Shown: positions 1-64,000 of the stretch, piece by piece
How positions within the stretch are numbered: the first letter of the stretch is position 1
Layout: each line of letters opens with the position of its first letter
NCBI RefSeq assembly: GCF_900091455.1
Contig: NZ_LT607412.1
Span: 2,046,001-2,110,000 of the forward strand
DNA: 64,000 nt
From: Micromonospora coriariae
GTDB taxonomy: Bacteria > Actinomycetota > Actinomycetes > Mycobacteriales > Micromonosporaceae
Direction of reading: 5' to 3'
Made by a program: the position numbers and the translations under genes
Notes under the pieces: model-generated
Seen by the model: the letters and a program-made list of their open reading frames with translations, nothing else
The model's database searches: none
Told to the model about the DNA's origin: nothing

Positions 1-180
1 GGCCGGCGGCGCGGTAGATGCCTGCGGGCTCCCGGCCGTCGATGCCACGTCGGACGACGCCACGGGCACGCCGCCGGCCCCCGGCGCGGTCGGCGACCCC
101 GCCGGCGGGGCCTCTGCCCCGGGCGGTCGTGCCGGAGCCGGAGTCTCACCGCCCCGGCGCCAGTCCCAGCCGTCGGTCAC
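1..180 (-). CDS. N-terminal fragment of a Pro/Ala-rich protein (runs off the left edge)
   Basis: The minus strand opens with a GTG at 178-180 preceded by GGAGG seven bases upstream, and stays open to the window edge. The start reads MTDGWDWRRGG and continues as a low-complexity stretch rich in Pro, Ala, Gly and Ser. Long cytosolic Pro/Ala-rich leaders of this kind precede the membrane anchor in actinobacterial HtrA-type serine proteases and some anti-sigma factors. That match is inference; no catalytic domain is inside the window. The gene diverges from the methyltransferase at 414. The opposite strand is also open from base 2 to a TGA at 251-253, so the plus strand could instead carry the tail of a Pro-rich protein; the ribosome site favours the minus strand. 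Confidence 0.45.
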   Translation of the reverse strand, partial: MTDGWDWRRGGETPAPARPPGAEAPPAGSPTAPGAGGVPVASSDVASTAGSPQASTAPPA

Positions 181-413
181 GTCGGTGCCTCCCAGTCCGT
201 CCCCGGATCCCGCGCCGCGTCGTCCGGCCACCGACCGGCGCGGTCGCGGCTGACGGGATACCGCCTCCAGGATTGCACGGATGCACGCGGTGGAGTCAGC
301 GGTTGCCCCCGGTGATCGCCGGGGGTGGAGGCGCGGCTGCGCCGCGCGACGGCCGCCTCTACGCTCACAGTGCCAACCCGCCCCCGCACCACCACCGCCC
401 CCGGAGGTGCCCC

Positions 414-1064
414 ATCGCCACGGTCGCCGGTTCCGGCAGTTCGACGACCCAGGCTCAGCAGTTCGCCGAGTCGTACGTCACCGAGGATCTCGTCCTGCGC
501 ACCGCCCGCAGCCTGGCCCACGAGGTGGGCCTCGACGCGGTCACCCCCGGCGCCGGAGCGGCGCTACGGCTGCTCGCCGCGGCCGGCAACGCCCGCGCGG
601 TCGTGGAGATCGGCACCGGCACCGGGGTGAGCGGTCTCTGGCTGCTCCGCGGCATGCGCGCCGACGGCGTGCTCACCACCATCGACGTGGAAGTGGAGCA
701 CCAACGGATCGCCCGGCGGATCTTCAGCGAGGCCGGATTCGCCGCCGGCCGCACCCGGATCATCACCGGTCGCGCCCTCGACGTGCTGCCCCGGCTCGCC
801 GACGGGGCGTACGACCTGGTCTTCGTGGACGCCGAGGCGACCGGCTTCCACGCCTGTGTGGAGGCCGCGCTGCGGCTGCTGCGCCCGGGGGGCGTGCTCG
901 CGCTCAACGGCATGCTGGCCGGCGGTCGGATCGGTGACCCGGCCGCCCGGGACGCGGAGACCGTGACGGTCCGGGAGACGATCAAGGCGGTGCGGGAGTC
1001 CGAGCACTGGATCCCCGCCCTGCTCCCGGTCGGGCACGGGGTGCTCGCCGCGGTGAAGTGCTGA
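414..1064 (+). CDS. O-methyltransferase, SAM-dependent (Rv1220c-like)
   Basis: This is a class I SAM-dependent O-methyltransferase of the catechol/caffeoyl-CoA type, about 216 aa. The SAM-binding loop VVEIGTGTGVSGLWLL is near residues 62-77, followed by an acidic post-beta2 residue (TTIDVE) and the metal/substrate-side segment YDLVFVDAE. The frame is open far upstream, but similarity to the mycobacterial family begins only around TQAQQFAESYVTEDL. No ATG or GTG lies near that point. A strong GGAGG at 403-407 sits six bases before an ATC codon at 414, so an AUC start is proposed; an in-frame GTG at 312 without a ribosome site is the alternative. It converges with the aminopeptidase, leaving 6 bp between the two stop codons. 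Confidence 0.8.
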   Translation: MATVAGSGSSTTQAQQFAESYVTEDLVLRTARSLAHEVGLDAVTPGAGAALRLLAAAGNARAVVEIGTGTGVSGLWLLRGMRADGVLTTIDVEVEHQRIARRIFSEAGFAAGRTRIITGRALDVLPRLADGAYDLVFVDAEATGFHACVEAALRLLRPGGVLALNGMLAGGRIGDPAARDAETVTVRETIKAVRESEHWIPALLPVGHGVLAAVKC

Positions 1065-1070
1065 CCCCGG

Positions 1071-2546
1071 TCAGTCGACGCTGGCGAGCCACCGCAGGAG
1101 CGAGCGGACACCCCAGCCGGTCGCGCCCCGGCTGACTTCGGCGTGGTCGCCGTCCGCCCAGGACGGTGCCGACATGTCCAGGTGCAGCCAACGGTCCCGC
1201 AGATCGCCGGTGAACTCGCGCAGGTAGAGCGCGGCCACCACCGACCCGGCACCCTGCGTCGGCGCGCTGTACAGGTCGGCGATCTCGCTGCCCAGGTACT
1301 CGACGTAGTCGGTGGGCAACGGCATCCGCCAGGCCGCCTCGCCGGCCGCCTCGGTCGCGGTGAGCACATCGGCGGCCAGCCGGTCGTTCTCGCTATACAG
1401 GGCGGCGGTCCGCTTGCCCAAGGCCACGGCGTTGGCCCCGGTGAGGGTGGCCAGGTCGAGCAGCAGGTCCGGCGCGAGCTGCCGCACCGCGTACGCCAGC
1501 GCGTCGGCGAGGACCAGTCGGCCCTCCGCGTCGGAGTTGGTTGTCTCGCTGGTCATCCCGCCGTAGTGCCGGACGATGTCGCCGGGACGGAACGCCGAGC
1601 CGCTGACCATGTTCTCGGCCAGCGGGGCCAACGCGGTGACCCGGACCGGCAACCGCAGCGTCGCGGCGCCGAGGGTGGCGGCGACGACCGCGGCCGCGCC
1701 GGCCATGTCCTTGCGCATCAGTTTCATCGCCGGCACCGGCTTGATCGAGATCCCGCCGGTGTCGAAGGTGATGCCCTTGCCGATCAGCACCACATGGGTA
1801 CGCGCGCCGGCCGGGTGCCAGTCCAGCTCCACCAGACGGGGGCCGCTGGCCGAGCCGCCGCCCACGGCGAGGATCCCGCCGAAGCCCTCGGCGGCCAGCT
1901 CGTCCGGCTCACGGACCCGTAGACGCAGGTCCGGCAGGTCGGCCGCGGCCTCGGTCACCTGGTCGGCGAACCACTGCGGGTTCTTCACCGAGGAAGGCGT
2001 GTTGGTCAGGTCGCGGGCGAGCCGGGTCATCGCGGCGGTGGTCCGGGCCGTGGCGACGGCGGCCTCGTGCGCGGCCGGGTCGGCGAGCAGCAGGTCGACG
2101 CCGGCGAGCGCGGGCGGGTCACCGGCGTCGGTCAACCGGAACCGGTACGAGGCGAGCAGCAGCCCCTCGGTCAACCCGCGAACTGCGGCCGATGTGACCT
2201 CCGCCGGAAGGGCGAGTGTGATGTGCGTCTCATCTACGGCGGCGCGGGCCAGGGCCGCGCCGGCGGTCCGCCAGGCCGCCTCGTCGCCGTCGCCGATGCC
2301 GAGCAGGAGCAGTCGGCCCGGGGTACGCCCGGGGCACAGGTGGGTGCGGATCTCACCGGCCCGGCCGGTCAGCCGGGCGACCGGTGCCAGCGCGGCGGCC
2401 TCCTCGGCGACACCGTCCGGTAGTGCGACAGCTGTGGGCACCGGTACGGCGGAGGCGTCGCCATCCGCCGCCGGATCGGCGGGACGGACGGGCAGGACGA
2501 GGACGTCGAGCCGGTCGGGCTCGGCGATCGGACGGATGGCGAGCAC
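1071..2546 (-). CDS. pepA: Leucyl aminopeptidase (M17 family)
   Basis: A cytosolic two-metal aminopeptidase that removes N-terminal residues from peptides, about 491 aa. The metal and catalytic signatures are plain: GKGITFDTGG near residues 256-265, the MRKDMAGA segment, NSDAEGRLVLADAL near 337-350 (family signature NTDAEGR) and LATLTGA after it. The frame is open to a GTG at 2624, but that codon sits inside a strong hairpin. A GGAGG at 2558-2562 followed by a GTG at 2544-2546 is the better start, with GTG 2558 as a near alternative. The hairpin separates it from the DUF3117 gene upstream, so it is probably transcribed on its own. Confidence 0.9.
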   Translation of the reverse strand: MLAIRPIAEPDRLDVLVLPVRPADPAADGDASAVPVPTAVALPDGVAEEAAALAPVARLTGRAGEIRTHLCPGRTPGRLLLLGIGDGDEAAWRTAGAALARAAVDETHITLALPAEVTSAAVRGLTEGLLLASYRFRLTDAGDPPALAGVDLLLADPAAHEAAVATARTTAAMTRLARDLTNTPSSVKNPQWFADQVTEAAADLPDLRLRVREPDELAAEGFGGILAVGGGSASGPRLVELDWHPAGARTHVVLIGKGITFDTGGISIKPVPAMKLMRKDMAGAAAVVAATLGAATLRLPVRVTALAPLAENMVSGSAFRPGDIVRHYGGMTSETTNSDAEGRLVLADALAYAVRQLAPDLLLDLATLTGANAVALGKRTAALYSENDRLAADVLTATEAAGEAAWRMPLPTDYVEYLGSEIADLYSAPTQGAGSVVAALYLREFTGDLRDRWLHLDMSAPSWADGDHAEVSRGATGWGVRSLLRWLASVD

Positions 2547-2613
2547 GCGGAACCGCACCTCCAGGAAAGTGTCGCGGAGCGGGGCCGGGCCCGTCTCTCC
2601 GCACAGATGAAGA

Positions 2614-2646
2614 CCCTGAGCCACCGGCGATGCCGGTGGCTCAGGG
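2614..2646 (-). terminator. Rho-independent-like hairpin downstream of the DUF3117 gene
   Basis: A perfect 15-bp inverted repeat, CCCTGAGCCACCGGC with its complement, closes on a 3-nt loop. It lies after the stop of the DUF3117 gene on the minus strand and before the start of pepA. No U-tract follows, as is common in actinobacteria. Confidence 0.75.
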
Positions 2647-2692
2647 ACCGAGGAAGGTCCGGGCGGCGTGCACCGCCCGGATCATTCCTCAC

Positions 2693-2860
2693 TCAGCCGG
2701 CGGCCGCCTTCAACGCGTCACCGAGCGCGTTGGCCTCGTCGGGAGTCATCTCGACGACGAGCCGGCCACCGCCCTCCAGCGGGACCCGCATGACGATGCC
2801 CCGACCCTCCTTGGTGACTTCCAGCGGACCGTCGCCCGTCCGCGGCTTCATCGCCGCCAT
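2693..2860 (-). CDS. DUF3117 family microprotein (55 aa)
   Basis: A 55-aa protein, MAAMKPRTGDGPLEVTKEGR at the start, that matches the conserved actinobacterial DUF3117 family (Rv1211-like) along its whole length. The ATG has a GGGGAGA ribosome site. The family has no established biochemical role; members are near-universal in actinobacteria and very conserved, which suggests a binding role. Its neighbours Tag, DivIVA-type and O-methyltransferase genes recall the mycobacterial arrangement. The strong hairpin downstream implies a separate, possibly highly expressed transcript. Confidence 0.9.
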   Translation of the reverse strand: MAAMKPRTGDGPLEVTKEGRGIVMRVPLEGGGRLVVEMTPDEANALGDALKAAAG

Positions 2861-3050
2861 GTTGTCTCCCCTCAGACCTACACCAGGGTCGGTGGGTTGC
2901 CCCACAGCCACTTCGTCACGACCACCCGCAACGGTCGCGGGGGTGTCGACAAACGATTTTCCCTGATGAACACCGCCGGACCCAAACCGGAGCAGCATTG
3001 ATGTAACAGCATCTAGCTTATCTTGAGAAGGCCTGTCACAATGTGCGGTC

Positions 3051-3869
3051 ATGCAGGCACGGTCGGCACTCTTCGACCTGTACGGCGACCACCTCCGGCC
3101 GAGGGGTGGCCGCGCACCGGTCGCCGCCCTGGTCAAGCTATTGGCGCCGTTGGGAATTGCGCCGCCGGCAGTGCGCACCGCCGTGTCCCGGATGGTGCGT
3201 CAGGGCTGGCTCGACCCACTCCGGCTGGCGTCCGGACCGGGATATTCGATCACACCGAAAGCCGCCCGGCGACTGGACGAGGCGGCGGCCCGGATCTACC
3301 GGACCGGCCGGGTCAGCTGGGACGGCCGGTTCGACCTGCTCGTGCTGGAGGCCCTCGGCTCCCGGCGGGACCGGCAGCGACTCGCCGCCAACCTGAGCTT
3401 CCTGGGCTACGGGACGCTGGACGAGCAGACCTGGGTGGCCACCCGGCCCGCCGAGGACGTCGACCTGCTGCTCGCCGAGGCCGGTGTCCGGTTCGAGCGA
3501 TTCACCGCCTCGCACTTCGCCGGCACCCCCGGCGCGATGGGCGTGGTCCGCCGGGCCTGGAACCTCACCGAGATCGGCCGGGCCTACGAACGGTTCGTCG
3601 CCGACCAGCGCACGCTGCTCGCCGCGGTCACCGCACGCAGCAGCGACGAGGAGGCGTACGCGGCCCGGTTCCGGCTCGTGCACGCGTGGCGTACCTTCCT
3701 GTTCCGGGACCCGCAGCTGCCCCCGGCGCTGCTGCCCGAACGCTGGCCCGGCACCGCCGCGGCCAGCTTCTTCGACCGGCACGCGGCCCGCCTGCGTCCG
3801 GCCGCCGACCGGTACGTCGAGCAGTGCCTCGACGCCGGCAACCGCATCGTCCGACAGAAGGGTCGTTAG
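3051..3869 (+). CDS. PaaX family transcriptional regulator
   Basis: A 272-aa protein with the three-part PaaX layout: an N-terminal winged helix (LFDLYGDHLRPRGG ... VRTAVSRMVRQGWLDP, residues 5-55), a central region with the family-typical R-x-GY-S-ITP and W-DGRF-LLV segments (60-105), and a helical C-terminal domain. Characterised PaaX proteins repress phenylacetate degradation and respond to phenylacetyl-CoA. The gene directly precedes a PaaG-like enoyl-CoA hydratase, 4 bp apart, so the two are co-transcribed; here the regulator probably senses an acyl-CoA handled by that enzyme. No Shine-Dalgarno precedes the ATG; a weak CACAAT lies 8 nt upstream, so a leaderless start is possible. Confidence 0.88.
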   Translation: MQARSALFDLYGDHLRPRGGRAPVAALVKLLAPLGIAPPAVRTAVSRMVRQGWLDPLRLASGPGYSITPKAARRLDEAAARIYRTGRVSWDGRFDLLVLEALGSRRDRQRLAANLSFLGYGTLDEQTWVATRPAEDVDLLLAEAGVRFERFTASHFAGTPGAMGVVRRAWNLTEIGRAYERFVADQRTLLAAVTARSSDEEAYAARFRLVHAWRTFLFRDPQLPPALLPERWPGTAAASFFDRHAARLRPAADRYVEQCLDAGNRIVRQKGR

Positions 3870-3873
3870 ACAC

Positions 3874-4665
3874 GTGACCGAACCGTTGCTGGTCGACCGG
3901 ACCGACGCCGTCGTCACCCTCACGCTGAACCGGCCCAACGCGATGAACGCCCTCGACGTGGCGCTCAAGGAGGCCCTGCGGGACACCCTCGCGGAGCTGG
4001 AGACCGACCGGTCCTGCCGGGCGGTCGTGCTGGCGGGCGCGGGTGGGTCGTTCAGCGCCGGTCAGGACCTGCGCGAGCACGTGTCGACGCTGCAGGGCGC
4101 CTCGGGCAACCCGCTGGACACCGTCCGGGCGCACTACAACCCGATCGCCGCCCGGCTGGCCAACCTGCCCAAGCCGGTGGTGGCCGCGGTCCGTGGGATG
4201 GCCGCCGGGGCGGGCGCGTCGCTGGCCTTCCTCGCCGACATCCGGATCGGCGGCCCGACCACGAGCTTCCTGATGGCCTTCGCCAAGGTCGGCCTCGCCG
4301 CCGACACCGGCGCGTCCTGGACGCTGCCGCGACTGGTCGGACACGCCAAGGCGGTGGAGCTGCTGATGCTGGCCGAGCCGGTACGCGCCGAGGAGGCCTG
4401 TCGGCTGGGGCTGCTCAACCGTCTGGTGGACGACGACGAGCAGGTGCTGCCGACCGCGCAGGAGCTGGCCGCACGCCTCGCCGCCGGCCCCACCGTCGCG
4501 TACGGGGCGATCAAGCGGCAGCTCTCCATCGCGGACGCCGGCACCCTCGCCGACGCGCTGGCCGCCGAGGCGCAGGCGCAGTCGATCTGCGGCGCCACCG
4601 CCGATCACCGGGCGGCCACCCTCGCCTTCGTCGCGAAGCAGAAACCGGTCTTCGAAGGACACTGA
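3874..4665 (+). CDS. Enoyl-CoA hydratase/isomerase (PaaG-like)
   Basis: A 263-aa crotonase-fold protein. The first oxyanion-hole segment is AGGSFSAGQDLREH and the second MAAGAGASLAFLADIRI. The segment GLAADTGASWTLPRLVG has the single Asp at the place that PaaG isomerases use, rather than the two glutamates of true hydratases. This favours an isomerase on the lower phenylacetate pathway or a related acyl-CoA; the exact substrate is inference. The GTG start is 4 bp after the PaaX stop, so the pair forms an operon. No other paa genes are in the window, so the gene may serve a branch pathway. Confidence 0.87.
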   Translation: MTEPLLVDRTDAVVTLTLNRPNAMNALDVALKEALRDTLAELETDRSCRAVVLAGAGGSFSAGQDLREHVSTLQGASGNPLDTVRAHYNPIAARLANLPKPVVAAVRGMAAGAGASLAFLADIRIGGPTTSFLMAFAKVGLAADTGASWTLPRLVGHAKAVELLMLAEPVRAEEACRLGLLNRLVDDDEQVLPTAQELAARLAAGPTVAYGAIKRQLSIADAGTLADALAAEAQAQSICGATADHRAATLAFVAKQKPVFEGH

Positions 4666-4689
4666 ACCCGGCAGCCCGACCGGCCGGCT

Positions 4690-5322
4690 CTAGTCGTCCT
4701 CTTCCGGGTCCTGGTTGGCCTCCGCGCCCAGCACGAACGCCTGCATGGCCAGCTCGTCCCCGGAGGGTGACACGAAGGCGGGCAGCTCACGCGGGCCCAA
4801 CTCCTGCACGTAGGACCAGAAGAGCCGGACCGCCTCGGCCGGGGTGCCGGCCTCGATCGGCAGGTCGAGGCTGACCAGCCAGGTGCGCCGCGCCGGAGGC
4901 GGGCCGAGCCGGTCGGCCAGCGCCCGGAAGGCCGCCGGGTCCAGCGCGGTGAGGGGCCCGTCGAGCGTCAGCCGATCGGCCGGGACCGGCTCGTCGAAGG
5001 CCCGCCGGGTGTACGCCACGACGAGCACCCCGGGCTCGACCGGGGACTGCGGATCGTCCGGGTCCTCCCGGTGCCGTTGGGCCGGCGCGGTGACCCGGCC
5101 GAGCGCCACCAGCCGGGGAGGCGTGTCGGCCAGCACCGCCACCCGGTCACCGGGGCCCGGCCGGCTGATGCCCGTCAGCCCGGTCAGCTCCAGCGTGTCG
5201 TGGTGCACGAGCCGCTCGGCCTCGTACCGCTCGGCGGGCAGCAGCACCGCCCAGGTGCCCGTCCCGTCCACGTGGCCGGCCTCGTCGGCCCGGTGCGCGG
5301 TCTCGGTCCTCATGCCTGCCAT
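4690..5322 (-). CDS. Conserved hypothetical protein (210 aa)
   Basis: I do not recognise a characterised family. The protein is acidic and soluble, with no signal or membrane segment, and falls into two halves: residues 20-110 look like a small beta-rich module (TWAVLLPAERYEAERLVHH, GDRVAVLADTPPRLVALGRV), and 125-210 are helical, ending in an acidic tail QDPEEDD. The ATG at 5322 is 4 bp after the stop of tag, so it is translated from the tag transcript. A second in-frame ATG at 5313 is possible. Coding statistics match the neighbours. Confidence 0.7.
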   Translation of the reverse strand: MAGMRTETAHRADEAGHVDGTGTWAVLLPAERYEAERLVHHDTLELTGLTGISRPGPGDRVAVLADTPPRLVALGRVTAPAQRHREDPDDPQSPVEPGVLVVAYTRRAFDEPVPADRLTLDGPLTALDPAAFRALADRLGPPPARRTWLVSLDLPIEAGTPAEAVRLFWSYVQELGPRELPAFVSPSGDELAMQAFVLGAEANQDPEEDD

Positions 5323-5326
5323 CCCA

Positions 5327-5908
5327 TCACGCCGCGGGTGGCAGCGTGACGTGGCAGCCGACGATGTGATCGTCGACCATGCCGGTGGCCTGCATGAGCG
5401 CGTACGCGGTGGTCGGGCCGACGAATCGGAAGCCGCGCTTCTTGAGCGCCTTGGCCATCGCCGTCGACTCGGGGGTGATCGCCGCGAGCTCGGCGAACGA
5501 GGCGGGGCGGGCCGGCCGGGGCGCCGGGGCGAAGGACCAGAGCAGCGCGGACAGCCCGTCGGGCAGCTCGAGCGCGGCGCGCGCGTTGGCGATCGCCGCC
5601 TCGATCTTGGCTCGGTTCCGGACGATGCCGGCGTCGGCGAGCAGCCGGGTCACGTCGGCGTCGCCGTAGCCGGCGACGGTCGGGATCCGGAACTCGTCGA
5701 AGGCCAGCCGGAACGCCGGACGCTTGCGCAGGATGGTCAGCCAGGACAGGCCGGACTGGAACGCCTCCAGGGTCATCCGCTCGTAGAGCGCGTCGTCGCC
5801 GTGCAGCGGCCGCCCCCACTCGGTGTCGTGGTAGACGGCGTAGTCGGGGGTGCTCGACCCCCAGGCGCAGCGTGGCAGCCCGTCGGCGCCGATCACCAGG
5901 TCAGTCAC
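5327..5908 (-). CDS. tag: DNA-3-methyladenine glycosylase I
   Basis: A base-excision repair enzyme that releases 3-methyladenine from alkylated DNA. It has the zinc-binding residues of the Tag family: RCAWG near the N-terminus, YHDTEWG, and the C-terminal DHIVGCH. The core LEAFQSGLSWLTILRKRPAFR is typical. Length (193 aa) is usual. The frame is open to a GTG at 5917, but the GTG at 5908 is exactly 7 nt after a TAGCGT -10 box, so a leaderless start is favoured. The following hypothetical gene is 4 bp away and probably co-transcribed. Tag lies near DUF3117 and DivIVA genes in mycobacteria too. Confidence 0.92.
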   Translation of the reverse strand: MTDLVIGADGLPRCAWGSSTPDYAVYHDTEWGRPLHGDDALYERMTLEAFQSGLSWLTILRKRPAFRLAFDEFRIPTVAGYGDADVTRLLADAGIVRNRAKIEAAIANARAALELPDGLSALLWSFAPAPRPARPASFAELAAITPESTAMAKALKKRGFRFVGPTTAYALMQATGMVDDHIVGCHVTLPPAA

Positions 5909-5915
5909 CTCGTAC

Positions 5916-5943
5916 ACGCTAGGCCATCGGGCCGACAGCCCAA
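5916..5943 (-). promoter_or_regulatory. Predicted leaderless promoter of tag
   Basis: Read on the minus strand: TTGGGC (5938-5943), a 16-nt spacer, then TAGCGT (5916-5921), then 7 nt to the GTG at 5908. The predicted transcription start falls on or next to the start codon. Confidence 0.5.
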
Positions 5944-5944
5944 C

Positions 5945-5960
5945 GCCGCCGGCCGGCGGC
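5945..5960 (-). terminator. Hairpin after the DivIVA/SRPBCC operon
   Basis: GCCGCCGGCCGGCGGC is a perfect 16-bp palindrome 14 bp after the SRPBCC stop codon. It could form a stem on RNA and end the upstream transcript just before the tag promoter. Palindromes made only of G and C are common in this genome, so confidence is moderate. Confidence 0.4.
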
Positions 5961-5974
5961 CGGCGCGAGCGTGG

Positions 5975-6469
5975 TCAGGGCAGCCGGCCCTGCTCGACCA
6001 GACGGGCGAACCTCTTCAGCGACTGGGTGAGGCCGACCTTGGAGCCGGGCCAGAGCACCGGCCACGCCAGCCGACCGGCCGGGCCGCCCGGCAGGTGGAA
6101 CCACTCGTGCCAGACCACCTGCGTGCGGGACCGGTCCATCTGGGTGCAGCGCAGCACACCCGGGCCGCGCAGCAGCCGGCCGCAGTGCACCACGCCGATC
6201 TCGTACGGCTCGTCGACCCGGACCACCCGCATCTCGTCGCGCAGCACCACCGGGCCGAGCGCGGTCACCGCCTCGATCAGGCTGCCCTCACGGCCGTCGC
6301 CCTCGACCACCCGCAGTCGGGTGAACGGGATCCAGTCGGACTGACGTTCCCAGGCGAGCAGCGCGGTGAAGACCCGCTCCGCCGGGGCGTTCACGATCAC
6401 CGTGGCGGTCACTTCGCCGGCTCCGGGTTGGGCAGCCTCGCGGAGATCGTCGGCGCCGGGGTCGGTCAC
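5975..6469 (-). CDS. SRPBCC (START-like) family protein
   Basis: A 164-aa protein with the helix-grip (Bet v1/START) pattern: the opening strand VTATVIVNAPAERVFTALLAW, a run of beta strands, and a long C-terminal helix GSKVGLTQSLKRFARLVEQG. The fold binds hydrophobic ligands in a central cavity; no ligand can be assigned. It begins with ATGA overlapping the stop of the DivIVA-domain gene, so the two are translationally coupled. That link hints at an envelope or lipid-related role, which is inference. Confidence 0.8.
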   Translation of the reverse strand: MTDPGADDLREAAQPGAGEVTATVIVNAPAERVFTALLAWERQSDWIPFTRLRVVEGDGREGSLIEAVTALGPVVLRDEMRVVRVDEPYEIGVVHCGRLLRGPGVLRCTQMDRSRTQVVWHEWFHLPGGPAGRLAWPVLWPGSKVGLTQSLKRFARLVEQGRLP

Positions 6470-7065
6470 GTCGACTCCGACCGGACCACCGCGCCGTGCT
6501 GTCCGGTGCCGTCGGCCGACTCACCGTCGGCCGGCTCGTCATCCGCCGGCGCGACGGCCGGGGCCACGCCGTCGGCGTCCGCCGGGGAGGAGGTGACAGC
6601 GGGCAGCGGGCCGGCGACGGCCGAGCCGACCGGGGCAGCGCCGGAGCCGGCGTCGGCGCCCGGCCGCTCAACCTGACGAGCCGCCGCATCCTCATTCGTC
6701 GCCGCGCTGGCGGACTGCTCACGGGCCTGACGCAGCGCGTCCGCGTCGGCGGTGCGTCCCGCACGCAACGCGATGACCTCCGCCTCCAGCACGCCGATCA
6801 GCTCGGATTTGTAGCCGATGTCGTAGGCGGCACGACGCATCGCCTGATCGACCTGGGCCATCCGGTACCCGCGCAGCCCGGTGTCGAAGCGGACCACGCC
6901 CACATCGGATTCCCGCAACGGCCGGGTGACCGGCAACGCCACGGCCTGCGAGTCCGGCTCGGCGGGCGCCAGGCCCGGATCACGACCGGTGACCAGCACC
7001 GTCACGCCGAACACCACCGCCGCGACGGTCAACGCCACGACCAGGAAGAGCAGAAGCTGACCCAT
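6466..7065 (-). CDS. DivIVA-domain membrane protein (Rv1209-like)
   Basis: A 199-aa protein with one N-terminal membrane segment (MGQLLLFLVVALTVAAVVFGV), then a short DivIVA-like motif, VRFDTGLRGYRMAQVDQAMRRAAYDIGYKSELI (residues 56-88), and a charged, partly helical Ala-rich tail. The G-YR--QVD pattern is the family signature. Similar proteins sit beside folP2 and tag in mycobacteria (from memory Rv1209) and are thought to localise at the polar growth zone. The last four bases overlap the SRPBCC start. It is divergent from folP2. Confidence 0.82.
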   Translation of the reverse strand: MGQLLLFLVVALTVAAVVFGVTVLVTGRDPGLAPAEPDSQAVALPVTRPLRESDVGVVRFDTGLRGYRMAQVDQAMRRAAYDIGYKSELIGVLEAEVIALRAGRTADADALRQAREQSASAATNEDAAARQVERPGADAGSGAAPVGSAVAGPLPAVTSSPADADGVAPAVAPADDEPADGESADGTGQHGAVVRSEST

Positions 7066-7220
7066 GCACTGATCGTGGCATGGCGACCGGCCGTGAGCGA
7101 GCCCACCACCCACCCCGATCACGATCAGCGCCGACGCCGCCCAGCGTCCCGGTCGGCCGACCGGCTAGCGTCGGGACCGGCCGACGCGGCGGCGACGGTG
7201 CGGACTCTCAGGAGGCGGAC

Positions 7221-8090
7221 ATGGCCGGGGCGCTTCGGCTGGGTAGGCGGACGTTCGCCCCCGGCGAGCTGGTGGTGATGGCGATCGTCAACCGCACGCC
7301 CGACTCGTTCTTCGACCGGGGCGCCACCTTCGCCGCCGACAGCGCGCTGCGCGCCGTCGAACGGGCCGTGGACGAGGGCGCGGCGATCATCGACATCGGC
7401 GGGGTGAAGGCCGGACCCGGCGCCGAGGTGGACGTCGCCGAGGAGATCCGGCGCACGGTGGACACCATCGCCGCCGTCCGGGCCGCGTTCCCGGAGGTGG
7501 TCATCTCCATCGACACCTGGCGCGCCGAGGTGGCGGTGGAGGCCGTGGCGGCCGGCGCCGACCTGCTCAACGACACCTGGTCGGGGGCCGACCCGGCGCT
7601 CGCCCAGGTGGCCGCGCAGACCGGCGCCGGCCTGGTCTGCTCGCACGCCGGCGGGCTGGTCCCGCGGACCCGGCCGCACCGGGCCGCCTTCGACGACGTG
7701 GTCGCCGACGTGGTCGCGACGGTGACCGGGCTCGCCGAGCGGGCGGTGGCGGCGGGGGTACGTCCGGACGGAATCCTGATCGACCCGGCACACGACTTCG
7801 GCAAGAACACCCGGCACTCCCTGGAGATCACCCGCCGGCTCGACGAGTTGACCGGGACCGGCTGGCCGCTGCTGGTGGCGCTCTCCAACAAGGACTTCAT
7901 CGGCGAGACGCTTGACCTGCCGGTGGCCGAACGGCTGGAGGGAACGCTCGCCGCGACGGCGATCTCCGCCTGGCTCGGTGCCCGGGTGTTCCGGGCCCAC
8001 CAGGTCGCGCCCACCCGCCGGGTGCTGGACATGGTGGCCTCGATCCGCGGCGACCGGCCGCCCACGGTGGCCCGCCGGGGCCTGGCCTGA
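7221..8090 (+). CDS. folP2: Dihydropteroate synthase-like protein, FolP2 type
   Basis: A 289-aa TIM-barrel protein related to dihydropteroate synthase. It keeps the barrel motifs (AIVNRTPDSFFDRG, ILIDPAHDFGKNT) but carries the FolP2 variants GGVKAGPG, where active enzymes have GGESTRPG, and SHAGGLVPRTRPHR. Mycobacterial FolP2 has no detectable synthase activity, so this is probably also not a folate enzyme. A good AGGAGG site lies 6 nt before the ATG. The frame is open further upstream without a ribosome site. Confidence 0.85.
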   Translation: MAGALRLGRRTFAPGELVVMAIVNRTPDSFFDRGATFAADSALRAVERAVDEGAAIIDIGGVKAGPGAEVDVAEEIRRTVDTIAAVRAAFPEVVISIDTWRAEVAVEAVAAGADLLNDTWSGADPALAQVAAQTGAGLVCSHAGGLVPRTRPHRAAFDDVVADVVATVTGLAERAVAAGVRPDGILIDPAHDFGKNTRHSLEITRRLDELTGTGWPLLVALSNKDFIGETLDLPVAERLEGTLAATAISAWLGARVFRAHQVAPTRRVLDMVASIRGDRPPTVARRGLA

Positions 8091-8106
8091 CCGCTCGTCC
8101 CGACAA

Positions 8107-8124
8107 CCGGCCGCGAACGGCCGG
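8107..8124. terminator. Bidirectional hairpin between convergent folP2 and nuoA
   Basis: CCGGCCG, a CGAA tetraloop and CGGCCGG form a 7-bp stem, placed 16 bp after folP2 and 33 bp after the end of nuoA on the other strand. Confidence 0.5.
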
Positions 8125-8157
8125 ACGGACCGGCACGATCGCCGGAGGCCCGGGCGG

Positions 8158-8535
8158 TCAGGTCCAGCGCAGGATGTTCCTACGCCAGGCATAGAGGATT
8201 CCCAGTGCGAGCACAGCGACGAACACCGCCATCTCCACCACAGTGACCAGGCCGAAGCCTGGCCGGTCGAAGACGACCGCCCAGGGGAAGAGGAACACCG
8301 CCTCCACCGCGAAGAGGACGTAGAGGTAGGCGTAGACGTAGTAGCGGATCTGCATCTGCGCCCAGTCCGCGCCGACCGGGTCGAGCCCGCACTCGTAGCT
8401 GGTCCGCTTGCCGTACGGCTCGGCCGGCCGGGCGGGGCGTAACACCCGGTTGGCCGAGAACGCCGTAACGAAGAACAGGACGCTGGCGAGCAGCAAGAGC
8501 CCGAGCGTCGCGTACGAGCCCAGGTAACCGGTCAC
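8158..8535 (-). CDS. nuoA: NADH-quinone oxidoreductase subunit A (orphan NuoA)
   Basis: A 125-aa, three-helix membrane protein typical of complex I subunit A. Helices are near residues 8-26, 62-82 and 90-112, and the loop carries the family motif PYGKRTSYECGLDPVGADW. In intact operons nuoA is followed at once by nuoB, but here the next gene in that direction is the convergent folP2. So it is an orphan copy. It lies near korAB, the 2-oxoacid:ferredoxin oxidoreductase; Streptomyces has a second, partial nuo cluster in the kor region, as far as I recall, so this may be a remnant. The start is a GTG with a weak ribosome site. Confidence 0.9.
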   Translation of the reverse strand: MTGYLGSYATLGLLLLASVLFFVTAFSANRVLRPARPAEPYGKRTSYECGLDPVGADWAQMQIRYYVYAYLYVLFAVEAVFLFPWAVVFDRPGFGLVTVVEMAVFVAVLALGILYAWRRNILRWT

Positions 8536-8664
8536 GTCCGGGAGCCTACCGCCCGCCCGGAACGGGCGTCCCGAACACGTTACGGATTTGTTTCCGAATG
8601 GGACTAGTGCTCCAAGGCAACTGTTACCGAATACTGGACCCCCACCCATGTCACCGGAGGACAG

Positions 8665-10113
8665 ATGGCCAGCGTCCAGGTTCCGCCAGGCTCCCGGGCG
8701 GCGGGGTGGCGTCCCGCGCCCCTGCTGGCGACCTCGCTCGCGCTCGGCCTGCTCGCGGCGCTCGCCGTGGCACCGGCCTGGGCCGGCGCGGCGGTGCCGG
8801 ACGCCAGCCCGGTCGCGGTGGGGAGCGATCCGGCGACCGAGCCCGAGCCCGTCCCCGAGACCACCCCGGCGGAGGAGCCCACTCCGACCGAGGAGCCCGG
8901 CGGCGACCCCGCGCCGACCGAACCGGCCCCGGAGACCACCGCACCGCCGCCGGAGACGACGCCACCGGCACCGCAGACCACCGCGCCGGACCGACCGCCG
9001 GCACCATCCACCACCGCGCCCGCGCCGGGCAGCAGCAGCAACCGGCCGCCCATCCCCACGCCGCCGCCCCCGGCGCCAGCGCCGTCGACGCCCCCGGTCC
9101 GTCCGCCGGCACCGGGCCCGGAGGCGCCGCCGCGGAACCCGCTGGGCGTACGGGTCACCACCGAGGACGTCACCCTCACCGGCGCGTACTGGAACGCGGC
9201 CAGCACCGCCACCGCGCTACGGGTCACGGTGACGAACACCGGCACCACCGCCCAGCGGATCCGGCTCTCGTACGCCCTGCCCGCCGGGCTGACCGACGCC
9301 GGCACGAAGGGCTGCGCCGCCACCGGTGGTGGCGCGTACCGCTGCGGGGCCTGGACGGCCGAGGCGGGCGCACGGTTCAGCAGCCTGCTCCGGCTGCGGG
9401 TCGCCGGTACCGCCTGGAAGCGGATGCCACTCAGCGGCTCCGTGCGGGTCACCGCGAACGCGCCGGGAGTCACCGGCGAGGCGGAAGACGTCCAGGGCTT
9501 CGCTGTGCTCTTCCCGCCGGGTCCACCGGTGCCGGGGATCTCGCTGGCCGCCGACGAGGTGAGCTTCGACATCAGCGGCGCGGCGAGCACCCTCTCGGTC
9601 CGGCTGGGCAACACCGGAACGGTGGACGCGGTCGGTCGGGTCGAGGTGATCCTTCCGGCCGGGGTGAGCGTGCCGGCCCCACCGGAGGGCTGCGTGGCGA
9701 TCGGCCCCACCCGCACCCGGTGCGACACCGGCCCGGTGCCGGCGGGCAGGACCGCTGACCTGCGGCTGCCGCTGGAGGCGACCGCGCAGGCCCAGCGGGA
9801 TGCGCCGCTGTCCGGCGCGGTGATCGGGCAACTCGACCCCCGCAGCGGCCCGACCCGACAGGTGCAGATGAGTTTCCGGATCACCGCGGCCGCCGCGCTG
9901 GCCACGCCGGTGGTCTCCCCGCCCGCGCCCACCGGCTCGCAGGGCGTGCTTCCCGCCGGGGGCTCCGCCGACGACGGTGGGATGACCTCGGTGCAGCGCA
10001 CCGCGATCACCCTGATCGCGGTCTCCGCGTTGCTCGTGGTGCTGGCCCTCACGCTGGCCACCACCTCGCTGCGTCGCCGCCTCACCGACCCGACCACGAT
10101 CCGCACCGACTGA
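8665..10113 (+). CDS. Cell-surface protein with Pro-rich stalk and C-terminal anchor
   Basis: A 482-aa exported protein. An N-terminal signal segment (LLATSLALGLLAALAVAPAWAGA, residues 18-40) is followed by a long Pro/Thr/Glu stalk (45-155), then two beta-sandwich domains with DUF11-like patterns (RVTVTNTGTTAQRIRLSYALPAG near 193-215; SVRLGNTGTVDAVGRVEVILPAG near 310-332). A single membrane helix (TAITLIAVSALLVVLALTLA) and an RRR cytoplasmic tail end it. There is no LPXTG motif, so the C-terminal helix is the anchor. An AGGA ribosome site precedes the ATG. Function is unknown; an adhesive or wall-spanning role is inference. Confidence 0.8.
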   Translation: MASVQVPPGSRAAGWRPAPLLATSLALGLLAALAVAPAWAGAAVPDASPVAVGSDPATEPEPVPETTPAEEPTPTEEPGGDPAPTEPAPETTAPPPETTPPAPQTTAPDRPPAPSTTAPAPGSSSNRPPIPTPPPPAPAPSTPPVRPPAPGPEAPPRNPLGVRVTTEDVTLTGAYWNAASTATALRVTVTNTGTTAQRIRLSYALPAGLTDAGTKGCAATGGGAYRCGAWTAEAGARFSSLLRLRVAGTAWKRMPLSGSVRVTANAPGVTGEAEDVQGFAVLFPPGPPVPGISLAADEVSFDISGAASTLSVRLGNTGTVDAVGRVEVILPAGVSVPAPPEGCVAIGPTRTRCDTGPVPAGRTADLRLPLEATAQAQRDAPLSGAVIGQLDPRSGPTRQVQMSFRITAAAALATPVVSPPAPTGSQGVLPAGGSADDGGMTSVQRTAITLIAVSALLVVLALTLATTSLRRRLTDPTTIRTD

Positions 10114-10489
10114 CCAGCCACACCGCGCGTCCGCCGCCATGGGGAGGGCCGCCGGCGGGACGTCGACGGTGATCTGGATTACGGCGGGCTGGTTGAAACG
10201 CCGCAATACCCCACAATTCTCAACCGGATCCGGTCCCAGTCGGCGGACCTCCGGGGAGGGTCGGGGGTCCGTTCGACGTAGGCTCTCAGGTGAGGAACAA
10301 CAGCGGACCGGACCAGCCTGGAGCGGTGCGGTGCAGCGTTGCGTCAAGGAGGTCCCGTGACCGGGCAAGGCGAGGTCACCATGATGTTCAGCCGCCCGCG
10401 CGACCGCGCGCAGCGAAGCGAGGTGCAGGCGTGAGCGCGAGGAGTGAGCCGGTTTTGCGGGCCCCGCAGTCGCGAACGAAGGTGGCACA
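10114..10489 (+). other. korA leader region (376 bp)
   Basis: No long gene is convincing here. The right half, from about 10380, holds an Arg/Ala-coding stretch (GCGCAGCGAAGCGAGGTGC), CGCGAGGAGTGAG, and a TGCGGG-C-CCCGCA stem at 10456-10468. From memory this resembles a short repeat element scattered through Micromonospora and Salinispora genomes. Only one copy is present in the window, so the repeat status cannot be shown here. Confidence 0.35.
10357..10434 (+). CDS. Possible 25-aa leader peptide upstream of korA
   Basis: A GTG at 10357 follows a perfect AAGGAGG by four bases and reads MTGQGEVTMMFSRPRDRAQR and five more residues to a TGA. It ends 55 bp before korA and is in a different frame. 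The strong ribosome site is the main support. It may be an upstream ORF that affects korA expression or a chance frame in the repeat-like segment. Confidence 0.3.
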   Translation: MTGQGEVTMMFSRPRDRAQRSEVQA

Positions 10490-12337
10490 GTGACCAAGCA
10501 GATCCGTCAACTCGACCGGGTGGTCATCCGGTTCGCCGGTGACTCCGGCGACGGCATGCAGCTGACCGGCGACCGGTTCACCTCGGAGACGGCGCAGCTC
10601 GGCAACGACATCTCGACACTGCCCAACTTCCCCGCCGAGATCCGGGCGCCCGCCGGCACCCTGCCCGGCGTGTCGAGCTTCCAGGTGCACTTCGCCGACT
10701 ACGACATCCTCACCCCGGGCGACGCGCCCAACGTGCTGGTGGCGATGAACCCGGCGGCGCTCAAGGCCAACCTGGCCGACCTGCCCCGCGGCGCGGACAT
10801 CATCGTCAACACCGACGAGTTCACCAAGCGCAACCTGGCCAAGGTCGGCTACCAGGCCAGCCCACTGGACGACGACTCGCTGGCCGGGTACGTCGTACAC
10901 CCGGTGGCGCTGACCTCGATGACCGTCGGCGCCCTCGCCGCGTACGACGTGTCCAAGAAGGACGCCGAGCGGTCGAAGAACATGTTCGCCCTCGGGCTGC
11001 TCTCCTGGATGTACTCCCGGCCGTACGAGTCGACGCTGCGCTTCCTGGAGCGCAAGTTCGCGGCCCGTCCCGAGCTGGTCGCGGCGAACGTGGCCGCCTT
11101 CAAGGCCGGCTGGAACTTCGGCGAGACCACCGAGGACTTCGCGGTCCGCTACGAGGTCAAGCCGGCGAAGATGAAGCCGGGCACCTACCGCAACATCACC
11201 GGCAACGCGGCGCTCTCGCTGGGTCTGGTCGCCGCCGGAGTCCGCTCCGGGTTGCCGGTCTTCCTCGGCGCGTACCCGATCACGCCAGCGTCGGACATCC
11301 TCCATGAGCTGAGCAAGCACAAGCGCTTCGGCGTGCTCACCATGCAGGCGGAGGACGAGATCGCCGCGGTCGGCGCGGCGCTGGGCGCGTCGTACGGCGG
11401 GTCGCTCGGGGTGACCACCACCAGTGGCCCCGGCGTGGCGCTCAAGAGCGAGACGATCTCCCTCGCGGTGGCGCTGGAGCTGCCGCTGGTGATCGTGGAC
11501 GTGCAGCGCGCCGGCCCGTCGACGGGCATGCCCACCAAGACCGAGCAGGCCGACCTCAACATGGCGCTCTACGGTCGGCACGGCGAGGCACCCGTCGCGG
11601 TGATCGCGCCGAGGTCGCCGTCGGACTGCTTCTTCGCCGCGCTGGAGGCCGCCCGGATCGCGCTGACCTACCGCACCCCGGTGATCCTGCTGTCCGACAA
11701 CTACGTCGCCAACGGCTCGGAGCCGTGGCTGCTGCCCGACGTGGAGTCGCTGCCCGACCTGCGGGTGGAGTTCGCCACCAAGCCCAACGGCGAGGACGGC
11801 ACCACCTTCCTGCCGTACCTGCGCGACCCCGAGACCCTGGCGCGGCCGTGGGCGATCCCGGGCACGGCGGGCCTTGAGCACCGCATCGGCGGCCTGGAGA
11901 AGGCCGACAAGACCGGCGACATCTCCTACGACCCGGCCAACCACGACTTCATGGTCCGCACCCGCGCAGCCCGGATCGAGACGATCCCCGTGCCGGACAT
12001 CGAGGTGGAGGACCCGGACGGCGACGCCCGGGTGCTGGTGCTCGGCTGGGGCTCGACGTACGGGCCGATCGGTGCGGCGTGCCGGCAGCTCCGCCAGCGT
12101 GGCCTGTCCATCGCCCAGGCGCACCTGCGGCACCTGGCCCCGATGCCCGCCAACCTGGCCGAGGTGTTGCGCTCGTACGACCGGGTGGTCATCCCGGAGA
12201 TGAACCTGGGCCAGCTCGCCCACGTCATCCGGGCCCGCTACCTGGTCGACGCGATCAGCTACAACCAGGTCCGCGGCCTGCCGTTCACGTCCACGGAGCT
12301 GGAGACGACGCTGGAAGAGGTGCTGAAGAATGTCTGA
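10490..12337 (+). CDS. korA: 2-oxoacid:acceptor oxidoreductase, alpha subunit (gamma-alpha fusion)
   Basis: Large subunit (615 aa) of the ferredoxin-dependent 2-oxoglutarate oxidoreductase, which makes succinyl-CoA and reduced ferredoxin. The N-terminal third (residues 8-190) is the gamma domain (VVIRFAGDSGDGMQLTG), and the rest is the alpha domain with the pyrimidine-side TPP segment AYPITPASDILHEL and the VDVQRAGPSTGMPTKTEQADL motif. The C-terminal transketolase-like part ends NQVRGLPFTSTEL. The GTG start has a GGTGG upstream. The last 8 nt overlap korB, so translation is coupled. Actinobacteria often use KorAB as an alternative to 2-oxoglutarate dehydrogenase in the citric acid cycle. Confidence 0.95.
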   Translation: MTKQIRQLDRVVIRFAGDSGDGMQLTGDRFTSETAQLGNDISTLPNFPAEIRAPAGTLPGVSSFQVHFADYDILTPGDAPNVLVAMNPAALKANLADLPRGADIIVNTDEFTKRNLAKVGYQASPLDDDSLAGYVVHPVALTSMTVGALAAYDVSKKDAERSKNMFALGLLSWMYSRPYESTLRFLERKFAARPELVAANVAAFKAGWNFGETTEDFAVRYEVKPAKMKPGTYRNITGNAALSLGLVAAGVRSGLPVFLGAYPITPASDILHELSKHKRFGVLTMQAEDEIAAVGAALGASYGGSLGVTTTSGPGVALKSETISLAVALELPLVIVDVQRAGPSTGMPTKTEQADLNMALYGRHGEAPVAVIAPRSPSDCFFAALEAARIALTYRTPVILLSDNYVANGSEPWLLPDVESLPDLRVEFATKPNGEDGTTFLPYLRDPETLARPWAIPGTAGLEHRIGGLEKADKTGDISYDPANHDFMVRTRAARIETIPVPDIEVEDPDGDARVLVLGWGSTYGPIGAACRQLRQRGLSIAQAHLRHLAPMPANLAEVLRSYDRVVIPEMNLGQLAHVIRARYLVDAISYNQVRGLPFTSTELETTLEEVLKNV

Positions 12338-13364
12338 GCCCGTCGCCCTCAAGCTGACCGCCAAGGACTTCAAGTCCGACCAGGAGGTCCGCTGGTGCCC
12401 CGGCTGCGGCGACTACGCGATCCTGGCGGCCATCCAGCAGTTCATGCCGGAGCTGAACATCCCGCGGGAGCGGACTGTCTTCGTCTCCGGCATCGGCTGC
12501 TCGTCCCGCTTCCCGTACTACATGAACACGTACGGGATGCACTCGATCCACGGCCGCGCTCCGGCGATCGCGACAGGTCTCTCGGTGTCCCGGCCCGACC
12601 TGTCGGTCTGGGTGGTCACCGGTGACGGTGACGCGCTCTCCATCGGCGGCAACCACCTGATCCACGCGCTGCGACGCAACGTCAACCTCAAGATCCTGCT
12701 GTTCAACAACCGGATCTACGGGCTGACCAAGGGGCAGTACTCGCCCACCTCCGAGGTCGGCAAGGTCACCAAGTCGACCCCGGCCGGTTCGGCGGACGCC
12801 CCGTTCAACCCGCTCTCCCTCGCGCTCGGCGCGGAGGCCAGCTTCGTCGGCCGGACCATCGACTCGGACCGCAAGCACCTGCAGTCGGTGCTGCGGGCCG
12901 CCGCCGAGCACCAGGGCTCCGCGTTCGTGGAGATCTACCAGAACTGCAACATCTTCAACGACGGGGCGTTCGACCAGCTCAAGGATCCGGCGACCCGGGA
13001 CGACTACCTGATCCGCCTGGAGCACGGGCAGCCGATCACCTTCGGCGCCGACGGCCGGTTCTGCGTGGTGCACCCGCCGGGCGGGTTCGGCCTGGAGGTC
13101 CGGGAGACCAGCTCGGTCCGCCCGGAGGAGATCGTCGTGCACGACGCGACGGTGGCCGACCCGGCGTACGCGTTCGCGCTGTCCCGGCTGCCCGGCCTGG
13201 ACCTGCGCAACACCCCGATCGGAGTGTTCCGCTCGGTGGACCGGCCGTCGTACGACAGCGTGGTGCAGGAGCAGCTCGCCGCCGCCAAGGCGAAGGTCAC
13301 CGAGACGCCCGAGCAGCAGCTCGCCGGCCTGCTGGGCAGCGGCGACACCTGGACCATCCTCTGA
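12330..13364 (+). CDS. korB: 2-oxoacid:ferredoxin oxidoreductase, beta subunit
   Basis: Small subunit (344 aa) that binds TPP diphosphate and an Fe-S cluster. The cysteines WCPGCGDYA and GIGCSSR are near residues 27-58, and the TPP motif VVTGDGDALSIGGNHLIHALRRN with LLFNNRIYGLTKGQ near 92-132. A third cluster ligand, NCNIFND, follows at about 205. It overlaps korA by 8 nt and is followed by a strong hairpin, so korAB is a two-gene operon. Electrons go to ferredoxin, whose gene is not in the window. Confidence 0.95.
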   Translation: MSEPVALKLTAKDFKSDQEVRWCPGCGDYAILAAIQQFMPELNIPRERTVFVSGIGCSSRFPYYMNTYGMHSIHGRAPAIATGLSVSRPDLSVWVVTGDGDALSIGGNHLIHALRRNVNLKILLFNNRIYGLTKGQYSPTSEVGKVTKSTPAGSADAPFNPLSLALGAEASFVGRTIDSDRKHLQSVLRAAAEHQGSAFVEIYQNCNIFNDGAFDQLKDPATRDDYLIRLEHGQPITFGADGRFCVVHPPGGFGLEVRETSSVRPEEIVVHDATVADPAYAFALSRLPGLDLRNTPIGVFRSVDRPSYDSVVQEQLAAAKAKVTETPEQQLAGLLGSGDTWTIL

Positions 13365-13400
13365 CCCTCGCGGCCGCGCCCGAGTGCGGCCGGGCACGAG

Positions 13401-13435
13401 AAGGGGCCCGCAACCGATCAGGTTGCGGGCCCCTT
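13401..13435. terminator. Strong bidirectional terminator between korB and the protease gene
   Basis: A perfect 15-bp inverted repeat (AAGGGGCCCGCAACC and its complement) closes on GATCA. It lies 36 bp after korB and 25 bp after the end of the convergent protease gene, and can serve both. The CTT/AAG ends give a short A/U-containing edge. Confidence 0.85.
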
Positions 13436-13460
13436 CCGTTCGCGGTGGCGCAGCCCTCGA

Positions 13461-15272
13461 TCAGAAGATCGGGTTGAACCCGCCCCAGCCGCCGGAGATC
13501 ACCTTGCCGCTCGCGTCGAGCCACTGGCCATGGCCGTTTGTGGTGTAGAGGCGCATCTGGTTGCTGCTGTTGACGCCCAACAGATCCATCATGTTGTCGC
13601 CGTTCCAGTCACCCGGAACCATGATGCTCTTGTAGTTGGCCCAGCCGCTGCCGATCTGGGTGCCGGACGGGTTGGTCCAGCCCCCCTTGCCGTTGGACTG
13701 GTACATCCTCAGCAGGCCCTTCGAGGTGCGACCGATCAGCACCTCCAGCCCGTCACCCTTCCAGGCGCCCGGGGTGAGGAACAGGTTGAACCCGTTCCAG
13801 CCGGTGCCGATCCGGGTGCCCGACGGGTTCTCCCAGCCGCCCGCACCGTTGCTGGTGTAGCGGATCAGGTCGCCGTTGGACCTGCGGACCATCAGGCTCG
13901 GCCGGTTGTTACCCAGCCAGTTGTTCGTCACCATGAGAGCGGTGAAACCCGCCCACCCGGTGCCGATCTTGCGGGCCCCGCCGACGAACTTGCCCGCGCC
14001 GTCGGTGTTGTAGATGTACAGCTCACCGTTCGGCTTCATGGCGATGATGGACGGCTTGTTGTCGCCGTTCCAGTTGTAGACCCGGAAGACCCGGGTGAAG
14101 CCGGACCACCCCGCGTTGATCTTCTGCTTGTAGTAGAAGCCGCCGGCACCGTCGTTGGCGAAGCCGCTGCCGTAGTACAGCTGAAGGTTGCCTGCGCTGT
14201 CCCGACCGATCAGGTCGGTGTGCCCGTCGCCGGACCAGTCGGCGTTGATCAGCTTCGGCCGGGTCAGGTCCGCCTTGATGGCGTTGCTGTAGTAGCTCAG
14301 CCGCTCGTAGTAGCCCGGGGAGGATCCGCACGGCTCGAAGCCCCAGTCGGTGATACCGACCTGGACCCCGTTGACGAGCAGCGGGCCGCCCGAGTCGCCC
14401 GCGCAGGTGTCGCTGCTCGGCGTGGTGTCGGTGCCCGAACCGGCACAGATCATCCGGTCGGCGCGGTAGCGCGCGCCAGCCGCGCAGTCCGCGTTGGACC
14501 GCATCGGGACGGTCGCCTTGCGCAGACGGCTGTCCGGGTCGGCGTCGTTCGACGAGGTGACGCCGTAGCCCGCGATCTGGGCCGAGGTGCCAGCCGCGTA
14601 CGGGCGCTGGTCACCCTGGGCGCTCAGCGCCACCGGCTTGTACTCGCTGGGCAGGTTCTGCTTGAGCGTGAGGACCGAGACGTCGTCCAGAATCGGTGCC
14701 TTGGGGTCCGCGTACTGCTGGGTGATGTTCCAGCCCTGGTGGGTCCAGGTTGAGCCGACCTCGGCGACGAAGCCGCTGCCGCCGATGATCTGACCGTTGC
14801 TGTCGAACAGGCGGTCCTTGCCGGCGAGGACCCGAGTGGTGCCGGGCCCGTCGGCGGTGCAGTGCGCGGCCGTCAGCACCTTGTTGGGGGCGATGATCGT
14901 GCCGGTGCACCAGTACCAGTACCAGTACGCACCCTCCTGGAAACTCGTGACGATGCCCACGATGTACGGGAACTCGGAGGCGCTTGCCAGGCTCCCCTGG
15001 AAGACCTTCGGAGAGGCACCCGTTCCGGACTGGAACCTCGGGCCCTTGGCGCCCGGCTCTGGGAGCGTGAGCTTCCCCTTGTGCAGGTTCGGCAGCTTGC
15101 TGAACCGGTCCGGTTGGGAACTGCTCGCCGCGTCGTACACGCCGCCCCCGGCGGGGGCGGCGTGAGCACTGGTCGCGGGTGCGACCGCCGCCGCGCCCGC
15201 GAGAGCGAGGCCCGCCGCGACACCGGCGTACCACCGCCGTCGGGCTCCTGCGGATGTTGCCACTTCAGCCAC
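13461..15272 (-). CDS. Secreted trypsin-like serine protease with VCBS/FG-GAP repeat domain
   Basis: A 603-aa exported enzyme. A signal peptide (RRR, then a hydrophobic core, cut after SAHA, near residue 38) and a propeptide-like stretch precede the S1 domain. The catalytic triad is visible: LTAAHC (His137), DDVSVLTL (Asp197) and TCAGDSGGP (Ser294). From about 345 to the end are five tandem blade-like repeats with the D-WxGDxxxDL pattern (for example ADWSGDGHTDLIG and DWNGDNMMDLLG), which resemble FG-GAP/VCBS propeller repeats that bind calcium or surfaces. GTG start with GGGAAA upstream. Streptomycete trypsins usually lack the repeat tail. Confidence 0.9.
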   Translation of the reverse strand: MAEVATSAGARRRWYAGVAAGLALAGAAAVAPATSAHAAPAGGGVYDAASSSQPDRFSKLPNLHKGKLTLPEPGAKGPRFQSGTGASPKVFQGSLASASEFPYIVGIVTSFQEGAYWYWYWCTGTIIAPNKVLTAAHCTADGPGTTRVLAGKDRLFDSNGQIIGGSGFVAEVGSTWTHQGWNITQQYADPKAPILDDVSVLTLKQNLPSEYKPVALSAQGDQRPYAAGTSAQIAGYGVTSSNDADPDSRLRKATVPMRSNADCAAGARYRADRMICAGSGTDTTPSSDTCAGDSGGPLLVNGVQVGITDWGFEPCGSSPGYYERLSYYSNAIKADLTRPKLINADWSGDGHTDLIGRDSAGNLQLYYGSGFANDGAGGFYYKQKINAGWSGFTRVFRVYNWNGDNKPSIIAMKPNGELYIYNTDGAGKFVGGARKIGTGWAGFTALMVTNNWLGNNRPSLMVRRSNGDLIRYTSNGAGGWENPSGTRIGTGWNGFNLFLTPGAWKGDGLEVLIGRTSKGLLRMYQSNGKGGWTNPSGTQIGSGWANYKSIMVPGDWNGDNMMDLLGVNSSNQMRLYTTNGHGQWLDASGKVISGGWGGFNPIF

Positions 15273-15565
15273 TGATTGTTTCCCGTCGTCCGATTAACGA
15301 GGTGCTCGGAACGGCCCGGATGAGATGCGTCCGAACGGACGGGAAGATGACGACCGACGCCAGGAGCCTGTGGCCCCGTGCAAAATTTGTTTCCCCCGTC
15401 GTGCCTGCGCCAACGACACCGCGCTGAGCACTCGCTGCGGCGACCTCATTGACAGTTCCAAGCCGCCACACCGTAGCAAGCATCACTGCGCGAAAGAAGC
15501 TCCAAATAGAGGGTCTTCACTCGGCCTCGGGGTCGAAACGCACAGCCCCAACATCATCGGTCGGA
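15273..15565. other. Intergenic region upstream of the protease gene
   Basis: About 290 bp between two minus-strand genes, clearly richer in A and T than the flanks (for example GCAAAATTTGTTTCCCC near 15380). It should contain the protease promoter. I see no convincing ORF or RNA structure in it; frames that are open here are short and poorly biased. Confidence 0.4.
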
Positions 15566-15601
15566 GGTGGCTGGCCTTTCGGTGTGGAACGGCCAGCCAC
15601 C
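15566..15601 (-). terminator. Hairpin after azoR
   Basis: GGTGGCTGGCC pairs perfectly with GGCCAGCCACC across a 14-nt loop, starting 20 bp after the azoR stop codon on the minus strand. Confidence 0.6.
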
Positions 15602-15621
15602 GTCCAGACGGGAGGTCCTGC

Positions 15622-16266
15622 TCAGCGCTGCGCGGAGGCCGGCAGCCAGAGGTTGTCGATTTCCTTCTCGGCCGCCGCGAGGCTCGCCTCGTGCAGCGGG
15701 ATCAGCTCGGCCATCGCCGGGACCGTGGGCGCGAGGGTCAGCTCGGCGCTGATGAAGCGCGGCTCCATGCCGGTCAGCGAGAGGCCGTGCGGAAGCCACG
15801 GCTCCGCGTGGTCCCAGCCGTTGCGGGGCGTGCCCTCGCCGTAGCCACCACCACGGGTGGCCAGCACGACGAACTCCCGCCCGCCGAGCAGGCCCTCCTG
15901 GGTTGTCGGGTCGTACGCCAGGCCCGGGACGATCAGGTGGTCGACCCAGGACTTGACGCTGCTGGGCGCGCCGTAGTTGTAGAGCGGCAGCCCGAGCAGC
16001 ACCACGTCGGCCTGCTTCACCTCGTCGACCAGCCGCTCGCTGAGCTCCCAGGACTCACGCTGCGCCGGGGTGTGCTGGTCGGCGGGCGTCATCCGCGCCA
16101 GGCCACCCGCCGCGTCCAGGTGCGGCAGCGGCTCGGCGCCCAGATCTCGGTACGTCACCTTGCCGCCGGGGTGCGCGGCCTGCCAGACGGCGACAGCGCG
16201 GGCGGTGAGCCGCCGACTGACGGACCAGTCACCACGGATGCTCGAATCGATATGCAGCAGGTTCAT
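15622..16266 (-). CDS. azoR: FMN-dependent NADH-azoreductase / flavodoxin-fold oxidoreductase
   Basis: A 214-aa flavodoxin-like protein of the AzoR/NQO family, which reduces azo dyes and quinones with NAD(P)H. The phosphate-binding start LLHIDSSIRGDWSVSRRLT, the central LPLYNYGAPSSVKSWVDHLI and the ATRGGGYG loop that contacts the flavin are all family-typical. Ribosome site GGAGGGGG. It is divergent from a MarR-family gene with 82 bp between, the usual layout for a quinone- or thiol-responsive repressor controlling its own reductase. Confidence 0.9.
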   Translation of the reverse strand: MNLLHIDSSIRGDWSVSRRLTARAVAVWQAAHPGGKVTYRDLGAEPLPHLDAAGGLARMTPADQHTPAQRESWELSERLVDEVKQADVVLLGLPLYNYGAPSSVKSWVDHLIVPGLAYDPTTQEGLLGGREFVVLATRGGGYGEGTPRNGWDHAEPWLPHGLSLTGMEPRFISAELTLAPTVPAMAELIPLHEASLAAAEKEIDNLWLPASAQR

Positions 16267-16301
16267 TGTTCCCCCTCCAGGGATCGTATGTGAGGCACCA
16301 A

Positions 16302-16311
16302 CTATTTATAG
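16302..16311 (-). promoter_or_regulatory. Likely azoR -10 region / MarR operator core
   Basis: CTATTTATAG is an A/T-rich symmetric decamer in the azoR-marR gap. Read on the minus strand it gives TATAAA at the right distance for azoR, and its symmetry suits a MarR dimer. Both roles are inference. Confidence 0.4.
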
Positions 16312-16335
16312 CAGGCCGATGTTCCTCCGGCTCGG

Positions 16336-16341
16336 TAGACT
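16336..16341 (+). promoter_or_regulatory. -10 box of a leaderless MarR gene
   Basis: TAGACT followed by 7 nt and then the ATG at 16349, with no Shine-Dalgarno between them. No clear -35 is seen. Confidence 0.5.
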
Positions 16342-16348
16342 GGCTCAC

Positions 16349-16834
16349 ATGTCCGCCGCGCCGCTCGACCCCTCGGAGCACCGTTCGGGCGCGCTGCTGG
16401 ACCACCTGGCCCGGCGGATGCGGCTGCGGTCGGAGTCGGTGCTGGCACCGCTGGGCCTACGCCCGCGGCACCTGGTCGCGCTCACCGTGCTGCGGGACGG
16501 CGGCGGAACCAGCCAACAGGCGCTCGCGAGCACCCTGGAGATGGACGGCACCAACATCGTCGGGCTGCTCAACGACCTGGAGGCGAAGCAGCTGATCGAG
16601 CGGCGACGCTCGCCCGAGGATCGTCGCCGGCACGTCGTCGAACTCACCGAAGACGGGGCAAAACGCCTCAGCGAGGCCGAATGCGCCCTCGCCGGCGCCG
16701 AGAACGAGGTGTTGGGGGCGCTGGAGTCGGACGAGCGGGAGACGCTCTACCTACTGCTCCGGCGGGCCACCGGTGCGGCGCTCAACTGCAGCGTGGCGAT
16801 CTGTTCCGACGGGTCGCCCGACGACCAGTGCTGA
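16349..16834 (+). CDS. MarR family transcriptional regulator
   Basis: A 161-aa winged-helix regulator. The recognition region is TSQQALASTLEMDGTNIVGLLNDLEAKQLIERRRSPEDRRRHVVELTEDG (residues 53-102), and the helices on both ends form the dimer. Two cysteines near the C-terminus (NCSVAICSDGSPDDQC) are possible redox sensors, which is inference. The chosen ATG is 7 nt after a TAGACT box, so it is probably leaderless; the longer upstream frame has no ribosome site. It is divergent from azoR and is likely its repressor. Confidence 0.9.
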   Translation: MSAAPLDPSEHRSGALLDHLARRMRLRSESVLAPLGLRPRHLVALTVLRDGGGTSQQALASTLEMDGTNIVGLLNDLEAKQLIERRRSPEDRRRHVVELTEDGAKRLSEAECALAGAENEVLGALESDERETLYLLLRRATGAALNCSVAICSDGSPDDQC

Positions 16835-16842
16835 GCCGCTGC

Positions 16843-17856
16843 TCAGATCGCTGAGGTCGACTGCGGGCGGTCGTCGCGGACGTGCACCAGCATGTCGCCG
16901 GTCTCGATCACCGCGCCGGCCCGGTCGGCCAGGCTGACCACCTTGCCCCGCCGGACCAGCGCGATCACCAGCGACTCCAGCTCACGCGGCGAACGACCCA
17001 CCTCGTCCCGCTCCGCCGACCGCATCGCCAGCGCCATGCCCTGCCCGGGGGTGAGCAGATCCTCCACCACGTCGATGAGCGGCGGCGCCGAGGTCGAGAG
17101 ACCGAGCAGCCGACCGGCGGTGGCCGAGGAGACGATCACGTGGTGCGCACCGCTCTGCTTGAGCAGCGGGGCATTCTCCGCCTCCCGGGCAGCGGCGATG
17201 ATGCGGACCTGACCGGCGGTGAGCTGCCGCACGGTCAGCGCGACCAGCACCGAGGCGTCGTCACTGTCGGTAGCGATGATCACTGCCTTCGCGTGCCGGA
17301 CGTGCGCCTCGTTGAGTACGGACGACCGGGTCGCCGAGCCCTCGATCGCGACCAGCCCGGCCGAGGTGGCCTGCCGCAGTGCGGCGCTGCTGCGCTCCAC
17401 CACCACGATTCTCGACCGGTCGAGGCCGTTCTCCATCAGGGCGGAGACCGCGCTGCGGCCCTTGGTGCCGTAGCCACAGATGATGACGTGGTCCTTCACG
17501 GTTCTCCTCCACCGCGACAGGCGACGGCCGGTCCGGTACTGCTCGGTCAGGACTTCCAGGGTGGTACCGACCAGGATGATCAGGAAGAGCACCCGGGCGG
17601 GCGTGACGAAGAGGACGTTGACCAGCCGGGCCGACGGCGCGGCCGGGGTGATGTCCCCGTAGCCGGTGGTGGAGAGCGAGACGACCGCGTAGTAGAAGCA
17701 GTCGAGCAGCGTCAGGCCGTCCTCGTTGACGTCGCGGTAGCCGTCCCGGCCCAGGTAGACCGCGCTGACCACGGCCAGGACCAGGCCCAGCGCGGCGGCC
17801 AGCCGCAGGCTCAGCGCGCTCAGCGGACCCCGTCGCTGCGCAGGAAAATGGATCAC
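16843..17856 (-). CDS. Two-TM potassium channel with RCK (TrkA-N) domain
   Basis: A 337-aa MthK/Kch-type channel. Two membrane helices (about 14-33 and 78-100) flank a pore loop with the selectivity filter STTGYGD (residues 62-68). The cytosolic half starts VIICGYGTKG (Rossmann motif of the TrkA-N/RCK domain, near 122), followed by a TrkA-C-like segment (QGMALAMRSAERDEVG onward). K+ flux is expected to be gated by nucleotide or Ca2+ binding to the RCK ring. The GTG at 17856 is the best start; longer in-frame starts cover a Pro/Arg-rich stretch without a ribosome site. It converges with the MarR gene. Confidence 0.88.
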   Translation of the reverse strand: MIHFPAQRRGPLSALSLRLAAALGLVLAVVSAVYLGRDGYRDVNEDGLTLLDCFYYAVVSLSTTGYGDITPAAPSARLVNVLFVTPARVLFLIILVGTTLEVLTEQYRTGRRLSRWRRTVKDHVIICGYGTKGRSAVSALMENGLDRSRIVVVERSSAALRQATSAGLVAIEGSATRSSVLNEAHVRHAKAVIIATDSDDASVLVALTVRQLTAGQVRIIAAAREAENAPLLKQSGAHHVIVSSATAGRLLGLSTSAPPLIDVVEDLLTPGQGMALAMRSAERDEVGRSPRELESLVIALVRRGKVVSLADRAGAVIETGDMLVHVRDDRPQSTSAI

Positions 17857-18024
17857 CCTCGGACCCGCTCCACCACTGTCACCTGCACGCCCACAACATA
17901 GCCGGTAGGCCGTACACCGCACGTCCGGGTCGCGCAGCGGACAACCGACCCCTGGCCCGCACCCGACTACCTGACGACAACGACGAACCGGTGCAGGCCG
18001 GCAGACGGAGGGGGCGCGACCCTC

Positions 18025-18537
18025 GTGACGACGAGCGGCGGACGGCGAGCCGAGGCCGACGACGAATACACCGAGTACGTGAGATCCCGGATGGTCCAGT
18101 GGCGGCGGACCGCGTACCTGATGTGCGGGGACTGGGACCGGGGCGACGACATCCTGCAACGGGTGCTCACCGAGCTGTACCGCTCCTGGAGCCGAATGCG
18201 GCAGGCCGACCACCTGGACGCGCTGGTCCGCACCATGCTGCTGCGACGGCTGATCGACGAACGGCGGTTGCGCTGGTCCCGGGTACGGCTCGGCACCGCA
18301 CTGCCCGACGTGTCGACGACCGCCACCGACCCGACCGACCGGATCACCCTGGTCGGCGCGTTGCGCCAGGTACCCCCGCGTCAACGCGCGGTGCTGGTCC
18401 TGCGGTACTTCCAGGACCTCAGCGTCGACGAGACCGCGCGGGTCATGGGCTGCACGACCGGGACCGTCAAGAGTCAGACCGCCAAAGGTCTGGCCACCCT
18501 GCGCGCCCTGCTGACCCCCAGCCTGACCGGCAACTGA
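18025..18537 (+). CDS. ECF sigma factor, SigE (ECF41-independent, short) family
   Basis: A 170-aa group 4 sigma factor of the actinobacterial SigE-family type. Region 2 covers residues 15-75 (EYVRSRMVQWRRTAYLMCGDWDRGDDILQRVL), and region 4 covers 112-162 (LRQVPPRQRAVLVLRYFQDLSVDETARVMGCTTGTVKSQTAKGLATLR). There is no extra C-terminal sensor domain. The GTG start has GGAGGGGG about 10 nt upstream. The membrane protein gene at 18549, 11 bp on, is in the same operon and is the probable anti-sigma partner. Confidence 0.9.
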   Translation: MTTSGGRRAEADDEYTEYVRSRMVQWRRTAYLMCGDWDRGDDILQRVLTELYRSWSRMRQADHLDALVRTMLLRRLIDERRLRWSRVRLGTALPDVSTTATDPTDRITLVGALRQVPPRQRAVLVLRYFQDLSVDETARVMGCTTGTVKSQTAKGLATLRALLTPSLTGN

Positions 18538-18548
18538 GAGGAGCGACG

Positions 18549-19664
18549 ATGCTGGATGAACGCCAGATTGGCGACCTGATGCTGGCCGAGATCGAATCGG
18601 CGGAGCGACCCTCCGCGCTGTTGGACGTGGGCCGTGCGATGACCACCGCGCGGCGGCAGCGCCGCCGCGCTCAGGGGCTCGGTGCGGCGCTGCTGGTGGC
18701 GGCGCTGACCGTCGGCGGGCTCACCGTCCCGGACCTGCTGATCCCGGACCGGCCACCGGCCACCGCCCCGATCGGTGCGGCGCCGGCCGGCGGCGAGACC
18801 GGCCTGCCGGTCGCGCTCACCACGGTTGACCCACAGCAGGTGTACGTCCGATTCGGTTGGCTGCCGGACGGGTTGCGCAATCTCCAGTACCAGGCCGGGC
18901 TGCTCCTCTCCGGTCCCGGCGTGCACCTAAGCGCGTCCAACGGCCGCACCGACGACCAGCGGCAGTTCGTGGCGGTCTCGCTCCTCCAGAAAGGCGTACA
19001 GCCGTCCGCCCCCCAGCGGGACAGCGGGCAACCCGCCACCGCGACTGGCACCAGCGCCGGTCCCGAACTGAACGGCGGGCCCAGCGTCTTCACCAACTAT
19101 TCCGGTGCCGAGAAGCCGGAGGCGATTCTGCGCTGGGAGTACGCCCCGAAGGGCTGGGTGCAGGTTCGGGTGTTCGGGGTGGGACCGGATGCACCGAGCG
19201 TTGCGGTGCAGGTGGCCCGTGGGCTGCGGTTCGACACGGGCCCCGTCCCGATGCCGGCGGCGGTAACGGGCGTGCCGGCCGACCTCGGGCTCATCACCGT
19301 CGACGTGAGCGAGTCACTGGACGAGCCCCGGGGCTGGTACGCCGGATGGACCTGGACCGCGGAGCCCGGTACCGACCCCGGCCGGCAGCGGGCACGGACA
19401 CTGACCGTCGGCGTCTCCCGGTACCGCCACATCACCGATCCCGCCGACAAGGCATACGTCAACCCGAACACCACTGTCGACGGGCACCCGGCGCGGTTCG
19501 GTGGACAGAACGGCAACGAGTCGCTGACCGTCTACGACGTGAACGGGGCGAACGTGACGATCGATGACAGCGCACTGCTTCCGGCCGGCGGCACCCGGGC
19601 GCTGTTTCCGGCGGTCACGCTGGTGGCCGAACCGGCCGCCTGGCACACCCACCTGTACCGCTGA
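18549..19664 (+). CDS. Single-pass membrane protein, probable anti-sigma partner
   Basis: A 371-aa protein: a short cytosolic N-terminus with ARRQRRR, one membrane helix (LGAALLVAALTVGGLTV, about 43-59), and a large extracellular part without recognised domains (Trp/Tyr-rich; PKGWVQVRVFGVG, RGWYAGWTWTAEPG). It directly follows a SigE-family sigma gene and is co-transcribed with it. No zf-HC2 anti-sigma motif (HxxxCxxC) is visible in the cytosolic part, so anti-sigma activity is inferred from position only. GAGAGGAG site before the ATG. Confidence 0.7.
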   Translation: MLDERQIGDLMLAEIESAERPSALLDVGRAMTTARRQRRRAQGLGAALLVAALTVGGLTVPDLLIPDRPPATAPIGAAPAGGETGLPVALTTVDPQQVYVRFGWLPDGLRNLQYQAGLLLSGPGVHLSASNGRTDDQRQFVAVSLLQKGVQPSAPQRDSGQPATATGTSAGPELNGGPSVFTNYSGAEKPEAILRWEYAPKGWVQVRVFGVGPDAPSVAVQVARGLRFDTGPVPMPAAVTGVPADLGLITVDVSESLDEPRGWYAGWTWTAEPGTDPGRQRARTLTVGVSRYRHITDPADKAYVNPNTTVDGHPARFGGQNGNESLTVYDVNGANVTIDDSALLPAGGTRALFPAVTLVAEPAAWHTHLYR

Positions 19665-19671
19665 GGTGTCG

Positions 19672-19699
19672 GGCCCGCGCCGATTCGACGGTGCGGGCC
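19672..19699 (+). terminator. Hairpin after the sigma/membrane-protein operon
   Basis: GGCCCGCGCCG pairs with CGGTGCGGGCC (one G-T pair) around a 6-nt loop, 8 bp after the stop codon. Confidence 0.6.
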
Positions 19700-19778
19700 T
19701 GCACGGGTCGGTCCGGACGGCCGGCGACGGGCATGATGGGGTTGTGCTTCCGACGACGACAGCGAGAGTGAGGCCGGC

Positions 19779-20276
19779 ATGTCGTTGCTGCGACGAGTGA
19801 TTGGCGGTGTGCTGCGCCGCCACCGTCAGCGCCAGGGCCGCACGCTGCGCGACCTGGCCCAGTCGGCCGGCGTCTCCGTGCCCTACCTCTCCGAGGTGGA
19901 GCGGGGCCGCAAGGAAGCCTCCTCGGAGGTGCTCGCGGCGATCTGCCGGGCGCTCGGCATCAGCCTCTCCGACCTGCTCGGGGAGGCCCGTGACGACATG
20001 CGCCGGGTCGAGCCCCGCCTGCCGGCCGCGCCGCGGGCGATGCTGACCCGACTGGAGCGGGTCGAGGTGACCCGGCGCGACACCGGCAACGCGACCCTGC
20101 TGGTGGGCCCGCGTACCGGCGGGCTGGTCCTGCACCGGGGGCCAGCGGAGAGCACGTCGGTCCTGCGCGTCGGCGCGTTGGCCACCAGCGGTGGCTCCCA
20201 CCCCGGTCCGCGTACCGCAGCTCTGTCGGGTGGCCCGCAGGCCCGGGCGGGTGCGCGGCGGCTGACCGCCGCGTAG
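19779..20276 (+). CDS. XRE-family activator, ClgR/PopR-like
   Basis: A 165-aa DNA-binding protein. The N-terminal helix-turn-helix (RRHRQRQGRTLRDLAQSAGVSVPYLSEVERGRKEASSEVLAAICRALGI, residues 13-61) closely follows ClgR, the actinobacterial activator of clp genes. The C-terminal half is longer than in ClgR and has no recognised domain. A clpP gene starts 137 bp downstream. In Streptomyces the ClgR relative PopR activates clpP3-clpP4 and is itself degraded by ClpP; the C-terminus here, RRLTAA, ends in a degron-like Ala-Ala, which fits such feedback but is inference. Confidence 0.85.
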   Translation: MSLLRRVIGGVLRRHRQRQGRTLRDLAQSAGVSVPYLSEVERGRKEASSEVLAAICRALGISLSDLLGEARDDMRRVEPRLPAAPRAMLTRLERVEVTRRDTGNATLLVGPRTGGLVLHRGPAESTSVLRVGALATSGGSHPGPRTAALSGGPQARAGARRLTAA

Positions 20277-20286
20277 GCCGCGCCGG

Positions 20287-20318
20287 TTCTGCCGTCGGCG
20301 GATCTGCCGCCGGCAGAA
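20287..20318 (+). terminator. Hairpin between the ClgR/PopR-like gene and clpP
   Basis: TTCTGCCG and CGGCAGAA form an 8-bp outer stem, continued inside by CGGC/GCCG after one mismatch. It lies 10 bp after the regulator stop and implies clpP has its own promoter or depends on read-through. Confidence 0.55.
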
Positions 20319-20413
20319 TCCCTGGGCCAGCCACCATCGCCGCGCGCACGCTGGACGGGCCGGTCCACCGGGCGGTCCCACCGCCCAGCCGGCACGGCGG
20401 AGGGCGGCTACGA

Positions 20414-21013
20414 ATGATCGACAATGGTGTACGGATGCTGGACGGCGGGCAGCCGTCCTTCGGTGACCAGGTGTTCGAGCGGCTGCTGCGGGAGCGCATC
20501 GTCTTCCTCGGCACCGAGGTGACCGAGGAATCGGCCAACCAGATCTGCGCGCAGATCCTGCTGCTCGCCGCCGAGGACGCCGAGCGGGACATCTACCTCT
20601 ACATCAACTCGCCGGGCGGCTCGGTGAGCGCCGGGATGGCCGTCTACGACACGATGCGCTACGTCCGCAACGATGTGGCCACGCTGGCACTGGGGTTCGC
20701 CGGTTCGATGGGGCAGTTCCTGCTGTGCGCCGGCGCGGCCGGCAAGCGGTACGCGCTGCCGCACTCGCGGGTGATGATGCACCAGCCATCCGGCGGGATG
20801 GGCGGCACCGCCGCGGACATCACCATCCAGGCGGAGAACATGCTGCACGTGAAGCGGACCATGCAGGAGCTGATTGCACAGCACAGTGGACGGACGCTGG
20901 ACGAGATCCAGCGGGACTGGGACCGGGACCGCTGGTTCACGGCCGAACAGGCCCTGGAGTACGGCCTGATCGACCACGTGCTCACCAGGGCCGAGCAGCT
21001 ACCGTCGGTCTGA
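20414..21013 (+). CDS. clpP: ATP-dependent Clp protease proteolytic subunit
   Basis: A 199-aa ClpP-family serine peptidase. The nucleophile Ser is in GFAGSMGQF (near residue 99), the His in RVMMHQP (near 124) and the Asp in QRDWDRDRWF (near 173). The oxyanion-loop glycines YINSPGGSVSAG are intact, so it should be active. A GGAGGG site is 9 nt before the ATG. A single clpP next to an XRE activator, without clpX or a second clpP, suggests an accessory ClpP such as the streptomycete ClpP3, rather than the housekeeping clpP1P2 pair. Confidence 0.93.
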   Translation: MIDNGVRMLDGGQPSFGDQVFERLLRERIVFLGTEVTEESANQICAQILLLAAEDAERDIYLYINSPGGSVSAGMAVYDTMRYVRNDVATLALGFAGSMGQFLLCAGAAGKRYALPHSRVMMHQPSGGMGGTAADITIQAENMLHVKRTMQELIAQHSGRTLDEIQRDWDRDRWFTAEQALEYGLIDHVLTRAEQLPSV

Positions 21014-21339
21014 CCTGTGCCAACGCCGGACGCGGCCCCCTCGATCCGCGTCCGACCAGGCACGGGCGAGCCTGAGTGGTGCCGGCCCCGATACGTCGGA
21101 GCCTATTCCCACCAGTGGGAATGGGCTCGGCTGGAAAGGCGCAGCGCATTTACGCAGATTCTCGTTACAGAGATAAGGGTGAATTCGTTGTGCCCGCCGG
21201 CCAGCTCCAGCCTTCCCGTTGGCGGCGTTCCGGCCGTGCGGGGCTCGGGGCCCGCGCGACCGATCAGCATCGGCGGCTGACTGCACCCCAGCATCGCGAT
21301 GGGGGTGATGCCGGCGGCAATCGGCCAGCGGCGGCCCGT
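21014..21339. other. clpP-lipoprotein intergenic region with A/T-rich block and inverted repeat
   Basis: 326 bp with no gene. A clear inverted repeat, ATTCCCAC-CA-GTGGGAAT, lies at 21105-21122. It is followed at about 21148-21190 by a stretch far richer in A and T than its surroundings (ATTTACGCAGATTCTCG onward). The strand and role are unknown. A regulatory site or a small RNA is possible. Confidence 0.4.
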
Positions 21340-21345
21340 TAGGGT
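21340..21345 (+). promoter_or_regulatory. -10 box of the leaderless lipoprotein gene
   Basis: TAGGGT is 7 nt before the ATG at 21353. There is no Shine-Dalgarno sequence. Confidence 0.5.
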
Positions 21346-21352
21346 CACGTCT

Positions 21353-22105
21353 ATGCGTCGACTGATCCCAACCCTTTCGATCGCCCTGGCCGTCGCCCTC
21401 GTGGCCGGCTGTGGCACCAACTCCACCGGCGACTCCACCGCGCCCGCAACGTCCAAAGCGGACCCGGTCACCGCCATCCGGCAGGCCATGGATCGCAGCC
21501 TCGCCGACACGGTCACCCTGGACGCCTCGATCAAGGCCGGCACCCAGTCGATCACGCTCAGCGGAAAGATGGACCCCGCCTCCCGGGCGGTCCAGGTCAC
21601 CGGCAACGCCCCGGAGCCGATGGAGGCCCGGCTGATCGGCGACGCCGCCTACATCAAGTCGGACTCGCTCGAGGGCGAGAAGCCGTGGATGAAGATCGAC
21701 CTCAGCAAGCTCAAGCCGACCAGCTCGCTGCGCCAGTCCTTCGACCTCAAGGCGCAGACCGGCATCATCGGCGGCGTCGTGTCCGCGCAGGAGGTGGGCG
21801 ACGGCCGTTACACCGGCACTGCCGACCTGAGCAAGGCGGCTGAGGCCGCCAGTTCCGATGGCGGCATGCGCGAGGGCCTGGAGTCGACGGCGAAGCTGGC
21901 GAAGGACCCGAAGGCGGTCCCGTTCGAAGCGACTGTCGACGCCGACGGCCGCCTCACCGCACTGTCCTACACGGTTGCCACGAAGACGGTGGGTGACCTG
22001 GTCACCGACATGCGTATGAGCAACTTCGGCGAAAAGGTGACGGTGACCGCGCCGCCCGCCAACGAGACCGAGGCCGCCTCCGCGGAGATGTACAAGTTCT
22101 TCTGA
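21353..22105 (+). CDS. Secreted lipoprotein, LppX/LprG-like
   Basis: A 250-aa exported lipoprotein. The signal peptide MRRLIPTLSIALAVALVAGC ends in a clear lipobox (VAGC, Cys20), then a Ser/Thr-rich linker. The body (residues 35-250) shows the LppX/LprA/LprG pattern: AIRQAMDRSLADTVTLDASIKAG, IGDAAYIKSD, repeated strands and a C-terminal FEATVDADGRLTALSY. That fold carries lipids in a half-barrel cavity in mycobacteria; the cargo here is unknown. The ATG is chosen because of the TAGGGT box and the signal peptide. A strong hairpin follows. Confidence 0.85.
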   Translation: MRRLIPTLSIALAVALVAGCGTNSTGDSTAPATSKADPVTAIRQAMDRSLADTVTLDASIKAGTQSITLSGKMDPASRAVQVTGNAPEPMEARLIGDAAYIKSDSLEGEKPWMKIDLSKLKPTSSLRQSFDLKAQTGIIGGVVSAQEVGDGRYTGTADLSKAAEAASSDGGMREGLESTAKLAKDPKAVPFEATVDADGRLTALSYTVATKTVGDLVTDMRMSNFGEKVTVTAPPANETEAASAEMYKFF

Positions 22106-22134
22106 GCGGTCAGCACGTCCCCGGCGTCGCCGGA

Positions 22135-22168
22135 AGCGTGGGCCGCGGGTGTTTCCGCAGCCCACGCT
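22135..22168 (+). terminator. Terminator hairpin of the lipoprotein gene
   Basis: AGCGTGGGC-C-GCGG pairs with CCGC-A-GCCCACGCT around a short GTGTTT loop, giving a 13-bp stem with one internal mismatch, 29 bp after the stop codon. Confidence 0.8.
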
Positions 22169-22252
22169 TCTGTCGCCCGACCGTCGAACGCGAGGGCCCA
22201 GTTGTCAGCCGACCAGGCATACCCATCCGCCAGACGGACGGGACGCTGGGAA

Positions 22253-22258
22253 TACACT
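22253..22258 (+). promoter_or_regulatory. -10 box of the leaderless YcxB-like gene
   Basis: TACACT is 8 nt before the ATG at 22267, with no Shine-Dalgarno sequence between. Confidence 0.45.
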
Positions 22259-22266
22259 GCCCTGCC

Positions 22267-22836
22267 ATGTCATCCGAGCAGGTCACCGTCGGCCCGGTCG
22301 AACTCAGCTACACCCTCACCAAGGACGACTGGCTCGACGGCTTCGTCGCCCACCGGCGCCATGTCCGGCGTCCCTGGCTGATCCCGGTACTCATCGTCGC
22401 CGCGCTCGTCGGGCTCCTCCCCGGGCTCATCTCTTCTGGCGGCCCCCGCGCCATGTCGGCGGCCGACGTCGCAGCCGTCGCCATGGTGGCTCTCGTCGGC
22501 CTCGGGCTCGGCCTGCTGCTGTTTCGGTTCATGGTCTCCGCCCGCTGGATCTATCGCTGGCAGGTACGGCTGCTGATGCGCGGGAATCCCTGGCTGTCCG
22601 AGCCCATCCGAGCCACCGTGGATGACACCGGGCTACGTCTCACCAGCGCAAGCCGAAGCGAAACAGCCGCCTGGTCCCAATACCTGCGGTATGTCGAGAC
22701 GGAAAAGTCGTTCGTTCTGCGCGCGTCTGAGCGGCTTGGTGCAGCGGTACTCGTGCTGCCCAAGCGCGGCCTGGTGACCGGCGATCCCGCGCGGCTACGG
22801 TCGTTGCTCGAGACAAACTGCCACCGGCGCGCTTGA
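22267..22836 (+). CDS. YcxB-like membrane protein
   Basis: A 189-aa protein with two membrane helices (about 41-58, LIPVLIVAALVGLLPGLI, and 73-92, VAAVAMVALVGLGLGLLLF). It is framed by the YcxB-like pattern: an N-terminal strand VELSYTLTKDDWLDGFVAHRR and a C-terminal cytosolic PH-like half with LRYVETEKSFVLR and VLPKRGL. The family is widespread and has no known function. The preceding gene ends in a terminator and a TACACT box precedes the start, so it is a single-gene unit. Confidence 0.8.
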   Translation: MSSEQVTVGPVELSYTLTKDDWLDGFVAHRRHVRRPWLIPVLIVAALVGLLPGLISSGGPRAMSAADVAAVAMVALVGLGLGLLLFRFMVSARWIYRWQVRLLMRGNPWLSEPIRATVDDTGLRLTSASRSETAAWSQYLRYVETEKSFVLRASERLGAAVLVLPKRGLVTGDPARLRSLLETNCHRRA

Positions 22837-23371
22837 TCACCAGCCCGGCGCCATGCAGGAAAACCCGCGCATCTGTGCCGTCCTGATGGCCAGGCATTTT
22901 CGCCCGGTCCCCCTGGCCCTCACCAGACCTTTTTGGTCGTCGCAAGATGCTCATCGGATCCAGCCCGGGAAGCGGGTCATGATTGTTCGGGCCTGCCGGC
23001 CGGTCACCCACTCCACCGGCCAGCACGGGTACGGCACCAGGCGCGGCAGCCAACGCGCATGCAGTGCCGCCCCCGGCCCAGTCCCCGCCATGGACGCAGC
23101 CCCGCCGCCTCCTCTCGGACGGTGGTCGCTGTGGTGAGCCTCGTTCACGGTGATCGACTCGATGTCAGCGATGTCGGGGTGTCCCGGGCGGCCGGATGGC
23201 CCGATATCGGCGACACCGAGTCGATCTACCTCAGCCGGTCGAGCTGGGTGCCGGATGAGCGGTGTCGACTGTTCCTGGTCGCCTTTCACTGCGCCGCCTC
23301 GGCACCGGATCTCCCTCGTCGATTGAGAGGGACGCGGCGACCAGGTGATTCTGCACCGCCCGCGGGCGGAA
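22837..23371. other. Intergenic region without a convincing gene
   Basis: 535 bp between the YcxB-like gene and the tRNA. Frames are open on both strands but none has a ribosome site together with the usual third-position bias. I see no structured RNA. Confidence 0.4.
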
Positions 23372-23400
23372 CGGTGATCGGTGATCGGTGATCGGTGATC
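23372..23400. repeat. Tandem heptamer (CGGTGAT) x4
   Basis: Four perfect copies of CGGTGAT in a row, ending 12 bp from the 3' end of the tRNA gene. The pattern looks like slippage at a GATC-containing sequence. No function is evident. Confidence 0.9.
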
Positions 23401-23412
23401 AAGGCTCTGACC

Positions 23413-23488
23413 TGGTGCCCCCGGCAGGATTCGAACCTGCGACACACGGTTTAGGAAACCGATGCTCTATCCCCTGAGCTACGAGGGC
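23413..23488 (-). tRNA. tRNA-Arg (anticodon CCT)
   Basis: The minus strand folds as a complete cloverleaf: acceptor GCCCTCG/CGGGGGC, D-arm GCTC...GAGC, anticodon loop TTCCTAA with CCT, and T-loop TTCGAAT between GCAGG and CCTGC. CCA is encoded at the 3' end (23413-23415). It decodes AGG, a rare codon in this genome. No integrase or duplicated 3' end is visible around it. Confidence 0.95.
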
Positions 23489-23800
23489 GCGAGGGCCCAG
23501 TCTAGCGACCTGGGGTTCACCTGGGCTGGCAGGGAGTGGCCCACATTCACCCACGTCATCCGGACCGCCGTTCTCCCAGCCCAGGACCACACCCGAGCAC
23601 CCGAACCCCGGGTTACGAACGGCGGTCGGCCGCAGTGATCCGCGTTGGCACCGGTTGGCATCCGCTGGAGCAGCCTCCGTGTGGCCCCCGTTGATCTTGG
23701 TGGACATGGTGGGACGGCGGGCTGGACCGGGGGTGGCTCGTGTCGATTCCTTCCGAGCCGATGGGACGGATGCGGGCGAAAAGGACGTGTCGTCGTGCTC
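23489..23800. other. Intergenic region between tRNA-Arg and the MFS gene
   Basis: 312 bp holding the tRNA promoter (minus strand). Otherwise nothing is recognisable. There is no copy of the tRNA 3' end, so no attachment site can be claimed. Confidence 0.4.
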
Positions 23801-25027
23801 CTATCCGCGATTTTCGGTGTGCGCGTAGTCCCGAGGGGGTTCGGTCTGCGTGCGCCGGCCGCGGTCCTCGCGGCGGCGGGCGGCGGCCGCGGCGAGTGCG
23901 GCCGGCACCATGAGCATCGCGACGACCCCGATGAACCCGACGGCGACCGACAGGTTCGTCAGTTCCGCCACCCCGCCGATCATGGGCGGACCGATGAGGA
24001 ACCCCGAGTAGGCGATGGTCGTGACGAACCCGATCTCCCGCTCGCCGCCGGTGCCGTCGCTGCGCCGGCCGACGGCACCGGCCAACTCGATCACCACCGG
24101 GAAGGCGAACGCCACGCCGCCGCCGGCCAGCACGTACCCGGCGTAGGTGAGCCAGGCCACCGGCACGATGGCCGCCATCAGCAGACCGATCCCGGCGAGC
24201 AGCGAGCCGGCTACCAGGATCCGGATGGCGCCGAAGCGGCGTTGGATCCGTTCGCCGAAGAGCCGGACCACTCCCATGGCGAGGCAGAAAACGGAGTACA
24301 TGATGGCGCCGGCCGCCTCGGACATGCCCCGCTCCCGGACCGCGAACAACGCCGACCAGTCGCCGTTGGACCCCTCGACGACGGCGGAGATGAACGCGAC
24401 GCTGCCCAGCAGCCACAGGACCGGGCGGCGCAGCATGCTCCGGTCGAGCCCGCCGCGCTCACGGAGGGCGCCGGTGGCCGGCTCCGCGGTCGGCACGAAC
24501 CGGATCACGACGGCGGTCACGGCCAGCGACACGAGCGCGACCAGGGTGAAGTAACGAAGCAGGTCCACGCGGTGCCCGGCGGCGACCGCGGCGGCCAGCG
24601 AGCCACCCAGCGCGCCGAAGCTGAAGCCGGCGTGGAAGACCGGCATGAGGGGCCGGTCCGCGCGGCGGATGACGGTCACGGCGGCGACGTTTATCGACAC
24701 GTCGAACACGCCGAAGGACGCGCCGAGCAGGACCAGGACGAGGGCGAGTTGTACCGGCGAGGTGACCAGCGCGAGGACGGGCAGCAGGCTCCCGGCCGCG
24801 ACGGCCGACACCAGGATCATCACCCGGGCGCCGAAGCGGGCGCACAACCGGCCCGCGACCGAGGCCGCCGCCGCCAGCCCGACGCTCGCGCCGAGCAGGA
24901 CTAGACCGAGCACCCCCGGGCTGGCGCCGATCTGTTCGGCGAGGCTAGGCATACGCGCCGCCCACGAGCCGGCGATGATCCCGTTGAGCAGGAAGACGAC
25001 GAACACCGGAACGGCCCTCGTACGCAC
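23801..25027 (-). CDS. MFS transporter (YbjJ/fucose-permease-like)
   Basis: A 408-aa, 12-helix major facilitator. The N-terminus VFVVFLLNGIIAGSWAARMPSLAEQIGAS and the loop GRLCARFGARVM follow the YbjJ-type branch, in which the first helix carries the G-x-x-x-G-S-W-A-R-P pattern. The central SVAFISAVVEGSNGDWSALF is also typical (E...DW). The substrate is not predictable; sugars or drugs are both known in this branch. GTG start with GAGGGGA 8 nt upstream. The C-terminal tail is charged and has no domain. Confidence 0.85.
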   Translation of the reverse strand: MRTRAVPVFVVFLLNGIIAGSWAARMPSLAEQIGASPGVLGLVLLGASVGLAAAASVAGRLCARFGARVMILVSAVAAGSLLPVLALVTSPVQLALVLVLLGASFGVFDVSINVAAVTVIRRADRPLMPVFHAGFSFGALGGSLAAAVAAGHRVDLLRYFTLVALVSLAVTAVVIRFVPTAEPATGALRERGGLDRSMLRRPVLWLLGSVAFISAVVEGSNGDWSALFAVRERGMSEAAGAIMYSVFCLAMGVVRLFGERIQRRFGAIRILVAGSLLAGIGLLMAAIVPVAWLTYAGYVLAGGGVAFAFPVVIELAGAVGRRSDGTGGEREIGFVTTIAYSGFLIGPPMIGGVAELTNLSVAVGFIGVVAMLMVPAALAAAAARRREDRGRRTQTEPPRDYAHTENRG

Positions 25028-25128
25028 CTGGTCATCCCCTCTCCGGCGGGCGGTCGACGCCGTCGATCGCCCGCCACGCCGGCCCCACCGTCGCCACCTC
25101 GGCCCTCAGGTCGATCCCGTCCCCTCCC

Positions 25129-25440
25129 TCACCCGATGGACTCCGCCAGGCGAGCGGTGAGCGGGACAGTGGTCAGGTGGGTGTTGGCCCGTGGGATCAC
25201 CGGCATCAGCGAGGCGGCCGCGACGTACACGTTGGACAGTTTGTGTATGCGCCCGCCGGCACCCGCCACCACCGCGGGACCACTGTCCGGTCCCGTCGCG
25301 CAGGTATCGACGGGATGCCAGTACCCACCGGACATCTCGGCAATCGCGGCGTAGTCCCACGCATTGTCGGAGTAGGCGCCCAGGCGTCGTAGTCGGTTGG
25401 CGCGCCGATGGTGGTCCGGCAGGGACGGGCCCGGCGCGGA
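25129..25440 (-). pseudogene. C-terminal remnant of a GMC oxidoreductase
   Basis: The minus-strand frame ending at 25129 reads DNAWDYAAIAEMSGGYWHP, then VDTCATG, GGRIHKLSNVYVAAASLMP and PRANTHLTTVPLTARLAES. This is the C-terminal end of a glucose-methanol-choline oxidoreductase: the active-site His is in HPVDTC, and the GRI..LSNVYVAAASL.P...RANTHLT block contacts FAD. Only about 100 residues remain and the FAD-binding N-terminus is absent; upstream sequence belongs to the cellulase gene. It is a gene relic. Confidence 0.6.
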
Positions 25441-25479
25441 GAGTGGTTCCTCCGCGCCGGGCCGTGGCATTGGGTGGGG

Positions 25480-26871
25480 TTAATTGACCGCGCAGGTGGC
25501 CGTCGCGCCCGGGCCGGTGCCGGTGCCCTGGAAGCCGAAGTTGGTCGACTGCCCGGCGCCGACGCGTCCGTTGTAGCTGACGTTGGTGAACCGGACGGTT
25601 CCGCTGGTGCCGCTGGCCTGGGCGTTCCAGGTGCTGGTGACCGCGGCGCCGCCGGGCAGCGCGATGGTCACGGTCCAGCCGTTCATGTCCGCGGAGCCGG
25701 CGGTGACCGTCACGCTCGCGGTGAAGCCGCCGGACCACTGGTTGACCGACACCGACGCGGAGCAGCCGTTACCCGTCGGTGGCGGCGTGGTGGGGGGAGC
25801 TGTGGTCGGCGGCGCGGTCGTCGGCGGGGTTGTGGTCGGCGGCGCGGTGGTCGGGGGCGCGGTGGTCGGCGGCGTGGTTGCGGGCGGATTGGGCGCGCCG
25901 TTGGCCAGGCTGAAGGCAAGGTCGGGCTGGAACGAACCGGCCGTGAAGCGGCAGCCGTCCGCCTCCCCCGGCGGCTTCACCCAGAGGTACGCGTCGATGT
26001 TGTAGTCGCCGGTGTTGGTAGTCGGGTACAACCCGATGCGCCGGTCGGTGTTGTCGTCGGCGCACCAGTCCCCGCTGGCGCCCCCGTTACGGCTGGTGTC
26101 GATGACCTGGCGCTTGCCCGGGATGCCCATGCCGGCGAGGGCGGCGATGATCGCCCGGCCGAAGTTCGCCTCGCCGGAGGTGGAGTTGAAGTTCGACACG
26201 TTTGTGAAAAAGCCGTCGGCGTACTGGACGCCGGCCGCGCGGAGCCGGTTGGCCTGCTCACCCGCGCTGTTCCAGGTGGAGTGGCCGCCGTCGAGGTACA
26301 CCTTGGCGTTGGGGTTGGCCGACTTGATGGTCCGGGTGGCCGTCGTGATCGCCTGGTTGCGTGCGTTGATCTCGTCGCCGCTCAAACATGTCTGCAGGGC
26401 GAGCGAGTCGGTTTCCAGGATGATCATGACCGTCTGGTTGCCGAGTCCTCTGGCGAAGTTGGACACCCACGTCTGGTACTGGTTGAGGTCCGGAGCCCCA
26501 CCGGCGCTGGCCCCGCCGCAGTCCCGGTTGGTTATTTCGTACACCGCCAGCACCGGGATCTGCTGCGCCGCGTTGGCAGCGCCGACGAATCCGGAGACCT
26601 CGGACTGGACTGTCGACGGGTTGAAGTTGGCGAACCAGCGGGCCTGCGGCTGACTCGCGATCTTGTCGCGGATGACGGCGGTACGCGAGTCGCCGGGGTT
26701 GGCGGCGACCCAACGGACAACTGCCGAGCTCGGGTCGCGGTAGAGCGATCCGGACACCGCGCCGGCGGAGGCGCCGCCGACGGCAAGGCAGACGCTGGCG
26801 GCGGCGGTGCCCGCGATGGCCGCCACACTGATGGCTGCCGATCTGCGGCGGAGCGAGGAGAGGGTAGGCAC
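25480..26871 (-). CDS. Secreted GH6 cellulase with C-terminal CBM2
   Basis: A 463-aa exported glycoside hydrolase family 6 enzyme that cuts beta-1,4 bonds of cellulose. The parts in order are: a signal peptide (to about residue 38), the GH6 domain (40-325), a Pro/Thr linker built of repeated PPTTA units (330-362), and a family 2 cellulose-binding module (365-463, with CSASVSVNQWSGGFTASVTV and the closing Cys). The four active-site aspartates are present: NRDC (117), ETDSL (155), YLDGGHS (194) and DTSRNG (258). The GTG at 26871 lies 9 nt after AGGAGG; the longer frame runs through the ribosome site. A CebR-like operator is upstream. Confidence 0.95.
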   Translation of the reverse strand: MPTLSSLRRRSAAISVAAIAGTAAASVCLAVGGASAGAVSGSLYRDPSSAVVRWVAANPGDSRTAVIRDKIASQPQARWFANFNPSTVQSEVSGFVGAANAAQQIPVLAVYEITNRDCGGASAGGAPDLNQYQTWVSNFARGLGNQTVMIILETDSLALQTCLSGDEINARNQAITTATRTIKSANPNAKVYLDGGHSTWNSAGEQANRLRAAGVQYADGFFTNVSNFNSTSGEANFGRAIIAALAGMGIPGKRQVIDTSRNGGASGDWCADDNTDRRIGLYPTTNTGDYNIDAYLWVKPPGEADGCRFTAGSFQPDLAFSLANGAPNPPATTPPTTAPPTTAPPTTTPPTTAPPTTAPPTTPPPTGNGCSASVSVNQWSGGFTASVTVTAGSADMNGWTVTIALPGGAAVTSTWNAQASGTSGTVRFTNVSYNGRVGAGQSTNFGFQGTGTGPGATATCAVN

Positions 26872-26921
26872 GGCGTGTTGCCTCCTGATCACATAGATGT
26901 TGCTAAGTTTATGGGAGCGTT

Positions 26922-26935
26922 CCCATGGACCGTAG
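26922..26935. promoter_or_regulatory. CebR-like operator of the GH6 gene
   Basis: TGGGAGCGTTCCCA differs by one base from TGGGAGCGCTCCCA, the established CebR (LacI-family) site that controls cellulase genes in Streptomyces. It is centred 57 bp before the GTG and adjoins a TAAACT box on the minus strand, so a bound repressor would block the promoter. Cellobiose should relieve it. CebR is not encoded in the window. Confidence 0.75.
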
Positions 26936-27105
26936 CGGAGGCGCGCGCCGCTGCCAAGATGTGAAGACTCGTCGTTGAGGCAGCGACTGCGTTTGCGTCG
27001 AGGCTTGCCCGGGATCCGCGGGAACGACGACCGTCCCAGCGGTGACCGCGTGTCCGGCAGCGCTACCTCTGGGCCCTCGAAGAGGCTTTCCTCGTCGTCG
27101 ACTGC

Positions 27106-27756
27106 CTACGAGCGTGGTGGCCGGGCGGCACGGCGACGCTCGGTGAGCCGTCGCGCCTTGACCGCGTTGCCGCAGTCGGCCATGCGGCACCAGCGACGGG
27201 AACCGTTGCGGCTCTGATCGAGGAACAGCCAGCCGCAGCCACCTTCGAGCACCGGGCAACGGCGCACCCGGGTCAGGTCGGCCGCCAGCATGACGTCGAG
27301 GGCGGCCTCGGCTATCCGGTCGGGCAACAACATGGCCGGCACCGTGCCGTAGGCCAGCCGTACCCGCGACGAATCGAGCACGAATCTTGCTCGGGCAGCC
27401 GCGCCGGACCAGCGCTGATGTAGTGCGACCAGCGCGGCGCCGGCCGCGACAGGGTCACCCGCCGTACCACCGTCCGCGTCAGCGATTACCGCAAGCATCA
27501 CGAGGTACAGCCCTTCACGGATGTCCCGCACGGCTGCCAGTCCCGCGTGCGCCGACGCGGGCTCCTCGCGCCACGCCCGGCCAACCTGGTCCGCCTCCAC
27601 ATCGATGATCATCCCCACCCGGACCGACCAGCGCAGCAACGCGGAACCGTCGGACAGGAAGTCGTGAGGCGAACTGCCCCCTCGCTCGAGGGTGTTGACC
27701 AGATCGAGTGCCGTGTGCCCGCCGACCAACGGCAGCTGACACACGTCGAGTGGCAT
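27106..27756 (-). CDS. CGNR zinc-finger / ABATE-domain regulator
   Basis: A 216-aa protein. The N-terminal stress-induced ABATE-like domain (residues 5-160, LPLVGGHTALDLVNTLERGG) is followed by a C-terminal CGNR zinc finger (about 168-205): RCPVLEGGCGWLFLDQSRNG, then RRWCRMADCGNAVKARR. The four cysteines are in place, although the usual CGNR is CGNA. Proteins of this kind are presumed DNA-binding regulators. The ATG is 7 nt after a TAGCCT box and has no ribosome site, so it is likely leaderless. It is divergent from the MFS gene at 28082, a plausible target. Confidence 0.85.
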   Translation of the reverse strand: MPLDVCQLPLVGGHTALDLVNTLERGGSSPHDFLSDGSALLRWSVRVGMIIDVEADQVGRAWREEPASAHAGLAAVRDIREGLYLVMLAVIADADGGTAGDPVAAGAALVALHQRWSGAAARARFVLDSSRVRLAYGTVPAMLLPDRIAEAALDVMLAADLTRVRRCPVLEGGCGWLFLDQSRNGSRRWCRMADCGNAVKARRLTERRRAARPPRS

Positions 27757-27763
27757 ACCCAGA

Positions 27764-27769
27764 AGGCTA
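27764..27769 (-). promoter_or_regulatory. -10 box of the leaderless CGNR gene
   Basis: On the minus strand, TAGCCT is followed by 7 nt and the ATG at 27756. Confidence 0.45.
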
Positions 27770-28081
27770 CCATCTAGACCGTCCACAGAGGTTGTGATCT
27801 GTTCAATCCAGGGCCACTGAGCGCGGGTCGATGGCAACGCGCCTAACTGGACTTGCGACCACTGTGGCACCCCCGCACCCGACTGGCAGTCGGCGATAGT
27901 TTCGCCGCTTGATTACGGGAGGAACATGCGGTGACCACATGCTACCGTCAAACATGCCTTAGCCGGAATCAGGCGAGCGCACTGCGACTGAGTAGCGCCA
28001 TCGAGACGATCGGGTGTCCACTGCCTACCGCTTCCGTGGCGGCTTCCTGCTACACCTCGTTCAGGAACTGGGAGGTAGCCA
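27770..28081. other. CGNR-MFS divergent intergenic region
   Basis: 312 bp that must hold the MFS promoter. A GGGAGGA before a GTG at 27931 opens a frame that runs into the MFS gene out of frame. I treat it as non-coding, though a short Cys-containing upstream peptide is possible. Confidence 0.35.
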
Positions 28082-29302
28082 ATGGCGCACCAACGGCGCG
28101 CGGTCTATGCCCTCGCCGCGCTGTCCGCCGCCACTTTCTGTTACGTCACCACCGAGGTGCTTCCGATCGGGTTGCTTACGCTGATCGCACCGGACCTGGG
28201 ACGCTCCAGGTCCGAGGCCGGTCTGCTGGTGACCGGGTACGCCGTGGTGGTCATGATTGTGGCGCTCCCGCTTACCCGGGTCACTCGGCGAGTGCCCCGG
28301 CGCCCGCTGCTCGCCGGCTCCCTCGGTGTGTTCGCCGCGGCGACGGCGGTGTCGGCCTTCGCAACCTCCTATCAGGTGTTGCTCGCCGCGCGGCTGTTGT
28401 CCGCCACCACCAACGGTGTCTTCTGGGCGGTGGTGTTCCCCGTAGCGATCTCGATGTTCCCCGCGAACATCCGAGGCCGCATCGTGGCCCGGCTGTCGAT
28501 CGGTAACGCTCTCGGCCCGGTCCTCGGCGTGCCACTGGGCACCTGGTTGGGCGGGCAGGCCGGGTGGCGGGCCGCCTTCGTCGCGATGGCCGTCCTCGGT
28601 TTCCTCACTTGTATCGCGGTCGCCCTGCTCCTGCCGAGCGTCGAACCGCAACAGAGCGCGGGGGACATCGGACCAACGCCGGATCGGCACCGCTTCGTAG
28701 TGCTTCTCGTCGCCACCATCCTCGCGGTCACCGGCGCCATGGGCGCGTTCACCTACATGACCGTCTTCCTCCTCGACGTCAGCGGGTTCGCCGCAGCATC
28801 TCTCGGCATGCTGCTCTTCATCCAAGGCTCGTTCGGCGTCGTCGGCACCTGGGCGGTCGGCCGGGTCCTGGACCGGTTTCCGCTCGGTGTCGTGCTGGGT
28901 CTACTCGGGCTCATTACCGCCGCGATGCTCGGCCTCTACGCGGTTGGCGCGAGCAAGGCATTGACGATCCCGTTGCTCGCCCTGGCGGGGATGTCGTTCA
29001 GCTCGCTGATCGCGGGAATCCAGCACCGCATCATGCAGGTGGCCCCGTCGACCACCGACATGGCGTCGGCCAGCCTCAGCGTCGCGTTCAACTTCGGCCT
29101 CGCGGCCGGCTCGTTCATCGGCGCCGGCCTGCTGACGATGGCCGAGGTGCGCGTCATCCCGTTGTTCGGCGGCCTGCTGACGGCCGCGGCGTTCGCGTTG
29201 CTCGCCTGCCACGAGATGTCCCGCAGGAGAAGGAGAGGGCGAGTAACTGTCCGTCGTAATCCCGACCTACAACCGGTCAGAAAATCTACAGCTCACACTT
29301 GA
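28082..29302 (+). CDS. MFS efflux transporter, DHA1 (Cmr/arabinose-efflux) family
   Basis: A 406-aa, 12-helix drug:H+ antiporter-type protein. The first helix FCYVTTEVLPIGLLTLIAPDLG and the motif-A loop TRVTRRVPRRPLLAG are typical of the Cmr/AraJ/YdhP branch. Motif C (GNALGPVLGVPLGTWLG) marks an exporter. The ribosome site GGGAGG is 7 nt before the ATG. The CGNR regulator opposite may control it. The C-terminus after the last helix is an unusually long Arg-rich tail (SRRRRRGRVTVRRN). Confidence 0.88.
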   Translation: MAHQRRAVYALAALSAATFCYVTTEVLPIGLLTLIAPDLGRSRSEAGLLVTGYAVVVMIVALPLTRVTRRVPRRPLLAGSLGVFAAATAVSAFATSYQVLLAARLLSATTNGVFWAVVFPVAISMFPANIRGRIVARLSIGNALGPVLGVPLGTWLGGQAGWRAAFVAMAVLGFLTCIAVALLLPSVEPQQSAGDIGPTPDRHRFVVLLVATILAVTGAMGAFTYMTVFLLDVSGFAAASLGMLLFIQGSFGVVGTWAVGRVLDRFPLGVVLGLLGLITAAMLGLYAVGASKALTIPLLALAGMSFSSLIAGIQHRIMQVAPSTTDMASASLSVAFNFGLAAGSFIGAGLLTMAEVRVIPLFGGLLTAAAFALLACHEMSRRRRRGRVTVRRNPDLQPVRKSTAHT

Positions 29303-29377
29303 GCCCCTTGTCCATCAGGACCTGGAAGAAGTACGTGGACCAGATGAACGTCCGCTACTCATCCCGAGCCCGGAAAA

Positions 29378-29869
29378 TCAGGAACCCACGGTTCGAGCCA
29401 ACGTCGCCAGTAGGCGCTCAAGTGCTCTGCGGTCGCTGTCGGTGAGGCCACGGAGGATGGCCGCCTCGTTGGCCAGATGTTCCTCGATGAGCCGGTCGAT
29501 CAACGCGACACCGGCAGGGGTCAACCCGACCACTCTGCCGCGCGCGTCGGCTTCGTGCACCGAGCGCGACACCAGCCCCCGGGCGATCAGCCGATCCACC
29601 CGCTTGGTCACCGCTCCGGTGGTGACCAGCATCCGTTGGCTCAACTGCCCGGCCGTGAGCGTGTACGGCTCACCCTCGCGGCGCAGCGCCGCGAGCACGT
29701 CGAACTCACCGTTCCCGAGATCCGCTGCGGCAAATGGCGGCCGCAGGGCCGCGTCGAGCACGTCGGCCAACTGCTGGATCCGACCGATGATCAGCAGCGG
29801 GCTGGGGTCGAGGTCCGGTCGTTCACGGCGCCACTGACCAACGATCTCGGCGATGCGGTCGTCATCCAC
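29378..29869 (-). CDS. MarR family transcriptional regulator
   Basis: A 163-aa winged-helix protein. The DNA-binding part is LTAGQLSQRMLVTTGAVTKRVDRLIARGLVSRSVHEADARGRVVGLTPAG (residues 70-119); the preceding helices, with NGEFDVLAALRREG, complete the domain. It starts with a GTG 6 nt after TAAGAT on the minus strand. The two perfect palindromes at 29880-29920 lie directly upstream, so autorepression and control of the divergent Rv2466c-like gene are very likely. It has no cysteine, so it probably senses a small molecule rather than oxidation, which is inference. Confidence 0.92.
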   Translation of the reverse strand: MDDDRIAEIVGQWRRERPDLDPSPLLIIGRIQQLADVLDAALRPPFAAADLGNGEFDVLAALRREGEPYTLTAGQLSQRMLVTTGAVTKRVDRLIARGLVSRSVHEADARGRVVGLTPAGVALIDRLIEEHLANEAAILRGLTDSDRRALERLLATLARTVGS

Positions 29870-29871
29870 TG

Positions 29872-29901
29872 TTGCATCTTACCTTCCATGGAAGGTAGTT
29901 T
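29872..29901 (+). promoter_or_regulatory. Leaderless promoter of the Rv2466c-like gene
   Basis: TTGCAT (29872-29877), 18 nt, TAGTTT (29896-29901), then 7 nt to the ATG at 29909. The -10 lies between the two palindrome centres, so repressor binding would cover it. Confidence 0.6.
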
Positions 29902-29920
29902 TCCTTCCATGGAAGGAAAA
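29880..29920. promoter_or_regulatory. Twin palindromic MarR operators
   Basis: Two perfect palindromes share the core CCTTCCATGGAAGG. The first is TACCTTCCATGGAAGGTA at 29880-29897; the second is a 22-bp palindrome at 29899-29920 with the same core extended by TT/AA. Their centres are 21 bp apart, two helical turns, so two dimers would bind on one face. The second contains the start codon of the downstream gene. Confidence 0.85.
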
Positions 29921-30535
29921 TTTGCCGATGCGCCGTCTCCATCGGTCACGGCGTACGTCGACCCGTCCTGTCCGTTCGCCTGGATCACCTCTCGCTGGCT
30001 CCTGGAGGTGGCGCGGATGCGTCCGATAGCCCTGCGGTTCGAGGTGATGAGCCTCGCGGTGCTCAACGAGCATCGCGAACTGGAGCCCTGGTACCGCGAA
30101 TTCAACGACCGGGCGTGGGGGCCGGCGCGGGTGTGCGTGGCGGCTACCGAACAACACGGCCCCGCCGCCCTCGCGCGTCTGTACCCGGCACTCGGTCGCC
30201 GGATCCACGACGACGGCGACAAGGACTTCGACACCGTCATCCCAGCAGCCCTGGCCGAGGCGGGCCTTCCCCTCGACCTGGCCGACGCCGCCCATCGGAG
30301 CGACGTCGACCCACAGATGCGGGCAAGCACCGCCCGCGCACAGCAACTCGTGGGCGAGGACCTCGGCACCCCGACGGTGGTGGTCGACGACGTGGCCTTC
30401 TTCGGCCCCGTGCTGAGTTCGATCCCGCGCGGCGAAGAGGCCCTGCGCGTCTTCGACGGCGCACGCCTGCTCGCCGGCTGCGGAGCCTTCTCCGAACTCA
30501 AACGCGCCCGGGCCGACGGCCTCAGTTTCGCGTAG
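29909..30535 (+). CDS. DsbA-fold protein, mycothiol-dependent nitroreductase (Rv2466c) family
   Basis: A 208-aa thioredoxin-fold protein with the DsbA helical insert. The active-site region is VDPSCPFAWITSRWLLEVAR (residues 11-30) and the cis-Pro loop is GTPTVVVDD near 150. The family prototype Rv2466c has CPWC, uses mycothiol and reduces nitro compounds; here the second cysteine is Ala (CPFA). The upstream frame is long but has no ribosome site; the ATG at 29909 is 7 nt after TAGTTT, so it is probably leaderless. An in-frame ATG at 29888 lies in the first palindrome. Controlled by the divergent MarR. Confidence 0.82.
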   Translation: MEGKFADAPSPSVTAYVDPSCPFAWITSRWLLEVARMRPIALRFEVMSLAVLNEHRELEPWYREFNDRAWGPARVCVAATEQHGPAALARLYPALGRRIHDDGDKDFDTVIPAALAEAGLPLDLADAAHRSDVDPQMRASTARAQQLVGEDLGTPTVVVDDVAFFGPVLSSIPRGEEALRVFDGARLLAGCGAFSELKRARADGLSFA

Positions 30536-30554
30536 TCCCATCCTGGCGACCGGC

Positions 30555-30890
30555 CCGGCTCGATGCGCAGCCGCAGACCGGGGTACGCGTCGAGGACATC
30601 CGCCAGAGCGCGCCGGTGACCGTCGACCCCGACCGGCACGCCGAACTCCTGCACGCCTGGGTTACCCGCCCCCGCAACTCCTTCTGGGGAATGGGGTGGC
30701 ACACGCTGGAACAGGTACGCGAGATCTACGCCTTCGTCGACAGCCTGCCGACGCTACCCCGTCCAGGGGCGACGGGCGGATGCACCGGCTGCTCAGCCCC
30801 GACCGGCGGCTCGCCCAGGGCCTCACCCGTGCCCAGCTCGCTTTCCTCACACGCCCGCGGTTCGAATCGGACCACCCGACTCCGGCCTGA
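30555..30890 (+). pseudogene. Siderophore-type GNAT acetyltransferase with internal deletion
   Basis: Frame 1 reads DPDRHAELLHAWVTRPRNSFWGM and EQVREIYAFVDSLPT, the N-terminal third of IucB/AlcB-like acetyltransferases (Acetyltransf_8). About 90 bp later, in frame 3, LTRAQLAFLTRPRFESDHP ending at 30890 matches their C-terminus. The acetyl-CoA-binding middle, roughly 100 residues, is missing and the frame has shifted. It therefore looks like a deleted gene. No start codon or ribosome site is evident. Confidence 0.55.
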
Positions 30891-31119
30891 CTGCGGACTC
30901 GACCGGCGGCGGAGGGCGGTCGCGCACCTGAGGGCATGTGGCCGCGCATGACCTACGGCGACGCCGGGTATGGTGCGGTGTGTTGGTGTCACCGGGCCTA
31001 CGTTCGGGATCGAGACACCGCGCTCTGGCGCCAGTGCGAGCGCCGCGTTCGTCACGAGGTCGTGCGGCAGGAGTTGCCGACGGCCCAGACTCACTCCTTG
31101 TTGAAGACAGGACTCGTGC

Positions 31120-31305
31120 ATGACATCGAACGGCAATGATCGACCCGTGTTGTTCCTCGCCAACGCGACCACCGACGGGCTGGACAGCTCGGACGTGACC
31201 TTCGACGGCAGCGAGGAGGCCATGCGGCGCCTACGTCACCCGTTCGCGGTGAAGCCGACCCGGCCGACCACGGTGGCGGGCGACCACCCGGATCAGCGGG
31301 ACTGA
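31120..31305 (+). CDS. Possible small hypothetical protein or gene remnant (61 aa)
   Basis: An ATG frame, MTSNGNDRPVLFLANATTDG onward, with good third-position G/C bias but no clear ribosome site (ACAGGA is 11 nt before). I recognise no domain. It lies in a stretch of decayed genes, so it may be a fragment. Confidence 0.25.
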   Translation: MTSNGNDRPVLFLANATTDGLDSSDVTFDGSEEAMRRLRHPFAVKPTRPTTVAGDHPDQRD

Positions 31306-31315
31306 TCCAGGCCCC

Positions 31316-31485
31316 GCCCTCGCCGCGCTGCCGGACGCGGTGGCGCAGGGCCCGAACCCGCGCTCTCACGGCAGCTTGACCCCGGCAACAGATCGCCGAC
31401 CAGACGCGGCAGCGCCGAGATGCACGCCTCCCGGCTGATCACTCAGTCGTTGGCCAGGCTGCGCGGCGACGTCTCCACCGACCGC
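31316..31485 (+). pseudogene. Frameshifted region 4 of a SigB/SigF-type sigma factor
   Basis: The pieces ALAALPD, RSHGSLT, QQIADQ and MHASRLITQSLARLRGD appear in order but in different frames. Together they spell the end of stress sigma factors of the SigB/F group, whose region 4 reads L-x-x-LP...FFGNLTQxQIAxxxGVSQMHVSRLLxxxLxxLR. The junction before MHASRL has 16 nt where 15 are expected. No region 2 or 3 is left. A degraded sigma gene is the best explanation. Confidence 0.5.
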
Positions 31486-31564
31486 GCCTGGACCGCCGGT
31501 TCCGAATCTTCGACTGCACCTGCCCATGCTCGTCATGCCGACCATCGGCGAGGGCAGGCGGCCG

Positions 31565-31873
31565 TTACGTCCCGTTCTGCCGCTTCTCGTTCTGCCGCAG
31601 GGCTTCTTCGAGTTGGTCTTCGAGGATGATGATCCGGCAGGCGGCCTCCAGGGCCGTGCCCTGATCGACCATCTCCCGGGCCCGGGCGGCCAGGCGGAGT
31701 TGGTACCGCGAGTAGCGGCGGTGCCCGCCTGCGGAGCGGTGGGGGTGGATCAGTTTCGCCTCGTCCAGCCGGCGCAGGAAGTCCTGCGAGGCGCCGAGCA
31801 TCTCCGCCGCCTGACCAATGGTGTAGGCGGGGTAGTCCTCATCGCCGAACATGTCATCGGGGTTCAGCCCCAT
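31565..31873 (-). CDS. MerR-type helix-turn-helix regulator
   Basis: A 102-aa protein, essentially one MerR winged helix (YTIGQAAEMLGASQDFLRRLDEAKLIHPHRSAGGHRRYSRYQLRLAARAREMVDQGT, residues 15-70) with a short helical tail LEDQLEEALRQNEKRQ for dimerisation. It has no effector domain, like HspR- or BldC-related small regulators. The ATG has a GGAGGTG site; the longer upstream frame crosses a hairpin. Its targets are unknown; the pseudogenes next to it may be its former partners. Confidence 0.85.
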   Translation of the reverse strand: MGLNPDDMFGDEDYPAYTIGQAAEMLGASQDFLRRLDEAKLIHPHRSAGGHRRYSRYQLRLAARAREMVDQGTALEAACRIIILEDQLEEALRQNEKRQNGT

Positions 31874-31889
31874 GTCACCTCCACGTCGA

Positions 31890-31917
31890 GGGCCCCGGCG
31901 CTTACGCGCCGGGGCCC
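31890..31917 (-). other. Hairpin in the leader of the MerR gene
   Basis: GGGCCCCGGCGC, loop TTAC, GCGCCGGGGCCC: a perfect 12-bp stem that ends 17 nt before the ATG on the minus strand, directly before the ribosome site. It may be a terminator of a lost upstream gene or an attenuating structure. Confidence 0.55.
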
Positions 31918-32556
31918 AGGGTTTGCGGGTCAGAACACCATCTGCCGACAGGAGCGTCGGCTTGTCGTATCCGCACCAGCCCTCAGAACAGGCATCGGGT
32001 GCGAGGATCGCATATGCGTGACCGGAGACCACCTCTCGTTCGATGGAAACTGCGGTGTCCGCCCGGCCTGTCATGACGGCCAACGGCGGGCGATCCAACG
32101 GTGTACGCCCTCCCTTTCCTCTGCTTGCTGTTTCCTTCTTGACGTGCGGTCCGCCGGTGGCGGAGCCCACGCGACTTCATGGCCCCGCACACGTACGGCG
32201 GAAATCAAGCGGAGCCCCGAAAACAGCCTTGGCCCCGCCTGCGGTATCCCGTCGCCCGTCGTGACCTCACGGCCGGGCGGCCCGTCTGCGTTCTTGCAAC
32301 TCTCTGCTGTCGACTCGCAGAACATTACCTCGGCTTGCCGAGGATATCTACCTGGTCCGGCATAGATTTTCTGAGCCGGACGCGGCCAGTTTCGGCGGCG
32401 AGGTCCGACACCAATCCGACGGACGGGCTGTCCCGAGCCTGCCGGGATTCGCCCGGCTCACGCTGCCGGGTTCGGCCGGCACCGTTACGGTCGAGGTTGC
32501 CGGAAGCGGTCCCCCGACCCGGGGTGGCCGGGGAAGCACAAACGAACAGGACAGCC
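31918..32556. other. Intergenic region between the MerR and SDR genes
   Basis: About 640 bp with weak coding bias on both strands and relatively high A/T content around 32160-32420. It holds the promoters of the divergent MerR and SDR genes. I see no gene in it. Confidence 0.4.
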
Positions 32557-33357
32557 ATGACGGTTCAGATCGATCTCACCGGTAGGACCGCGCTGGTCAC
32601 CGGTTCGACCCAGGGGATCGGCGCCGCCATCGCCGCCGGCCTCGCCCGCGCGGGGGCCCGGGTGGCGGTCAACGGCCGCACCGCCGCCAGCGTCCAGCAG
32701 GCGGCGGTGGCGTTGCGGAGCGAGGTCTCCGGCGCCGACGTGATCGAGGTCGATGCCGACGTGGCCAGCGACGAGGGCACGGCCCGGACCCTCGACCTGC
32801 TGCCCGCCGTCGACATTCTCGTAAACAATCTCGGCGTCTTCGGCCCCACTCCCGCGCTGGAGATCTCGGATGACGAGTGGCGTCGCTACTTCGAGGTGAA
32901 CGTCCTGGCCGGCGTCCGACTGACCCGCGCCTACCTGCCCCGGATGATGGAACGCGGCTGGGGACGCGTGCAGTACATCGCCAGCGACTCGGCGGTCGCG
33001 ATCCCGGCGGAAATGATCCACTACGGTGTCTCCAAGACGGCACTGCTCGGCGTCTCGCGCGGGTTCGCGAAGGCTGCCGCCGGCACGGGCGTGACGGTCA
33101 ACTCCGTGCTCGCCGGGCCCACCCACACCGGCGGCGTCGAGGCCTTCATCTCCGAACTCATGGGCGACAAACTGCCGTGGGACGAGGCGCAGCGGGAGTT
33201 CATGCGACAGCACCGGCCGCAGTCCCTGCTTCAGCGGCTGATCGAACCCGAGGAGATCGCCAACATGGTCACCTACCTCGCCTCTCCCCTCGCCTCCGCG
33301 ACGACCGGCGCCGCGGTCCGGGTCGACGGCGGCTACGTCGACGCGATCATCCCGTAA
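32557..33357 (+). CDS. SDR family oxidoreductase
   Basis: A 266-aa classical short-chain dehydrogenase. The cofactor motif is TGSTQGIGAAIA (residues 16-27), the catalytic set Ser in YIASDSAVA (near 144), Tyr in IHYGVSKTAL and Lys four residues on. The usual NNAG is NNLG (near 91), a small change in the structural motif. The C-terminus RVDGGYVD is typical. Residue Arg after the second strand (NGRTAAS) suggests NADPH. The ATG has AGGA 8 nt upstream. Substrate unknown. Confidence 0.88.
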   Translation: MTVQIDLTGRTALVTGSTQGIGAAIAAGLARAGARVAVNGRTAASVQQAAVALRSEVSGADVIEVDADVASDEGTARTLDLLPAVDILVNNLGVFGPTPALEISDDEWRRYFEVNVLAGVRLTRAYLPRMMERGWGRVQYIASDSAVAIPAEMIHYGVSKTALLGVSRGFAKAAAGTGVTVNSVLAGPTHTGGVEAFISELMGDKLPWDEAQREFMRQHRPQSLLQRLIEPEEIANMVTYLASPLASATTGAAVRVDGGYVDAIIP

Positions 33358-33383
33358 ACCGGTTCCGGTCGGCCATCGACCAG

Positions 33384-34451
33384 TCAGAACTGGACGACGT
33401 GACCCACCCGTGGTGGCGTACGGCCGCCGAGGACCTCGAGCCACGCGTGCCGCAGGGCTTCCGGGCCCGCACCGACCCGGACGTCGAGCCAGCCGCTCAC
33501 CACGGCGGTGAACCGTTGCCAGGCCTCGGTGAACCGTTGGTCGAGCCCTTCGCGGCCCCATTCCTGGCTGCGCTTGCGCATCTGGACCGGCGCGAAGAAC
33601 ACCTCCTCGGCGGCGTCGGCGTTCGGGGTCTGGTTGGTGAGCCCGACCGCGATGTCCCGCACGAGCTGGCCACCGAGGTGTCGTCGCAGAGCGGTACGGG
33701 TCGACGGTGCGCCGGACAGATCGAGATAGGCGGTCGGAGCCACATCGAGGACACCGATGTCGTCGTAGGAGAGGACCTCGTCGTAGCAGCCGAGTGAGCG
33801 GGTGAAGGCGAGGTTGCCCGGTGCGGTGAGCCCGACCAGGCGTGGGCCACGGCCGTGCAGTTCGAACGCCGTGGCGTAGGCGGTCTTGCTGGACGCCGAC
33901 GACATCACCAGCGAGGTCGCGCCGTAGAAACCGTTGTCGGCGACCTGGTCGGCCAGCATGAAGGAGGTGAAGAACAGCGGCCGGAACAGGACCAGCAGAT
34001 CCTCCTGCTCGGGCCGGTACGCCGGGTCGCCGGCCGTCGACCGGTAGGCGTTGTACGGCGAGGGCAGCTCGGCCCGGTGCGCGCTCGCGTCGCGGAACCC
34101 GGACGCGTCCACCCGCTGCGGCCGCACCACGAGGTGACCCGCGGGCGGGAGGTAGCCGTAGACCCGCTGCCCCTCCGCGATCTCCGGAACCGTCGACGCG
34201 ACCACCTCGGCGAAGCCCCACAGCGGCGGGAGCCCCCACTGCGGTCCGAGCCCACGGGCGTCCGGCGGGAAGAACTGCCAGTAGCGCATCGAGTCACCGA
34301 GCACCGCGTAGGTCACGTTGTTGGCGGTTAAACCGACACGGTCCACCCGGAGCAGCGCCGCACCGTCGGGCAGAGCGGAGGTCGCGCCATCGACGATGGT
34401 GGTCCGGCCGAGGTCGCCACGGGCCACGGCGAATGTCCATGAGGCAGGCAT
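33384..34451 (-). CDS. DUF2855 family protein
   Basis: A 355-aa protein that matches the DUF2855 family throughout. It resembles a degenerate medium-chain reductase: DRVGLTANNVTYAVLGDSMRYW (residues 37-58), WGFAEVVAS, and a Rossmann-like part SSASSKTAYATAFELHGRG. The zinc ligands of alcohol dehydrogenases are absent. Role unknown. The ATG is 6 nt after a TAGCGT box with TTGTCT 17 nt further up, so it is leaderless, and a TetR-type palindrome overlaps the promoter. Confidence 0.85.
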   Translation of the reverse strand: MPASWTFAVARGDLGRTTIVDGATSALPDGAALLRVDRVGLTANNVTYAVLGDSMRYWQFFPPDARGLGPQWGLPPLWGFAEVVASTVPEIAEGQRVYGYLPPAGHLVVRPQRVDASGFRDASAHRAELPSPYNAYRSTAGDPAYRPEQEDLLVLFRPLFFTSFMLADQVADNGFYGATSLVMSSASSKTAYATAFELHGRGPRLVGLTAPGNLAFTRSLGCYDEVLSYDDIGVLDVAPTAYLDLSGAPSTRTALRRHLGGQLVRDIAVGLTNQTPNADAAEEVFFAPVQMRKRSQEWGREGLDQRFTEAWQRFTAVVSGWLDVRVGAGPEALRHAWLEVLGGRTPPRVGHVVQF

Positions 34452-34457
34452 GGTCTG

Positions 34458-34502
34458 ACGCTAGACAGCCCAGGAAACGGAGACAAGTGCACTCTCAGTG
34501 CA
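34458..34502 (-). promoter_or_regulatory. Leaderless promoter and palindromic operator of the DUF2855 gene
   Basis: On the minus strand: TTGTCT (34481-34486), 17 nt, TAGCGT (34458-34463), 6 nt, ATG. Immediately upstream, TGCACT-CTC-AGTGCA (34488-34502) is a perfect inverted repeat of the kind TetR-family repressors bind. No TetR gene is adjacent. Confidence 0.6.
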
Positions 34503-34566
34503 AAATCCCACTCACCGCGGCTCGGGGCGGCGCGACGGCCGGCCCTCATGCGTCCCTGCCGTTCGT

Positions 34567-36036
34567 CTATGGGGACTCCACCATTGCGGCAAGGAGGGCG
34601 GCGACCGGCACGGTTGCGAAACCGACCCGGGTGTCGCTGGCCCCGTAGGGCAGCCACAGCTCGCCGTCGTGGATGAGCCCGCCGCAGGAGTAGACGACGT
34701 TGGGTACGTACCCGTCCCGGTCGCCCTGGTCGGGTGACAGGAGCACGCCGGGCAGGTGCGCGAGGACCCGCTCCGGTCGGTGCAGGTCGAGCAGGAGCGC
34801 GCCGATGGCGTACCGGCGCATCGGCCCGACACCGTGGGTGAGCACGAGCCAGCCCGCGCGGGTTTCGATGGGAGACCCGCAGTTGCCGACCTGGATCAAC
34901 TCCCAACTGTCCCGCGGGGTGTGTATGGGGACCGGGAGCTGCCAGCGGTTGTCGCCGTCCAGCACGGTCAGACCGATGGTCTCGCCGTCGGCGCGGCAGA
35001 GAGCCAGGTGCCGGCCGCCGACGGTACGGGGGAACAGCGCGATCCCCTTGTTGCGGGCGCCCGGCCCGCGCATCGGGGTCATCTCGAAACGGCGCAGGTC
35101 GCTGCTGGCCAGCGCGCGGGTGGCGATGTTCGAACCGTCGTACGCGGTATAGGTCGCCCGGTACACCGGACCGGACTCGTCCACGAACCGAACGAACCGG
35201 GCGTCCTCCATGCCGTTGCTCTCCGCCGGGGTGGCCGGCCAGAGCACCCGTTCGTGCAGAGCCGTGTCGGCGGGAAAGGCCGTGGCGTAGCTGCCGGCGT
35301 TGGTGCGACGCAGGTGCTCGAGGGTGCCCATCCCGGTGCTGCGGGAGAGCAGATCCGCTGGCAGGTCACCGAGCACCCGCTCGAAAGTGGCCTCGTCATA
35401 CCGGTCGGGCAGGGCGTCCAGCACCGTGGCGCTGACCTCGTTGTCGACGTCCTCCTCGGCCAGCCCGGCAGCGAGCAGGTCCCGGCGGTGCCGTACGCCC
35501 GTCCGCTGTCCAACGGCCAGAGGGCCGGACCGGTCGGCGACCACGAGCTGGCGCCCGGGTCCGAGGACCGCGGTGGCGAAGCCGATGGACGACAGGTGGC
35601 CCTCGCCGATCTGGCGCAGGCTGACCGCGACGCGCAGCTGCCCGGCGCTCAACTCGGTCTGGTCGGGATGGGCCACCATTGACGGGTTGCACAGGGCGGC
35701 CGACTCGACCGCGTACTCGTGACTGAAGTAGGCGCCCACCAGGAGCCGGCTGGTGGGGGAGAGATCCCAGGCCCGCGCGGCGCGGTGCCGGACGAGGCCG
35801 TAGTGGTGGTGGAACGTACCGGCCAGGTCGCGGTGCCGGGGGCCGAAGCGGTCGAAGGTGTCCCTCAACAGCCTGCCGGTCTCCTCGTCGTCGAGGCGCG
35901 CCACACGGTCGATGAGCGCACCCGCGCGGCTGCGTACCACCGCGGCGTCCTCACCCGGGACGAAGAGCTTGACGATGACCCGGCGTGGATCCGGCGTGAG
36001 GATGCGGTCCTGCCGGACGACGCGGATGCCGGTCAC
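34567..36036 (-). CDS. GH130 family glycoside phosphorylase-like protein
   Basis: A 489-aa protein with a five-bladed propeller of the GH130 type, whose known members phosphorolyse beta-mannosides. Landmarks: NPSMV near 120, SNGMEDARFVRF near 272-283 (E-D-A-R-F holds the catalytic Asp), TYTAYDG, KGIALFPR, and the closing GNCGSPIETRAGWLVLTHGVG. An extra N-terminal helical region (1-110) is present in the longer GH130 subgroup. The GTG start overlaps the previous stop (GTGA). With the helical-barrel and GT4 genes it forms one operon. The sugar is not known. Confidence 0.82.
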   Translation of the reverse strand: MTGIRVVRQDRILTPDPRRVIVKLFVPGEDAAVVRSRAGALIDRVARLDDEETGRLLRDTFDRFGPRHRDLAGTFHHHYGLVRHRAARAWDLSPTSRLLVGAYFSHEYAVESAALCNPSMVAHPDQTELSAGQLRVAVSLRQIGEGHLSSIGFATAVLGPGRQLVVADRSGPLAVGQRTGVRHRRDLLAAGLAEEDVDNEVSATVLDALPDRYDEATFERVLGDLPADLLSRSTGMGTLEHLRRTNAGSYATAFPADTALHERVLWPATPAESNGMEDARFVRFVDESGPVYRATYTAYDGSNIATRALASSDLRRFEMTPMRGPGARNKGIALFPRTVGGRHLALCRADGETIGLTVLDGDNRWQLPVPIHTPRDSWELIQVGNCGSPIETRAGWLVLTHGVGPMRRYAIGALLLDLHRPERVLAHLPGVLLSPDQGDRDGYVPNVVYSCGGLIHDGELWLPYGASDTRVGFATVPVAALLAAMVESP

Positions 36037-37085
36037 GACAACCGCCGGGCGTGCTGCAGGGTGGAGATGAGCGCGAGCGTGGATTCGGCGCCCTGGTTCA
36101 GGTTGGGTCCGTGCGGGGTCAGCCCGTCGTAGCCGCCGCCGGTCGCCGGATCCCACATCGGCGTGCCGAGGTCGTTGTCGCCGAGGAACCACCCGACCGC
36201 CTGCCGTATCCCGGTCTCCCAGCCAGGGTCGCCGGTCACCGTGGCGGCTGTGGCGCAGGCATCGGCGAGGGCTGCGACCTCGATCGGCTGCTGGTCATGG
36301 TGGAGTCGTACGGCACCGTGCCGCCATCCCTTGACGGGCACGACTGACAGTCGTCCGTCGCGGAGTTGAACCGCCCGCAGCCAGGTCAGCATCCGCAGAC
36401 CGTCGTCGAGGGGCGGACCGCCGTGGCGCAGCTGGCTGGCGGCGATGATCACCTCAGCGAGGGCCGGGTTGGCGTAGGTCAGGTGCTCACGCGGCCAGGG
36501 CCACCGCGGGTCGGATCCGGGGGCGCCGACCCTGGTGGCCGCGTCCGCCAGCAGCGTGGCCGCGGCGACGTGGCCCGGGTGGCGGCGCAGCACCTCGGCC
36601 GCGCCGAGACCGGCGAAGGCCATCGCGTGCGGGGCCGGGGAGCGCCGCGCGGCCCCCCTGCTGAAGGCGACCAGCGCCTCCTCCCGTATCCAGGCTGCGG
36701 GACTGCGGGCGGCGGCGGTGCCCAGCCCCCACAGTGCCCGGCCCCACCAGTCGCCGAGCCCGGGATCGTCGGCCCAGCGCCGATCGTGGCCGAGCCGGTT
36801 GCGGAAGGCGCCGCCGTCGTCCTGGGCGTGGGTCAGGAAGGCCAGGTAGCGCTCCGCGAGCCGGAGCACCTCCTCGGTCGGTTCCGGCTCGCGGCTGATC
36901 ACGACAAGACCGCGGGCCACGTCGTCGGTGCAGTAGCCGTGCTCGCGGCGGACGATGGCGTGCCGCGCGTGCTCGAACAGGCCGGTGTCATCGCTCAGCC
37001 GAATCAGGTGCGCGAAATCCGGCGCCGGCGCCGCCGCCCAGCGTCTGGCGGCCGCCATGGTGGGGCGGCCGGTGGTCGCGGTCAC
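36033..37085 (-). CDS. Alpha-helical-barrel (six-hairpin-like) carbohydrate-associated protein
   Basis: A 350-aa protein without a firm family. Repeated helical hairpins with aromatic residues (HGYCTDDVARGLVVI, GDWWGRALWGLGTAAARSP, QQPIEVAALADACATA, DNDLGTPMWDPATGGGYDGLTPHGPNLNQGAESTLALISTL) are typical of (alpha/alpha)6 barrels in glycosidases and glycosyltransferase-associated proteins. The last block, with GxxxDGL and N-NQGAEST, looks like a sugar-binding active site. GTGA overlaps link it to the GT4 gene before and the GH130 gene after, so the three products are made together. Confidence 0.72.
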   Translation of the reverse strand: MTATTGRPTMAAARRWAAAPAPDFAHLIRLSDDTGLFEHARHAIVRREHGYCTDDVARGLVVISREPEPTEEVLRLAERYLAFLTHAQDDGGAFRNRLGHDRRWADDPGLGDWWGRALWGLGTAAARSPAAWIREEALVAFSRGAARRSPAPHAMAFAGLGAAEVLRRHPGHVAAATLLADAATRVGAPGSDPRWPWPREHLTYANPALAEVIIAASQLRHGGPPLDDGLRMLTWLRAVQLRDGRLSVVPVKGWRHGAVRLHHDQQPIEVAALADACATAATVTGDPGWETGIRQAVGWFLGDNDLGTPMWDPATGGGYDGLTPHGPNLNQGAESTLALISTLQHARRLS

Positions 37086-38218
37086 GCCGACGCCGCGCCG
37101 ACGACGGCCGGGCGGGCCTCGGTGAGCCGCTCGGCGAGCGTGCCGTACCGGGCCGCCACCGCCGGCCAGCGCAGATGCGCGGCCAGCGGTCGGACGCGGC
37201 CGGCCAGCCGGGCGGTCAGACCGGGCTCGATCAGGATCCGCCGGATCGCCGCGGCCAGCGCCGCCGGATTCTGGTGGGGTACGACCAGACCGGGTCCACC
37301 GGTGAGCAGCTCGACGGCGTGCGGGAACGCCGTGGCCACCACCGGCACTCCGGCGGCCACCGCCTCGATGAGCACGCCGGAGGTGACCTGTTCGCGGGAG
37401 TCGTACGGCAGCACGACCACGTCGGCGGACCGGATCAACCGGCCCAGTGCCTCCAGGTCGTGGTAGACGTCCTGGTAGTCCACGGCGTGCGCGATGCCCA
37501 GTTGCGCACCGAGCCGGTGCAGCCCCGACCGGTACGTCTCGCCCTGGTGCTCGATCACCTTGGGGTGGGTCCGGCCCGCGACGGTGTAGGTGGGTGTCGG
37601 TTCCAGGTCCTGCAACCGCGCGAGGGCCTGCAACGACCACTCGATGCCCTTGCCGGGACCGAGCAGCCCCCAGGTCAACAGGTGCGGGCGGGCACGTCGG
37701 TCGACGCGTACGCCGACGTGCTCGGCGGCGCCGTGCGGGATGACCGTGACCTTGCCGGGCGACACGGCGTAGCCGACGAGGAGCCGGTCACGGGCGGTGT
37801 CGGTCATCGTGACGACCGCACCGGCGGTGGCGACGATCTGCTCCAGCAGGGACTTCTGCCGGGCGGAGGGCTGGCGGAGCACGGTGTGCAGGACCACGAT
37901 GCTCGGCACGGTGAGCCGGCGCAGCAGCGGCAGGACGTCCTCGCCGTCGTTGCCCGGGTAGATGCCGTACTCGTGTTGGACGATGGCCACGTCGAAGGTG
38001 TTCAGGACCGCGGCGGCGTCCCGCCAGCCGGCCGGGGTGTGCGCCGACCAGGTGTGCACCACCCCGGGTCCGGGCCGCTGGTCATCGCCGTGGTCGGTGA
38101 CCCGCACGATGCCGCCGCGCGCGCCGTCGGCGGTCAACTGGGCGGCGAGGGCGGAGTTGAAGGTGGCAAGTCCACACCGGGTCGGTGGGTGGGTGCTGAG
38201 GAATCCGTAGCTGGGCAT
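37082..38218 (-). CDS. Glycosyltransferase family 4
   Basis: A 378-aa GT-B retaining glycosyltransferase. The N-terminal domain starts GFLSTHPPTRCGLATFNSALAAQL (residues 4-27) and has VQHEYGIYPG. The C-terminal nucleotide-sugar domain has GLLGPGKGIEWSLQAL and the EX7E-like segment VLIEAVAAGVPVVATAFPHAVEL (near 310-332). ATG with GGAAGG about 10 nt upstream. The protein is soluble. It probably adds a hexose in the same oligosaccharide route as the neighbouring GT4 and GH130 products; the product is inference. Confidence 0.88.
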   Translation of the reverse strand: MPSYGFLSTHPPTRCGLATFNSALAAQLTADGARGGIVRVTDHGDDQRPGPGVVHTWSAHTPAGWRDAAAVLNTFDVAIVQHEYGIYPGNDGEDVLPLLRRLTVPSIVVLHTVLRQPSARQKSLLEQIVATAGAVVTMTDTARDRLLVGYAVSPGKVTVIPHGAAEHVGVRVDRRARPHLLTWGLLGPGKGIEWSLQALARLQDLEPTPTYTVAGRTHPKVIEHQGETYRSGLHRLGAQLGIAHAVDYQDVYHDLEALGRLIRSADVVVLPYDSREQVTSGVLIEAVAAGVPVVATAFPHAVELLTGGPGLVVPHQNPAALAAAIRRILIEPGLTARLAGRVRPLAAHLRWPAVAARYGTLAERLTEARPAVVGAASA

Positions 38219-38329
38219 GGGTGTCGGGCCTTCCGGTTGTCGGCCGCCCCGGGAGTACGAGGGACGAACCTCACGCGTGACGGCGCACACCGGTCAGCGT
38301 GTGTGACCGGCGGAACGGATTCGAGGGGT

Positions 38330-39334
38330 TCAGCGGTGCAGGAGGCGGTCGTAGACGGCGAGATAGTCGGTGACCATCCGGTCCGCGCTGAAGCGCTGCT
38401 GAGCCCGCGCCCGGCAACCTTCGCGGTCGAGGCGGGCGGCCCGGGTCACCGCGTCGACGGCCTGCTCGACGGTGTGGACGAGGAATCCCGTCACACCGTC
38501 GTCGACAACCTCCGGCATGGACCCTCGCGCGTACGCGACGACCGGCGTACCGCAGGCCATCGACTCCACGACCGACAGTCCGAACGGTTCGTCGAAGGCG
38601 ATCGGGTGCAGCAGGGCGGTGCTGGCGCCCAGCACCTCCGCACGCCGGCGGGGACCGACCGATCCGAGGAAGACGACCTGGTCACCGTCGATGTGCGGGG
38701 CCACCTGCTCGGCGAAGTACCGCTCGTCCTGCACGATGCCGCAGATGGTCAGAGGCCGGCCGGCGCGGCGGGCGATCTCGATGGCGGTGTGGGTGCCCTT
38801 GTCGGGATGGATCCGGCCGAAGGCCGCCAGTCCGGGGCCGGCATCGCTGGTGAACGGCAACCCGGTGAGGTCTACGCCGTGCTGCACCGTGGCGAGGTAG
38901 TCGAGCTCGGGGGCCCGGTCGGCGTCGGAGATCGACACGTAGGACGAGCGCGCTCGGGCGTAGGCGGGCAGGATCCCCGCGCCGGAGAAGCCGTGAACGG
39001 TGGTGAGCAGCGGAGCGCGACAGTGTTCCGCGAAGGCCAGCGGCAGCCAGTCGAGGTGGCTGTGCACCAGGTCGAACTGCGCCGAGCGGGCCAGCGCGTA
39101 GGCGACGTGCATCGCCTCCCACACCCGGCCGTCCATGTCCGGGGCGTCCGCGTACCCACGGGGGCAGACGCCGTCCAGCTGGGCCGACGTGACCGAGTCC
39201 AGCGTCGCGAAGAGCGTCACGTCGACGCCGCGGCTGACCAGCCCCTCGGCGAGCAGGCCGGTCACCTGCTCCCAGGGGCCGTAGTGGTGCGGAGGCGTAC
39301 GCCAGGCGACTGGTCCGAGCAGCGCCACCCTCAC
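38330..39334 (-). CDS. Glycosyltransferase family 4
   Basis: A 334-aa GT4 enzyme. The donor loop is WRTPPHHYGPWEQVTGLLAEGL (residues 11-32) and acceptor-side motifs include DLVHSHLDWLPLAF. The C-terminal half has AAFGRIHPDKGTHTAIEIA and the EX7E motif EPFGLSVVESMACGTPVVAY (near 254-273). The GTG start overlaps the stop of the 57-aa gene (GTGA). A 111-bp gap separates it from the next GT4 gene, enough for a second promoter. Donor and acceptor are unknown. Confidence 0.88.
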   Translation of the reverse strand: MRVALLGPVAWRTPPHHYGPWEQVTGLLAEGLVSRGVDVTLFATLDSVTSAQLDGVCPRGYADAPDMDGRVWEAMHVAYALARSAQFDLVHSHLDWLPLAFAEHCRAPLLTTVHGFSGAGILPAYARARSSYVSISDADRAPELDYLATVQHGVDLTGLPFTSDAGPGLAAFGRIHPDKGTHTAIEIARRAGRPLTICGIVQDERYFAEQVAPHIDGDQVVFLGSVGPRRRAEVLGASTALLHPIAFDEPFGLSVVESMACGTPVVAYARGSMPEVVDDGVTGFLVHTVEQAVDAVTRAARLDREGCRARAQQRFSADRMVTDYLAVYDRLLHR

Positions 39335-39504
39335 GGAGAGGGCGCGTCGGCGAGGTCAGCCGGGTCGAGATGCAGGGTGGCGAGCAGGCCGGAGTGCTTG
39401 GCCGGGTCAACCCGCTCCGGCAGCTCGCGCTCGACCCAGTCGGCCCTGGCCTGCTGGCCGCGGTCGCGAAGTGCGCTGACGATCCTGTGCCTGGCAATCC
39501 TCAT
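39331..39504 (-). CDS. Small hypothetical protein (57 aa) heading the GT4/GH130 operon
   Basis: A 57-aa charged, helical protein beginning MRIARHRIVSALRDRGQQAR and ending HLDPADLADAPSP. It has an AAGGGAG ribosome site and its stop overlaps the GTG of the GT4 gene, so it is truly translated. I recognise no domain. The Arg-rich first helix and amphipathic pattern (VSALRDRGQQARADWVERELPE) suggest a binding partner of the glycosyltransferase. Confidence 0.6.
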   Translation of the reverse strand: MRIARHRIVSALRDRGQQARADWVERELPERVDPAKHSGLLATLHLDPADLADAPSP

Positions 39505-40118
39505 CTGGTGCTCCCTTGTTGAGCCGTCCGAAACGGTCATGCTCGAGGACGGCGGTGTGAACGGGTCGGAATCCACCACCGGCCATCGCGCCGAACCCGA
39601 ATGTGCGGTGACCGGTGAATCCGACGGCCGGACGTGGTCGGTGATCAACCAACACGACCAGCACCTCGCGGCGATGGGGATGACGATCGTTAACGCCCCT
39701 CATGGGCTGGTGGCGACGGCATCTGGCGGCCACCGGGGTCCCGGGCGACATGTTCACCGTACGCCCTCGGCCTGTGCAGCTGCACCCGCACGGTGGCCGG
39801 GCGCGCCGGAAACGCCTGCACAGCGGCGCCGGCCGCGCGGCGTACGCTGAAATCACCAGCCGCCGCACATCCATCGACCAGGTCGCCGCCTCTCCGCGGC
39901 GCCGATGGCCGGCCCCTCCCCCCGACCTGCACTCCCGGGCCCCGACAGTCTGTCGCCGCTCGCCCAAAGCCCTCGCCCCGCTGGCGCACACAGACGGCCA
40001 GCTACGCCGGGCACCCATCGGAAGGCGGCGGCTCGTCATGACCGCACCCCGAGACAGGCACGTCCAACCCTCCACCGTCAACGGACACACCGGCCCCACC
40101 AGGAAGGCTGAGCGAGCC
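39505..40118. other. Intergenic region upstream of the GT4 operon and the DUF5994 gene
   Basis: 614 bp with divergent promoters. The plus-strand frame that enters the DUF5994 gene stays open back to 39702, but its Arg/Pro-rich sequence looks non-coding. An in-frame ATG at 40038 could add 27 residues to DUF5994. Confidence 0.4.
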
Positions 40119-40670
40119 ATGTCCGTCACCCAGCGAAACGCCGCCACGGCCTCCGCTTCGACGCCGGCCGCACCTCGGCTCGTCCTCGCCACCGATCCGG
40201 GAAGCACAGTGCTCGACGGCGGCTGGTGGCCGCGGTCCTGGGACCCGACCGCCGAACTCCCCGGCCTTCTGCACGCCCTGGCTGAACGACATGGCCGGAT
40301 CCGGCATCTCATGCTCAACATCCATGCCTGGGACGCCCGGCTCCGGCGGTTGACCGTGGGGCCGGACGTGGTTCATCTTGGTTGGTTCGACACTCTTGAC
40401 CCGGCCGTTCTTGTCGCCACCACGGGCCGGGACATCCAGGTCGACCTGCTCGTGGTGCCACCCGCCACCCCACGGGCGGCAGCCGAGTGGGCGATGACGA
40501 CCGCCGCCGACCCGGCCAACCTCAGACACGCGCCGGACATCCTGGCTGCCGCCCTGGCGCGAGCGGGCGCGGCGGCGACTACGAACGCCGATCGGCACGA
40601 GGTCTGGGACAACGAAGGTGGTAGCGACGGAGTCGCCATGAGGGGCCGGGAGCATCAGGACAGGAGATGA
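40119..40670 (+). CDS. DUF5994 family protein
   Basis: A 183-aa protein. The conserved DUF5994 signature is LDGGWWPRSWDPTAELPGLLHAL (residues 34-56), followed by a helical and strand pattern (HLGWFDTLDPAVLVATTGRDIQVDLLVVPP). The family is restricted to actinobacteria and its function is unknown. AGGAAGG lies 13 nt before the chosen ATG; an ATG at 40038 would lengthen it. It stands alone. Confidence 0.8.
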   Translation: MSVTQRNAATASASTPAAPRLVLATDPGSTVLDGGWWPRSWDPTAELPGLLHALAERHGRIRHLMLNIHAWDARLRRLTVGPDVVHLGWFDTLDPAVLVATTGRDIQVDLLVVPPATPRAAAEWAMTTAADPANLRHAPDILAAALARAGAAATTNADRHEVWDNEGGSDGVAMRGREHQDRR

Positions 40671-40840
40671 CAGGGGCGTCCGGTCGGGCGGAGACGAGAA
40701 CATCCCATCTGCCCTAGTTGCGGCTGCTGCTCCCGTAACATCATTCGGGGCCTTCCCGCCGCATACGACTCGGCCCGTTCTCCCTGTCGCAAGCCGCTCT
40801 CGAGTCCCACCAGACCTCGGAGTCAGTAGACGGGCACCTG

Positions 40841-42022
40841 ATGACGATCGATCAAGCTGTAGGGCTGATCCGTAGGGATGAGGGGCCCCAGCGGGCCACC
40901 CTGCTGGAGTTGTTTCTCGATCTGGTGTTTGTCGCTGCGCTCGCCCTGACGTCACGAACCCTGGCGCAGCGTCTCGACTGGATCGGGGGTTTCCAGGCCC
41001 TGCTGCTGCTGATGGCGATCTGGTGGGTCTGGTCCGCCACCGCGCTGGCAACCGACGTCTACCACGCGCAGCGGCCCCCCATCTTCGTCACGACGCTCTG
41101 GGTCATGCTCGGGACCATCCTGATGGCAGGCTCACTGCCCGGAGCCTTCACCGCGCACGCCCTGCTCTTCGCGGGCGCATACGTGGCGATCCAGGTGGGA
41201 CGTGGCATCTTTCTCGTCGCCTCGCTGCACGGCCGCGCGGCGCGACTACCCCCCAGCCGGTTCATCTTCTGGTTCGTCGTGTCCGCCGTACCGTGGCTCG
41301 CCGGCGGTTTCGTGGCAGGCCCGGCGCGGGGCCTGCTGTGGGCCGGTGCGCTCGCGATCGACTACGGGTCAGCCTGGCTCCGCTACCCCACGCCGCGGCT
41401 GGGCCGGGTGCCCATGCCCCAGTACGCGGTGGCAGCCGACCACCTGGCGGAGCGCTACCAGCAGTTCTTCACTCTCGCCCTCGGGGACCTCATCCTCGTC
41501 ACCACGCTGACCTACGCCGACAACGACCCGACGACCGTCCGTACGGTGGCGCTCCTGGTCGGCTTCGCCGCCACCGTGCTGCTGTGGCAGATCTACGTCC
41601 ACCGCGCCGGGGCCCTCCTGCAAGCTGCCATCGAAGCATCCCGGGATCCAGGCAGATTCGTACGGTCCGCGCCCTACACGCACCTGCTCATGGTGGCCGG
41701 TGTGGTCGCCACCGCCGCCGGTATCGAAGTCGTCATCGCCCACCCCACCGAGCAGACGGCGCCCTGGCTTGCCGGCGTTCTCCTCGGTGGGCCCGCGTTG
41801 TTCCTGGCCGGACGCGCCCGATTCGAGTACGAGGTGTTCAGCCGGGTGTCGCCGTCCCGGCTGGTCGCGCTGCTCGTGCTGGTGGTCGCGGCCCCCGTCC
41901 TGGTGCTCACGCCCACGCTGGTTGCCGGCCTCACCGCCACCCTCGTACTCGCCGGGGTTGCCGTCACCGACAGCATCCGAGCCCACGGAAACCCACCCGA
42001 ACCACCGATACCCTCGACGTAG
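40841..42022 (+). CDS. ltrA: Low temperature requirement protein A (LtrA) family
   Basis: A 393-aa integral membrane protein of about 10-11 helices. The family opens with ELFLDLVFVAALALTSRTLA (residues 23-42), followed by WWVWSATALATDVY and, in the second half, HLAERYQQFFTLALGDLILVTT, all typical of LtrA. Listeria LtrA is needed for growth in the cold, but the biochemical function is unknown. The ATG has no strong ribosome site; TAGACG lies 9 nt before it. It is monocistronic. Confidence 0.88.
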   Translation: MTIDQAVGLIRRDEGPQRATLLELFLDLVFVAALALTSRTLAQRLDWIGGFQALLLLMAIWWVWSATALATDVYHAQRPPIFVTTLWVMLGTILMAGSLPGAFTAHALLFAGAYVAIQVGRGIFLVASLHGRAARLPPSRFIFWFVVSAVPWLAGGFVAGPARGLLWAGALAIDYGSAWLRYPTPRLGRVPMPQYAVAADHLAERYQQFFTLALGDLILVTTLTYADNDPTTVRTVALLVGFAATVLLWQIYVHRAGALLQAAIEASRDPGRFVRSAPYTHLLMVAGVVATAAGIEVVIAHPTEQTAPWLAGVLLGGPALFLAGRARFEYEVFSRVSPSRLVALLVLVVAAPVLVLTPTLVAGLTATLVLAGVAVTDSIRAHGNPPEPPIPST

Positions 42023-42079
42023 GGCGACAGCCCTCTTGGGCAGACCGACGAACCTCCGGCGCAGACCGCCGAGAGGTCG

Positions 42080-42412
42080 TCAGGGCGCGATGCGGAGGGC
42101 CCTGATCGTGCTGTCGTCGTAGTCGCTGAAGCGGTACCTGAGCCCGGCGAACGGGCTGCCGGGAAAGTCCCCGGTGATCGTCGTGGTCACGATTGTGCCG
42201 GCGGGCGTGTCCTCCACGTCGGTGATCTCGTACGACACCAGCGGCACCTCGCGGCGCCACCTGCGGATGGCTCCGATGCCCCGGTACTCGGTCGACTCGT
42301 CCTCGACGACGGCGTCCTGCGCGAAGAGGGCGAAGTAGTCCTCGGAATCCGGCTGGCCGGCAAGCTCGAAGTAGCGGCGGATGATGTCCGGCGTCACCTG
42401 GTTGACGGTCAT
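42080..42412 (-). CDS. SnoaL/NTF2-like protein
   Basis: A 110-aa protein with the NTF2 (SnoaL-like) fold: an N-terminal helix TPDIIRRYFELAGQPDSEDYFALFAQDAVVED, then strands including EYRGIGAIRRWRREVPLVSYEITDVED. The fold serves isomerases and dehydratases or binds ligands; catalytic residues cannot be assigned. AAGGGA before the ATG. It follows the SDR gene by 39 bp and is probably in one operon with it, a pairing often seen in polyketide-like or steroid chemistry. Confidence 0.82.
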   Translation of the reverse strand: MTVNQVTPDIIRRYFELAGQPDSEDYFALFAQDAVVEDESTEYRGIGAIRRWRREVPLVSYEITDVEDTPAGTIVTTTITGDFPGSPFAGLRYRFSDYDDSTIRALRIAP

Positions 42413-42451
42413 GGTTCGGTGTCCCTTCTGGATGCTGCGGTGCGGGTCGGG

Positions 42452-43231
42452 TCAGACCGTCGGGATGGTGCCGCCGTCGATCACGTGCTCCGCGCCGACG
42501 ATCGCCGAGGCGCGGTCGGAGACCAGGAAGGCCACCAGGTCGGCCACCTCGGCCGGACGCGCCGGGCGGCCCAGCGGGATCCCGCCCAGGGAGTCCATCA
42601 ACTGCCCGAGGGCGGTGTCGCGGTCGACGCCGTTCCCGGCGGCGAGACGGTCGACGAGCGCGTCGGCGGCGGTGGTCTGGATGAAGCCGGGTGCCACGCT
42701 GTTGACCCGGATGCCGTACGGCGCGAGCTCGTTGGCCAGGCCCTTGCTGTACGCGGTCAGCGCCGCCTTTGCGGCCGCGTACCCCAGGGTGGCCTCGTAC
42801 ATCGGCTTGCGGCGCTGGATCGAGGAGACGTGCACGATCGCACCCGTACGCTTTTCGATCATGGCTGGAACGAGGTGTCGGTCGAGGCGTACCGCGCCCA
42901 GGAGGTTGAGGTTCAACTCCTCCATCCAGGCCTCCTCGGTGAGCGCGGCGAAGCCACCGGCCGGGGCGTTCGACCCGCCGACGACGTGCACGACGATGTC
43001 GGCGCCACCCTCGCCGAGCAGGCGCTCGGCCACCGCCTCCGCGCCGTCGACGCTCGACGTGTCGGCGGCGATGAACCGGTCGGAAAACTCGAACCCCTCG
43101 GGCTCGCTGCGGGCGCTGACCCACACGTCCGCACCGACCTCGCGCAGCCGGGCGGCGATCGCCGCACCGGCACCCTTCGTTCCCCCGGTTACCAGGGCGC
43201 GTCGGCCGTGCAGTGAGTCCCGCTCGGACAT
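42452..43231 (-). CDS. SDR family oxidoreductase
   Basis: A 259-aa classical short-chain dehydrogenase: [12 protein letters not shown] (residues 15-26), HVVGGSNAP in place of NNAG, Ser in [31 protein letters not shown] with Tyr and Lys (near 155-160), and the C-terminal [10 protein letters not shown]. The NNAG motif is replaced by VVGG, which occurs in some SDR groups. AGGAG before the ATG. It is divergent from an HxlR regulator, its likely controller. Substrate unknown. Confidence 0.87.
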
Positions 43232-43346
43232 CTGTTACTCCTGTCTGTGCAGCATGGGGCGAGCGCCGTCACGACGCCGTATAGTTACTTCTGAAACAGC
43301 ACCTACTGACTTCGACACTAGCACCGACTCGGGAGAGGGCACATCC

Positions 43347-43862
43347 GTGGCAGGAAAGATCCGGTTGGAGGACCGCGAGTGCCCGCTGTCCAGCGCGCTG
43401 GGCTACGTGGGCGAGTGGTGGACACTCCTGATCTTGCATGACGCCTTCGACGGGTACACCCGGTTCGACCAGTTCCAGGCGAACCTGGGTGTCTCATCCA
43501 GCATCCTGACCAGCCGGCTCAGGACCCTCACCGGCCAGGGGCTGCTCGAACGACGTCGCTACCAGACCAGGCCGGACCGCTACGAGTACGTCCTCACCGA
43601 CCTTGGCCGCAGCCTGCGACCGGTCGTCGTCGCCCTGGCCGCGTGGGGCAACTCCCGCCTGGACCCGAGTGAACGCAGCATGATCCTGGTCGACCGGAAC
43701 ACCGGCGTGGAGGCCGATCCGGTGATCGTGGACCGCAACACCGGACGCCCGCTCGACGACGCCGACTTCGTCTTCGCCGCCGGACCGGCCGCCGGCGAGA
43801 TCATGCGCAAGCGCTACGAGCACATCCCGACCCAGCCGGCACCCCGCCAGCACCAGCCCTGA
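43347..43862 (+). CDS. HxlR family transcriptional regulator
   Basis: A 171-aa winged-helix regulator: CPLSSALGYVGEWWTLLILHDAFDGYTRFDQFQANLGVSSSILTSRLRTL (residues 12-61) and the wing ERRRYQTRPDRYEYVLTDLG. A single Cys at the start of this block is where HxlR/YodB proteins sense aldehydes or quinones. It has an extra C-terminal part (DRNTGVEADPVIVDRNTGRPL). The GTG has GGGAGAGGG upstream; a longer frame exists but lies opposite the SDR gene. It is divergent from the SDR/SnoaL pair. Confidence 0.88.
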   Translation: MAGKIRLEDRECPLSSALGYVGEWWTLLILHDAFDGYTRFDQFQANLGVSSSILTSRLRTLTGQGLLERRRYQTRPDRYEYVLTDLGRSLRPVVVALAAWGNSRLDPSERSMILVDRNTGVEADPVIVDRNTGRPLDDADFVFAAGPAAGEIMRKRYEHIPTQPAPRQHQP

Positions 43863-43951
43863 GCCCTCCGGTCACGCAGCCGCCGCTCCGGCTCGGTGGG
43901 CTGCCGTCCGAGGCGATCCGGGCCTTGACACCGGCGGCGGGTGTGACAGCC

Positions 43952-45529
43952 CTAGTGCCGGTGCGGCCGGTTCCGGACGAGGGCGAGGGCGAGCACGGCG
44001 GTCGCGAGGAAGACGATGCCGTTGACCCGCAGGCCGGCCTGCACGCCGGCGGTCAGCGCCTCGGCGAGCGCTGATCGGACCGGCTCGGGCAGCGCCGGGC
44101 CACCGCTGGCGCCGCCGACCACCGCCGTCCGCACCGCCGTCCGGGTGGGCTCGCCCACCTGGTGAGCGGCGAGCCGGTCGGGCAGGTCGGCCAGCATCGT
44201 GGTGGTGAGCAGCGTGCCCAGCAGGGACGAGCCGAGCACCGAGCCGACCTGGCGAGCGGCGTTGACCGCGCCGGACGCCATGCCCGCCTGGGCGGGCGCG
44301 ACGCTGGCGAGCGCCGCCGCGGTCGCCGGGGCCACCACGAGGGCGCTGGCGGCGCCGAACAGCGCCAGCAGCGGCCAGCGGTGGTCGAACGGGGTGGTCG
44401 GGCCCTGGGCTGCCAGACCGAAGCTGGCCAGGGCACCGAGGACGAGACCGACGGTGAGGGGAGCCTTGAACCCGGTACGGCGGATCGTCCGCCCGGCGGC
44501 GAAGGCGACGACCGCGTAGACACCGAAGAGCACCAGCATCCGCCAGCCGGTGTCCAGCGGGCTGAGCGCCTGAGCACGTTCGTGGAACAGGACGAGCAGG
44601 ATCGCCACGCCGGTGAAGCCGAACAGCGACACCGCCGCGACGACCATGACGGCGCTGAACGACGCGGACCGGAACAGCCGTACGTCGAGCATCGGCGCGC
44701 TGGTACGCAGCTCGACCAGCACGAACCCGACCAGCGCGGCGGCGGAGACGATCCAGGTCGTCGCCACGACCGGGCTGGTGTAGCCGTCCCGGCCGCCCCT
44801 GATCATGGCGTAGACGGCTGCGGCGATGGCGATGGTGCCGAGCAGCAGGCCGGGCACGTCCAGGCGGCCCGCGCCCTGGCGGGACTCGGCCACCCCGATC
44901 GCGGCCACGACCAGGGTGACCACGCCCAGCACGATCGCCGACAGAAAGACGCTGTGCCAGTGGAAGTGCCGCAGCAGCGTGCCGGCCATCAAAGGCCCGA
45001 CCGCCAGGCCGATGCCGGAGGCGGCCGACCAGGCGGTGATGACCTCGGTGCGTCGGTGCGGGTCGGTGAAGGTCGCGCCGAGGATCGCCAGGCTGTTCGG
45101 CAGGCTCAGGGCCCCGCCGAGGCCCGCCACCAACTGCCCGGCGATCACCCAGGCCACGGTGGGGGCCTCGGCGACCACGGCACCGCCAAGGATCATGGCG
45201 AGGATGCCGGCCGCGAACATCCGCTTGCGCCCGTACCGGTTGCCCAACGTCGCGGCGGACAGGACCAGACTCGCCACCACCAGGGTGTAGGCGCTGGGAA
45301 TCCAGATCAGGGTGGTCGGATCCACGCCCAGGTCCCGCTGGATGGTGGTCAGGGCGGAGACGGTCGCGGTGATCTGGAGGAACGTGATCATCGAGCCCAG
45401 GCACATGGCGATCAAGGTCACCGCGTGGGAGCCCCGAACGGATGGGCGCGCGGTGGCGGCCGACGCGGGCGTGCTCGCGTGGCGCGGGAGTGCTGATCCG
45501 CTCGGGGCCGTGGTGCGCTGGTCGGTCAC
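43952..45529 (-). CDS. MFS drug transporter, DHA2 (14-TM) family
   Basis: A 525-aa, 14-helix multidrug:H+ antiporter of the EmrB/QacA type. Motif A is GNRYGRKRMFAAG, motif D1 is typical (SMITFLQITATVSALTTIQRDLG), and motif C is AASGIGLAVGPLMAGTL. The N-terminal 35 residues are cytosolic. The GTG has AGGAC upstream. It is divergent from the HxlR gene at 45710 with a repeat-rich operator between, so it is inducible. Confidence 0.9.
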   Translation of the reverse strand: MTDQRTTAPSGSALPRHASTPASAATARPSVRGSHAVTLIAMCLGSMITFLQITATVSALTTIQRDLGVDPTTLIWIPSAYTLVVASLVLSAATLGNRYGRKRMFAAGILAMILGGAVVAEAPTVAWVIAGQLVAGLGGALSLPNSLAILGATFTDPHRRTEVITAWSAASGIGLAVGPLMAGTLLRHFHWHSVFLSAIVLGVVTLVVAAIGVAESRQGAGRLDVPGLLLGTIAIAAAVYAMIRGGRDGYTSPVVATTWIVSAAALVGFVLVELRTSAPMLDVRLFRSASFSAVMVVAAVSLFGFTGVAILLVLFHERAQALSPLDTGWRMLVLFGVYAVVAFAAGRTIRRTGFKAPLTVGLVLGALASFGLAAQGPTTPFDHRWPLLALFGAASALVVAPATAAALASVAPAQAGMASGAVNAARQVGSVLGSSLLGTLLTTTMLADLPDRLAAHQVGEPTRTAVRTAVVGGASGGPALPEPVRSALAEALTAGVQAGLRVNGIVFLATAVLALALVRNRPHRH

Positions 45530-45624
45530 AGGGCGTCCTAGGGGTTCGATCCGCGCGGGTGCCGGGGTCGACGGCGCACGGCGGGGAGGCGGACGGCGCC
45601 GATCAGGCAGCGCCGGTTGAGATG

Positions 45625-45695
45625 TGCTGACTTGCGCACAGCGAAGTCAGCATGCCCCCAGTGAAGCACCTGACTAGCAGTTGCGCAAGTCAGGT
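45625..45695. promoter_or_regulatory. HxlR operator region between the MFS and HxlR genes
   Basis: Two inverted repeats: TGCTGACTT-N10-AAGTCAGCA (45625-45652) and ACCTGACT-N12-AGTCAGGT (45668-45695). In addition GACTTGCGCA (45629-45638) and its exact reverse complement TGCGCAAGTC (45682-45691) face each other. This suggests two dimers bound on either side. Confidence 0.7.
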
Positions 45696-45709
45696 CGTAC
45701 GCTTGTGGC

Positions 45710-46189
45710 ATGGCGGATCTACTTGACGACCGTGACTCCTGGTCGATGGCGAACTGCTCGGTCGCCCGCGCGATGGACATCGTCGGCAGCAGATCGACCA
45801 TGCTGATCATGCGTGAGGCATTGCTCGGTACGCGCCGTTTCGATGACTTCGTCCGCCGGGTCGGGGTCGGTGAGCCCGCCATGGCCGCGCGGCTCAAGGA
45901 ACTGGTCGCGGCCGGCCTGCTCGAACGGATCCCCTACCGGGAGCCGGGGCAGCGCACCCGCCACGAATACCAGCTCACGCCCAAGGGCCGTGAACTGCTC
46001 CCGGTGGTCACCGCCCTGCGCAACTGGGGTGACACCTGGGCCGCCGACGACACCGGCCCCGGCCTCCTCGTCACCCACCGCGGTTGCGGCAAGCCGATCC
46101 GCGCGGTGCTCCGCTGCGAAGCCGGCCACGACGTGAAAGAGAACGAGACCGACATCCTCGCCGGGCCGGGCCTGATCCGACGCGGGTGA
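45710..46189 (+). CDS. HxlR family transcriptional regulator
   Basis: A 159-aa winged-helix protein: NCSVARAMDIVGSRSTMLIMREALLGTRRFDDFVRRVGVGEPAMAARLKEL (residues 15-65) with the conserved N-terminal Cys16, and the wing RIPYREPGQRTRHEYQLTPKG. The C-terminal part includes two further cysteines (RGCGKPIRAVLRCEAGHD) that resemble a zinc knuckle. The ATG is 6 nt after TACGCT with no ribosome site, so probably leaderless. It is divergent from the DHA2 pump and likely represses it. Confidence 0.9.
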   Translation: MADLLDDRDSWSMANCSVARAMDIVGSRSTMLIMREALLGTRRFDDFVRRVGVGEPAMAARLKELVAAGLLERIPYREPGQRTRHEYQLTPKGRELLPVVTALRNWGDTWAADDTGPGLLVTHRGCGKPIRAVLRCEAGHDVKENETDILAGPGLIRRG

Positions 46190-46198
46190 CCGCGGGCG

Positions 46199-47374
46199 TC
46201 ATCCGGCGGGTTCGAAGACGGCCCGTACGCAGCCGTCGATCTTGTTCTTGAACATGTTGTAGCCCTGCGGAGCCTGGTCGAGCGGCATGGTGTGGGTCGC
46301 CAGGTGCTCGGTGACCAGTTCGTCCCGCGCCATCCGTTCGAGCAACATCGGAATGTAGCGGTGGCCGTGCTGCTGGGCGCCGCGCAGCGTGAGGCCCTTG
46401 TTCATCACCGCGCCGAGCGGGAACCTGTCCACCAGACCGGCGTAGGCACCGAGCAGGAACACGCTGCCACCCTTGCGGCAGTTGTGGATCGCGTCCCGGG
46501 CGGCGACCGGTCCGTCCGACTCCGGCCGCAACTGCTGCTTGATCTGGTCGTACCAGGATTGCGGGCCGGTGCTGTGCGAGTCCATCCCGACCGCCTCGAT
46601 GCACACGTCCGGCCCCCGCCCGCCGCTGCGTTCCAGCAGCTCGCCGCCCACATCGTGGCTCTGGTAGTTGAGGGTCTCCACCCCCAGGTGCGTCTCCGCC
46701 ATCCGTAGCCGGTCGTCGAAGCGGTCGATCACGACGACCCGCTCGGCGCCCAGCAGCACCGCTGCCCGCGCCGCCATCTGGCCCACCCCGCCGGCTCCCC
46801 ACACCGCCACCACGTCACCGGGCCGGACACCGCCCAGGTCGGCGCCCATCCACCCGGTGGGAGCGGCGTCGGAGGCGAACAGCGCACGCTCGTCGCTCAC
46901 CCCGTCCGGAACGGGAAACGCCCCCTGGTCCGCGTAGGGGACCCGGATGTACTCCGCATGACTGCCCGCGAAGCCGCCGAGGGCGTGGGAGTAGCCGTAG
47001 CAGCCGCCCGGTATCGGACCCCGGGCGCTCTCGGTGGCCGCCGGGTTGGTGTTGCCGTTGTCGCACAGCGAGAACTGCTGCTGCTGGCAGTACCAACAGC
47101 GCCCGCACGAGATGAACGAGCAGACCACCACCCGGTCGCCCACCCGGTGCTTACGCACCTGGGGGCCCACCTCGACCACCTCACCCAGGAACTCGTGGCC
47201 GAGGACGTCACCGCGCTCCATGAAGGGGATGTAGCCGCCCAGCAGGTGCAGGTCGGAGCCGCAGGTCACCGTCTTGCGCACCTGGATGATCGCGTCCTGC
47301 TCGTTGCGCAGCTGCGGCTCCGGCACCTGGGTCACCGCCAGTTCGTCGGCGCCCTGCCACACCAGTGCCTTCAC
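46199..47374 (-). CDS. Zinc-dependent alcohol dehydrogenase (FdhA-like)
   Basis: A 391-aa medium-chain dehydrogenase. Catalytic zinc ligands: CGSDLH (residues 38-43) and GHEF (59-62). The structural zinc lobe has SFISCGRCWYCQQQQFSLC (about 87-105). The cofactor motif is WGAGGVGQMAARAA. The insert at 265-290 (GMDSHSTGPQSWYDQIKQQL) matches glutathione-independent formaldehyde dehydrogenases and related enzymes. GGGAGGGG ribosome site. It converges with the HxlR gene and stands alone; the substrate may be an aldehyde or alcohol. Confidence 0.9.
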   Translation of the reverse strand: MKALVWQGADELAVTQVPEPQLRNEQDAIIQVRKTVTCGSDLHLLGGYIPFMERGDVLGHEFLGEVVEVGPQVRKHRVGDRVVVCSFISCGRCWYCQQQQFSLCDNGNTNPAATESARGPIPGGCYGYSHALGGFAGSHAEYIRVPYADQGAFPVPDGVSDERALFASDAAPTGWMGADLGGVRPGDVVAVWGAGGVGQMAARAAVLLGAERVVVIDRFDDRLRMAETHLGVETLNYQSHDVGGELLERSGGRGPDVCIEAVGMDSHSTGPQSWYDQIKQQLRPESDGPVAARDAIHNCRKGGSVFLLGAYAGLVDRFPLGAVMNKGLTLRGAQQHGHRYIPMLLERMARDELVTEHLATHTMPLDQAPQGYNMFKNKIDGCVRAVFEPAG

Positions 47375-47519
47375 CGCCGCCCCTCCCGTCGGCCCCGCCG
47401 CGTCCCGTCCGGTCCGACGCTAGCGGCGAGCCGACGCGGCGGCGGGTGGTTCAGCCCGGGCCGGCGGTCCAAAATGACGCGCAAAGTACCCGTGACGTTA
47501 CTAGCTTGTTTCCAAGGTT
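47375..47519. other. Upstream region of the alcohol dehydrogenase
   Basis: Contains the promoter of the minus-strand dehydrogenase. An A/T-rich stretch lies near 47485-47515 (GTGACGTTACTAGCTTG). No gene is evident. Confidence 0.35.
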
Positions 47520-47688
47520 TCCGGCAGGTTACGAGGCCGTCCTGGTGCTGGCCGAGGCGGCTGTGGCGGCGGGCGAACCGACGCGGGCCGCGTCGGCGGT
47601 GGCCGAGCTGGAGGCCGGCATCGAGGGCCGCGACGCACCACTCGCCTGGGCCGTCCTGCGCCGGTGCCGGGAACTCGTGCCGGCCTGA
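47520..47688 (+). pseudogene. Fragment of a helical-repeat protein
   Basis: A 56-residue open stretch, GYEAVLVLAEAAVAAGEPTR followed by an Ala/Glu-rich part and ending CRELVPA before a TGA. It has strong coding bias and the alternating helix pattern of TPR-like or LuxR-associated repeats, but no start codon. It is probably the 3' end of a lost gene. Confidence 0.35.
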
Positions 47689-47741
47689 CGCGGATGGCGT
47701 GCCGCCGGCGAACGGAGCCGCCGACGGCACGCCACAATGGA

Positions 47742-49958
47742 TCAGAGAACGATCTGGTGCACCCGGTCGTCGACGCCGCGTACGGCCAGCCAGGCGCTGC
47801 CGTCGGCGCCGGCCGCGGCACCCGGTGCGCCCCGGAACGCGTCGGTGGCGAACTCGCCACGCCGGAACCAGCCGCCCCACGCCCCGTCGACCAGATTGCG
47901 CTGCCAGAGCCGGTTGTCGGCGGCCAGCGCGAAGAGGTAGACCCGTCCCTCGGTGGCGAGCAGGGTCGGGCTGCCGCTGGTGGTGCCGCCGAGGCTGGTC
48001 CAGGCCGACCAGGTGGTGCCGGTCCGGCTGCGCCACCACAACTCGTCGGTCCGGCTGCGCACCGCGACGTGCAGCACGCCGGCGTCGTCGACGACGGCAC
48101 TCGGCCGTCCGTAGATCGGCCGGTCCTCGGGTGCGCCGATGCCCGTCCAGCCGCTGTTCGGGGTACGCGAGAAGAGCTTGCCGTCGGCACCGCGGACGAT
48201 CAGCGTCCACCCGGTCGGGCTGGTCCAGGCCACCGTGGGCCCGTCGGTCACCGAGCCGCCGAGGCTGCGCCACGGCCCCCACTTCCCGGCGACGTAACTG
48301 CGCTGCCAGGCCGCGTTGTCGGTGCCCCGCACGAACACGTCGATCCGTCCGCCGGCGGAGCCGTACGCCGCCGGCTGGCCGAGGATCCGGCCGCCGACCG
48401 GGCCGCCGAGGGAGGTCCACCGGGTTCCCCAGGTCGCGCCCGAGCGGGTGTTCACCGCCAACGCGCCCTGCGTCGTGCGGACGAAGGCGGTGGCGTGCGT
48501 GTCGTCCACCCGGACCAGCGCGGGGCTGGCGCTGGCGGAGCCGCCGAGGCTGGCACCGGCGACCTGGTCGGCGCCGGTCAGGCCGAGCATGGCCACCCCG
48601 TGCGCCGGCACCTGGACGGTGTACGAGCCGGTGAACGGCTGGACCCCGGCCGTGCCGGGCTCGGCGTCGACGGTGGTGCGGGCCCACAGGTCGCGGACCG
48701 CGACCGGCCCGCCGAGCGCGACGTCCGCGAAGTTGACAGTGATCTCCTGGGCGGTGTCGTGCCGGTTCAACAGCGCGACCGCCCGCCGGCCGGAACCGGT
48801 GAGCACCTTGCTCCAGACCTGCGCGTCGACCCCGGTGTCAGCGACCTTGACACCCTGCCGGACCAGCCGGTCCTGGTTCACGGCGATGATCTCCGGATTG
48901 GTCAGCGCCGAGATCATCTCGCTGGGCAGACCGCGCGGGTCGGAGCCGATGACCAACGGAGCGGCCATGATGGACCACATGCCGAGCTGCGTCTTGGACT
49001 CATCCAGGCTCAGCTCGTACCCGCCGCCGGGCAGCGGACGCATCGGCAGCAGGTAGTCCGGGTCGTTGTAGTGACCCGGCCCGGTGGCCGCCGGGTGGTA
49101 CGCGTTGACGTCCATGTTGCGCAGCACCCAGGGGAACGCCCACTGCGGCGTCGGGTCGGTGAGCCCCACGTCGGTGTAGGTCCGCCAGGAGTCGGCCACG
49201 GTCGGCGCGTACGTGTAGGTCCAGGTGGAGAGCTGCTCCGGGGTGTACGGGCCGCCGCCCCAGTCGGAGCTGACCGGGTTGCAGATGTTGAGCAGCATCG
49301 GCCGGGGCGACTGGCGTACCGCGTCGGCGAGCTCGCGGAAGGTCGCCTCCGGGTCCAGGCCGGCGGCACGGCCGCAGAGCCAGTCAGCCTTGAGCGCGTC
49401 GAAACCCCAGCCGGCGAACTGGGCCACGTCGGCCCGGTAGTGGCCGTTGCTGCCCAGCCCACACTGCCCGGGCAGGTACGGCCCGGCGTCGGTGTAGATG
49501 CCGGCCTTCATCCCCTTGCTGTGGATGTACGCGGCCAGTGCGCCCATCCCGCCGGGGAACCGGGCAGAGTCGGCGACCAGCCGGCCGGCCTCGTCACGCG
49601 GGGTGGGCGCGGCCCAGTTGCCGTCGATCCAGACGTAGGTGTAGCCGGCGTCCCGCAGGCCGCTGCTGACCATGAAGTCGGTGACCGACCGGACCTCGGC
49701 CTCGGTGGGATCGCCACCGAGACCGAAGTAGGTGTTCCAGCCCTGGTAGGGCGTCGGGGCCAACCCGCTGTTGAAGAAGGTCGGCGCCCCCTGGTCCTCG
49801 GCGCCGGTGGCGGCCGGGGTGTGGCCGGGCCGGCCGTGGCCGTGGCCACCTGCCTGGGACGGATCGGCGTGCGGTGGACCGGCCGTGGCCGGCAGCGGGC
49901 CGACCAGGCCCAGGCCGAGCACGGCCAGGGCGACGGTCAGCGGTCGGATCAGGCGCAT
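47742..49958 (-). CDS. Secreted GH27 alpha-galactosidase with PLL-like C-terminal domain
   Basis: A 738-aa exported enzyme that releases galactose from alpha-galactosides. Signal peptide to about residue 26; a His/Gly-rich linker; the GH27 barrel (62-400) with the nucleophile in LKADWLCG (Asp192) and the acid/base in YNDPDYL (Asp301); and a beta-sandwich (400-465). Its last 270 residues (SLGG- and W-x-x-LG-repeats such as GPWRSLGG and SAWTSLGG) resemble the PLL-type propeller lectin found on actinobacterial hydrolases. GGAG 8 nt before the ATG; a longer frame upstream lies opposite GH36. It is last in the ABC operon. Confidence 0.93.
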   Translation of the reverse strand: MRLIRPLTVALAVLGLGLVGPLPATAGPPHADPSQAGGHGHGRPGHTPAATGAEDQGAPTFFNSGLAPTPYQGWNTYFGLGGDPTEAEVRSVTDFMVSSGLRDAGYTYVWIDGNWAAPTPRDEAGRLVADSARFPGGMGALAAYIHSKGMKAGIYTDAGPYLPGQCGLGSNGHYRADVAQFAGWGFDALKADWLCGRAAGLDPEATFRELADAVRQSPRPMLLNICNPVSSDWGGGPYTPEQLSTWTYTYAPTVADSWRTYTDVGLTDPTPQWAFPWVLRNMDVNAYHPAATGPGHYNDPDYLLPMRPLPGGGYELSLDESKTQLGMWSIMAAPLVIGSDPRGLPSEMISALTNPEIIAVNQDRLVRQGVKVADTGVDAQVWSKVLTGSGRRAVALLNRHDTAQEITVNFADVALGGPVAVRDLWARTTVDAEPGTAGVQPFTGSYTVQVPAHGVAMLGLTGADQVAGASLGGSASASPALVRVDDTHATAFVRTTQGALAVNTRSGATWGTRWTSLGGPVGGRILGQPAAYGSAGGRIDVFVRGTDNAAWQRSYVAGKWGPWRSLGGSVTDGPTVAWTSPTGWTLIVRGADGKLFSRTPNSGWTGIGAPEDRPIYGRPSAVVDDAGVLHVAVRSRTDELWWRSRTGTTWSAWTSLGGTTSGSPTLLATEGRVYLFALAADNRLWQRNLVDGAWGGWFRRGEFATDAFRGAPGAAAGADGSAWLAVRGVDDRVHQIVL

Positions 49959-50005
49959 GGGGGTACTCCTGTCCCTCGAGGGTGGGGTGCGGTGGTGCCC
50001 CGGCC

Positions 50006-52099
50006 TCAGTCGCGGCTCAGCACGATGAGGTCGGCGTCGTGGGTCGCGCTCCAGTGCACCGGCAGGCCGACCGAGCTGAGGTGGCTGCCGGAGTAGTGCC
50101 GGTCGCCGTGCCGGTAGCGGGCGGCCGGGTCGAGGCCCCGCAGCGGCAGCCGGACCGGGCGGGACGGGAGCAGGCCGGCGCCGTCGAGCCGGCCGGTGTG
50201 CCAGGCCAGCACGACCACGCGGCGCTCGTCCGGCGCGGTGTACTGCACCGCGCAGCGGGCCTGGTCGGGCCCGCCGATCAGGTGCGCCTCGCCGTACGTG
50301 ACGACGTCCCGGATCTCCTTGTACCTGGCGATCCAGCCGGCCGCCTCGGCCCGCTCGACGGCGGTCCAGGCCCGGATGTCCGCGCCGATGCCGAGCACGC
50401 CGGCCATCGCGAGCACGAACCGGAACGCCAGCGAGCGCGGACGCGGATCGAACAGGCCGGGCGCGTCGGTGACCCAGGAGCTGAGCAGGTGCGGTGCGTT
50501 GGCATGCAGGAAGCCGTACTGGATGGCCAGCCGGTCCAGCGGGCCGGTGTTGTCGCTGGGCCAGAACACGTCGGCCCGGGCGGCCATCGCCAGGTCGGTC
50601 CGCGCTCCCCCGCCGGCACACGCCTCGATCAGCACGCCGGGGTGGTCCCGGCGCAACCGGTCGTAGATCCGGTGCAGGTTGGTCACGTGCGCGCCGTCCA
50701 GGTCGAGCGGGCCGACCCCGTCCGGACGCCCCGGCTCGGTACGCGGCCGGTTGAAGTCCCACTTCAGGTAGTCGATGTCGTACCGACGGAGCAGATCATC
50801 CACTGTGGAGTGGACGAACTCTGCGACCTCCGGCCGGCCCAGGTCGAGCAGGTACTGGTTGCGTACGGGGGTGAGCGGACGGCCGTGCACGGCATAGACC
50901 CACTCCGGGTGCTCGGCGTAGAGCCGGGACCGTGGGTTGACGCACTCCGGCTCGACCCAGAGCCCGAAGTTGAGCCCGAGCGCGCGGACGTCGGCGATGA
51001 ACGCGTCGAACCCGGCCGGGAACTTCGCCGGATCCGGCGTCCAGTCGCCCAGCCCGGCGGTGTCGTCGTCGCGGCCGACGAACCAGCCGTCGTCCACCAC
51101 GAACGTCTCCACGCCCATCTCGGCGGCGATCTCGGCGAGCGCCAACTGGCTCTTCGCCTCGACAGCGAAGTAGGTGGCCTCCCACGAGTTGTAGAGCACC
51201 GGGCGCGGCGTCAGCCGCTCCCCGGCGAGCAGCCGCTGGTGGGTGTGCCAGACCCGGGCCAGGCCGTCCAGGCCGTCCAGGCTGTACGCCCCGGTGGCCA
51301 CCGGCAGCGTCAGTCGGTCGCCGGGGCCCAGCTCCAGCGGGCCGTCGACCAACTGGCGGCCGGCGCGGACCCGGGTCAGGCCGCCGGTGTCCCGCTCGGC
51401 GCTGATCTCCCACGAGCCGGTCCAGGCCAGCGCCATCGCCCAGGCCGGGCCGGTCGGCTCGGCGGCGTCCCGCACGGCCAGCCAGGGCACGTGCAGGTGC
51501 CCGGGCACGCCCTGCGCGCTGCCGATGGTGAACGTGCCGTGGCCCAGCTCGACGTGGGAGAGCTGGAACTCCTGTGCCCACTGCCCCCACTGGTGGCTGA
51601 GCAGCGCGCCGTGCGGTGTCGGCACGCAGAACCCGGCCGACCCGGCCCGGACGACCCGCAGTGAGCCGGTGCCGTCGTTGATCAGCTCGACCCACCGCTG
51701 CACCACGTCGGTCCCGGCGGGCACCCGGTAGTGCACGATGGCGCGCAGCCCGGTGACCGGGTCGGCGAAACCGACCGCCAGCTCCCGCTGGTCGGCGTCG
51801 ATCCGCACGTCGGTGTGGCCGAACCCCACCCGGCGCTCCCCGCTGGCGGTCTCCACCACCAGGTCGGCGCCGGTGAACGGCCGGTCGGCGTCGGTCGCGT
51901 ACTCGATCGGGGCGGCGTCCCCGGCGGTGAGGAACGGCACAGGGCCGTCGTAGGCGACCGGGGACGGGCCGTCGGACACGCCGTGCGGACCCCACGCGAC
52001 CAGCTCCAGCCAGCGGCCGTGCGCCGGCACGGTCACGGTGTACTCGGTGTGCGCGCCGCGCAGCGTCCAGCGCTGCCCGCCCGGCGCGGGGGCGGTCAC
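50006..52099 (-). CDS. GH36 alpha-galactosidase (intracellular)
   Basis: A 697-aa cytosolic alpha-galactosidase. The catalytic nucleophile is in DYLKWDFNR (Asp448) and the acid/base in FWPSDNTG (Asp516); the CAGGGARTD loop replaces the usual CSGGGG. N-terminal beta-super-sandwich (1-290) and C-terminal beta domain are both present. No signal peptide, so it hydrolyses imported oligosaccharides such as melibiose or raffinose. It starts with GTGA, overlapping the permease stop, and belongs to the ABC operon. Confidence 0.94.
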   Translation of the reverse strand: MTAPAPGGQRWTLRGAHTEYTVTVPAHGRWLELVAWGPHGVSDGPSPVAYDGPVPFLTAGDAAPIEYATDADRPFTGADLVVETASGERRVGFGHTDVRIDADQRELAVGFADPVTGLRAIVHYRVPAGTDVVQRWVELINDGTGSLRVVRAGSAGFCVPTPHGALLSHQWGQWAQEFQLSHVELGHGTFTIGSAQGVPGHLHVPWLAVRDAAEPTGPAWAMALAWTGSWEISAERDTGGLTRVRAGRQLVDGPLELGPGDRLTLPVATGAYSLDGLDGLARVWHTHQRLLAGERLTPRPVLYNSWEATYFAVEAKSQLALAEIAAEMGVETFVVDDGWFVGRDDDTAGLGDWTPDPAKFPAGFDAFIADVRALGLNFGLWVEPECVNPRSRLYAEHPEWVYAVHGRPLTPVRNQYLLDLGRPEVAEFVHSTVDDLLRRYDIDYLKWDFNRPRTEPGRPDGVGPLDLDGAHVTNLHRIYDRLRRDHPGVLIEACAGGGARTDLAMAARADVFWPSDNTGPLDRLAIQYGFLHANAPHLLSSWVTDAPGLFDPRPRSLAFRFVLAMAGVLGIGADIRAWTAVERAEAAGWIARYKEIRDVVTYGEAHLIGGPDQARCAVQYTAPDERRVVVLAWHTGRLDGAGLLPSRPVRLPLRGLDPAARYRHGDRHYSGSHLSSVGLPVHWSATHDADLIVLSRD

Positions 52100-52917
52100 T
52101 TGACCGCCCCGAGCGCCAGGCCGGAGACGAAGTGCCGCTGGAAGCGCAGGAAGACCGCGACGGTGGGGACGGCCGCGATGACCGTGCCGGCGGCGATGAC
52201 ATTCCAGGACGAGACGAACTGCCCCTGGAGGCCGAGCAGCGCCGGGGTGACCGGCATGTTGTCGTCGGTACGCAGCACGGTGATCGCCCAGAGCAGGTCG
52301 TTGAAGATCCAGGTGAAGGAGAGCGCCCCGAGCGCGGCCAGCGCGGGCCTGGTCAGCGGCAGCATCACCCGGGTGAAGATCTGCGCCGTGCCGGCGCCGT
52401 CGATCGTGGCCGCCTCCTGGATCTCACCCGGCAGGTCCCGCATGAAGCCGTGCAGGACGAAGGTGTAGAAGCCGAGCCCGAAGCCGACCTGTACCGCGAT
52501 CAGCGCCCACAGCGTGTCGTACAGGCCGGTCAGCTCGCTGAACTTGGACACCGGGATGAGCAGGATCTGCGGTGGCAGCAGGTTGCCGGCGAGCATCAGC
52601 AGCAGGATTGTCCGCCGGCCGGGGATCCGGAAGCGGCTCAGCGCGAACGCGGCCATCGCGGCCAGACCCAGGCTCAGCGCCACCGACGGGATGGTGACCA
52701 GCATGCTGTTGATGAGGGCGCGCAGCTCGCCGCCGTCGGTCCACGCCTGCCGGTAGGTGTCCAGCGTGAACGAGCGGGGCAGGCTGCCGACCCCGTGCGC
52801 GGCGATGTCGTCGAACGACCGGGTGGACATCACCACGACCCAGAGCACCGGCCCGAGCCAGAGCAGCGAGAGCAGGATCATTCCGGTGTGGAAGGCCCCG
52901 GTGCGGAGCTTGTTCAT
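52096..52917 (-). CDS. Carbohydrate ABC transporter permease (MalG-type)
   Basis: A 273-aa, six-helix permease of the CUT1 family. The EAA loop GEIQEAATIDGAGTAQIFTRVMLPLTRPA (near residues 180-208) is intact for the ATPase contact. ATG overlaps the stop of the first permease as TGATG. A GTG start of GH36 overlaps its end. The ATPase (MsiK-type) is not encoded here; in actinobacteria one shared MsiK serves many such systems. Confidence 0.93.
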   Translation of the reverse strand: MNKLRTGAFHTGMILLSLLWLGPVLWVVVMSTRSFDDIAAHGVGSLPRSFTLDTYRQAWTDGGELRALINSMLVTIPSVALSLGLAAMAAFALSRFRIPGRRTILLLMLAGNLLPPQILLIPVSKFSELTGLYDTLWALIAVQVGFGLGFYTFVLHGFMRDLPGEIQEAATIDGAGTAQIFTRVMLPLTRPALAALGALSFTWIFNDLLWAITVLRTDDNMPVTPALLGLQGQFVSSWNVIAAGTVIAAVPTVAVFLRFQRHFVSGLALGAVK

Positions 52918-53834
52918 CACGCTTCCTCCCGGAACGCGCGGACCAGGTAGCCGAGGATGACCGCCAGCGCCAGCACGAAGATCACGACGGCGATCGCGGA
53001 GGCGTAGCCCAGCCGCAGGCCCTGGAACGCTGTCGAGTACATGTAGGTGCTCAGCAGCTCCGACGAGTGGTACGGCCCGCCCTTGGTGAGCGACCACACG
53101 ATGTCGAACGAGCGCAGCGAGTCGATCACGATGACCGAGAGCACGACCGCGTTGACCCCCTTGAGCTGGGGGATGGTCACGTGCCGCAACCGCTGCCACG
53201 AGTTGGCGCCGTCCATCCGGGCCGCCTCGTGCAGCGCCGGGTCGATCGCCTTCAGCCCGGCCAGGAACAGCACCATCACGTAGCCGATCTGCCGCCACAG
53301 CGCGGGCAGGATCACCGCGTACAGCGCGGTCTGCGGGTCGGCGAGCCAGGGCCGGATCAGCTGCTCCAGGCCGATGGCCCGCAGCAGCGTGTCGGCGATC
53401 CCGTCGGGTTGGTAGAAGACCCGCCAGACCAGCGCGGTCACCACCAGCGAGAAGACCACCGGGGTGAACAGCGCGGCCCGGTAGAAGCCGACCCCGCGTC
53501 GCTCCTTCTGCAGGACCAGCGCCATGCCGAAGCCGCCCAGCACGGAGAGGCCGCCGAAGAGGACCAGCCAGATCACCGTGTTGAGCAGCGCGCCCCGGAA
53601 GGTGGCATCGCCAGCCATCTCCACGTAGTTGTCGACGCCGACGAAGGTGGGCGGCGACATGCCGTCCCAGCGGGTGAGGGAGAACCAGAAACCCTGGACC
53701 GCCGGCCAGAAGACCCAGACGCTCTCGACCAGGAACGGCACGAGGACGAACGCCACCAGCAGCGGCGACAGTCGGGCCGACCGTCGCCGCCGCCGGGTGG
53801 GGGTGACCGAAGTCGTGGAGATCGTTGCTGTCAC
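52917..53834 (-). CDS. Carbohydrate ABC transporter permease (MalF-type)
   Basis: A 305-aa permease with about six helices and a longer N-terminus than the second permease, as in MalF types. The EAA motif is LHEAARMDGANSWQRLRHVTIPQLK (near residues 203-227). It starts with a GTG one base after the stop of the binding-protein gene. It pairs with the next gene product to form the membrane channel of an alpha-galactoside importer. Confidence 0.93.
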   Translation of the reverse strand: MTATISTTSVTPTRRRRRSARLSPLLVAFVLVPFLVESVWVFWPAVQGFWFSLTRWDGMSPPTFVGVDNYVEMAGDATFRGALLNTVIWLVLFGGLSVLGGFGMALVLQKERRGVGFYRAALFTPVVFSLVVTALVWRVFYQPDGIADTLLRAIGLEQLIRPWLADPQTALYAVILPALWRQIGYVMVLFLAGLKAIDPALHEAARMDGANSWQRLRHVTIPQLKGVNAVVLSVIVIDSLRSFDIVWSLTKGGPYHSSELLSTYMYSTAFQGLRLGYASAIAVVIFVLALAVILGYLVRAFREEA

Positions 53835-53835
53835 G

Positions 53836-55131
53836 TCAGCCCTTGAAGACCTTCTCGGCGCTGCTCTGCCACTCCCGCAGGATCGCGTCGATCTGGTCCG
53901 GCTTGTCCATGAACTTGGTCAGCGCGGTGTCCGCGGTCGGCTGGAGCGCGTCGCTGGAGTCGCGGTTGAAGAACTGGGTCAGCTCCTTGGCCTCGTCGAG
54001 CATCGCCTTGCCCTTGACCACCAGCGGCGAGTCGGATGCCTTGGCCTTCGGGTTGGCCGGCAGCACGATGCCGGAGCTGGCCTTGACGTACGCCTCCTGC
54101 GCCTCGACGCCGGCCAGGTAGGTGAGCAGAGCCTTGGTGCCGGTGGGGTTGGCGGTCTTCGCGCTGGCGAAGAAGCCGTCGGTCGGGGCCTCCTCGGCCA
54201 GCGGCACCGCCGGGTCGATGATCGGGAACCGGAAGAAGTCCAGGTCGCCGAGAGCATCCTTGGGCGCCGCGTCGGCGAAGAAGGTGCCGATCAGGAACAT
54301 GCCGGTCTTGCCGGCCAGCAGGGCGGTGGTCGCCTCCTGGAACGGGTACGCCTTGCCCTTGGGGTCGAAGTAGGGCAGGGCCTCGCGCCAGCGGGTGAAG
54401 ACCGCCTTGACCTTGGGGTCGTCGAAGCGCTGCTTGCCGGCGAGCAGCTCGCGGTGGAACGGGGCGCCGTTGATCCGGATGTTGAGGTAGTCGAACCAGG
54501 CGGACGCCACCCACGGGGTGTCGCCGAGACCGATGCCGATGGGCGGAATGCCCTTGCTCTTCAGCGTCTCGCACAGCGCCAGGAACTCGGTCCAGGTCTT
54601 CGGCTCCTGCACGCCCCACTTGGCGAAGTTGGACTTGCGGTAGAAGAAGCCCCACCAGTAGTTGTTCATCGGCACGAAGACCTGCTTGCCGCTGGCGTCG
54701 GCGGAGAGGGTGCGCAGCGACTGGGGGTAGTCGCCCAGCGACTTCCAGACGTCGGAGACGTCCAGCAGGAGGTTGCGGCTGGCGTAGTCGTTGGCGACCG
54801 AGCCCGCGTACCAGGTGTAGAGGTCCGGCGGGTTGGCCGAGGTCAGGTACGTCGGCAGCTGGGTCCGGAAGGTCTCCGAGGCGATCGTGTTGAGGCTCGC
54901 CGTGCCCTTGCCCTGCGCGTTGAAGTTCGCGATCAGCTTCTCCATCGCCGCCTTGGCCTGCGGCGAGGAGAGATTGGACTGGATGGTGACCGCGCCGGAG
55001 CCGTTGCCCGCCGTCGGCCCGCTCGCGGAGCTGGCGCACGCGCTGAGGAACGAGCTGGCGCCGAGGGCGCCCAGGCCGGCGAGCCCGAGGTGGCCAAGGA
55101 ATCGCCGGCGACCGGGGTCGAAGTCGCTCAC
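53836..55131 (-). CDS. Sugar-binding lipoprotein (ABC transporter)
   Basis: A 431-aa extracellular solute-binding protein, family 1. It has a Tat-type signal, RRRFLGHLGLAGLGAL, ending with a lipobox (LSAC), so the mature protein is lipid-anchored after export in folded form. Typical binding-domain pieces: ANFNAQGKG, PPDLYTWYAG, ALLAGKTGMFLIGTF and the C-terminal DKPDQIDAILREWQ. The GTG at 55131 has GGAAGGA 8 nt upstream. It is the first gene of the ABC/alpha-galactosidase operon and divergent from the galactose-oxidation operon; ligand probably melibiose- or raffinose-type sugars, by context. Confidence 0.92.
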   Translation of the reverse strand: MSDFDPGRRRFLGHLGLAGLGALGASSFLSACASSASGPTAGNGSGAVTIQSNLSSPQAKAAMEKLIANFNAQGKGTASLNTIASETFRTQLPTYLTSANPPDLYTWYAGSVANDYASRNLLLDVSDVWKSLGDYPQSLRTLSADASGKQVFVPMNNYWWGFFYRKSNFAKWGVQEPKTWTEFLALCETLKSKGIPPIGIGLGDTPWVASAWFDYLNIRINGAPFHRELLAGKQRFDDPKVKAVFTRWREALPYFDPKGKAYPFQEATTALLAGKTGMFLIGTFFADAAPKDALGDLDFFRFPIIDPAVPLAEEAPTDGFFASAKTANPTGTKALLTYLAGVEAQEAYVKASSGIVLPANPKAKASDSPLVVKGKAMLDEAKELTQFFNRDSSDALQPTADTALTKFMDKPDQIDAILREWQSSAEKVFKG

Positions 55132-55230
55132 GGGGGGTGTCCTTCCTCTACGACACGTAGCGTCACGGCGCAATGTGTCGGCCATGTGAATGGTGTGACC
55201 AGAAGGTTGCATCGGCCCTCGGCGGCTGTC

Positions 55231-55265
55231 AAGATATCTTCGTAATTAATGATTAGATGAGATCA
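55231..55265. promoter_or_regulatory. Probable shared operator/promoter of the two galactose operons
   Basis: An A/T-rich patch in the 147-bp divergent gap holds AAGATATCTT (perfect palindrome, 55231-55240), TAATTA and TGAT-N8-ATCA (55250-55265). The GntR/FadR regulator encoded at 56075 is the likely ligand. Inference from position and symmetry. Confidence 0.5.
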
Positions 55266-55278
55266 AGGCGAGGGTCAG

Positions 55279-56037
55279 GTGGATCAGCTTATGCGCCGGC
55301 TTGAGGGCAAGAACGCGCTGGTCACCGGCGCGATGGGCGGGATCGGCCAAGCCATCGCCCGACGGCTCGCCGCCGAGGGAGCGACAGTCGCGCTGTTCGA
55401 CGTGGCCGATTCGACCCCGCTGGCCGACGAGCTGACCGCCCGGGGCGATCGAGCACTGTCCGTAGTGGGCGATGTCAGCGACGAGGCCGACTGGTCGGCC
55501 GCCGTGGCGGCGGTGCACGGCAGCCTCGGCCCGGTGGACATCCTGGTCAGCACCGCGTACGCGGTGCAGGTCGCCCCGGCACACGAGACCAGCCGACAGT
55601 CCTGGGACCACCAGCTCGGGGTCAGCCTCACCGGCTCGTTCCTCGGCGTACGCGCCTGCCTGGACGACCTGCGGGCACGCGCCGGCGCGGTGGTGCTGAT
55701 CTCCTCGGTGCACGCGCTGGTCGGGCTGCCCGGCCGGCCCGCGTACGCCGCGGCCAAGGGCGGCCTCGTCGCGCTCGGCCGCCAGCTCGCCGTGGAGTAC
55801 GGCCCGCAGGTGCGGGTCAACACCGTGCTGCCCGGGCCGATCCTCACCGGCGCCTGGGCCGAGGTGTCCGAAGAGGACCGCCGACGCAGCGTCGCGGAGA
55901 CCGTGGCGAAGCGGTTCGGCACGCCGGACGAGGTGGCCGCGACGGTGGCCTTCCTCGCCTCACCGGACGCCGCCTACGTCACCGGCGCGAGCCTGGTGGT
56001 GGACGGTGGCTGGACAGCGGTGAAAGCCTCGGCCTGA
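55279..56037 (+). CDS. SDR family dehydrogenase, probable D-galactose 1-dehydrogenase
   Basis: A 252-aa classical SDR: TGAMGGIGQAIA (residues 16-27), the catalytic Ser in ISSVHALVG and YAAAKGG (Tyr and Lys near 155-159), and VVDGGWTA at the end. The Asp in LFDVAD after the second strand favours NAD+. The NNAG motif is missing (VSTAYA). By context it oxidises galactose to galactonolactone as the first De Ley-Doudoroff step; a galactonate or related alcohol is the alternative. GTG 55279 or ATG 55291 could start it. First gene of the plus operon. Confidence 0.87.
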   Translation: MDQLMRRLEGKNALVTGAMGGIGQAIARRLAAEGATVALFDVADSTPLADELTARGDRALSVVGDVSDEADWSAAVAAVHGSLGPVDILVSTAYAVQVAPAHETSRQSWDHQLGVSLTGSFLGVRACLDDLRARAGAVVLISSVHALVGLPGRPAYAAAKGGLVALGRQLAVEYGPQVRVNTVLPGPILTGAWAEVSEEDRRRSVAETVAKRFGTPDEVAATVAFLASPDAAYVTGASLVVDGGWTAVKASA

Positions 56038-56074
56038 GAGATCGATACCGACCAGCGAGAAGGCCAGGAGAGCA

Positions 56075-56785
56075 TTGGCACAGTACGCACGCCGCGGCGT
56101 CCACGGGCAGACCGTCGAAGCCATCGCCCGCCGCATCCTCACCGGTGAGATCCCCGCCGGGGCGACCCTGAACATCGTCGCGCTGCAGGAGGAGTTCGAC
56201 GTCAGCCTGACGGCGCTGCGCGAGGCGCTCAAGGTCCTCTCGGCCAAGGGCATCGTCGACGCCCGGCAGAAGCGCGGCACGTTCGTCCGGCCGCGGGCGG
56301 ACTGGAACCTGCTCGACGGTGACGTGATCCGCTGGCAGTTCGCCGAGGGCCCCCACGAGCGCCTGCTCGACCAGCTGCACGAGGTACGCGCCATCATCGA
56401 GCCGGCCGCCGCACGGCTGGCCGCCAGCCGGGCCACCGAGGATGACATCGCCGCGCTCGACCGGGCGCTGGTCGAGATGGCCGAGGCCAACGGCGATCCC
56501 GCCGCAGCCGTCGCCGCCGACCTCTCCTTCCACCGCGCGCTGCTCGCCGCCACCCACAACGAGCTGCTGGAGCGCATGGAGGTGGTGATGGAGACCGGGC
56601 TCGCCGAGCGGGACCGGCTGGTGCACGGCGGCGCGCCGCACGACGACCCGGTGCCCAGCCACCGCGCGGTGGTCGACGCGCTGCGCGCACGCGACGAGAC
56701 GGCGACCGAGACCGCCATGCGTGAGTTGCTGGACAAGGCCGTCCGGGACGTCGAGAAGGCACGGGGACAGAGGGGCAGTCAGTGA
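56075..56785 (+). CDS. GntR/FadR-type regulator (DgoR-like)
   Basis: A 236-aa regulator. The N-terminal winged helix covers residues 5-75 (TVEAIARRILTGEIPAGATLNIVALQEEFDVSLTALREALKVLSAKGIVDARQKRGTFV), and the C-terminal FCD all-helical domain (90-230) carries metal ligands in DLSFHRALLAATHN and PSHRAVVDAL. FCD domains bind small organic acids. By context the effector is galactonate or KDGal, as with DgoR. Start is a TTG 6 nt after AGGAG. The stop overlaps dgoD (GTGA). It is likely to control both divergent operons. Confidence 0.9.
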   Translation: MAQYARRGVHGQTVEAIARRILTGEIPAGATLNIVALQEEFDVSLTALREALKVLSAKGIVDARQKRGTFVRPRADWNLLDGDVIRWQFAEGPHERLLDQLHEVRAIIEPAAARLAASRATEDDIAALDRALVEMAEANGDPAAAVAADLSFHRALLAATHNELLERMEVVMETGLAERDRLVHGGAPHDDPVPSHRAVVDALRARDETATETAMRELLDKAVRDVEKARGQRGSQ

Positions 56786-57927
56786 AGATCGAGCGGATCG
56801 AGACCTTCCTGGTCGCGCCACGGTGGTTGTTCTGCCGGGTGGAGACCGACGACGGGCTGGTCGGGTGGGGTGAGCCCGTGGTCGAGGGGCGTGCCGAGGT
56901 GGTGCGCAGCGCGGTCGAGGTGCTCTCCGAATACCTGATCGGCGAGGATCCGCTCCGGATCGAGCAGCACTGGCAGGTGCTCACCAAGGGCGGCTTCTAC
57001 CGCGGCGGTCCGATCCTCTCCAGCGCGGTCGCCGGCCTCGACCAGGCGCTCTGGGACATCGCCGGGCAGGCGTACGGGGCCCCCGTGCACGCGCTGCTCG
57101 GTGGGGCCGTGCGGGACCGGGTGCGGATCTACTCCTGGATCGGCGGGGACGAGCCCGACGAGGTGGCCGACGCCGCCGCCGCGCAGGCCGCCGCCGGTCT
57201 CACCGGGGTCAAGATGAACGCCTGCGGTCGGCTCTCCGCCATCCCCACCTCCGCCGAGGTGGACGCGGTGGTCGGTCGGGTCGCCGCCGCCCGGGAGGTG
57301 CTCGGCCCCGACCGGGACATCGCACTGGACTTCCACGGCCGGGCCGGGCTGGCCGCGATACGCCGGATCCTGCCCGAGCTGGCCCCCCTGCGTCCCTTCT
57401 TCGTGGAGGAACCGGTCCTGCCCGACCAGGCCCACCACCTGCGCGACATCGTCGCCGGCACGCCGATCCCGGTGGCCACCGGGGAACGGCTCTACGGCCG
57501 CTCCGAGTTCCTCGGCCCGTTGCAGGCCGGGGTCGCCGTGGTGCAGCCGGACCTGTCGCACGCCGGCGGGATCTCCGAGGTGCGCCGGATCGCGGCACTG
57601 GCCGAGACGTACGGCGCGTTGCTGGCCCCGCACTGCCCGCTCGGCCCGATCTCGCTGGCGGCCAGCCTCCAGGTGGCCTTCGCGACGCCGAACTTCCTGA
57701 TCCAGGAGCAGAGCATCGGCATCCACTACCACTCCGGCTCGGAGCTGCTGGACTACCTGGTCGACCCGGAGCCGTTCCGGTTCGTGGACGGGCACATCGC
57801 CCGGCCCGACCGGCCCGGGCTGGGCATCACCGTGGACGAGGCGGCGGTGCGGCAGGCCGCCCGTACCCCGCACGCCTGGCGAAACCCGGTCTGGCAGCAC
57901 CGCGACGGGTCGTTCGCCGAATGGTGA
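56782..57927 (+). CDS. dgoD: D-galactonate dehydratase
   Basis: A 381-aa enolase-superfamily enzyme that turns D-galactonate into 2-keto-3-deoxygalactonate. The opening ETFLVAPRWLFCRVETDDGL and VGWGEPVVEGRAEVV agree closely with E. coli DgoD as I recall it. Metal ligands are in ALDFHGR (Asp, His), FFVEEP (Glu) and ATGERL (Glu), and the general-base His in APHCPLGP. The usual mobile-loop segment GGFYRGGPI is present. GTG start overlaps the regulator stop; the stop overlaps the mutarotase start. Confidence 0.95.
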   Translation: MKIERIETFLVAPRWLFCRVETDDGLVGWGEPVVEGRAEVVRSAVEVLSEYLIGEDPLRIEQHWQVLTKGGFYRGGPILSSAVAGLDQALWDIAGQAYGAPVHALLGGAVRDRVRIYSWIGGDEPDEVADAAAAQAAAGLTGVKMNACGRLSAIPTSAEVDAVVGRVAAAREVLGPDRDIALDFHGRAGLAAIRRILPELAPLRPFFVEEPVLPDQAHHLRDIVAGTPIPVATGERLYGRSEFLGPLQAGVAVVQPDLSHAGGISEVRRIAALAETYGALLAPHCPLGPISLAASLQVAFATPNFLIQEQSIGIHYHSGSELLDYLVDPEPFRFVDGHIARPDRPGLGITVDEAAVRQAARTPHAWRNPVWQHRDGSFAEW

Positions 57928-58769
57928 CCGGAGCGGCCGGGCCCGTGCCGGTGCCGCTGCGGGTGGCGTACGACCCGACGCGCGGCGGCCGGTGGACCAG
58001 CCTGCGCGGCGGCGGCCGGGAGTGGCTCTGGCGGGGGCCGGAGCCCGGCCGGCACGAGGTACGCCCCGGCGCCGCGTTCATCGACGCCGGAGGGCTGGAG
58101 GAGTGCCTGCCCACAGTGCGTGGTCGGCCCGACCACGGCGAGGTGTGGTCCCGGCCCTGGCGGACAGCCGGTCCCGGCACGGTGGTCATCGAGCGCCCCG
58201 CGTTCACGTTGACCCGCCGGATCACCGAGCGGAACGGCGTTGTGGTGGCCGACTACCGGCTGGCCGCTGAGCCCGGCCACCGATTCGTGTGGGCGGCGCA
58301 CGCCCTGTTCGACCTCACCGAGGGGGCCCGTCTCGACGCACCCGCCGGCACCCTCACCCGGCTGCACCCGGAGGCCGCCGCGCTGTTGCCCCCGGGCACC
58401 TGGCCCGCCGGCAGCCCCTGGCTGACCGGCCCCTGGCCGGCACCGGCCGGGCTGACGCTGGATACGCTGGGCCCGGACGACGGGACCGCGCTCGGCGCCG
58501 TGCTGCTCGACTGCCCCCGCGTTCAGGTCACCGACGGCACCGACCGGCTGACGCTTGAGCTGGAGTGCGCCGGCCAGCCCCGCAGCACCGCGCTCTGGCG
58601 CAACCTGGGCGGCTGGCCCGCCACCACGCCCTACCGCAGTATCGGTGTCGAGCCGATGCTCGGCGCCGCCTTCGACCTGGCCGATGCCGGGTCGTCCGAC
58701 GCGGCGGTCGTCCCGCCCGCCGGTGAGGTCGCCTGGCGGCTCACCATCTCCGCCCACCGCTTCCACTGA
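57921..58769 (+). CDS. Aldose 1-epimerase-like (mutarotase fold) protein
   Basis: A 282-aa all-beta protein of the galactose mutarotase-like superfamily. Visible features are GRWTSLRGGGREWLWRG (residues 22-38), DAGGLEECLPTV and the central HALFDLTEGARL with the C-terminal SIGVEPMLG. The usual active-site His pair of GalM is not clear, so it may be a divergent epimerase. By place in the operon it would speed anomer exchange of galactose for the dehydrogenase. It overlaps dgoD by 7 nt. Function is inference. Confidence 0.7.
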   Translation: MVTGAAGPVPVPLRVAYDPTRGGRWTSLRGGGREWLWRGPEPGRHEVRPGAAFIDAGGLEECLPTVRGRPDHGEVWSRPWRTAGPGTVVIERPAFTLTRRITERNGVVVADYRLAAEPGHRFVWAAHALFDLTEGARLDAPAGTLTRLHPEAAALLPPGTWPAGSPWLTGPWPAPAGLTLDTLGPDDGTALGAVLLDCPRVQVTDGTDRLTLELECAGQPRSTALWRNLGGWPATTPYRSIGVEPMLGAAFDLADAGSSDAAVVPPAGEVAWRLTISAHRFH

Positions 58770-58780
58770 GGACGATCGCG

Positions 58781-59404
58781 ATGAACCTGCTCGACGAGTT
58801 GCGCACCCACCGACTGCTGGCCATCGTGCGCGGCCCCGACCCGGCCGCCGCGCTGTCGGCGGTGCTCACCCTCGCCGAGAGCGGCGTCGCGCTGGTCGAG
58901 GTCTCACTGACCGGGGCCGACGCGCTCGGCACCATCCGACGCGCCCGAGCCGCCCTCGGGCCCGACTTCGCCCTGGGCGCGGGCACCGTGCTCAGCGTCG
59001 AGGACGCCCGCGCGGCGGCCGACGCCGGCGCCGGGTTCCTGGTCACCCCGGCGGTGGCGCCGAGCGTCACCGAGGGCGGCCGGCTCGGGCTGCCGGTGCT
59101 GGCCGGCGCGCTCACCCCCAGCGAGGTGGTGCAGGCCAACAACGCGGGAGCCGCAGCGATCAAGCTCTTCCCGGCGGGCTCGATGGGCGGGCCCGACTAC
59201 CTCGGCGCGCTGCGCGACCCGTTCCCCGGCACCGCGTTCGTGCCGGTCGGCGGGGTCGACGCCGACGGCGCACGGCGCTACCTCGACCGTGGGGCCGTCG
59301 CGGTCGGCGTCGGCTCCCCGCTGCTCGGCGACGCCGTCCGCGGCGGCGACCCGGCGGCGCTGCGCGAGCGCGCCGCAGTCTTCCTGACGGCGGTCCGGCC
59401 GTGA
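58781..59404 (+). CDS. dgoA: 2-dehydro-3-deoxy-6-phosphogalactonate aldolase
   Basis: A 207-aa class I aldolase of the KDPG/KDPGal type that splits KDPGal into pyruvate and glyceraldehyde 3-phosphate. The Schiff-base lysine is in AAIKLFPAG (near residue 127), the phosphate-binding loop is PVGGVDADG, and the N-terminal IVRGPDPAAA is typical. The acid/base Glu is in LVEVSLTGADAL. The ATG lies 11 bp after the mutarotase gene; its stop overlaps the kinase start. Confidence 0.93.
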   Translation: MNLLDELRTHRLLAIVRGPDPAAALSAVLTLAESGVALVEVSLTGADALGTIRRARAALGPDFALGAGTVLSVEDARAAADAGAGFLVTPAVAPSVTEGGRLGLPVLAGALTPSEVVQANNAGAAAIKLFPAGSMGGPDYLGALRDPFPGTAFVPVGGVDADGARRYLDRGAVAVGVGSPLLGDAVRGGDPAALRERAAVFLTAVRP

Positions 59405-60342
59405 CCGACCTGCTCACCCTCGGCGAGACGATGGCGGCCTTCCGCACCACCGGTCCCCTGCGGCTGGGCGGCACCGCCGGGATCTCGGTCGCCGGGTCCG
59501 AGTCGACAGTGGCCATCGGCCTGGCCCGGCTCGGCCACCGGGCCGCCTGGGTCGGGGTCACCGGCGCCGACGAGCCCGGCGAGCTGGTCCGCCGCACACT
59601 GCGCGCCGAGGGCGTCGACCTGACCTGGTCCCGGGTGGACCCGACGGCCCCGACCGGACTGATCCTCTTCGAGTCCCGGGTCGCCGACATCAACCGGGTC
59701 ACCTACCACCGCACCGGGTCGGCCGGTTCCCGGCTGCGCTCCGCCGACGTCACCCCCGCCTTCGACCCGTCCCGGCCACCGCCCCGGCTGCTGCACATCA
59801 CCGGCATCACCTGCGCGCTGGGCGCCGAGCCGTACCAGGCCGTCGTGGCGGCCGTACGACTCGCCCGCACGGCGGGCAGCACCGTCTGCCTGGACGTCAA
59901 CCACCGGCACCGGCTCTGGTCGGTCGCCGAGGCCGGTGCCGCGCTACGGCCGCTGCTGCCGTCGGTCGACCTGGTGGTCGCCTCCGACGACGAGCTGGCC
60001 GTGCTGACCGACGCCGCCGACCCCGTCGCGGACCTGCTGGCGGCCGGCGTGACCGAGGTCGTGGTGAAGCACGGCGCCGACGGAGCGACCAGCCACAGCG
60101 CGGACGGCACAGTGCACCGGCCCGCCCGCACGGTGCCGGTGGTGGACACCGTCGGCGCCGGCGACGCCTTCGTGGCCGGTCTGCTCTCCGCCTGGCTGGA
60201 CGGGGCCGACGCGCCGGCCCGGCTGGACCGGGCGGTCACCACCGGCGCGTTCGCGGTGGCCACCCGGGGTGACTGGGAGGGCCTGCCCGACCGGGCCGAG
60301 CTGACGCTGCTCGACCACGGCCCCGGCGGCACCGTGCGCTGA
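59401..60342 (+). CDS. PfkB-family sugar kinase (KDG/KDGal kinase)
   Basis: A 313-aa ribokinase-fold kinase. The PfkB signature is DTVGAGDAFVAGLLSAWLDG (near 246-265, catalytic Asp in GAGD), and the substrate lid is near GGTAGISVAGSESTVAIGLARLG. The family phosphorylates 2-keto-3-deoxygluconate and similar acids, so with DgoD and DgoA it should phosphorylate 2-keto-3-deoxygalactonate. E. coli uses the unrelated DgoK for this. GTG start overlaps the dgoA stop. Substrate from context. Confidence 0.9.
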   Translation: MTDLLTLGETMAAFRTTGPLRLGGTAGISVAGSESTVAIGLARLGHRAAWVGVTGADEPGELVRRTLRAEGVDLTWSRVDPTAPTGLILFESRVADINRVTYHRTGSAGSRLRSADVTPAFDPSRPPPRLLHITGITCALGAEPYQAVVAAVRLARTAGSTVCLDVNHRHRLWSVAEAGAALRPLLPSVDLVVASDDELAVLTDAADPVADLLAAGVTEVVVKHGADGATSHSADGTVHRPARTVPVVDTVGAGDAFVAGLLSAWLDGADAPARLDRAVTTGAFAVATRGDWEGLPDRAELTLLDHGPGGTVR

Positions 60343-60371
60343 CCACCGGGACGGATCTTTGAAGGAGCGAA

Positions 60372-61256
60372 ATGGAGCTGACCGAACCGACCGTGTGGAG
60401 CGCCGACCGGTTGGAGCTGGGCGAGGGGCTACGCTGGGTGGCCGACCGGCTGGTCCTGGTCGACCTGCTGGCCGGTCGGCTGCTGGAGACCGCCGGCGAC
60501 CGGCGCGGCCCGCTGCGGGAGCTGCGCCGGCTTGACGTCCCATTGGGCGCGGTCGCCCCGGTGGCCGGCAGTCCCGGCGGCTGGCTCGCCGCCGCCGGCA
60601 CCGGCGTCGCGCTGCTGCCCGCCACCGGTGACCCCCGACCGGTCGCCGACCTGGTCTCCGGCGGACCCGAGCCGGCCCGGATGAACGACGCTGTCGCCGA
60701 CCCGCACGGCCGGTTCTGGGCGGGCAGCATGACGTACGCCGCGGTGCCCGGTGGGGGCACGCTGTACCGGCTGGCTCCCGGCGCGGCCCCGGTGCCGGCC
60801 GTGACCGGTTTGACGGTGCCGAACGGCCCGGCCTTCGACGCCGCCGGCACCACCATGTACCTGGCCGACTCGCCGCGCGGCGAGGTCGATCGGTTCCGCG
60901 TCGACCCGCACACCGGCGCACTGCACGGGCGGGAGCCGTTCCTGCGGCTGACCACCGCCGAAGGCGGCCCGGACGGGATGACGGTCGACGCGGCAGGTCA
61001 CCTCTGGGTCGCGCTGTGGGGCGGCTCGGCCGTGCGCCGCTACCGACCGGACGGCACGCTGGACCGGGAGATCCGGCTGCCGGCGACGCAGCCGGCCGGC
61101 ATCTGCCTGGGTGGCCCGGACCTGCGCCGGCTCTTCATCGGCACCGCCCGGTACGGGCTCGCGCCGGCCGGACCGCTGGACGGCGCGCTGCTCGCGGTGG
61201 ACGTCCCGGTCCCCGGCCTGCCCACCGCGCTCGCCGCCGCGCCCGACGTCAGCTGA
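60372..61256 (+). CDS. SMP-30/gluconolactonase family lactonase
   Basis: A 294-aa six-bladed beta-propeller lactonase. Metal-binding residues occur in the usual order: Glu in LGEGLRW (near 18), Asn in ARMNDAV (near 104), Asn in TVPNGPAF (near 151) and Asp in GGPDGMTVD (near 202). In this operon it would hydrolyse galactono-1,4-lactone made by the dehydrogenase, giving galactonate. GAAGGAG 6 nt before the ATG. It is the last gene of the plus operon, or co-transcribed with the next. Confidence 0.9.
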   Translation: MELTEPTVWSADRLELGEGLRWVADRLVLVDLLAGRLLETAGDRRGPLRELRRLDVPLGAVAPVAGSPGGWLAAAGTGVALLPATGDPRPVADLVSGGPEPARMNDAVADPHGRFWAGSMTYAAVPGGGTLYRLAPGAAPVPAVTGLTVPNGPAFDAAGTTMYLADSPRGEVDRFRVDPHTGALHGREPFLRLTTAEGGPDGMTVDAAGHLWVALWGGSAVRRYRPDGTLDREIRLPATQPAGICLGGPDLRRLFIGTARYGLAPAGPLDGALLAVDVPVPGLPTALAAAPDVS

Positions 61257-61359
61257 CCGGAGGCATATCGGACGCCGGGGTGGGAATGACCACCTGCGGT
61301 CGGCGTGGGCCCGGCCGACCGGTAGGGGGCGAGGCGATGAGATCCGTGCGGTGGGCGTC

Positions 61360-62463
61360 ATGAACGGGCCGGTCGGCGACGAGCCGCTCGGCGAGCTGGA
61401 GCTGGTGCACACCTTCACCGGCGCGATGCCGACCGGGGTGAGCGTCTCGCACCGGGGCCGGATCTTCGTCAACTTCCCCAAGTGGGGTGACGAGGTGCCG
61501 GCCACCGTCGTCGAGCTGCGCGACGGCCGGGAGGTGCCCTACCCCGACCAGCCGTGGAACGACCCGTCGGGCGATGACGACGCGGACGCGTTCGTCTCGG
61601 TGCAGAGCATCGTGGTGGACCCGGCCGACCGGCTCTGGGTGCTGGACACCGGCAGCCCGATGTTCCAGCCGACGAAGCCGGGCGGGCCGAAGCTGGTCCG
61701 GATCGATCTGGACACCGACATGGTGGCCCAGGTGATCACCTTTCCGCCGGACGTGGCGCTGCCCACGACGTACCTCAACGACGTCCGCTTCGACCTGCGG
61801 CGGGGCGAGTCGGGGGTCGCGTACATCACCGACTCGGCGAGCACGGGGCCGAACGGGATCATCGTGGTGGACCTGGCCAGTGGGGCCTCCTGGCGGCGGC
61901 TGCACGACCACCCGTCGACGAAGGCGGAGCCGCTGACAACGTTCCGCCCGGTGGTCGAGGGCCGGCCCTTCCTCGAGCGGCCGGCGGACGGGCCACCGAA
62001 ACCCGTGTCGATGGGCGCCGACGGCATCGCCATCTCGGCCGACGGCACCCGGTTGCACTACTGCCCGCTGGCGTCCCGGCGCTGGTACAGCGTGTCCACC
62101 GAGGCGCTGGCCGACCCGGCGGTCACCCAGGAGGCGGTCGCGGCGACCGTGGTCGACGAGGGTGACAAGGGCACCGCGTCCGACGGGCTGGAGACCGACG
62201 ACGCCGGGCGGCTCTACCTGACCTCGTACGAGCACAACGCGGTGCTGCGCCGGCGGCCGGACGGCGAGTACGAGACCCTGGTCCACGACCCTCGACTGCT
62301 CTGGCCGGACACCATGTCGGTGGCCGCCGACGGGCACCTCTACGTGACAGCCAACCAGCTGCACCGGCAACCGCAGTACCAGCGGGGGCAGGACCTGCGG
62401 CGCCGACCGTACGCGCTGTTCCGCACCCGGATCGACGCCGGGCCGGTGCTCCTGCGCCGCTGA
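61360..62463 (+). CDS. Major royal jelly/L-dopachrome tautomerase-related protein
   Basis: A 367-aa protein of the MRJP/Yellow type, a six-bladed propeller distantly related to SMP-30. Typical segments are SVSHRGRIFVNFPKWGDEVPATV (residues 28-50), WVLDTGSP, YLNDVRFDLRRGESG and YVTANQLHR at the end. Known bacterial members are poorly understood. It lies after the lactonase in the same direction, 103 bp on, so it may be a second lactonase or tautomerase. Start ATG 61360; GTG 61351 is an alternative. Confidence 0.78.
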   Translation: MNGPVGDEPLGELELVHTFTGAMPTGVSVSHRGRIFVNFPKWGDEVPATVVELRDGREVPYPDQPWNDPSGDDDADAFVSVQSIVVDPADRLWVLDTGSPMFQPTKPGGPKLVRIDLDTDMVAQVITFPPDVALPTTYLNDVRFDLRRGESGVAYITDSASTGPNGIIVVDLASGASWRRLHDHPSTKAEPLTTFRPVVEGRPFLERPADGPPKPVSMGADGIAISADGTRLHYCPLASRRWYSVSTEALADPAVTQEAVAATVVDEGDKGTASDGLETDDAGRLYLTSYEHNAVLRRRPDGEYETLVHDPRLLWPDTMSVAADGHLYVTANQLHRQPQYQRGQDLRRRPYALFRTRIDAGPVLLRR

Positions 62464-62514
62464 CCGCACTGGAGCTGCCCGTCGGTCGAGCGGGTGGCAG
62501 GCATGGCGGGGCGG

Positions 62515-62533
62515 CCGGCGGGTAGCCCGCCGG
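62515..62533 (+). other. Hairpin directly before the DUF421 start codon
   Basis: CCGGCGGG-TAG-CCCGCCGG is an 8-bp stem that ends at the base before the ATG at 62534. There is no Shine-Dalgarno sequence. It could be a terminator of the previous gene or could limit ribosome access. Confidence 0.5.
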
Positions 62534-63061
62534 ATGGCCGACTGGTCAGAGGTGTTACTCCCGGACACCCCGCTGTTGGAGATCGTGGTCCGGGGCAGCG
62601 TCATGTACCTCGCGCTCTTCACGCTGCTGCGGGTCATCCTCAAGCGGGAGAGCGGCACCACCGGCGTCAGCGACCTGCTGGTGATCGTGCTGCTCGCCGA
62701 CGCGGCGCAGAACGGCCTGTCGGGCGGCTACAGCTCGGTCACCGACGGGGTGCTGCTGGTCGCCGTGATCATCGGTTGGTCGTACCTGTTGAACGCCGTC
62801 GCCTACCGCTGGCCCGCCGCCGCCCGGCTGGTCCGGCCGGGCTCGCTGGTGCTGGTGCGGGACGGACGGATCATGCGCACGAACATGCGGCGCGAGCTGA
62901 TCACCGACGAGGAGTTGCACGCCCTGCTGCGGAAGCAGGGCGTCACCGACCTCGCCGAGGTCCGCGAGGTGCGGATGGAGTCCGACGGCCAGTTCAGCGT
63001 CACCACCCGCACGCAAGGCCGATCCCGGAACGCCGGCGACGCGTCGGGCGGCCCGGGCTGA
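62534..63061 (+). CDS. DUF421 (YetF-like) membrane protein
   Basis: A 175-aa protein with three N-terminal helices (about 16-34, 45-62 and 72-92) and a cytosolic DUF421 domain (100-165, RPGSLVLVRDGRIMRTNMRRELITDEELHALLRKQGV). It keeps the family ATGVSDLLVIVLLADAAQNG-like segment (GVSDLLVIVLLADAAQNGLS). Function unknown; B. subtilis relatives are linked to sporulation or envelope stress. No ribosome site, and a hairpin abuts the ATG. Confidence 0.87.
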   Translation: MADWSEVLLPDTPLLEIVVRGSVMYLALFTLLRVILKRESGTTGVSDLLVIVLLADAAQNGLSGGYSSVTDGVLLVAVIIGWSYLLNAVAYRWPAAARLVRPGSLVLVRDGRIMRTNMRRELITDEELHALLRKQGVTDLAEVREVRMESDGQFSVTTRTQGRSRNAGDASGGPG

Positions 63062-63100
63062 CGACCGGCCGGCGTGCCAAATCAGGCAGCTCGGGGTGGG

Positions 63101-63856
63101 TCAGCGGGTCGGCAGGGCCCGGTCCAGCAGGTCGAACAGGGCTGCCCAGTGCCGCTCGGTGGCCTGCTCGTCGTACGCCGGGGTGTCGGCCATGGTGAAG
63201 CCGTGGTGCGCACCCGCGTTCAGCTCGGAGCGGTACCGCACGCCGGCGGCATCGAGCGCCTTCTCCAGCGTCGCGATCTGCTCGGGCGTCATCGACTGGT
63301 CCTTGTCGGCGTGCCCGAAGTACACCTCACCGGTGATCGAGCCGACGCCCAGGTGCGGGCTGTCCGGTGCCTCGGTGACGATCCGCCCGCCGTGGAAACT
63401 CGCCGCTGCGGCGATCCGGTCCGGGTGCGCCTCGATGGCCCGCAGGGCGTTCGTGCCGCCCATGCAGTAGCCGGTGATCGCCACGGGGCCGGGCCGCACG
63501 TCGTCGCGGGCCGCCAGGAAGTCGAGGTACGAGCCGGTGTCCCGGCTGACCACGTCGGCGGTCAGCCCCCGGATGAACGGCATGACCTTCTCGACGATCG
63601 CGCCGCGCTGGTCCGCCTCGCCGAGGCGGGACAGGTCGGACAGCGGCGCGCGGCCGGCCCGGTACAACAGGTGGGGCGTCAGCACCAGGTAACCCCGGGC
63701 GGCGATCCGCTCCGCCATCTCCACCAGGCGCGGACGCGGGCCGAACGCGTCCTGGAAGAGCAGCACCGCCGGAAACGGGCCGTCCCCGTCCGGCCGGGTG
63801 AGGCACGCGTCCGCGACCCCGTCGCCGGTCGGGATGTCCACAGTCGTCGTCTGCAC
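63101..63856 (-). CDS. Dienelactone hydrolase family protein
   Basis: A 251-aa alpha/beta hydrolase. The nucleophile is Cys in GYCMGG (near residue 130), with Asp in HADKD (near 188) and His in GAHHGFTM (near 222), the Cys-Asp-His triad of dienelactone hydrolases. Such enzymes open lactones or cleave esters; the natural substrate is unknown. AGGAGG lies 6 nt before the GTG start. It converges with DUF421. Confidence 0.9.
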   Translation of the reverse strand: MQTTTVDIPTGDGVADACLTRPDGDGPFPAVLLFQDAFGPRPRLVEMAERIAARGYLVLTPHLLYRAGRAPLSDLSRLGEADQRGAIVEKVMPFIRGLTADVVSRDTGSYLDFLAARDDVRPGPVAITGYCMGGTNALRAIEAHPDRIAAAASFHGGRIVTEAPDSPHLGVGSITGEVYFGHADKDQSMTPEQIATLEKALDAAGVRYRSELNAGAHHGFTMADTPAYDEQATERHWAALFDLLDRALPTR

Positions 63857-63968
63857 CAGGTCCTCCTCGTACGCCCACCGTTGATCCGTTCGGAACGCTA
63901 CCCGGCACGTCGGGTCGCCCCACCGGCAACCGACGTGAACAGGGCGTCAAGGATTGGCGGTGGCCCAG

Positions 63969-64000
63969 TCAGGGCCGGTAGCGGTAGCCCATTCCCGGCT
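63969..64000 (-). CDS. C-terminal end of a possible OmpR/KdpE-type response regulator (partial)
   Basis: The minus-strand frame at the edge ends PGMGYRYRP before a TGA. Winged-helix response regulators end in this way, and KdpE proteins in particular end TEPGMGYRF. Only ten codons are inside the window, so the assignment is a weak inference. Confidence 0.35.
   Translation of the reverse strand, partial: PGMGYRYRP

Follow-up and report, generated by a model that had tools for sequence, protein, structure and literature searches.

The locus at positions 47742..61256 of the window (the whole 64,000-nucleotide stretch of Micromonospora coriariae DNA analysed here) raises the question of whether two divergent operons can form one catabolic unit and, if so, for which substrate. 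We consider it probable that they do, and that the unit serves galactose-containing glycosides, with alpha-galactosides feeding a De Ley–Doudoroff pathway. In that pathway, known from pseudomonads and rhizobia, galactose is converted through galactonate, KDGal and KDPGal to pyruvate and glyceraldehyde 3-phosphate.

Gene set and probable oxidative pathway

The features of the locus are reported in table 1. A preliminary description of this DNA had proposed a complete alpha-galactoside to pyruvate system of twelve genes on two divergent operons. All twelve were found at the positions named there when the open reading frames were checked, and 11 of the 12 could be placed by family models (Pfam/NCBIfam), the exception being the mutarotase-like gene. 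There is a candidate for every step of the De Ley–Doudoroff pathway. The term 'complete' overlooked two points: no ABC ATPase gene was identified within the locus (four OB_MalK ATPase-domain matches are found elsewhere in the genome), and outside the locus the genome also carries galK- and galT-family genes, which means that the locus need not be the sole galactose route.

Table 1. Features of the M. coriariae locus (positions in the window).
Feature	Position	Strand	Basis
Secreted GH27 glycosidase, Gly at specificity position, C-terminal PLL-lectin-like domain	47742..49958	-	Pfam, start, PDB sequence and fold matches, Gly column
GH36 alpha-galactosidase (predicted)	50006..52099	-	Pfam, AgaB/AgaA alignment, conserved residues
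ABC sugar permease 2	52096..52917	-	Pfam BPD_transp_1; ATG at 52917
ABC sugar permease 1	52917..53834	-	Pfam BPD_transp_1
Substrate-binding lipoprotein	53836..55131	-	Pfam SBP_bac_1; RRRFLG ... LSAC by eye; alternative longer start 55212
Candidate operator TTCGTAATTAATGAT, divergent intergenic region	55239..55253		Recurrence in divergent loci; core unique in genome
SDR, candidate NAD+-dependent D-galactose 1-dehydrogenase	55279..56037	+	Pfam; conserved S143, Y156, K160, D41
GntR/FCD regulator, DgoR relative	56075..56785	+	Pfam; 35% to E. coli DgoR; pocket residues
DgoD, predicted D-galactonate dehydratase	56782..57927	+	NF010624; E. coli DgoD alignment; PDB 3rr1
Galactose mutarotase-like protein	57921..58769	+	Predicted fold, invariant residues; no Pfam match
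DgoA-like KDPGal aldolase (Eda family; Val156)	58781..59404	+	Pfam; alignment with E. coli DgoA and Eda
PfkB-family 2-keto-3-deoxy-sugar-acid kinase (putative KDGal kinase)	59401..60342	+	PfkB; NF040938 below cut-off
SMP-30/SGL-family lactonase candidate	60372..61256	+	Pfam PF08450

The DgoD product scores 577.9 bits with NF010624 (cut-off 311), is 51 per cent identical to E. coli DgoD and has 3rr1, a putative D-galactonate dehydratase, as its best PDB match. It is firmly predicted to be a D-galactonate dehydratase, the enzyme of this step in the De Ley–Doudoroff pathway. The aldolase belongs to the KDPG/KHG family (PF01081), with NCBIfam models below cut-off. It is 34 per cent identical to E. 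coli DgoA and shares its Val at a position where Eda has Thr; Val is present in 49 of 53 loci, and Thr in the best match of L022, L025, L026 and L062. Against the E. coli references, the original naming holds for DgoD and, as a DgoA-like candidate, for the aldolase. The kinase is a PfkB protein whose best NCBIfam match, below cut-off, is the KDG/KDGal-kinase model NF040938; direct comparison with E. coli DgoK found no similarity.

The SDR resembles many dehydrogenases. The 25 NCBIfam matches listed, of 226, all fall below their cut-offs, and for this reason no name was adopted from them. Residues S143, Y156 and K160 are conserved in all 65 homologues and D41 in 64, with one gap; an Asp at this position is typical of NAD users. 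The protein is a candidate NAD+-dependent D-galactose 1-dehydrogenase. The mutarotase-like product gave neither a Pfam match nor a PDB sequence match at E values up to 10. The fold predicted for it, with a mean pLDDT of 82.7, resembles that of mutarotases: the structure matches include Slr1438 as well as putative aldose 1-epimerases and galactose mutarotases. H72, H127 and E244 are invariant in 23 aligned sequences.

The two glycosidases

The GH36 product contains the Pfam domains Glyco_hydro_36N, Melibiase and 36C, and no signal peptide was seen by eye. Aligned with AgaB and AgaA, it keeps the galactose-binding Asp-Asp pair and the catalytic pair, nucleophile and acid/base Asp. The residues of an alpha-galactosidase are thus in place; of 51 aligned rows, 50 share them and one is gapped.

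The second glycosidase had also been described as an alpha-galactosidase. Its open reading frame (47742–50762) matches Melibiase_2 and Melibiase_C of Pfam, and both catalytic Asp are retained in an alignment of the window with homologues from DgoD loci. Translation probably begins at the ATG at 49958, giving a protein of 738 amino acids that, read by eye from its N-terminus, would be secreted. PDB sequence and fold matches identify the lectin-like domain, and the best match of the catalytic part by both is the Streptomyces avermitilis beta-L-arabinopyranosidase SaArap27A (3A21).

One residue in GH27 is described as telling galactose enzymes, with Asp, from L-arabinose enzymes, and in the characterized beta-L-arabinopyranosidases described the position is taken by a bulky Glu, Ile or Tyr (excerpts of PMC4598101 and PMC5853685). 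The M. coriariae protein has Gly, at position 106 when numbered over 731 residues. So does every one of the 43 DgoD-locus homologues that have a residue at this position (44 loci and the window were aligned; L049 is gapped), and 119 of 119 such sequences among the best 120 of 1517 database matches. In a class-wide control, 19 GH27 frames comprise 16 with Asp and one each with Ser, Ile and Gly, the Gly frame being of the cluster type. This control covered 29 loci (L099–L127); 26 open frames were scored, none from L116, L118 or L121, and seven weak GH36-like frames (below 25 bits, all Asp) were excluded from the 19.

With Gly as its specificity residue, the secreted GH27 does not qualify on sequence for the name alpha-galactosidase. 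That name, taken from Pfam alone, was rejected and the earlier claim is not borne out. The name beta-L-arabinopyranosidase, taken from the best PDB match, was rejected on the same column, where the enzyme has Gly and not Glu, Ile or Tyr.

The match to 3A21 nevertheless suggests another reading of the locus, as one for arabinogalactan rich in L-arabinopyranose or for some other sugar of galactose configuration (L-arabinose, D-fucose), on which the SDR and GH27 would act while DgoD and DgoA were promiscuous. L-Arabinose and D-galactose have the same configuration at C1–C4. However, a kinase with a KDPGal-type aldolase suits a six-carbon acid, and GH36 keeps its alpha-galactosidase residues. The Gly of GH27 also differs from the bulky residues of the described enzymes (excerpts of PMC4598101 and PMC5853685), and we consider this reading quite unlikely.

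The locus could also degrade a galactosyl glycan that is modified or 6-substituted; an open C6 pocket would let the Gly-type GH27 accept it. The uniform Gly of the cluster homologues, set against the prevalence of Asp in the class-wide control, is consistent with this, as are the retained catalytic Asp and the lectin-like domain; yet this residue does not fully set specificity on its own (excerpt of PMC5853685). We regard such a locus, and a 6-substituted galactosyl substrate for its GH27, as possible but doubtful. This reading overlaps with that of an alpha-galactoside-fed pathway and differs from it in the outside substrate.

A more specific and unlikely version is that the −1 pocket of the Gly-type clade opens beyond C6 and releases 6-substituted galactose or alpha-1,6-galactobiose from longer chains; the importer would take up the product and GH36 would split it before oxidation. 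A GH27 isomaltodextranase is known to release isomaltose. No isomaltodextranase structure appeared among the GH27 sequence matches listed or the fifty fold matches listed. The parts of the locus are mostly known ones, and the Gly-type GH27 appears, from its sequence, to be the new lead: it offers a clear test case for the residue used in predicting GH27 specificity.

Conservation of the unit and its putative regulation

A search of other genomes for the locus found the gene set again. The comparison set is the best 80 of 566 confirmed DgoD loci in public genomes, chosen by DgoD similarity with close relatives included, and a gene was counted as present if a match covered at least half of the query length. 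Among these 80 loci, GntR is present in 71, the SDR in 65, the kinase in 55, the aldolase and the importer in 53 each, GH36 in 50 (always with the importer alongside), the mutarotase-like gene in 49, GH27 in 42 and the lactonase in 28. Eleven of the genes are found in 35 loci (all twelve in 18 of them). The set recurs in Micromonospora, Streptomyces, Kribbella and Actinoplanes, so the grouping is not due to chance; the locus is a conserved unit across actinobacterial genera. Kinase matches in many Streptomyces loci are only 34–43 per cent identical and may represent another PfkB group. GH27 lies within 20 kb of a DgoD match in only 5 of 14 genomes of a family sample.

An earlier tally by identity only gave 43 loci for GH27, 51 for GH36, 51 for the mutarotase-like gene, 54 for the kinase, 30 for the lactonase and 36 with eleven genes. 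The half-length rule dropped, among others, a GH36 match of 67 residues (L040) and an incomplete GH27 (L049). For the kinase the number went up, to 55, because the identity-only tally had also demanded a stop codon inside the locus.

These data bear on a further alternative, in which the oxidative operon serves mainly external D-galactonate or galactonolactone and the glycosidase–importer operon, merely adjacent, supplies the Leloir pathway. This would fit the presence of galK- and galT-family genes, as well as the 27 of 80 loci without an importer, the published actinobacterial dgo clusters for galactonate (excerpts of PMC5719810 and PMC2991359) and an MFS transporter gene nearby at 43952–45529. 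The MFS protein, however, shares only 18 per cent identity with E. coli DgoT across 179 residues (a single comparison, E 0.002) and was rejected as DgoT; there is no transporter among the identified genes of the plus operon, and its mutarotase and dehydrogenase genes would be superfluous for galactonate. Moreover, importer and GH36 occur together with the SDR, GntR and DgoD in 49 of the 80 loci, and in full-set Streptomyces loci all genes are co-oriented. We judge this alternative very unlikely.

The GntR/FCD regulator is by sequence a relative of DgoR. Residues D146, H150, H195, R102 and R179, which include the metal triad, are kept in 71 of 71 homologues; at the DgoR ligand contacts W181, D184, T191, S221 and R224, the M. 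coriariae protein and most or nearly all of its homologues have other residues (metal-triad and galactonate-contact residues after an excerpt of PMC7674646). The candidate operator, a close form of it or a Kribbella-type palindrome is found in 29 of 30 divergent loci, and its core 13-mer occurs once in the 6.93 Mb genome with up to one mismatch allowed. In the Kribbella-type palindrome, GT and AC are separated by 5 nt, compared with the 3 reported for most of the regulator's subfamily. The string matches are direct; the weight-matrix scores are no independent test, since the matrix was seeded from the sites it scored. In L048 there is a good match 91 bases ahead of GntR. Extension of the Micromonospora-type operator to Streptomyces was rejected, there being no confident site in full-set loci; some Streptomyces loci have weaker AT-rich matches upstream of GH27 or the binding-protein gene.

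Proposed route and comparison with known systems

For the alpha-galactoside-fed pathway we infer the following substrates, order of use and control. Outside the cell, GH27 with its lectin-like domain would trim a galactose-like residue off a larger glycan. The ABC importer, borrowing an ATPase coded elsewhere, would take up alpha-galactosides, perhaps melibiose and raffinose in nature, for the cytosolic GH36 to split. The mutarotase-like protein may supply the required galactose anomer, which the SDR would oxidize to galactonolactone; the SGL lactonase would open the lactone, DgoD would dehydrate the acid to 2-keto-3-deoxygalactonate, the PfkB kinase would phosphorylate this, and the DgoA-like aldolase would yield pyruvate and glyceraldehyde 3-phosphate. 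Until a pathway acid binds it, the GntR/FCD regulator may keep both operons repressed from the intergenic site. If this is right, alpha-galactoside uptake is coupled directly to an oxidative galactose pathway in a wide range of soil actinobacteria. Searches of an open-licence literature collection listed no paper evidently devoted to a locus combining an alpha-galactoside importer with oxidative galactose genes.

The E. coli dgo operon (dgoR, dgoK, dgoA, dgoD, dgoT) shares with the locus DgoD (51%), the aldolase family with Val (34%) and the DgoR relative (35%). It differs in its kinase, DgoK instead of PfkB, and in importing galactonate by DgoT (annotation), whereas the M. coriariae locus adds genes for an importer, glycosidases, an SDR, a mutarotase-like protein and a lactonase. 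The proposed route is the one known from pseudomonads and rhizobia, here in Actinomycetes and with its genes lying beside those for a predicted alpha-galactoside importer and two glycoside hydrolases. The galactonate clusters of Arthrobacter arilaitensis and Brevibacterium also have actinobacterial dgo genes; unlike the present locus they contain importers for galactonate and their kinase is named as a KDGal kinase, their descriptions in the excerpts mention no galactosidases or galactose dehydrogenase, and the Arthrobacter set is reported as acquired and closest to Gram-negatives (excerpts of PMC2991359 and PMC5719810). SaArap27A (3A21), the best match of the GH27 catalytic part in sequence and fold, has Glu at the specificity position where the enzyme of this locus has Gly.

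Gene content and layout

The locus is probably a De Ley-Doudoroff locus fed by alpha-galactosides, in which uptake and splitting would be followed by oxidation of galactose to pyruvate. Open reading frames, with family models for all but the mutarotase-like product, place the genes of the preliminary description where it had put them. Its two operons reading apart would also be a fair description, since the GH36 and permease frames share four bases and there is little spacing among the plus-strand genes. The leftmost open frame of GH27 (1006 codons) exceeds the likely gene length, and a signal-peptide-like stretch follows the likely start (see table). No ABC ATPase was identified at the locus; four OB_MalK matches lie elsewhere in the genome, a single 6.93 Mb contig. 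Elsewhere on this contig lie matches to a galactokinase domain (1.97 Mb) and to the galT family (3.59 Mb), so that the Leloir route may be possible for galactose as well.

Of the 13 Micromonospora loci, 10 have a Major-royal-jelly/Yellow-family gene downstream of the cluster, and one of the remaining three is truncated. A zinc-dependent alcohol-dehydrogenase-family gene occupies the same place in one further locus (L009); in the other Micromonospora loci, the 10 kb flank ends about there. The genome encodes a second DgoD. Its gene lies between those for an ABC sugar importer and for another dehydratase of the mandelate-racemase family, the latter accompanied by a small protein with an AAA domain that may be a kinase. 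This region would be a second sugar-acid locus.

Positions of features in the window, and in other loci where indicated
Feature	Position	Strand	Remark
Zinc-dependent alcohol-dehydrogenase-family gene	46199-47374	-	just downstream of GH27
GH27	47742-49958	-	likely start 49958; 738 residues
Candidate operator, 13-base core	55240
GntR/FCD regulator	56075-56785	+
Mutarotase-like product	57921-58769	+	282 residues
Major-royal-jelly/Yellow-family gene	about 61360-62463	+	immediately 3' of lactonase
Second DgoD of the same genome	L006 9280-10428; C1:5277282-5278418	-	69% identical
Candidate-operator match, Streptomyces locus L048	about 9109		91 bases upstream of GntR

Oxidative enzymes and regulator

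The preliminary description had recognized DgoD and DgoA from their residues. DgoD is borne out: it scores 577.9 bits where the curated cut-off is 311, and it has 51% identity to the Escherichia coli enzyme. The aldolase shares 34% identity with E. coli DgoA and 30% with Eda; in the alignment, its PVGGV motif has the Val of DgoA (AVGGV) at a position that is Thr in Eda (PTGGI) and that matters for stereochemistry. Among the homologues in the loci, Val is found in 49 of 53 and Thr in four (L022, L025, L026 and L062, where the best aldolase matches are 33-42% identical). Three of these four loci are Actinoplanes-type with the match near DgoD, which argues against a uniform DgoA.

A PfkB-type kinase is encoded, with KDG/KDGal kinases as nearest models (score under the cut-off); in sequence it is not similar to E. 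coli DgoK. If the pathway reading is right, a kinase family differing from DgoK fills the KDGal kinase step. All 65 SDR homologues keep Ser-Tyr-Lys, and 64 keep an Asp characteristic of NAD-dependent enzymes, the other being gapped; sequence cannot tell the substrate.

The mutarotase-like protein matched no Pfam model and no PDB sequence at E up to 10. Its predicted structure, built from 23 relatives (mean pLDDT 82.7, pTM 0.84), matches Slr1438 at 15% identity (E 2.3e-9), a putative aldose 1-epimerase (E 8.9e-9) and also several galactose mutarotases. H72, H127 and E244, among the residues invariant in the 23 sequences, fit the mutarotase catalytic set. The mutarotase-like assignment is well supported, the activity being putative.

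The regulator shares 35% identity with E. coli DgoR. Compared with the DgoR residues reported in PMC7674646, it keeps D146, H150, H195, R102 and R179 (metal triad included), as do 71/71 homologues. Five ligand-contact residues are changed, the commonest homologue residues being Arg for W181 (56 of 71), His for D184 (70), Pro for T191 (68), Ala for S221 (67, the other four retaining Ser) and Asp for R224 (69); the alignment is less sure around these contacts, and Q173 has no placement. Kept metal residues and changed contacts suggest that the effector is likely a metal-held acid, not necessarily D-galactonate, and may differ from that of DgoR.

Between the SBP and SDR genes, the candidate operator TTCGTAATTAATGAT or a close form occurs in 22 of 30 divergent loci, and a Kribbella-type palindrome, TTCGTAAATTACGA(G/T), in seven; the operator is absent from one (L070). 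Allowing up to one mismatch, its 13-base core has a single occurrence in the genome. A good match also lies in a Streptomyces locus (L048) without the importer set. In the Kribbella-type palindrome, GT and AC are 5 nt apart, as against 3 nt in most FadR-subfamily sites according to PMC4494728, which argues against it as a site of this subfamily.

Glycosidases

The alignment of GH36 with the solved AgaB spans its residues 92-681 of 697 and shows the Asp-Asp pair, the nucleophile and the acid/base to be present; its active-site residues are kept in 50 of 51 rows, one being gapped. GH27, the only Melibiase_2 match in the genome, keeps both catalytic Asp, and the C-terminal third of its product is a PLL-lectin-like domain. 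PF26607 is carried by most GH27 relatives among the matches listed.

The preliminary call of GH27 as an alpha-galactosidase is put in doubt by the residue after the conserved Asp. According to PMC4598101 and PMC5853685, alpha-galactosidases have Asp here, beta-L-arabinopyranosidases have Glu, Ile or Tyr, and two fungal enzymes of flexible specificity have Cys; PMC5853685 adds that this residue does not fully decide specificity. The window protein has Gly, as do all homologues with a residue there, both in the loci (43/43) and among the best 120 of 1517 database matches (119/119). Of the five best solved relatives, one has Glu and four have Asp, and 19 GH27 frames of a class-wide sample have Asp (16), Ser, Ile and Gly (one each, the Gly of cluster type). 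The Ser and Ile belong to GH27-like proteins of other class members (L114 and L115). The space that Gly would leave at C6 speaks against a pure arabinopyranosidase and is compatible with an ordinary, weakened or widened galactosidase.

Conservation of the gene set

The best 80 of at least 566 confirmed DgoD places were compared, a gene being counted as present when a tblastn match covered at least half of the window protein. GntR was present in 71, SDR in 65, the kinase in 55, importer and aldolase in 53 each, GH36 in 50, the mutarotase-like gene in 49, GH27 in 42 and the lactonase in 28; absence is weak evidence in the 11 loci shorter than 21 kb. The importer accompanies GH36 in 50/50 loci and occurs without it in three. 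GH27 never occurs without GH36; in eight loci with GH36, no GH27 match reaches half length (in L049 it is partial). Eleven genes, the lactonase being optional, are found in 35 loci and all twelve in 18; aldolase and kinase were accepted from an identity as low as 33%, and one or the other is below 40% in 14 of the 35.

Ranked by DgoD, the ten closest loci that carry a name are Micromonospora strains (94-98% identity). The divergent layout recurs in Micromonospora, Catellatospora, Kribbella and Actinoplanes-type loci. The genes of the full-set Streptomyces loci all run in one direction.

In an evenly drawn family sample of 121 genomes, 45 have a DgoD match (threshold 1e-120) and 14 a GH27 match (1e-100), all 14 within the 45 (hypergeometric 2e-7, kinship ignored). 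GH27 lies within 20 kb of DgoD in only five of the 14 (G000, G211, G156, G178 and G221), which counts against tight linkage; in the others, the match is of about half identity and placed elsewhere or on a different contig. This looser linkage and the Thr-type aldolases slightly lower our confidence in the alpha-galactoside-fed pathway.

As judged from sequence, actinobacteria have here a genuine and conserved locus for galactose glycosides. The open-licence literature searched held no description of such an arrangement. The parts of the locus are mostly known, and the Gly-type GH27 is the one feature that merits bench study.
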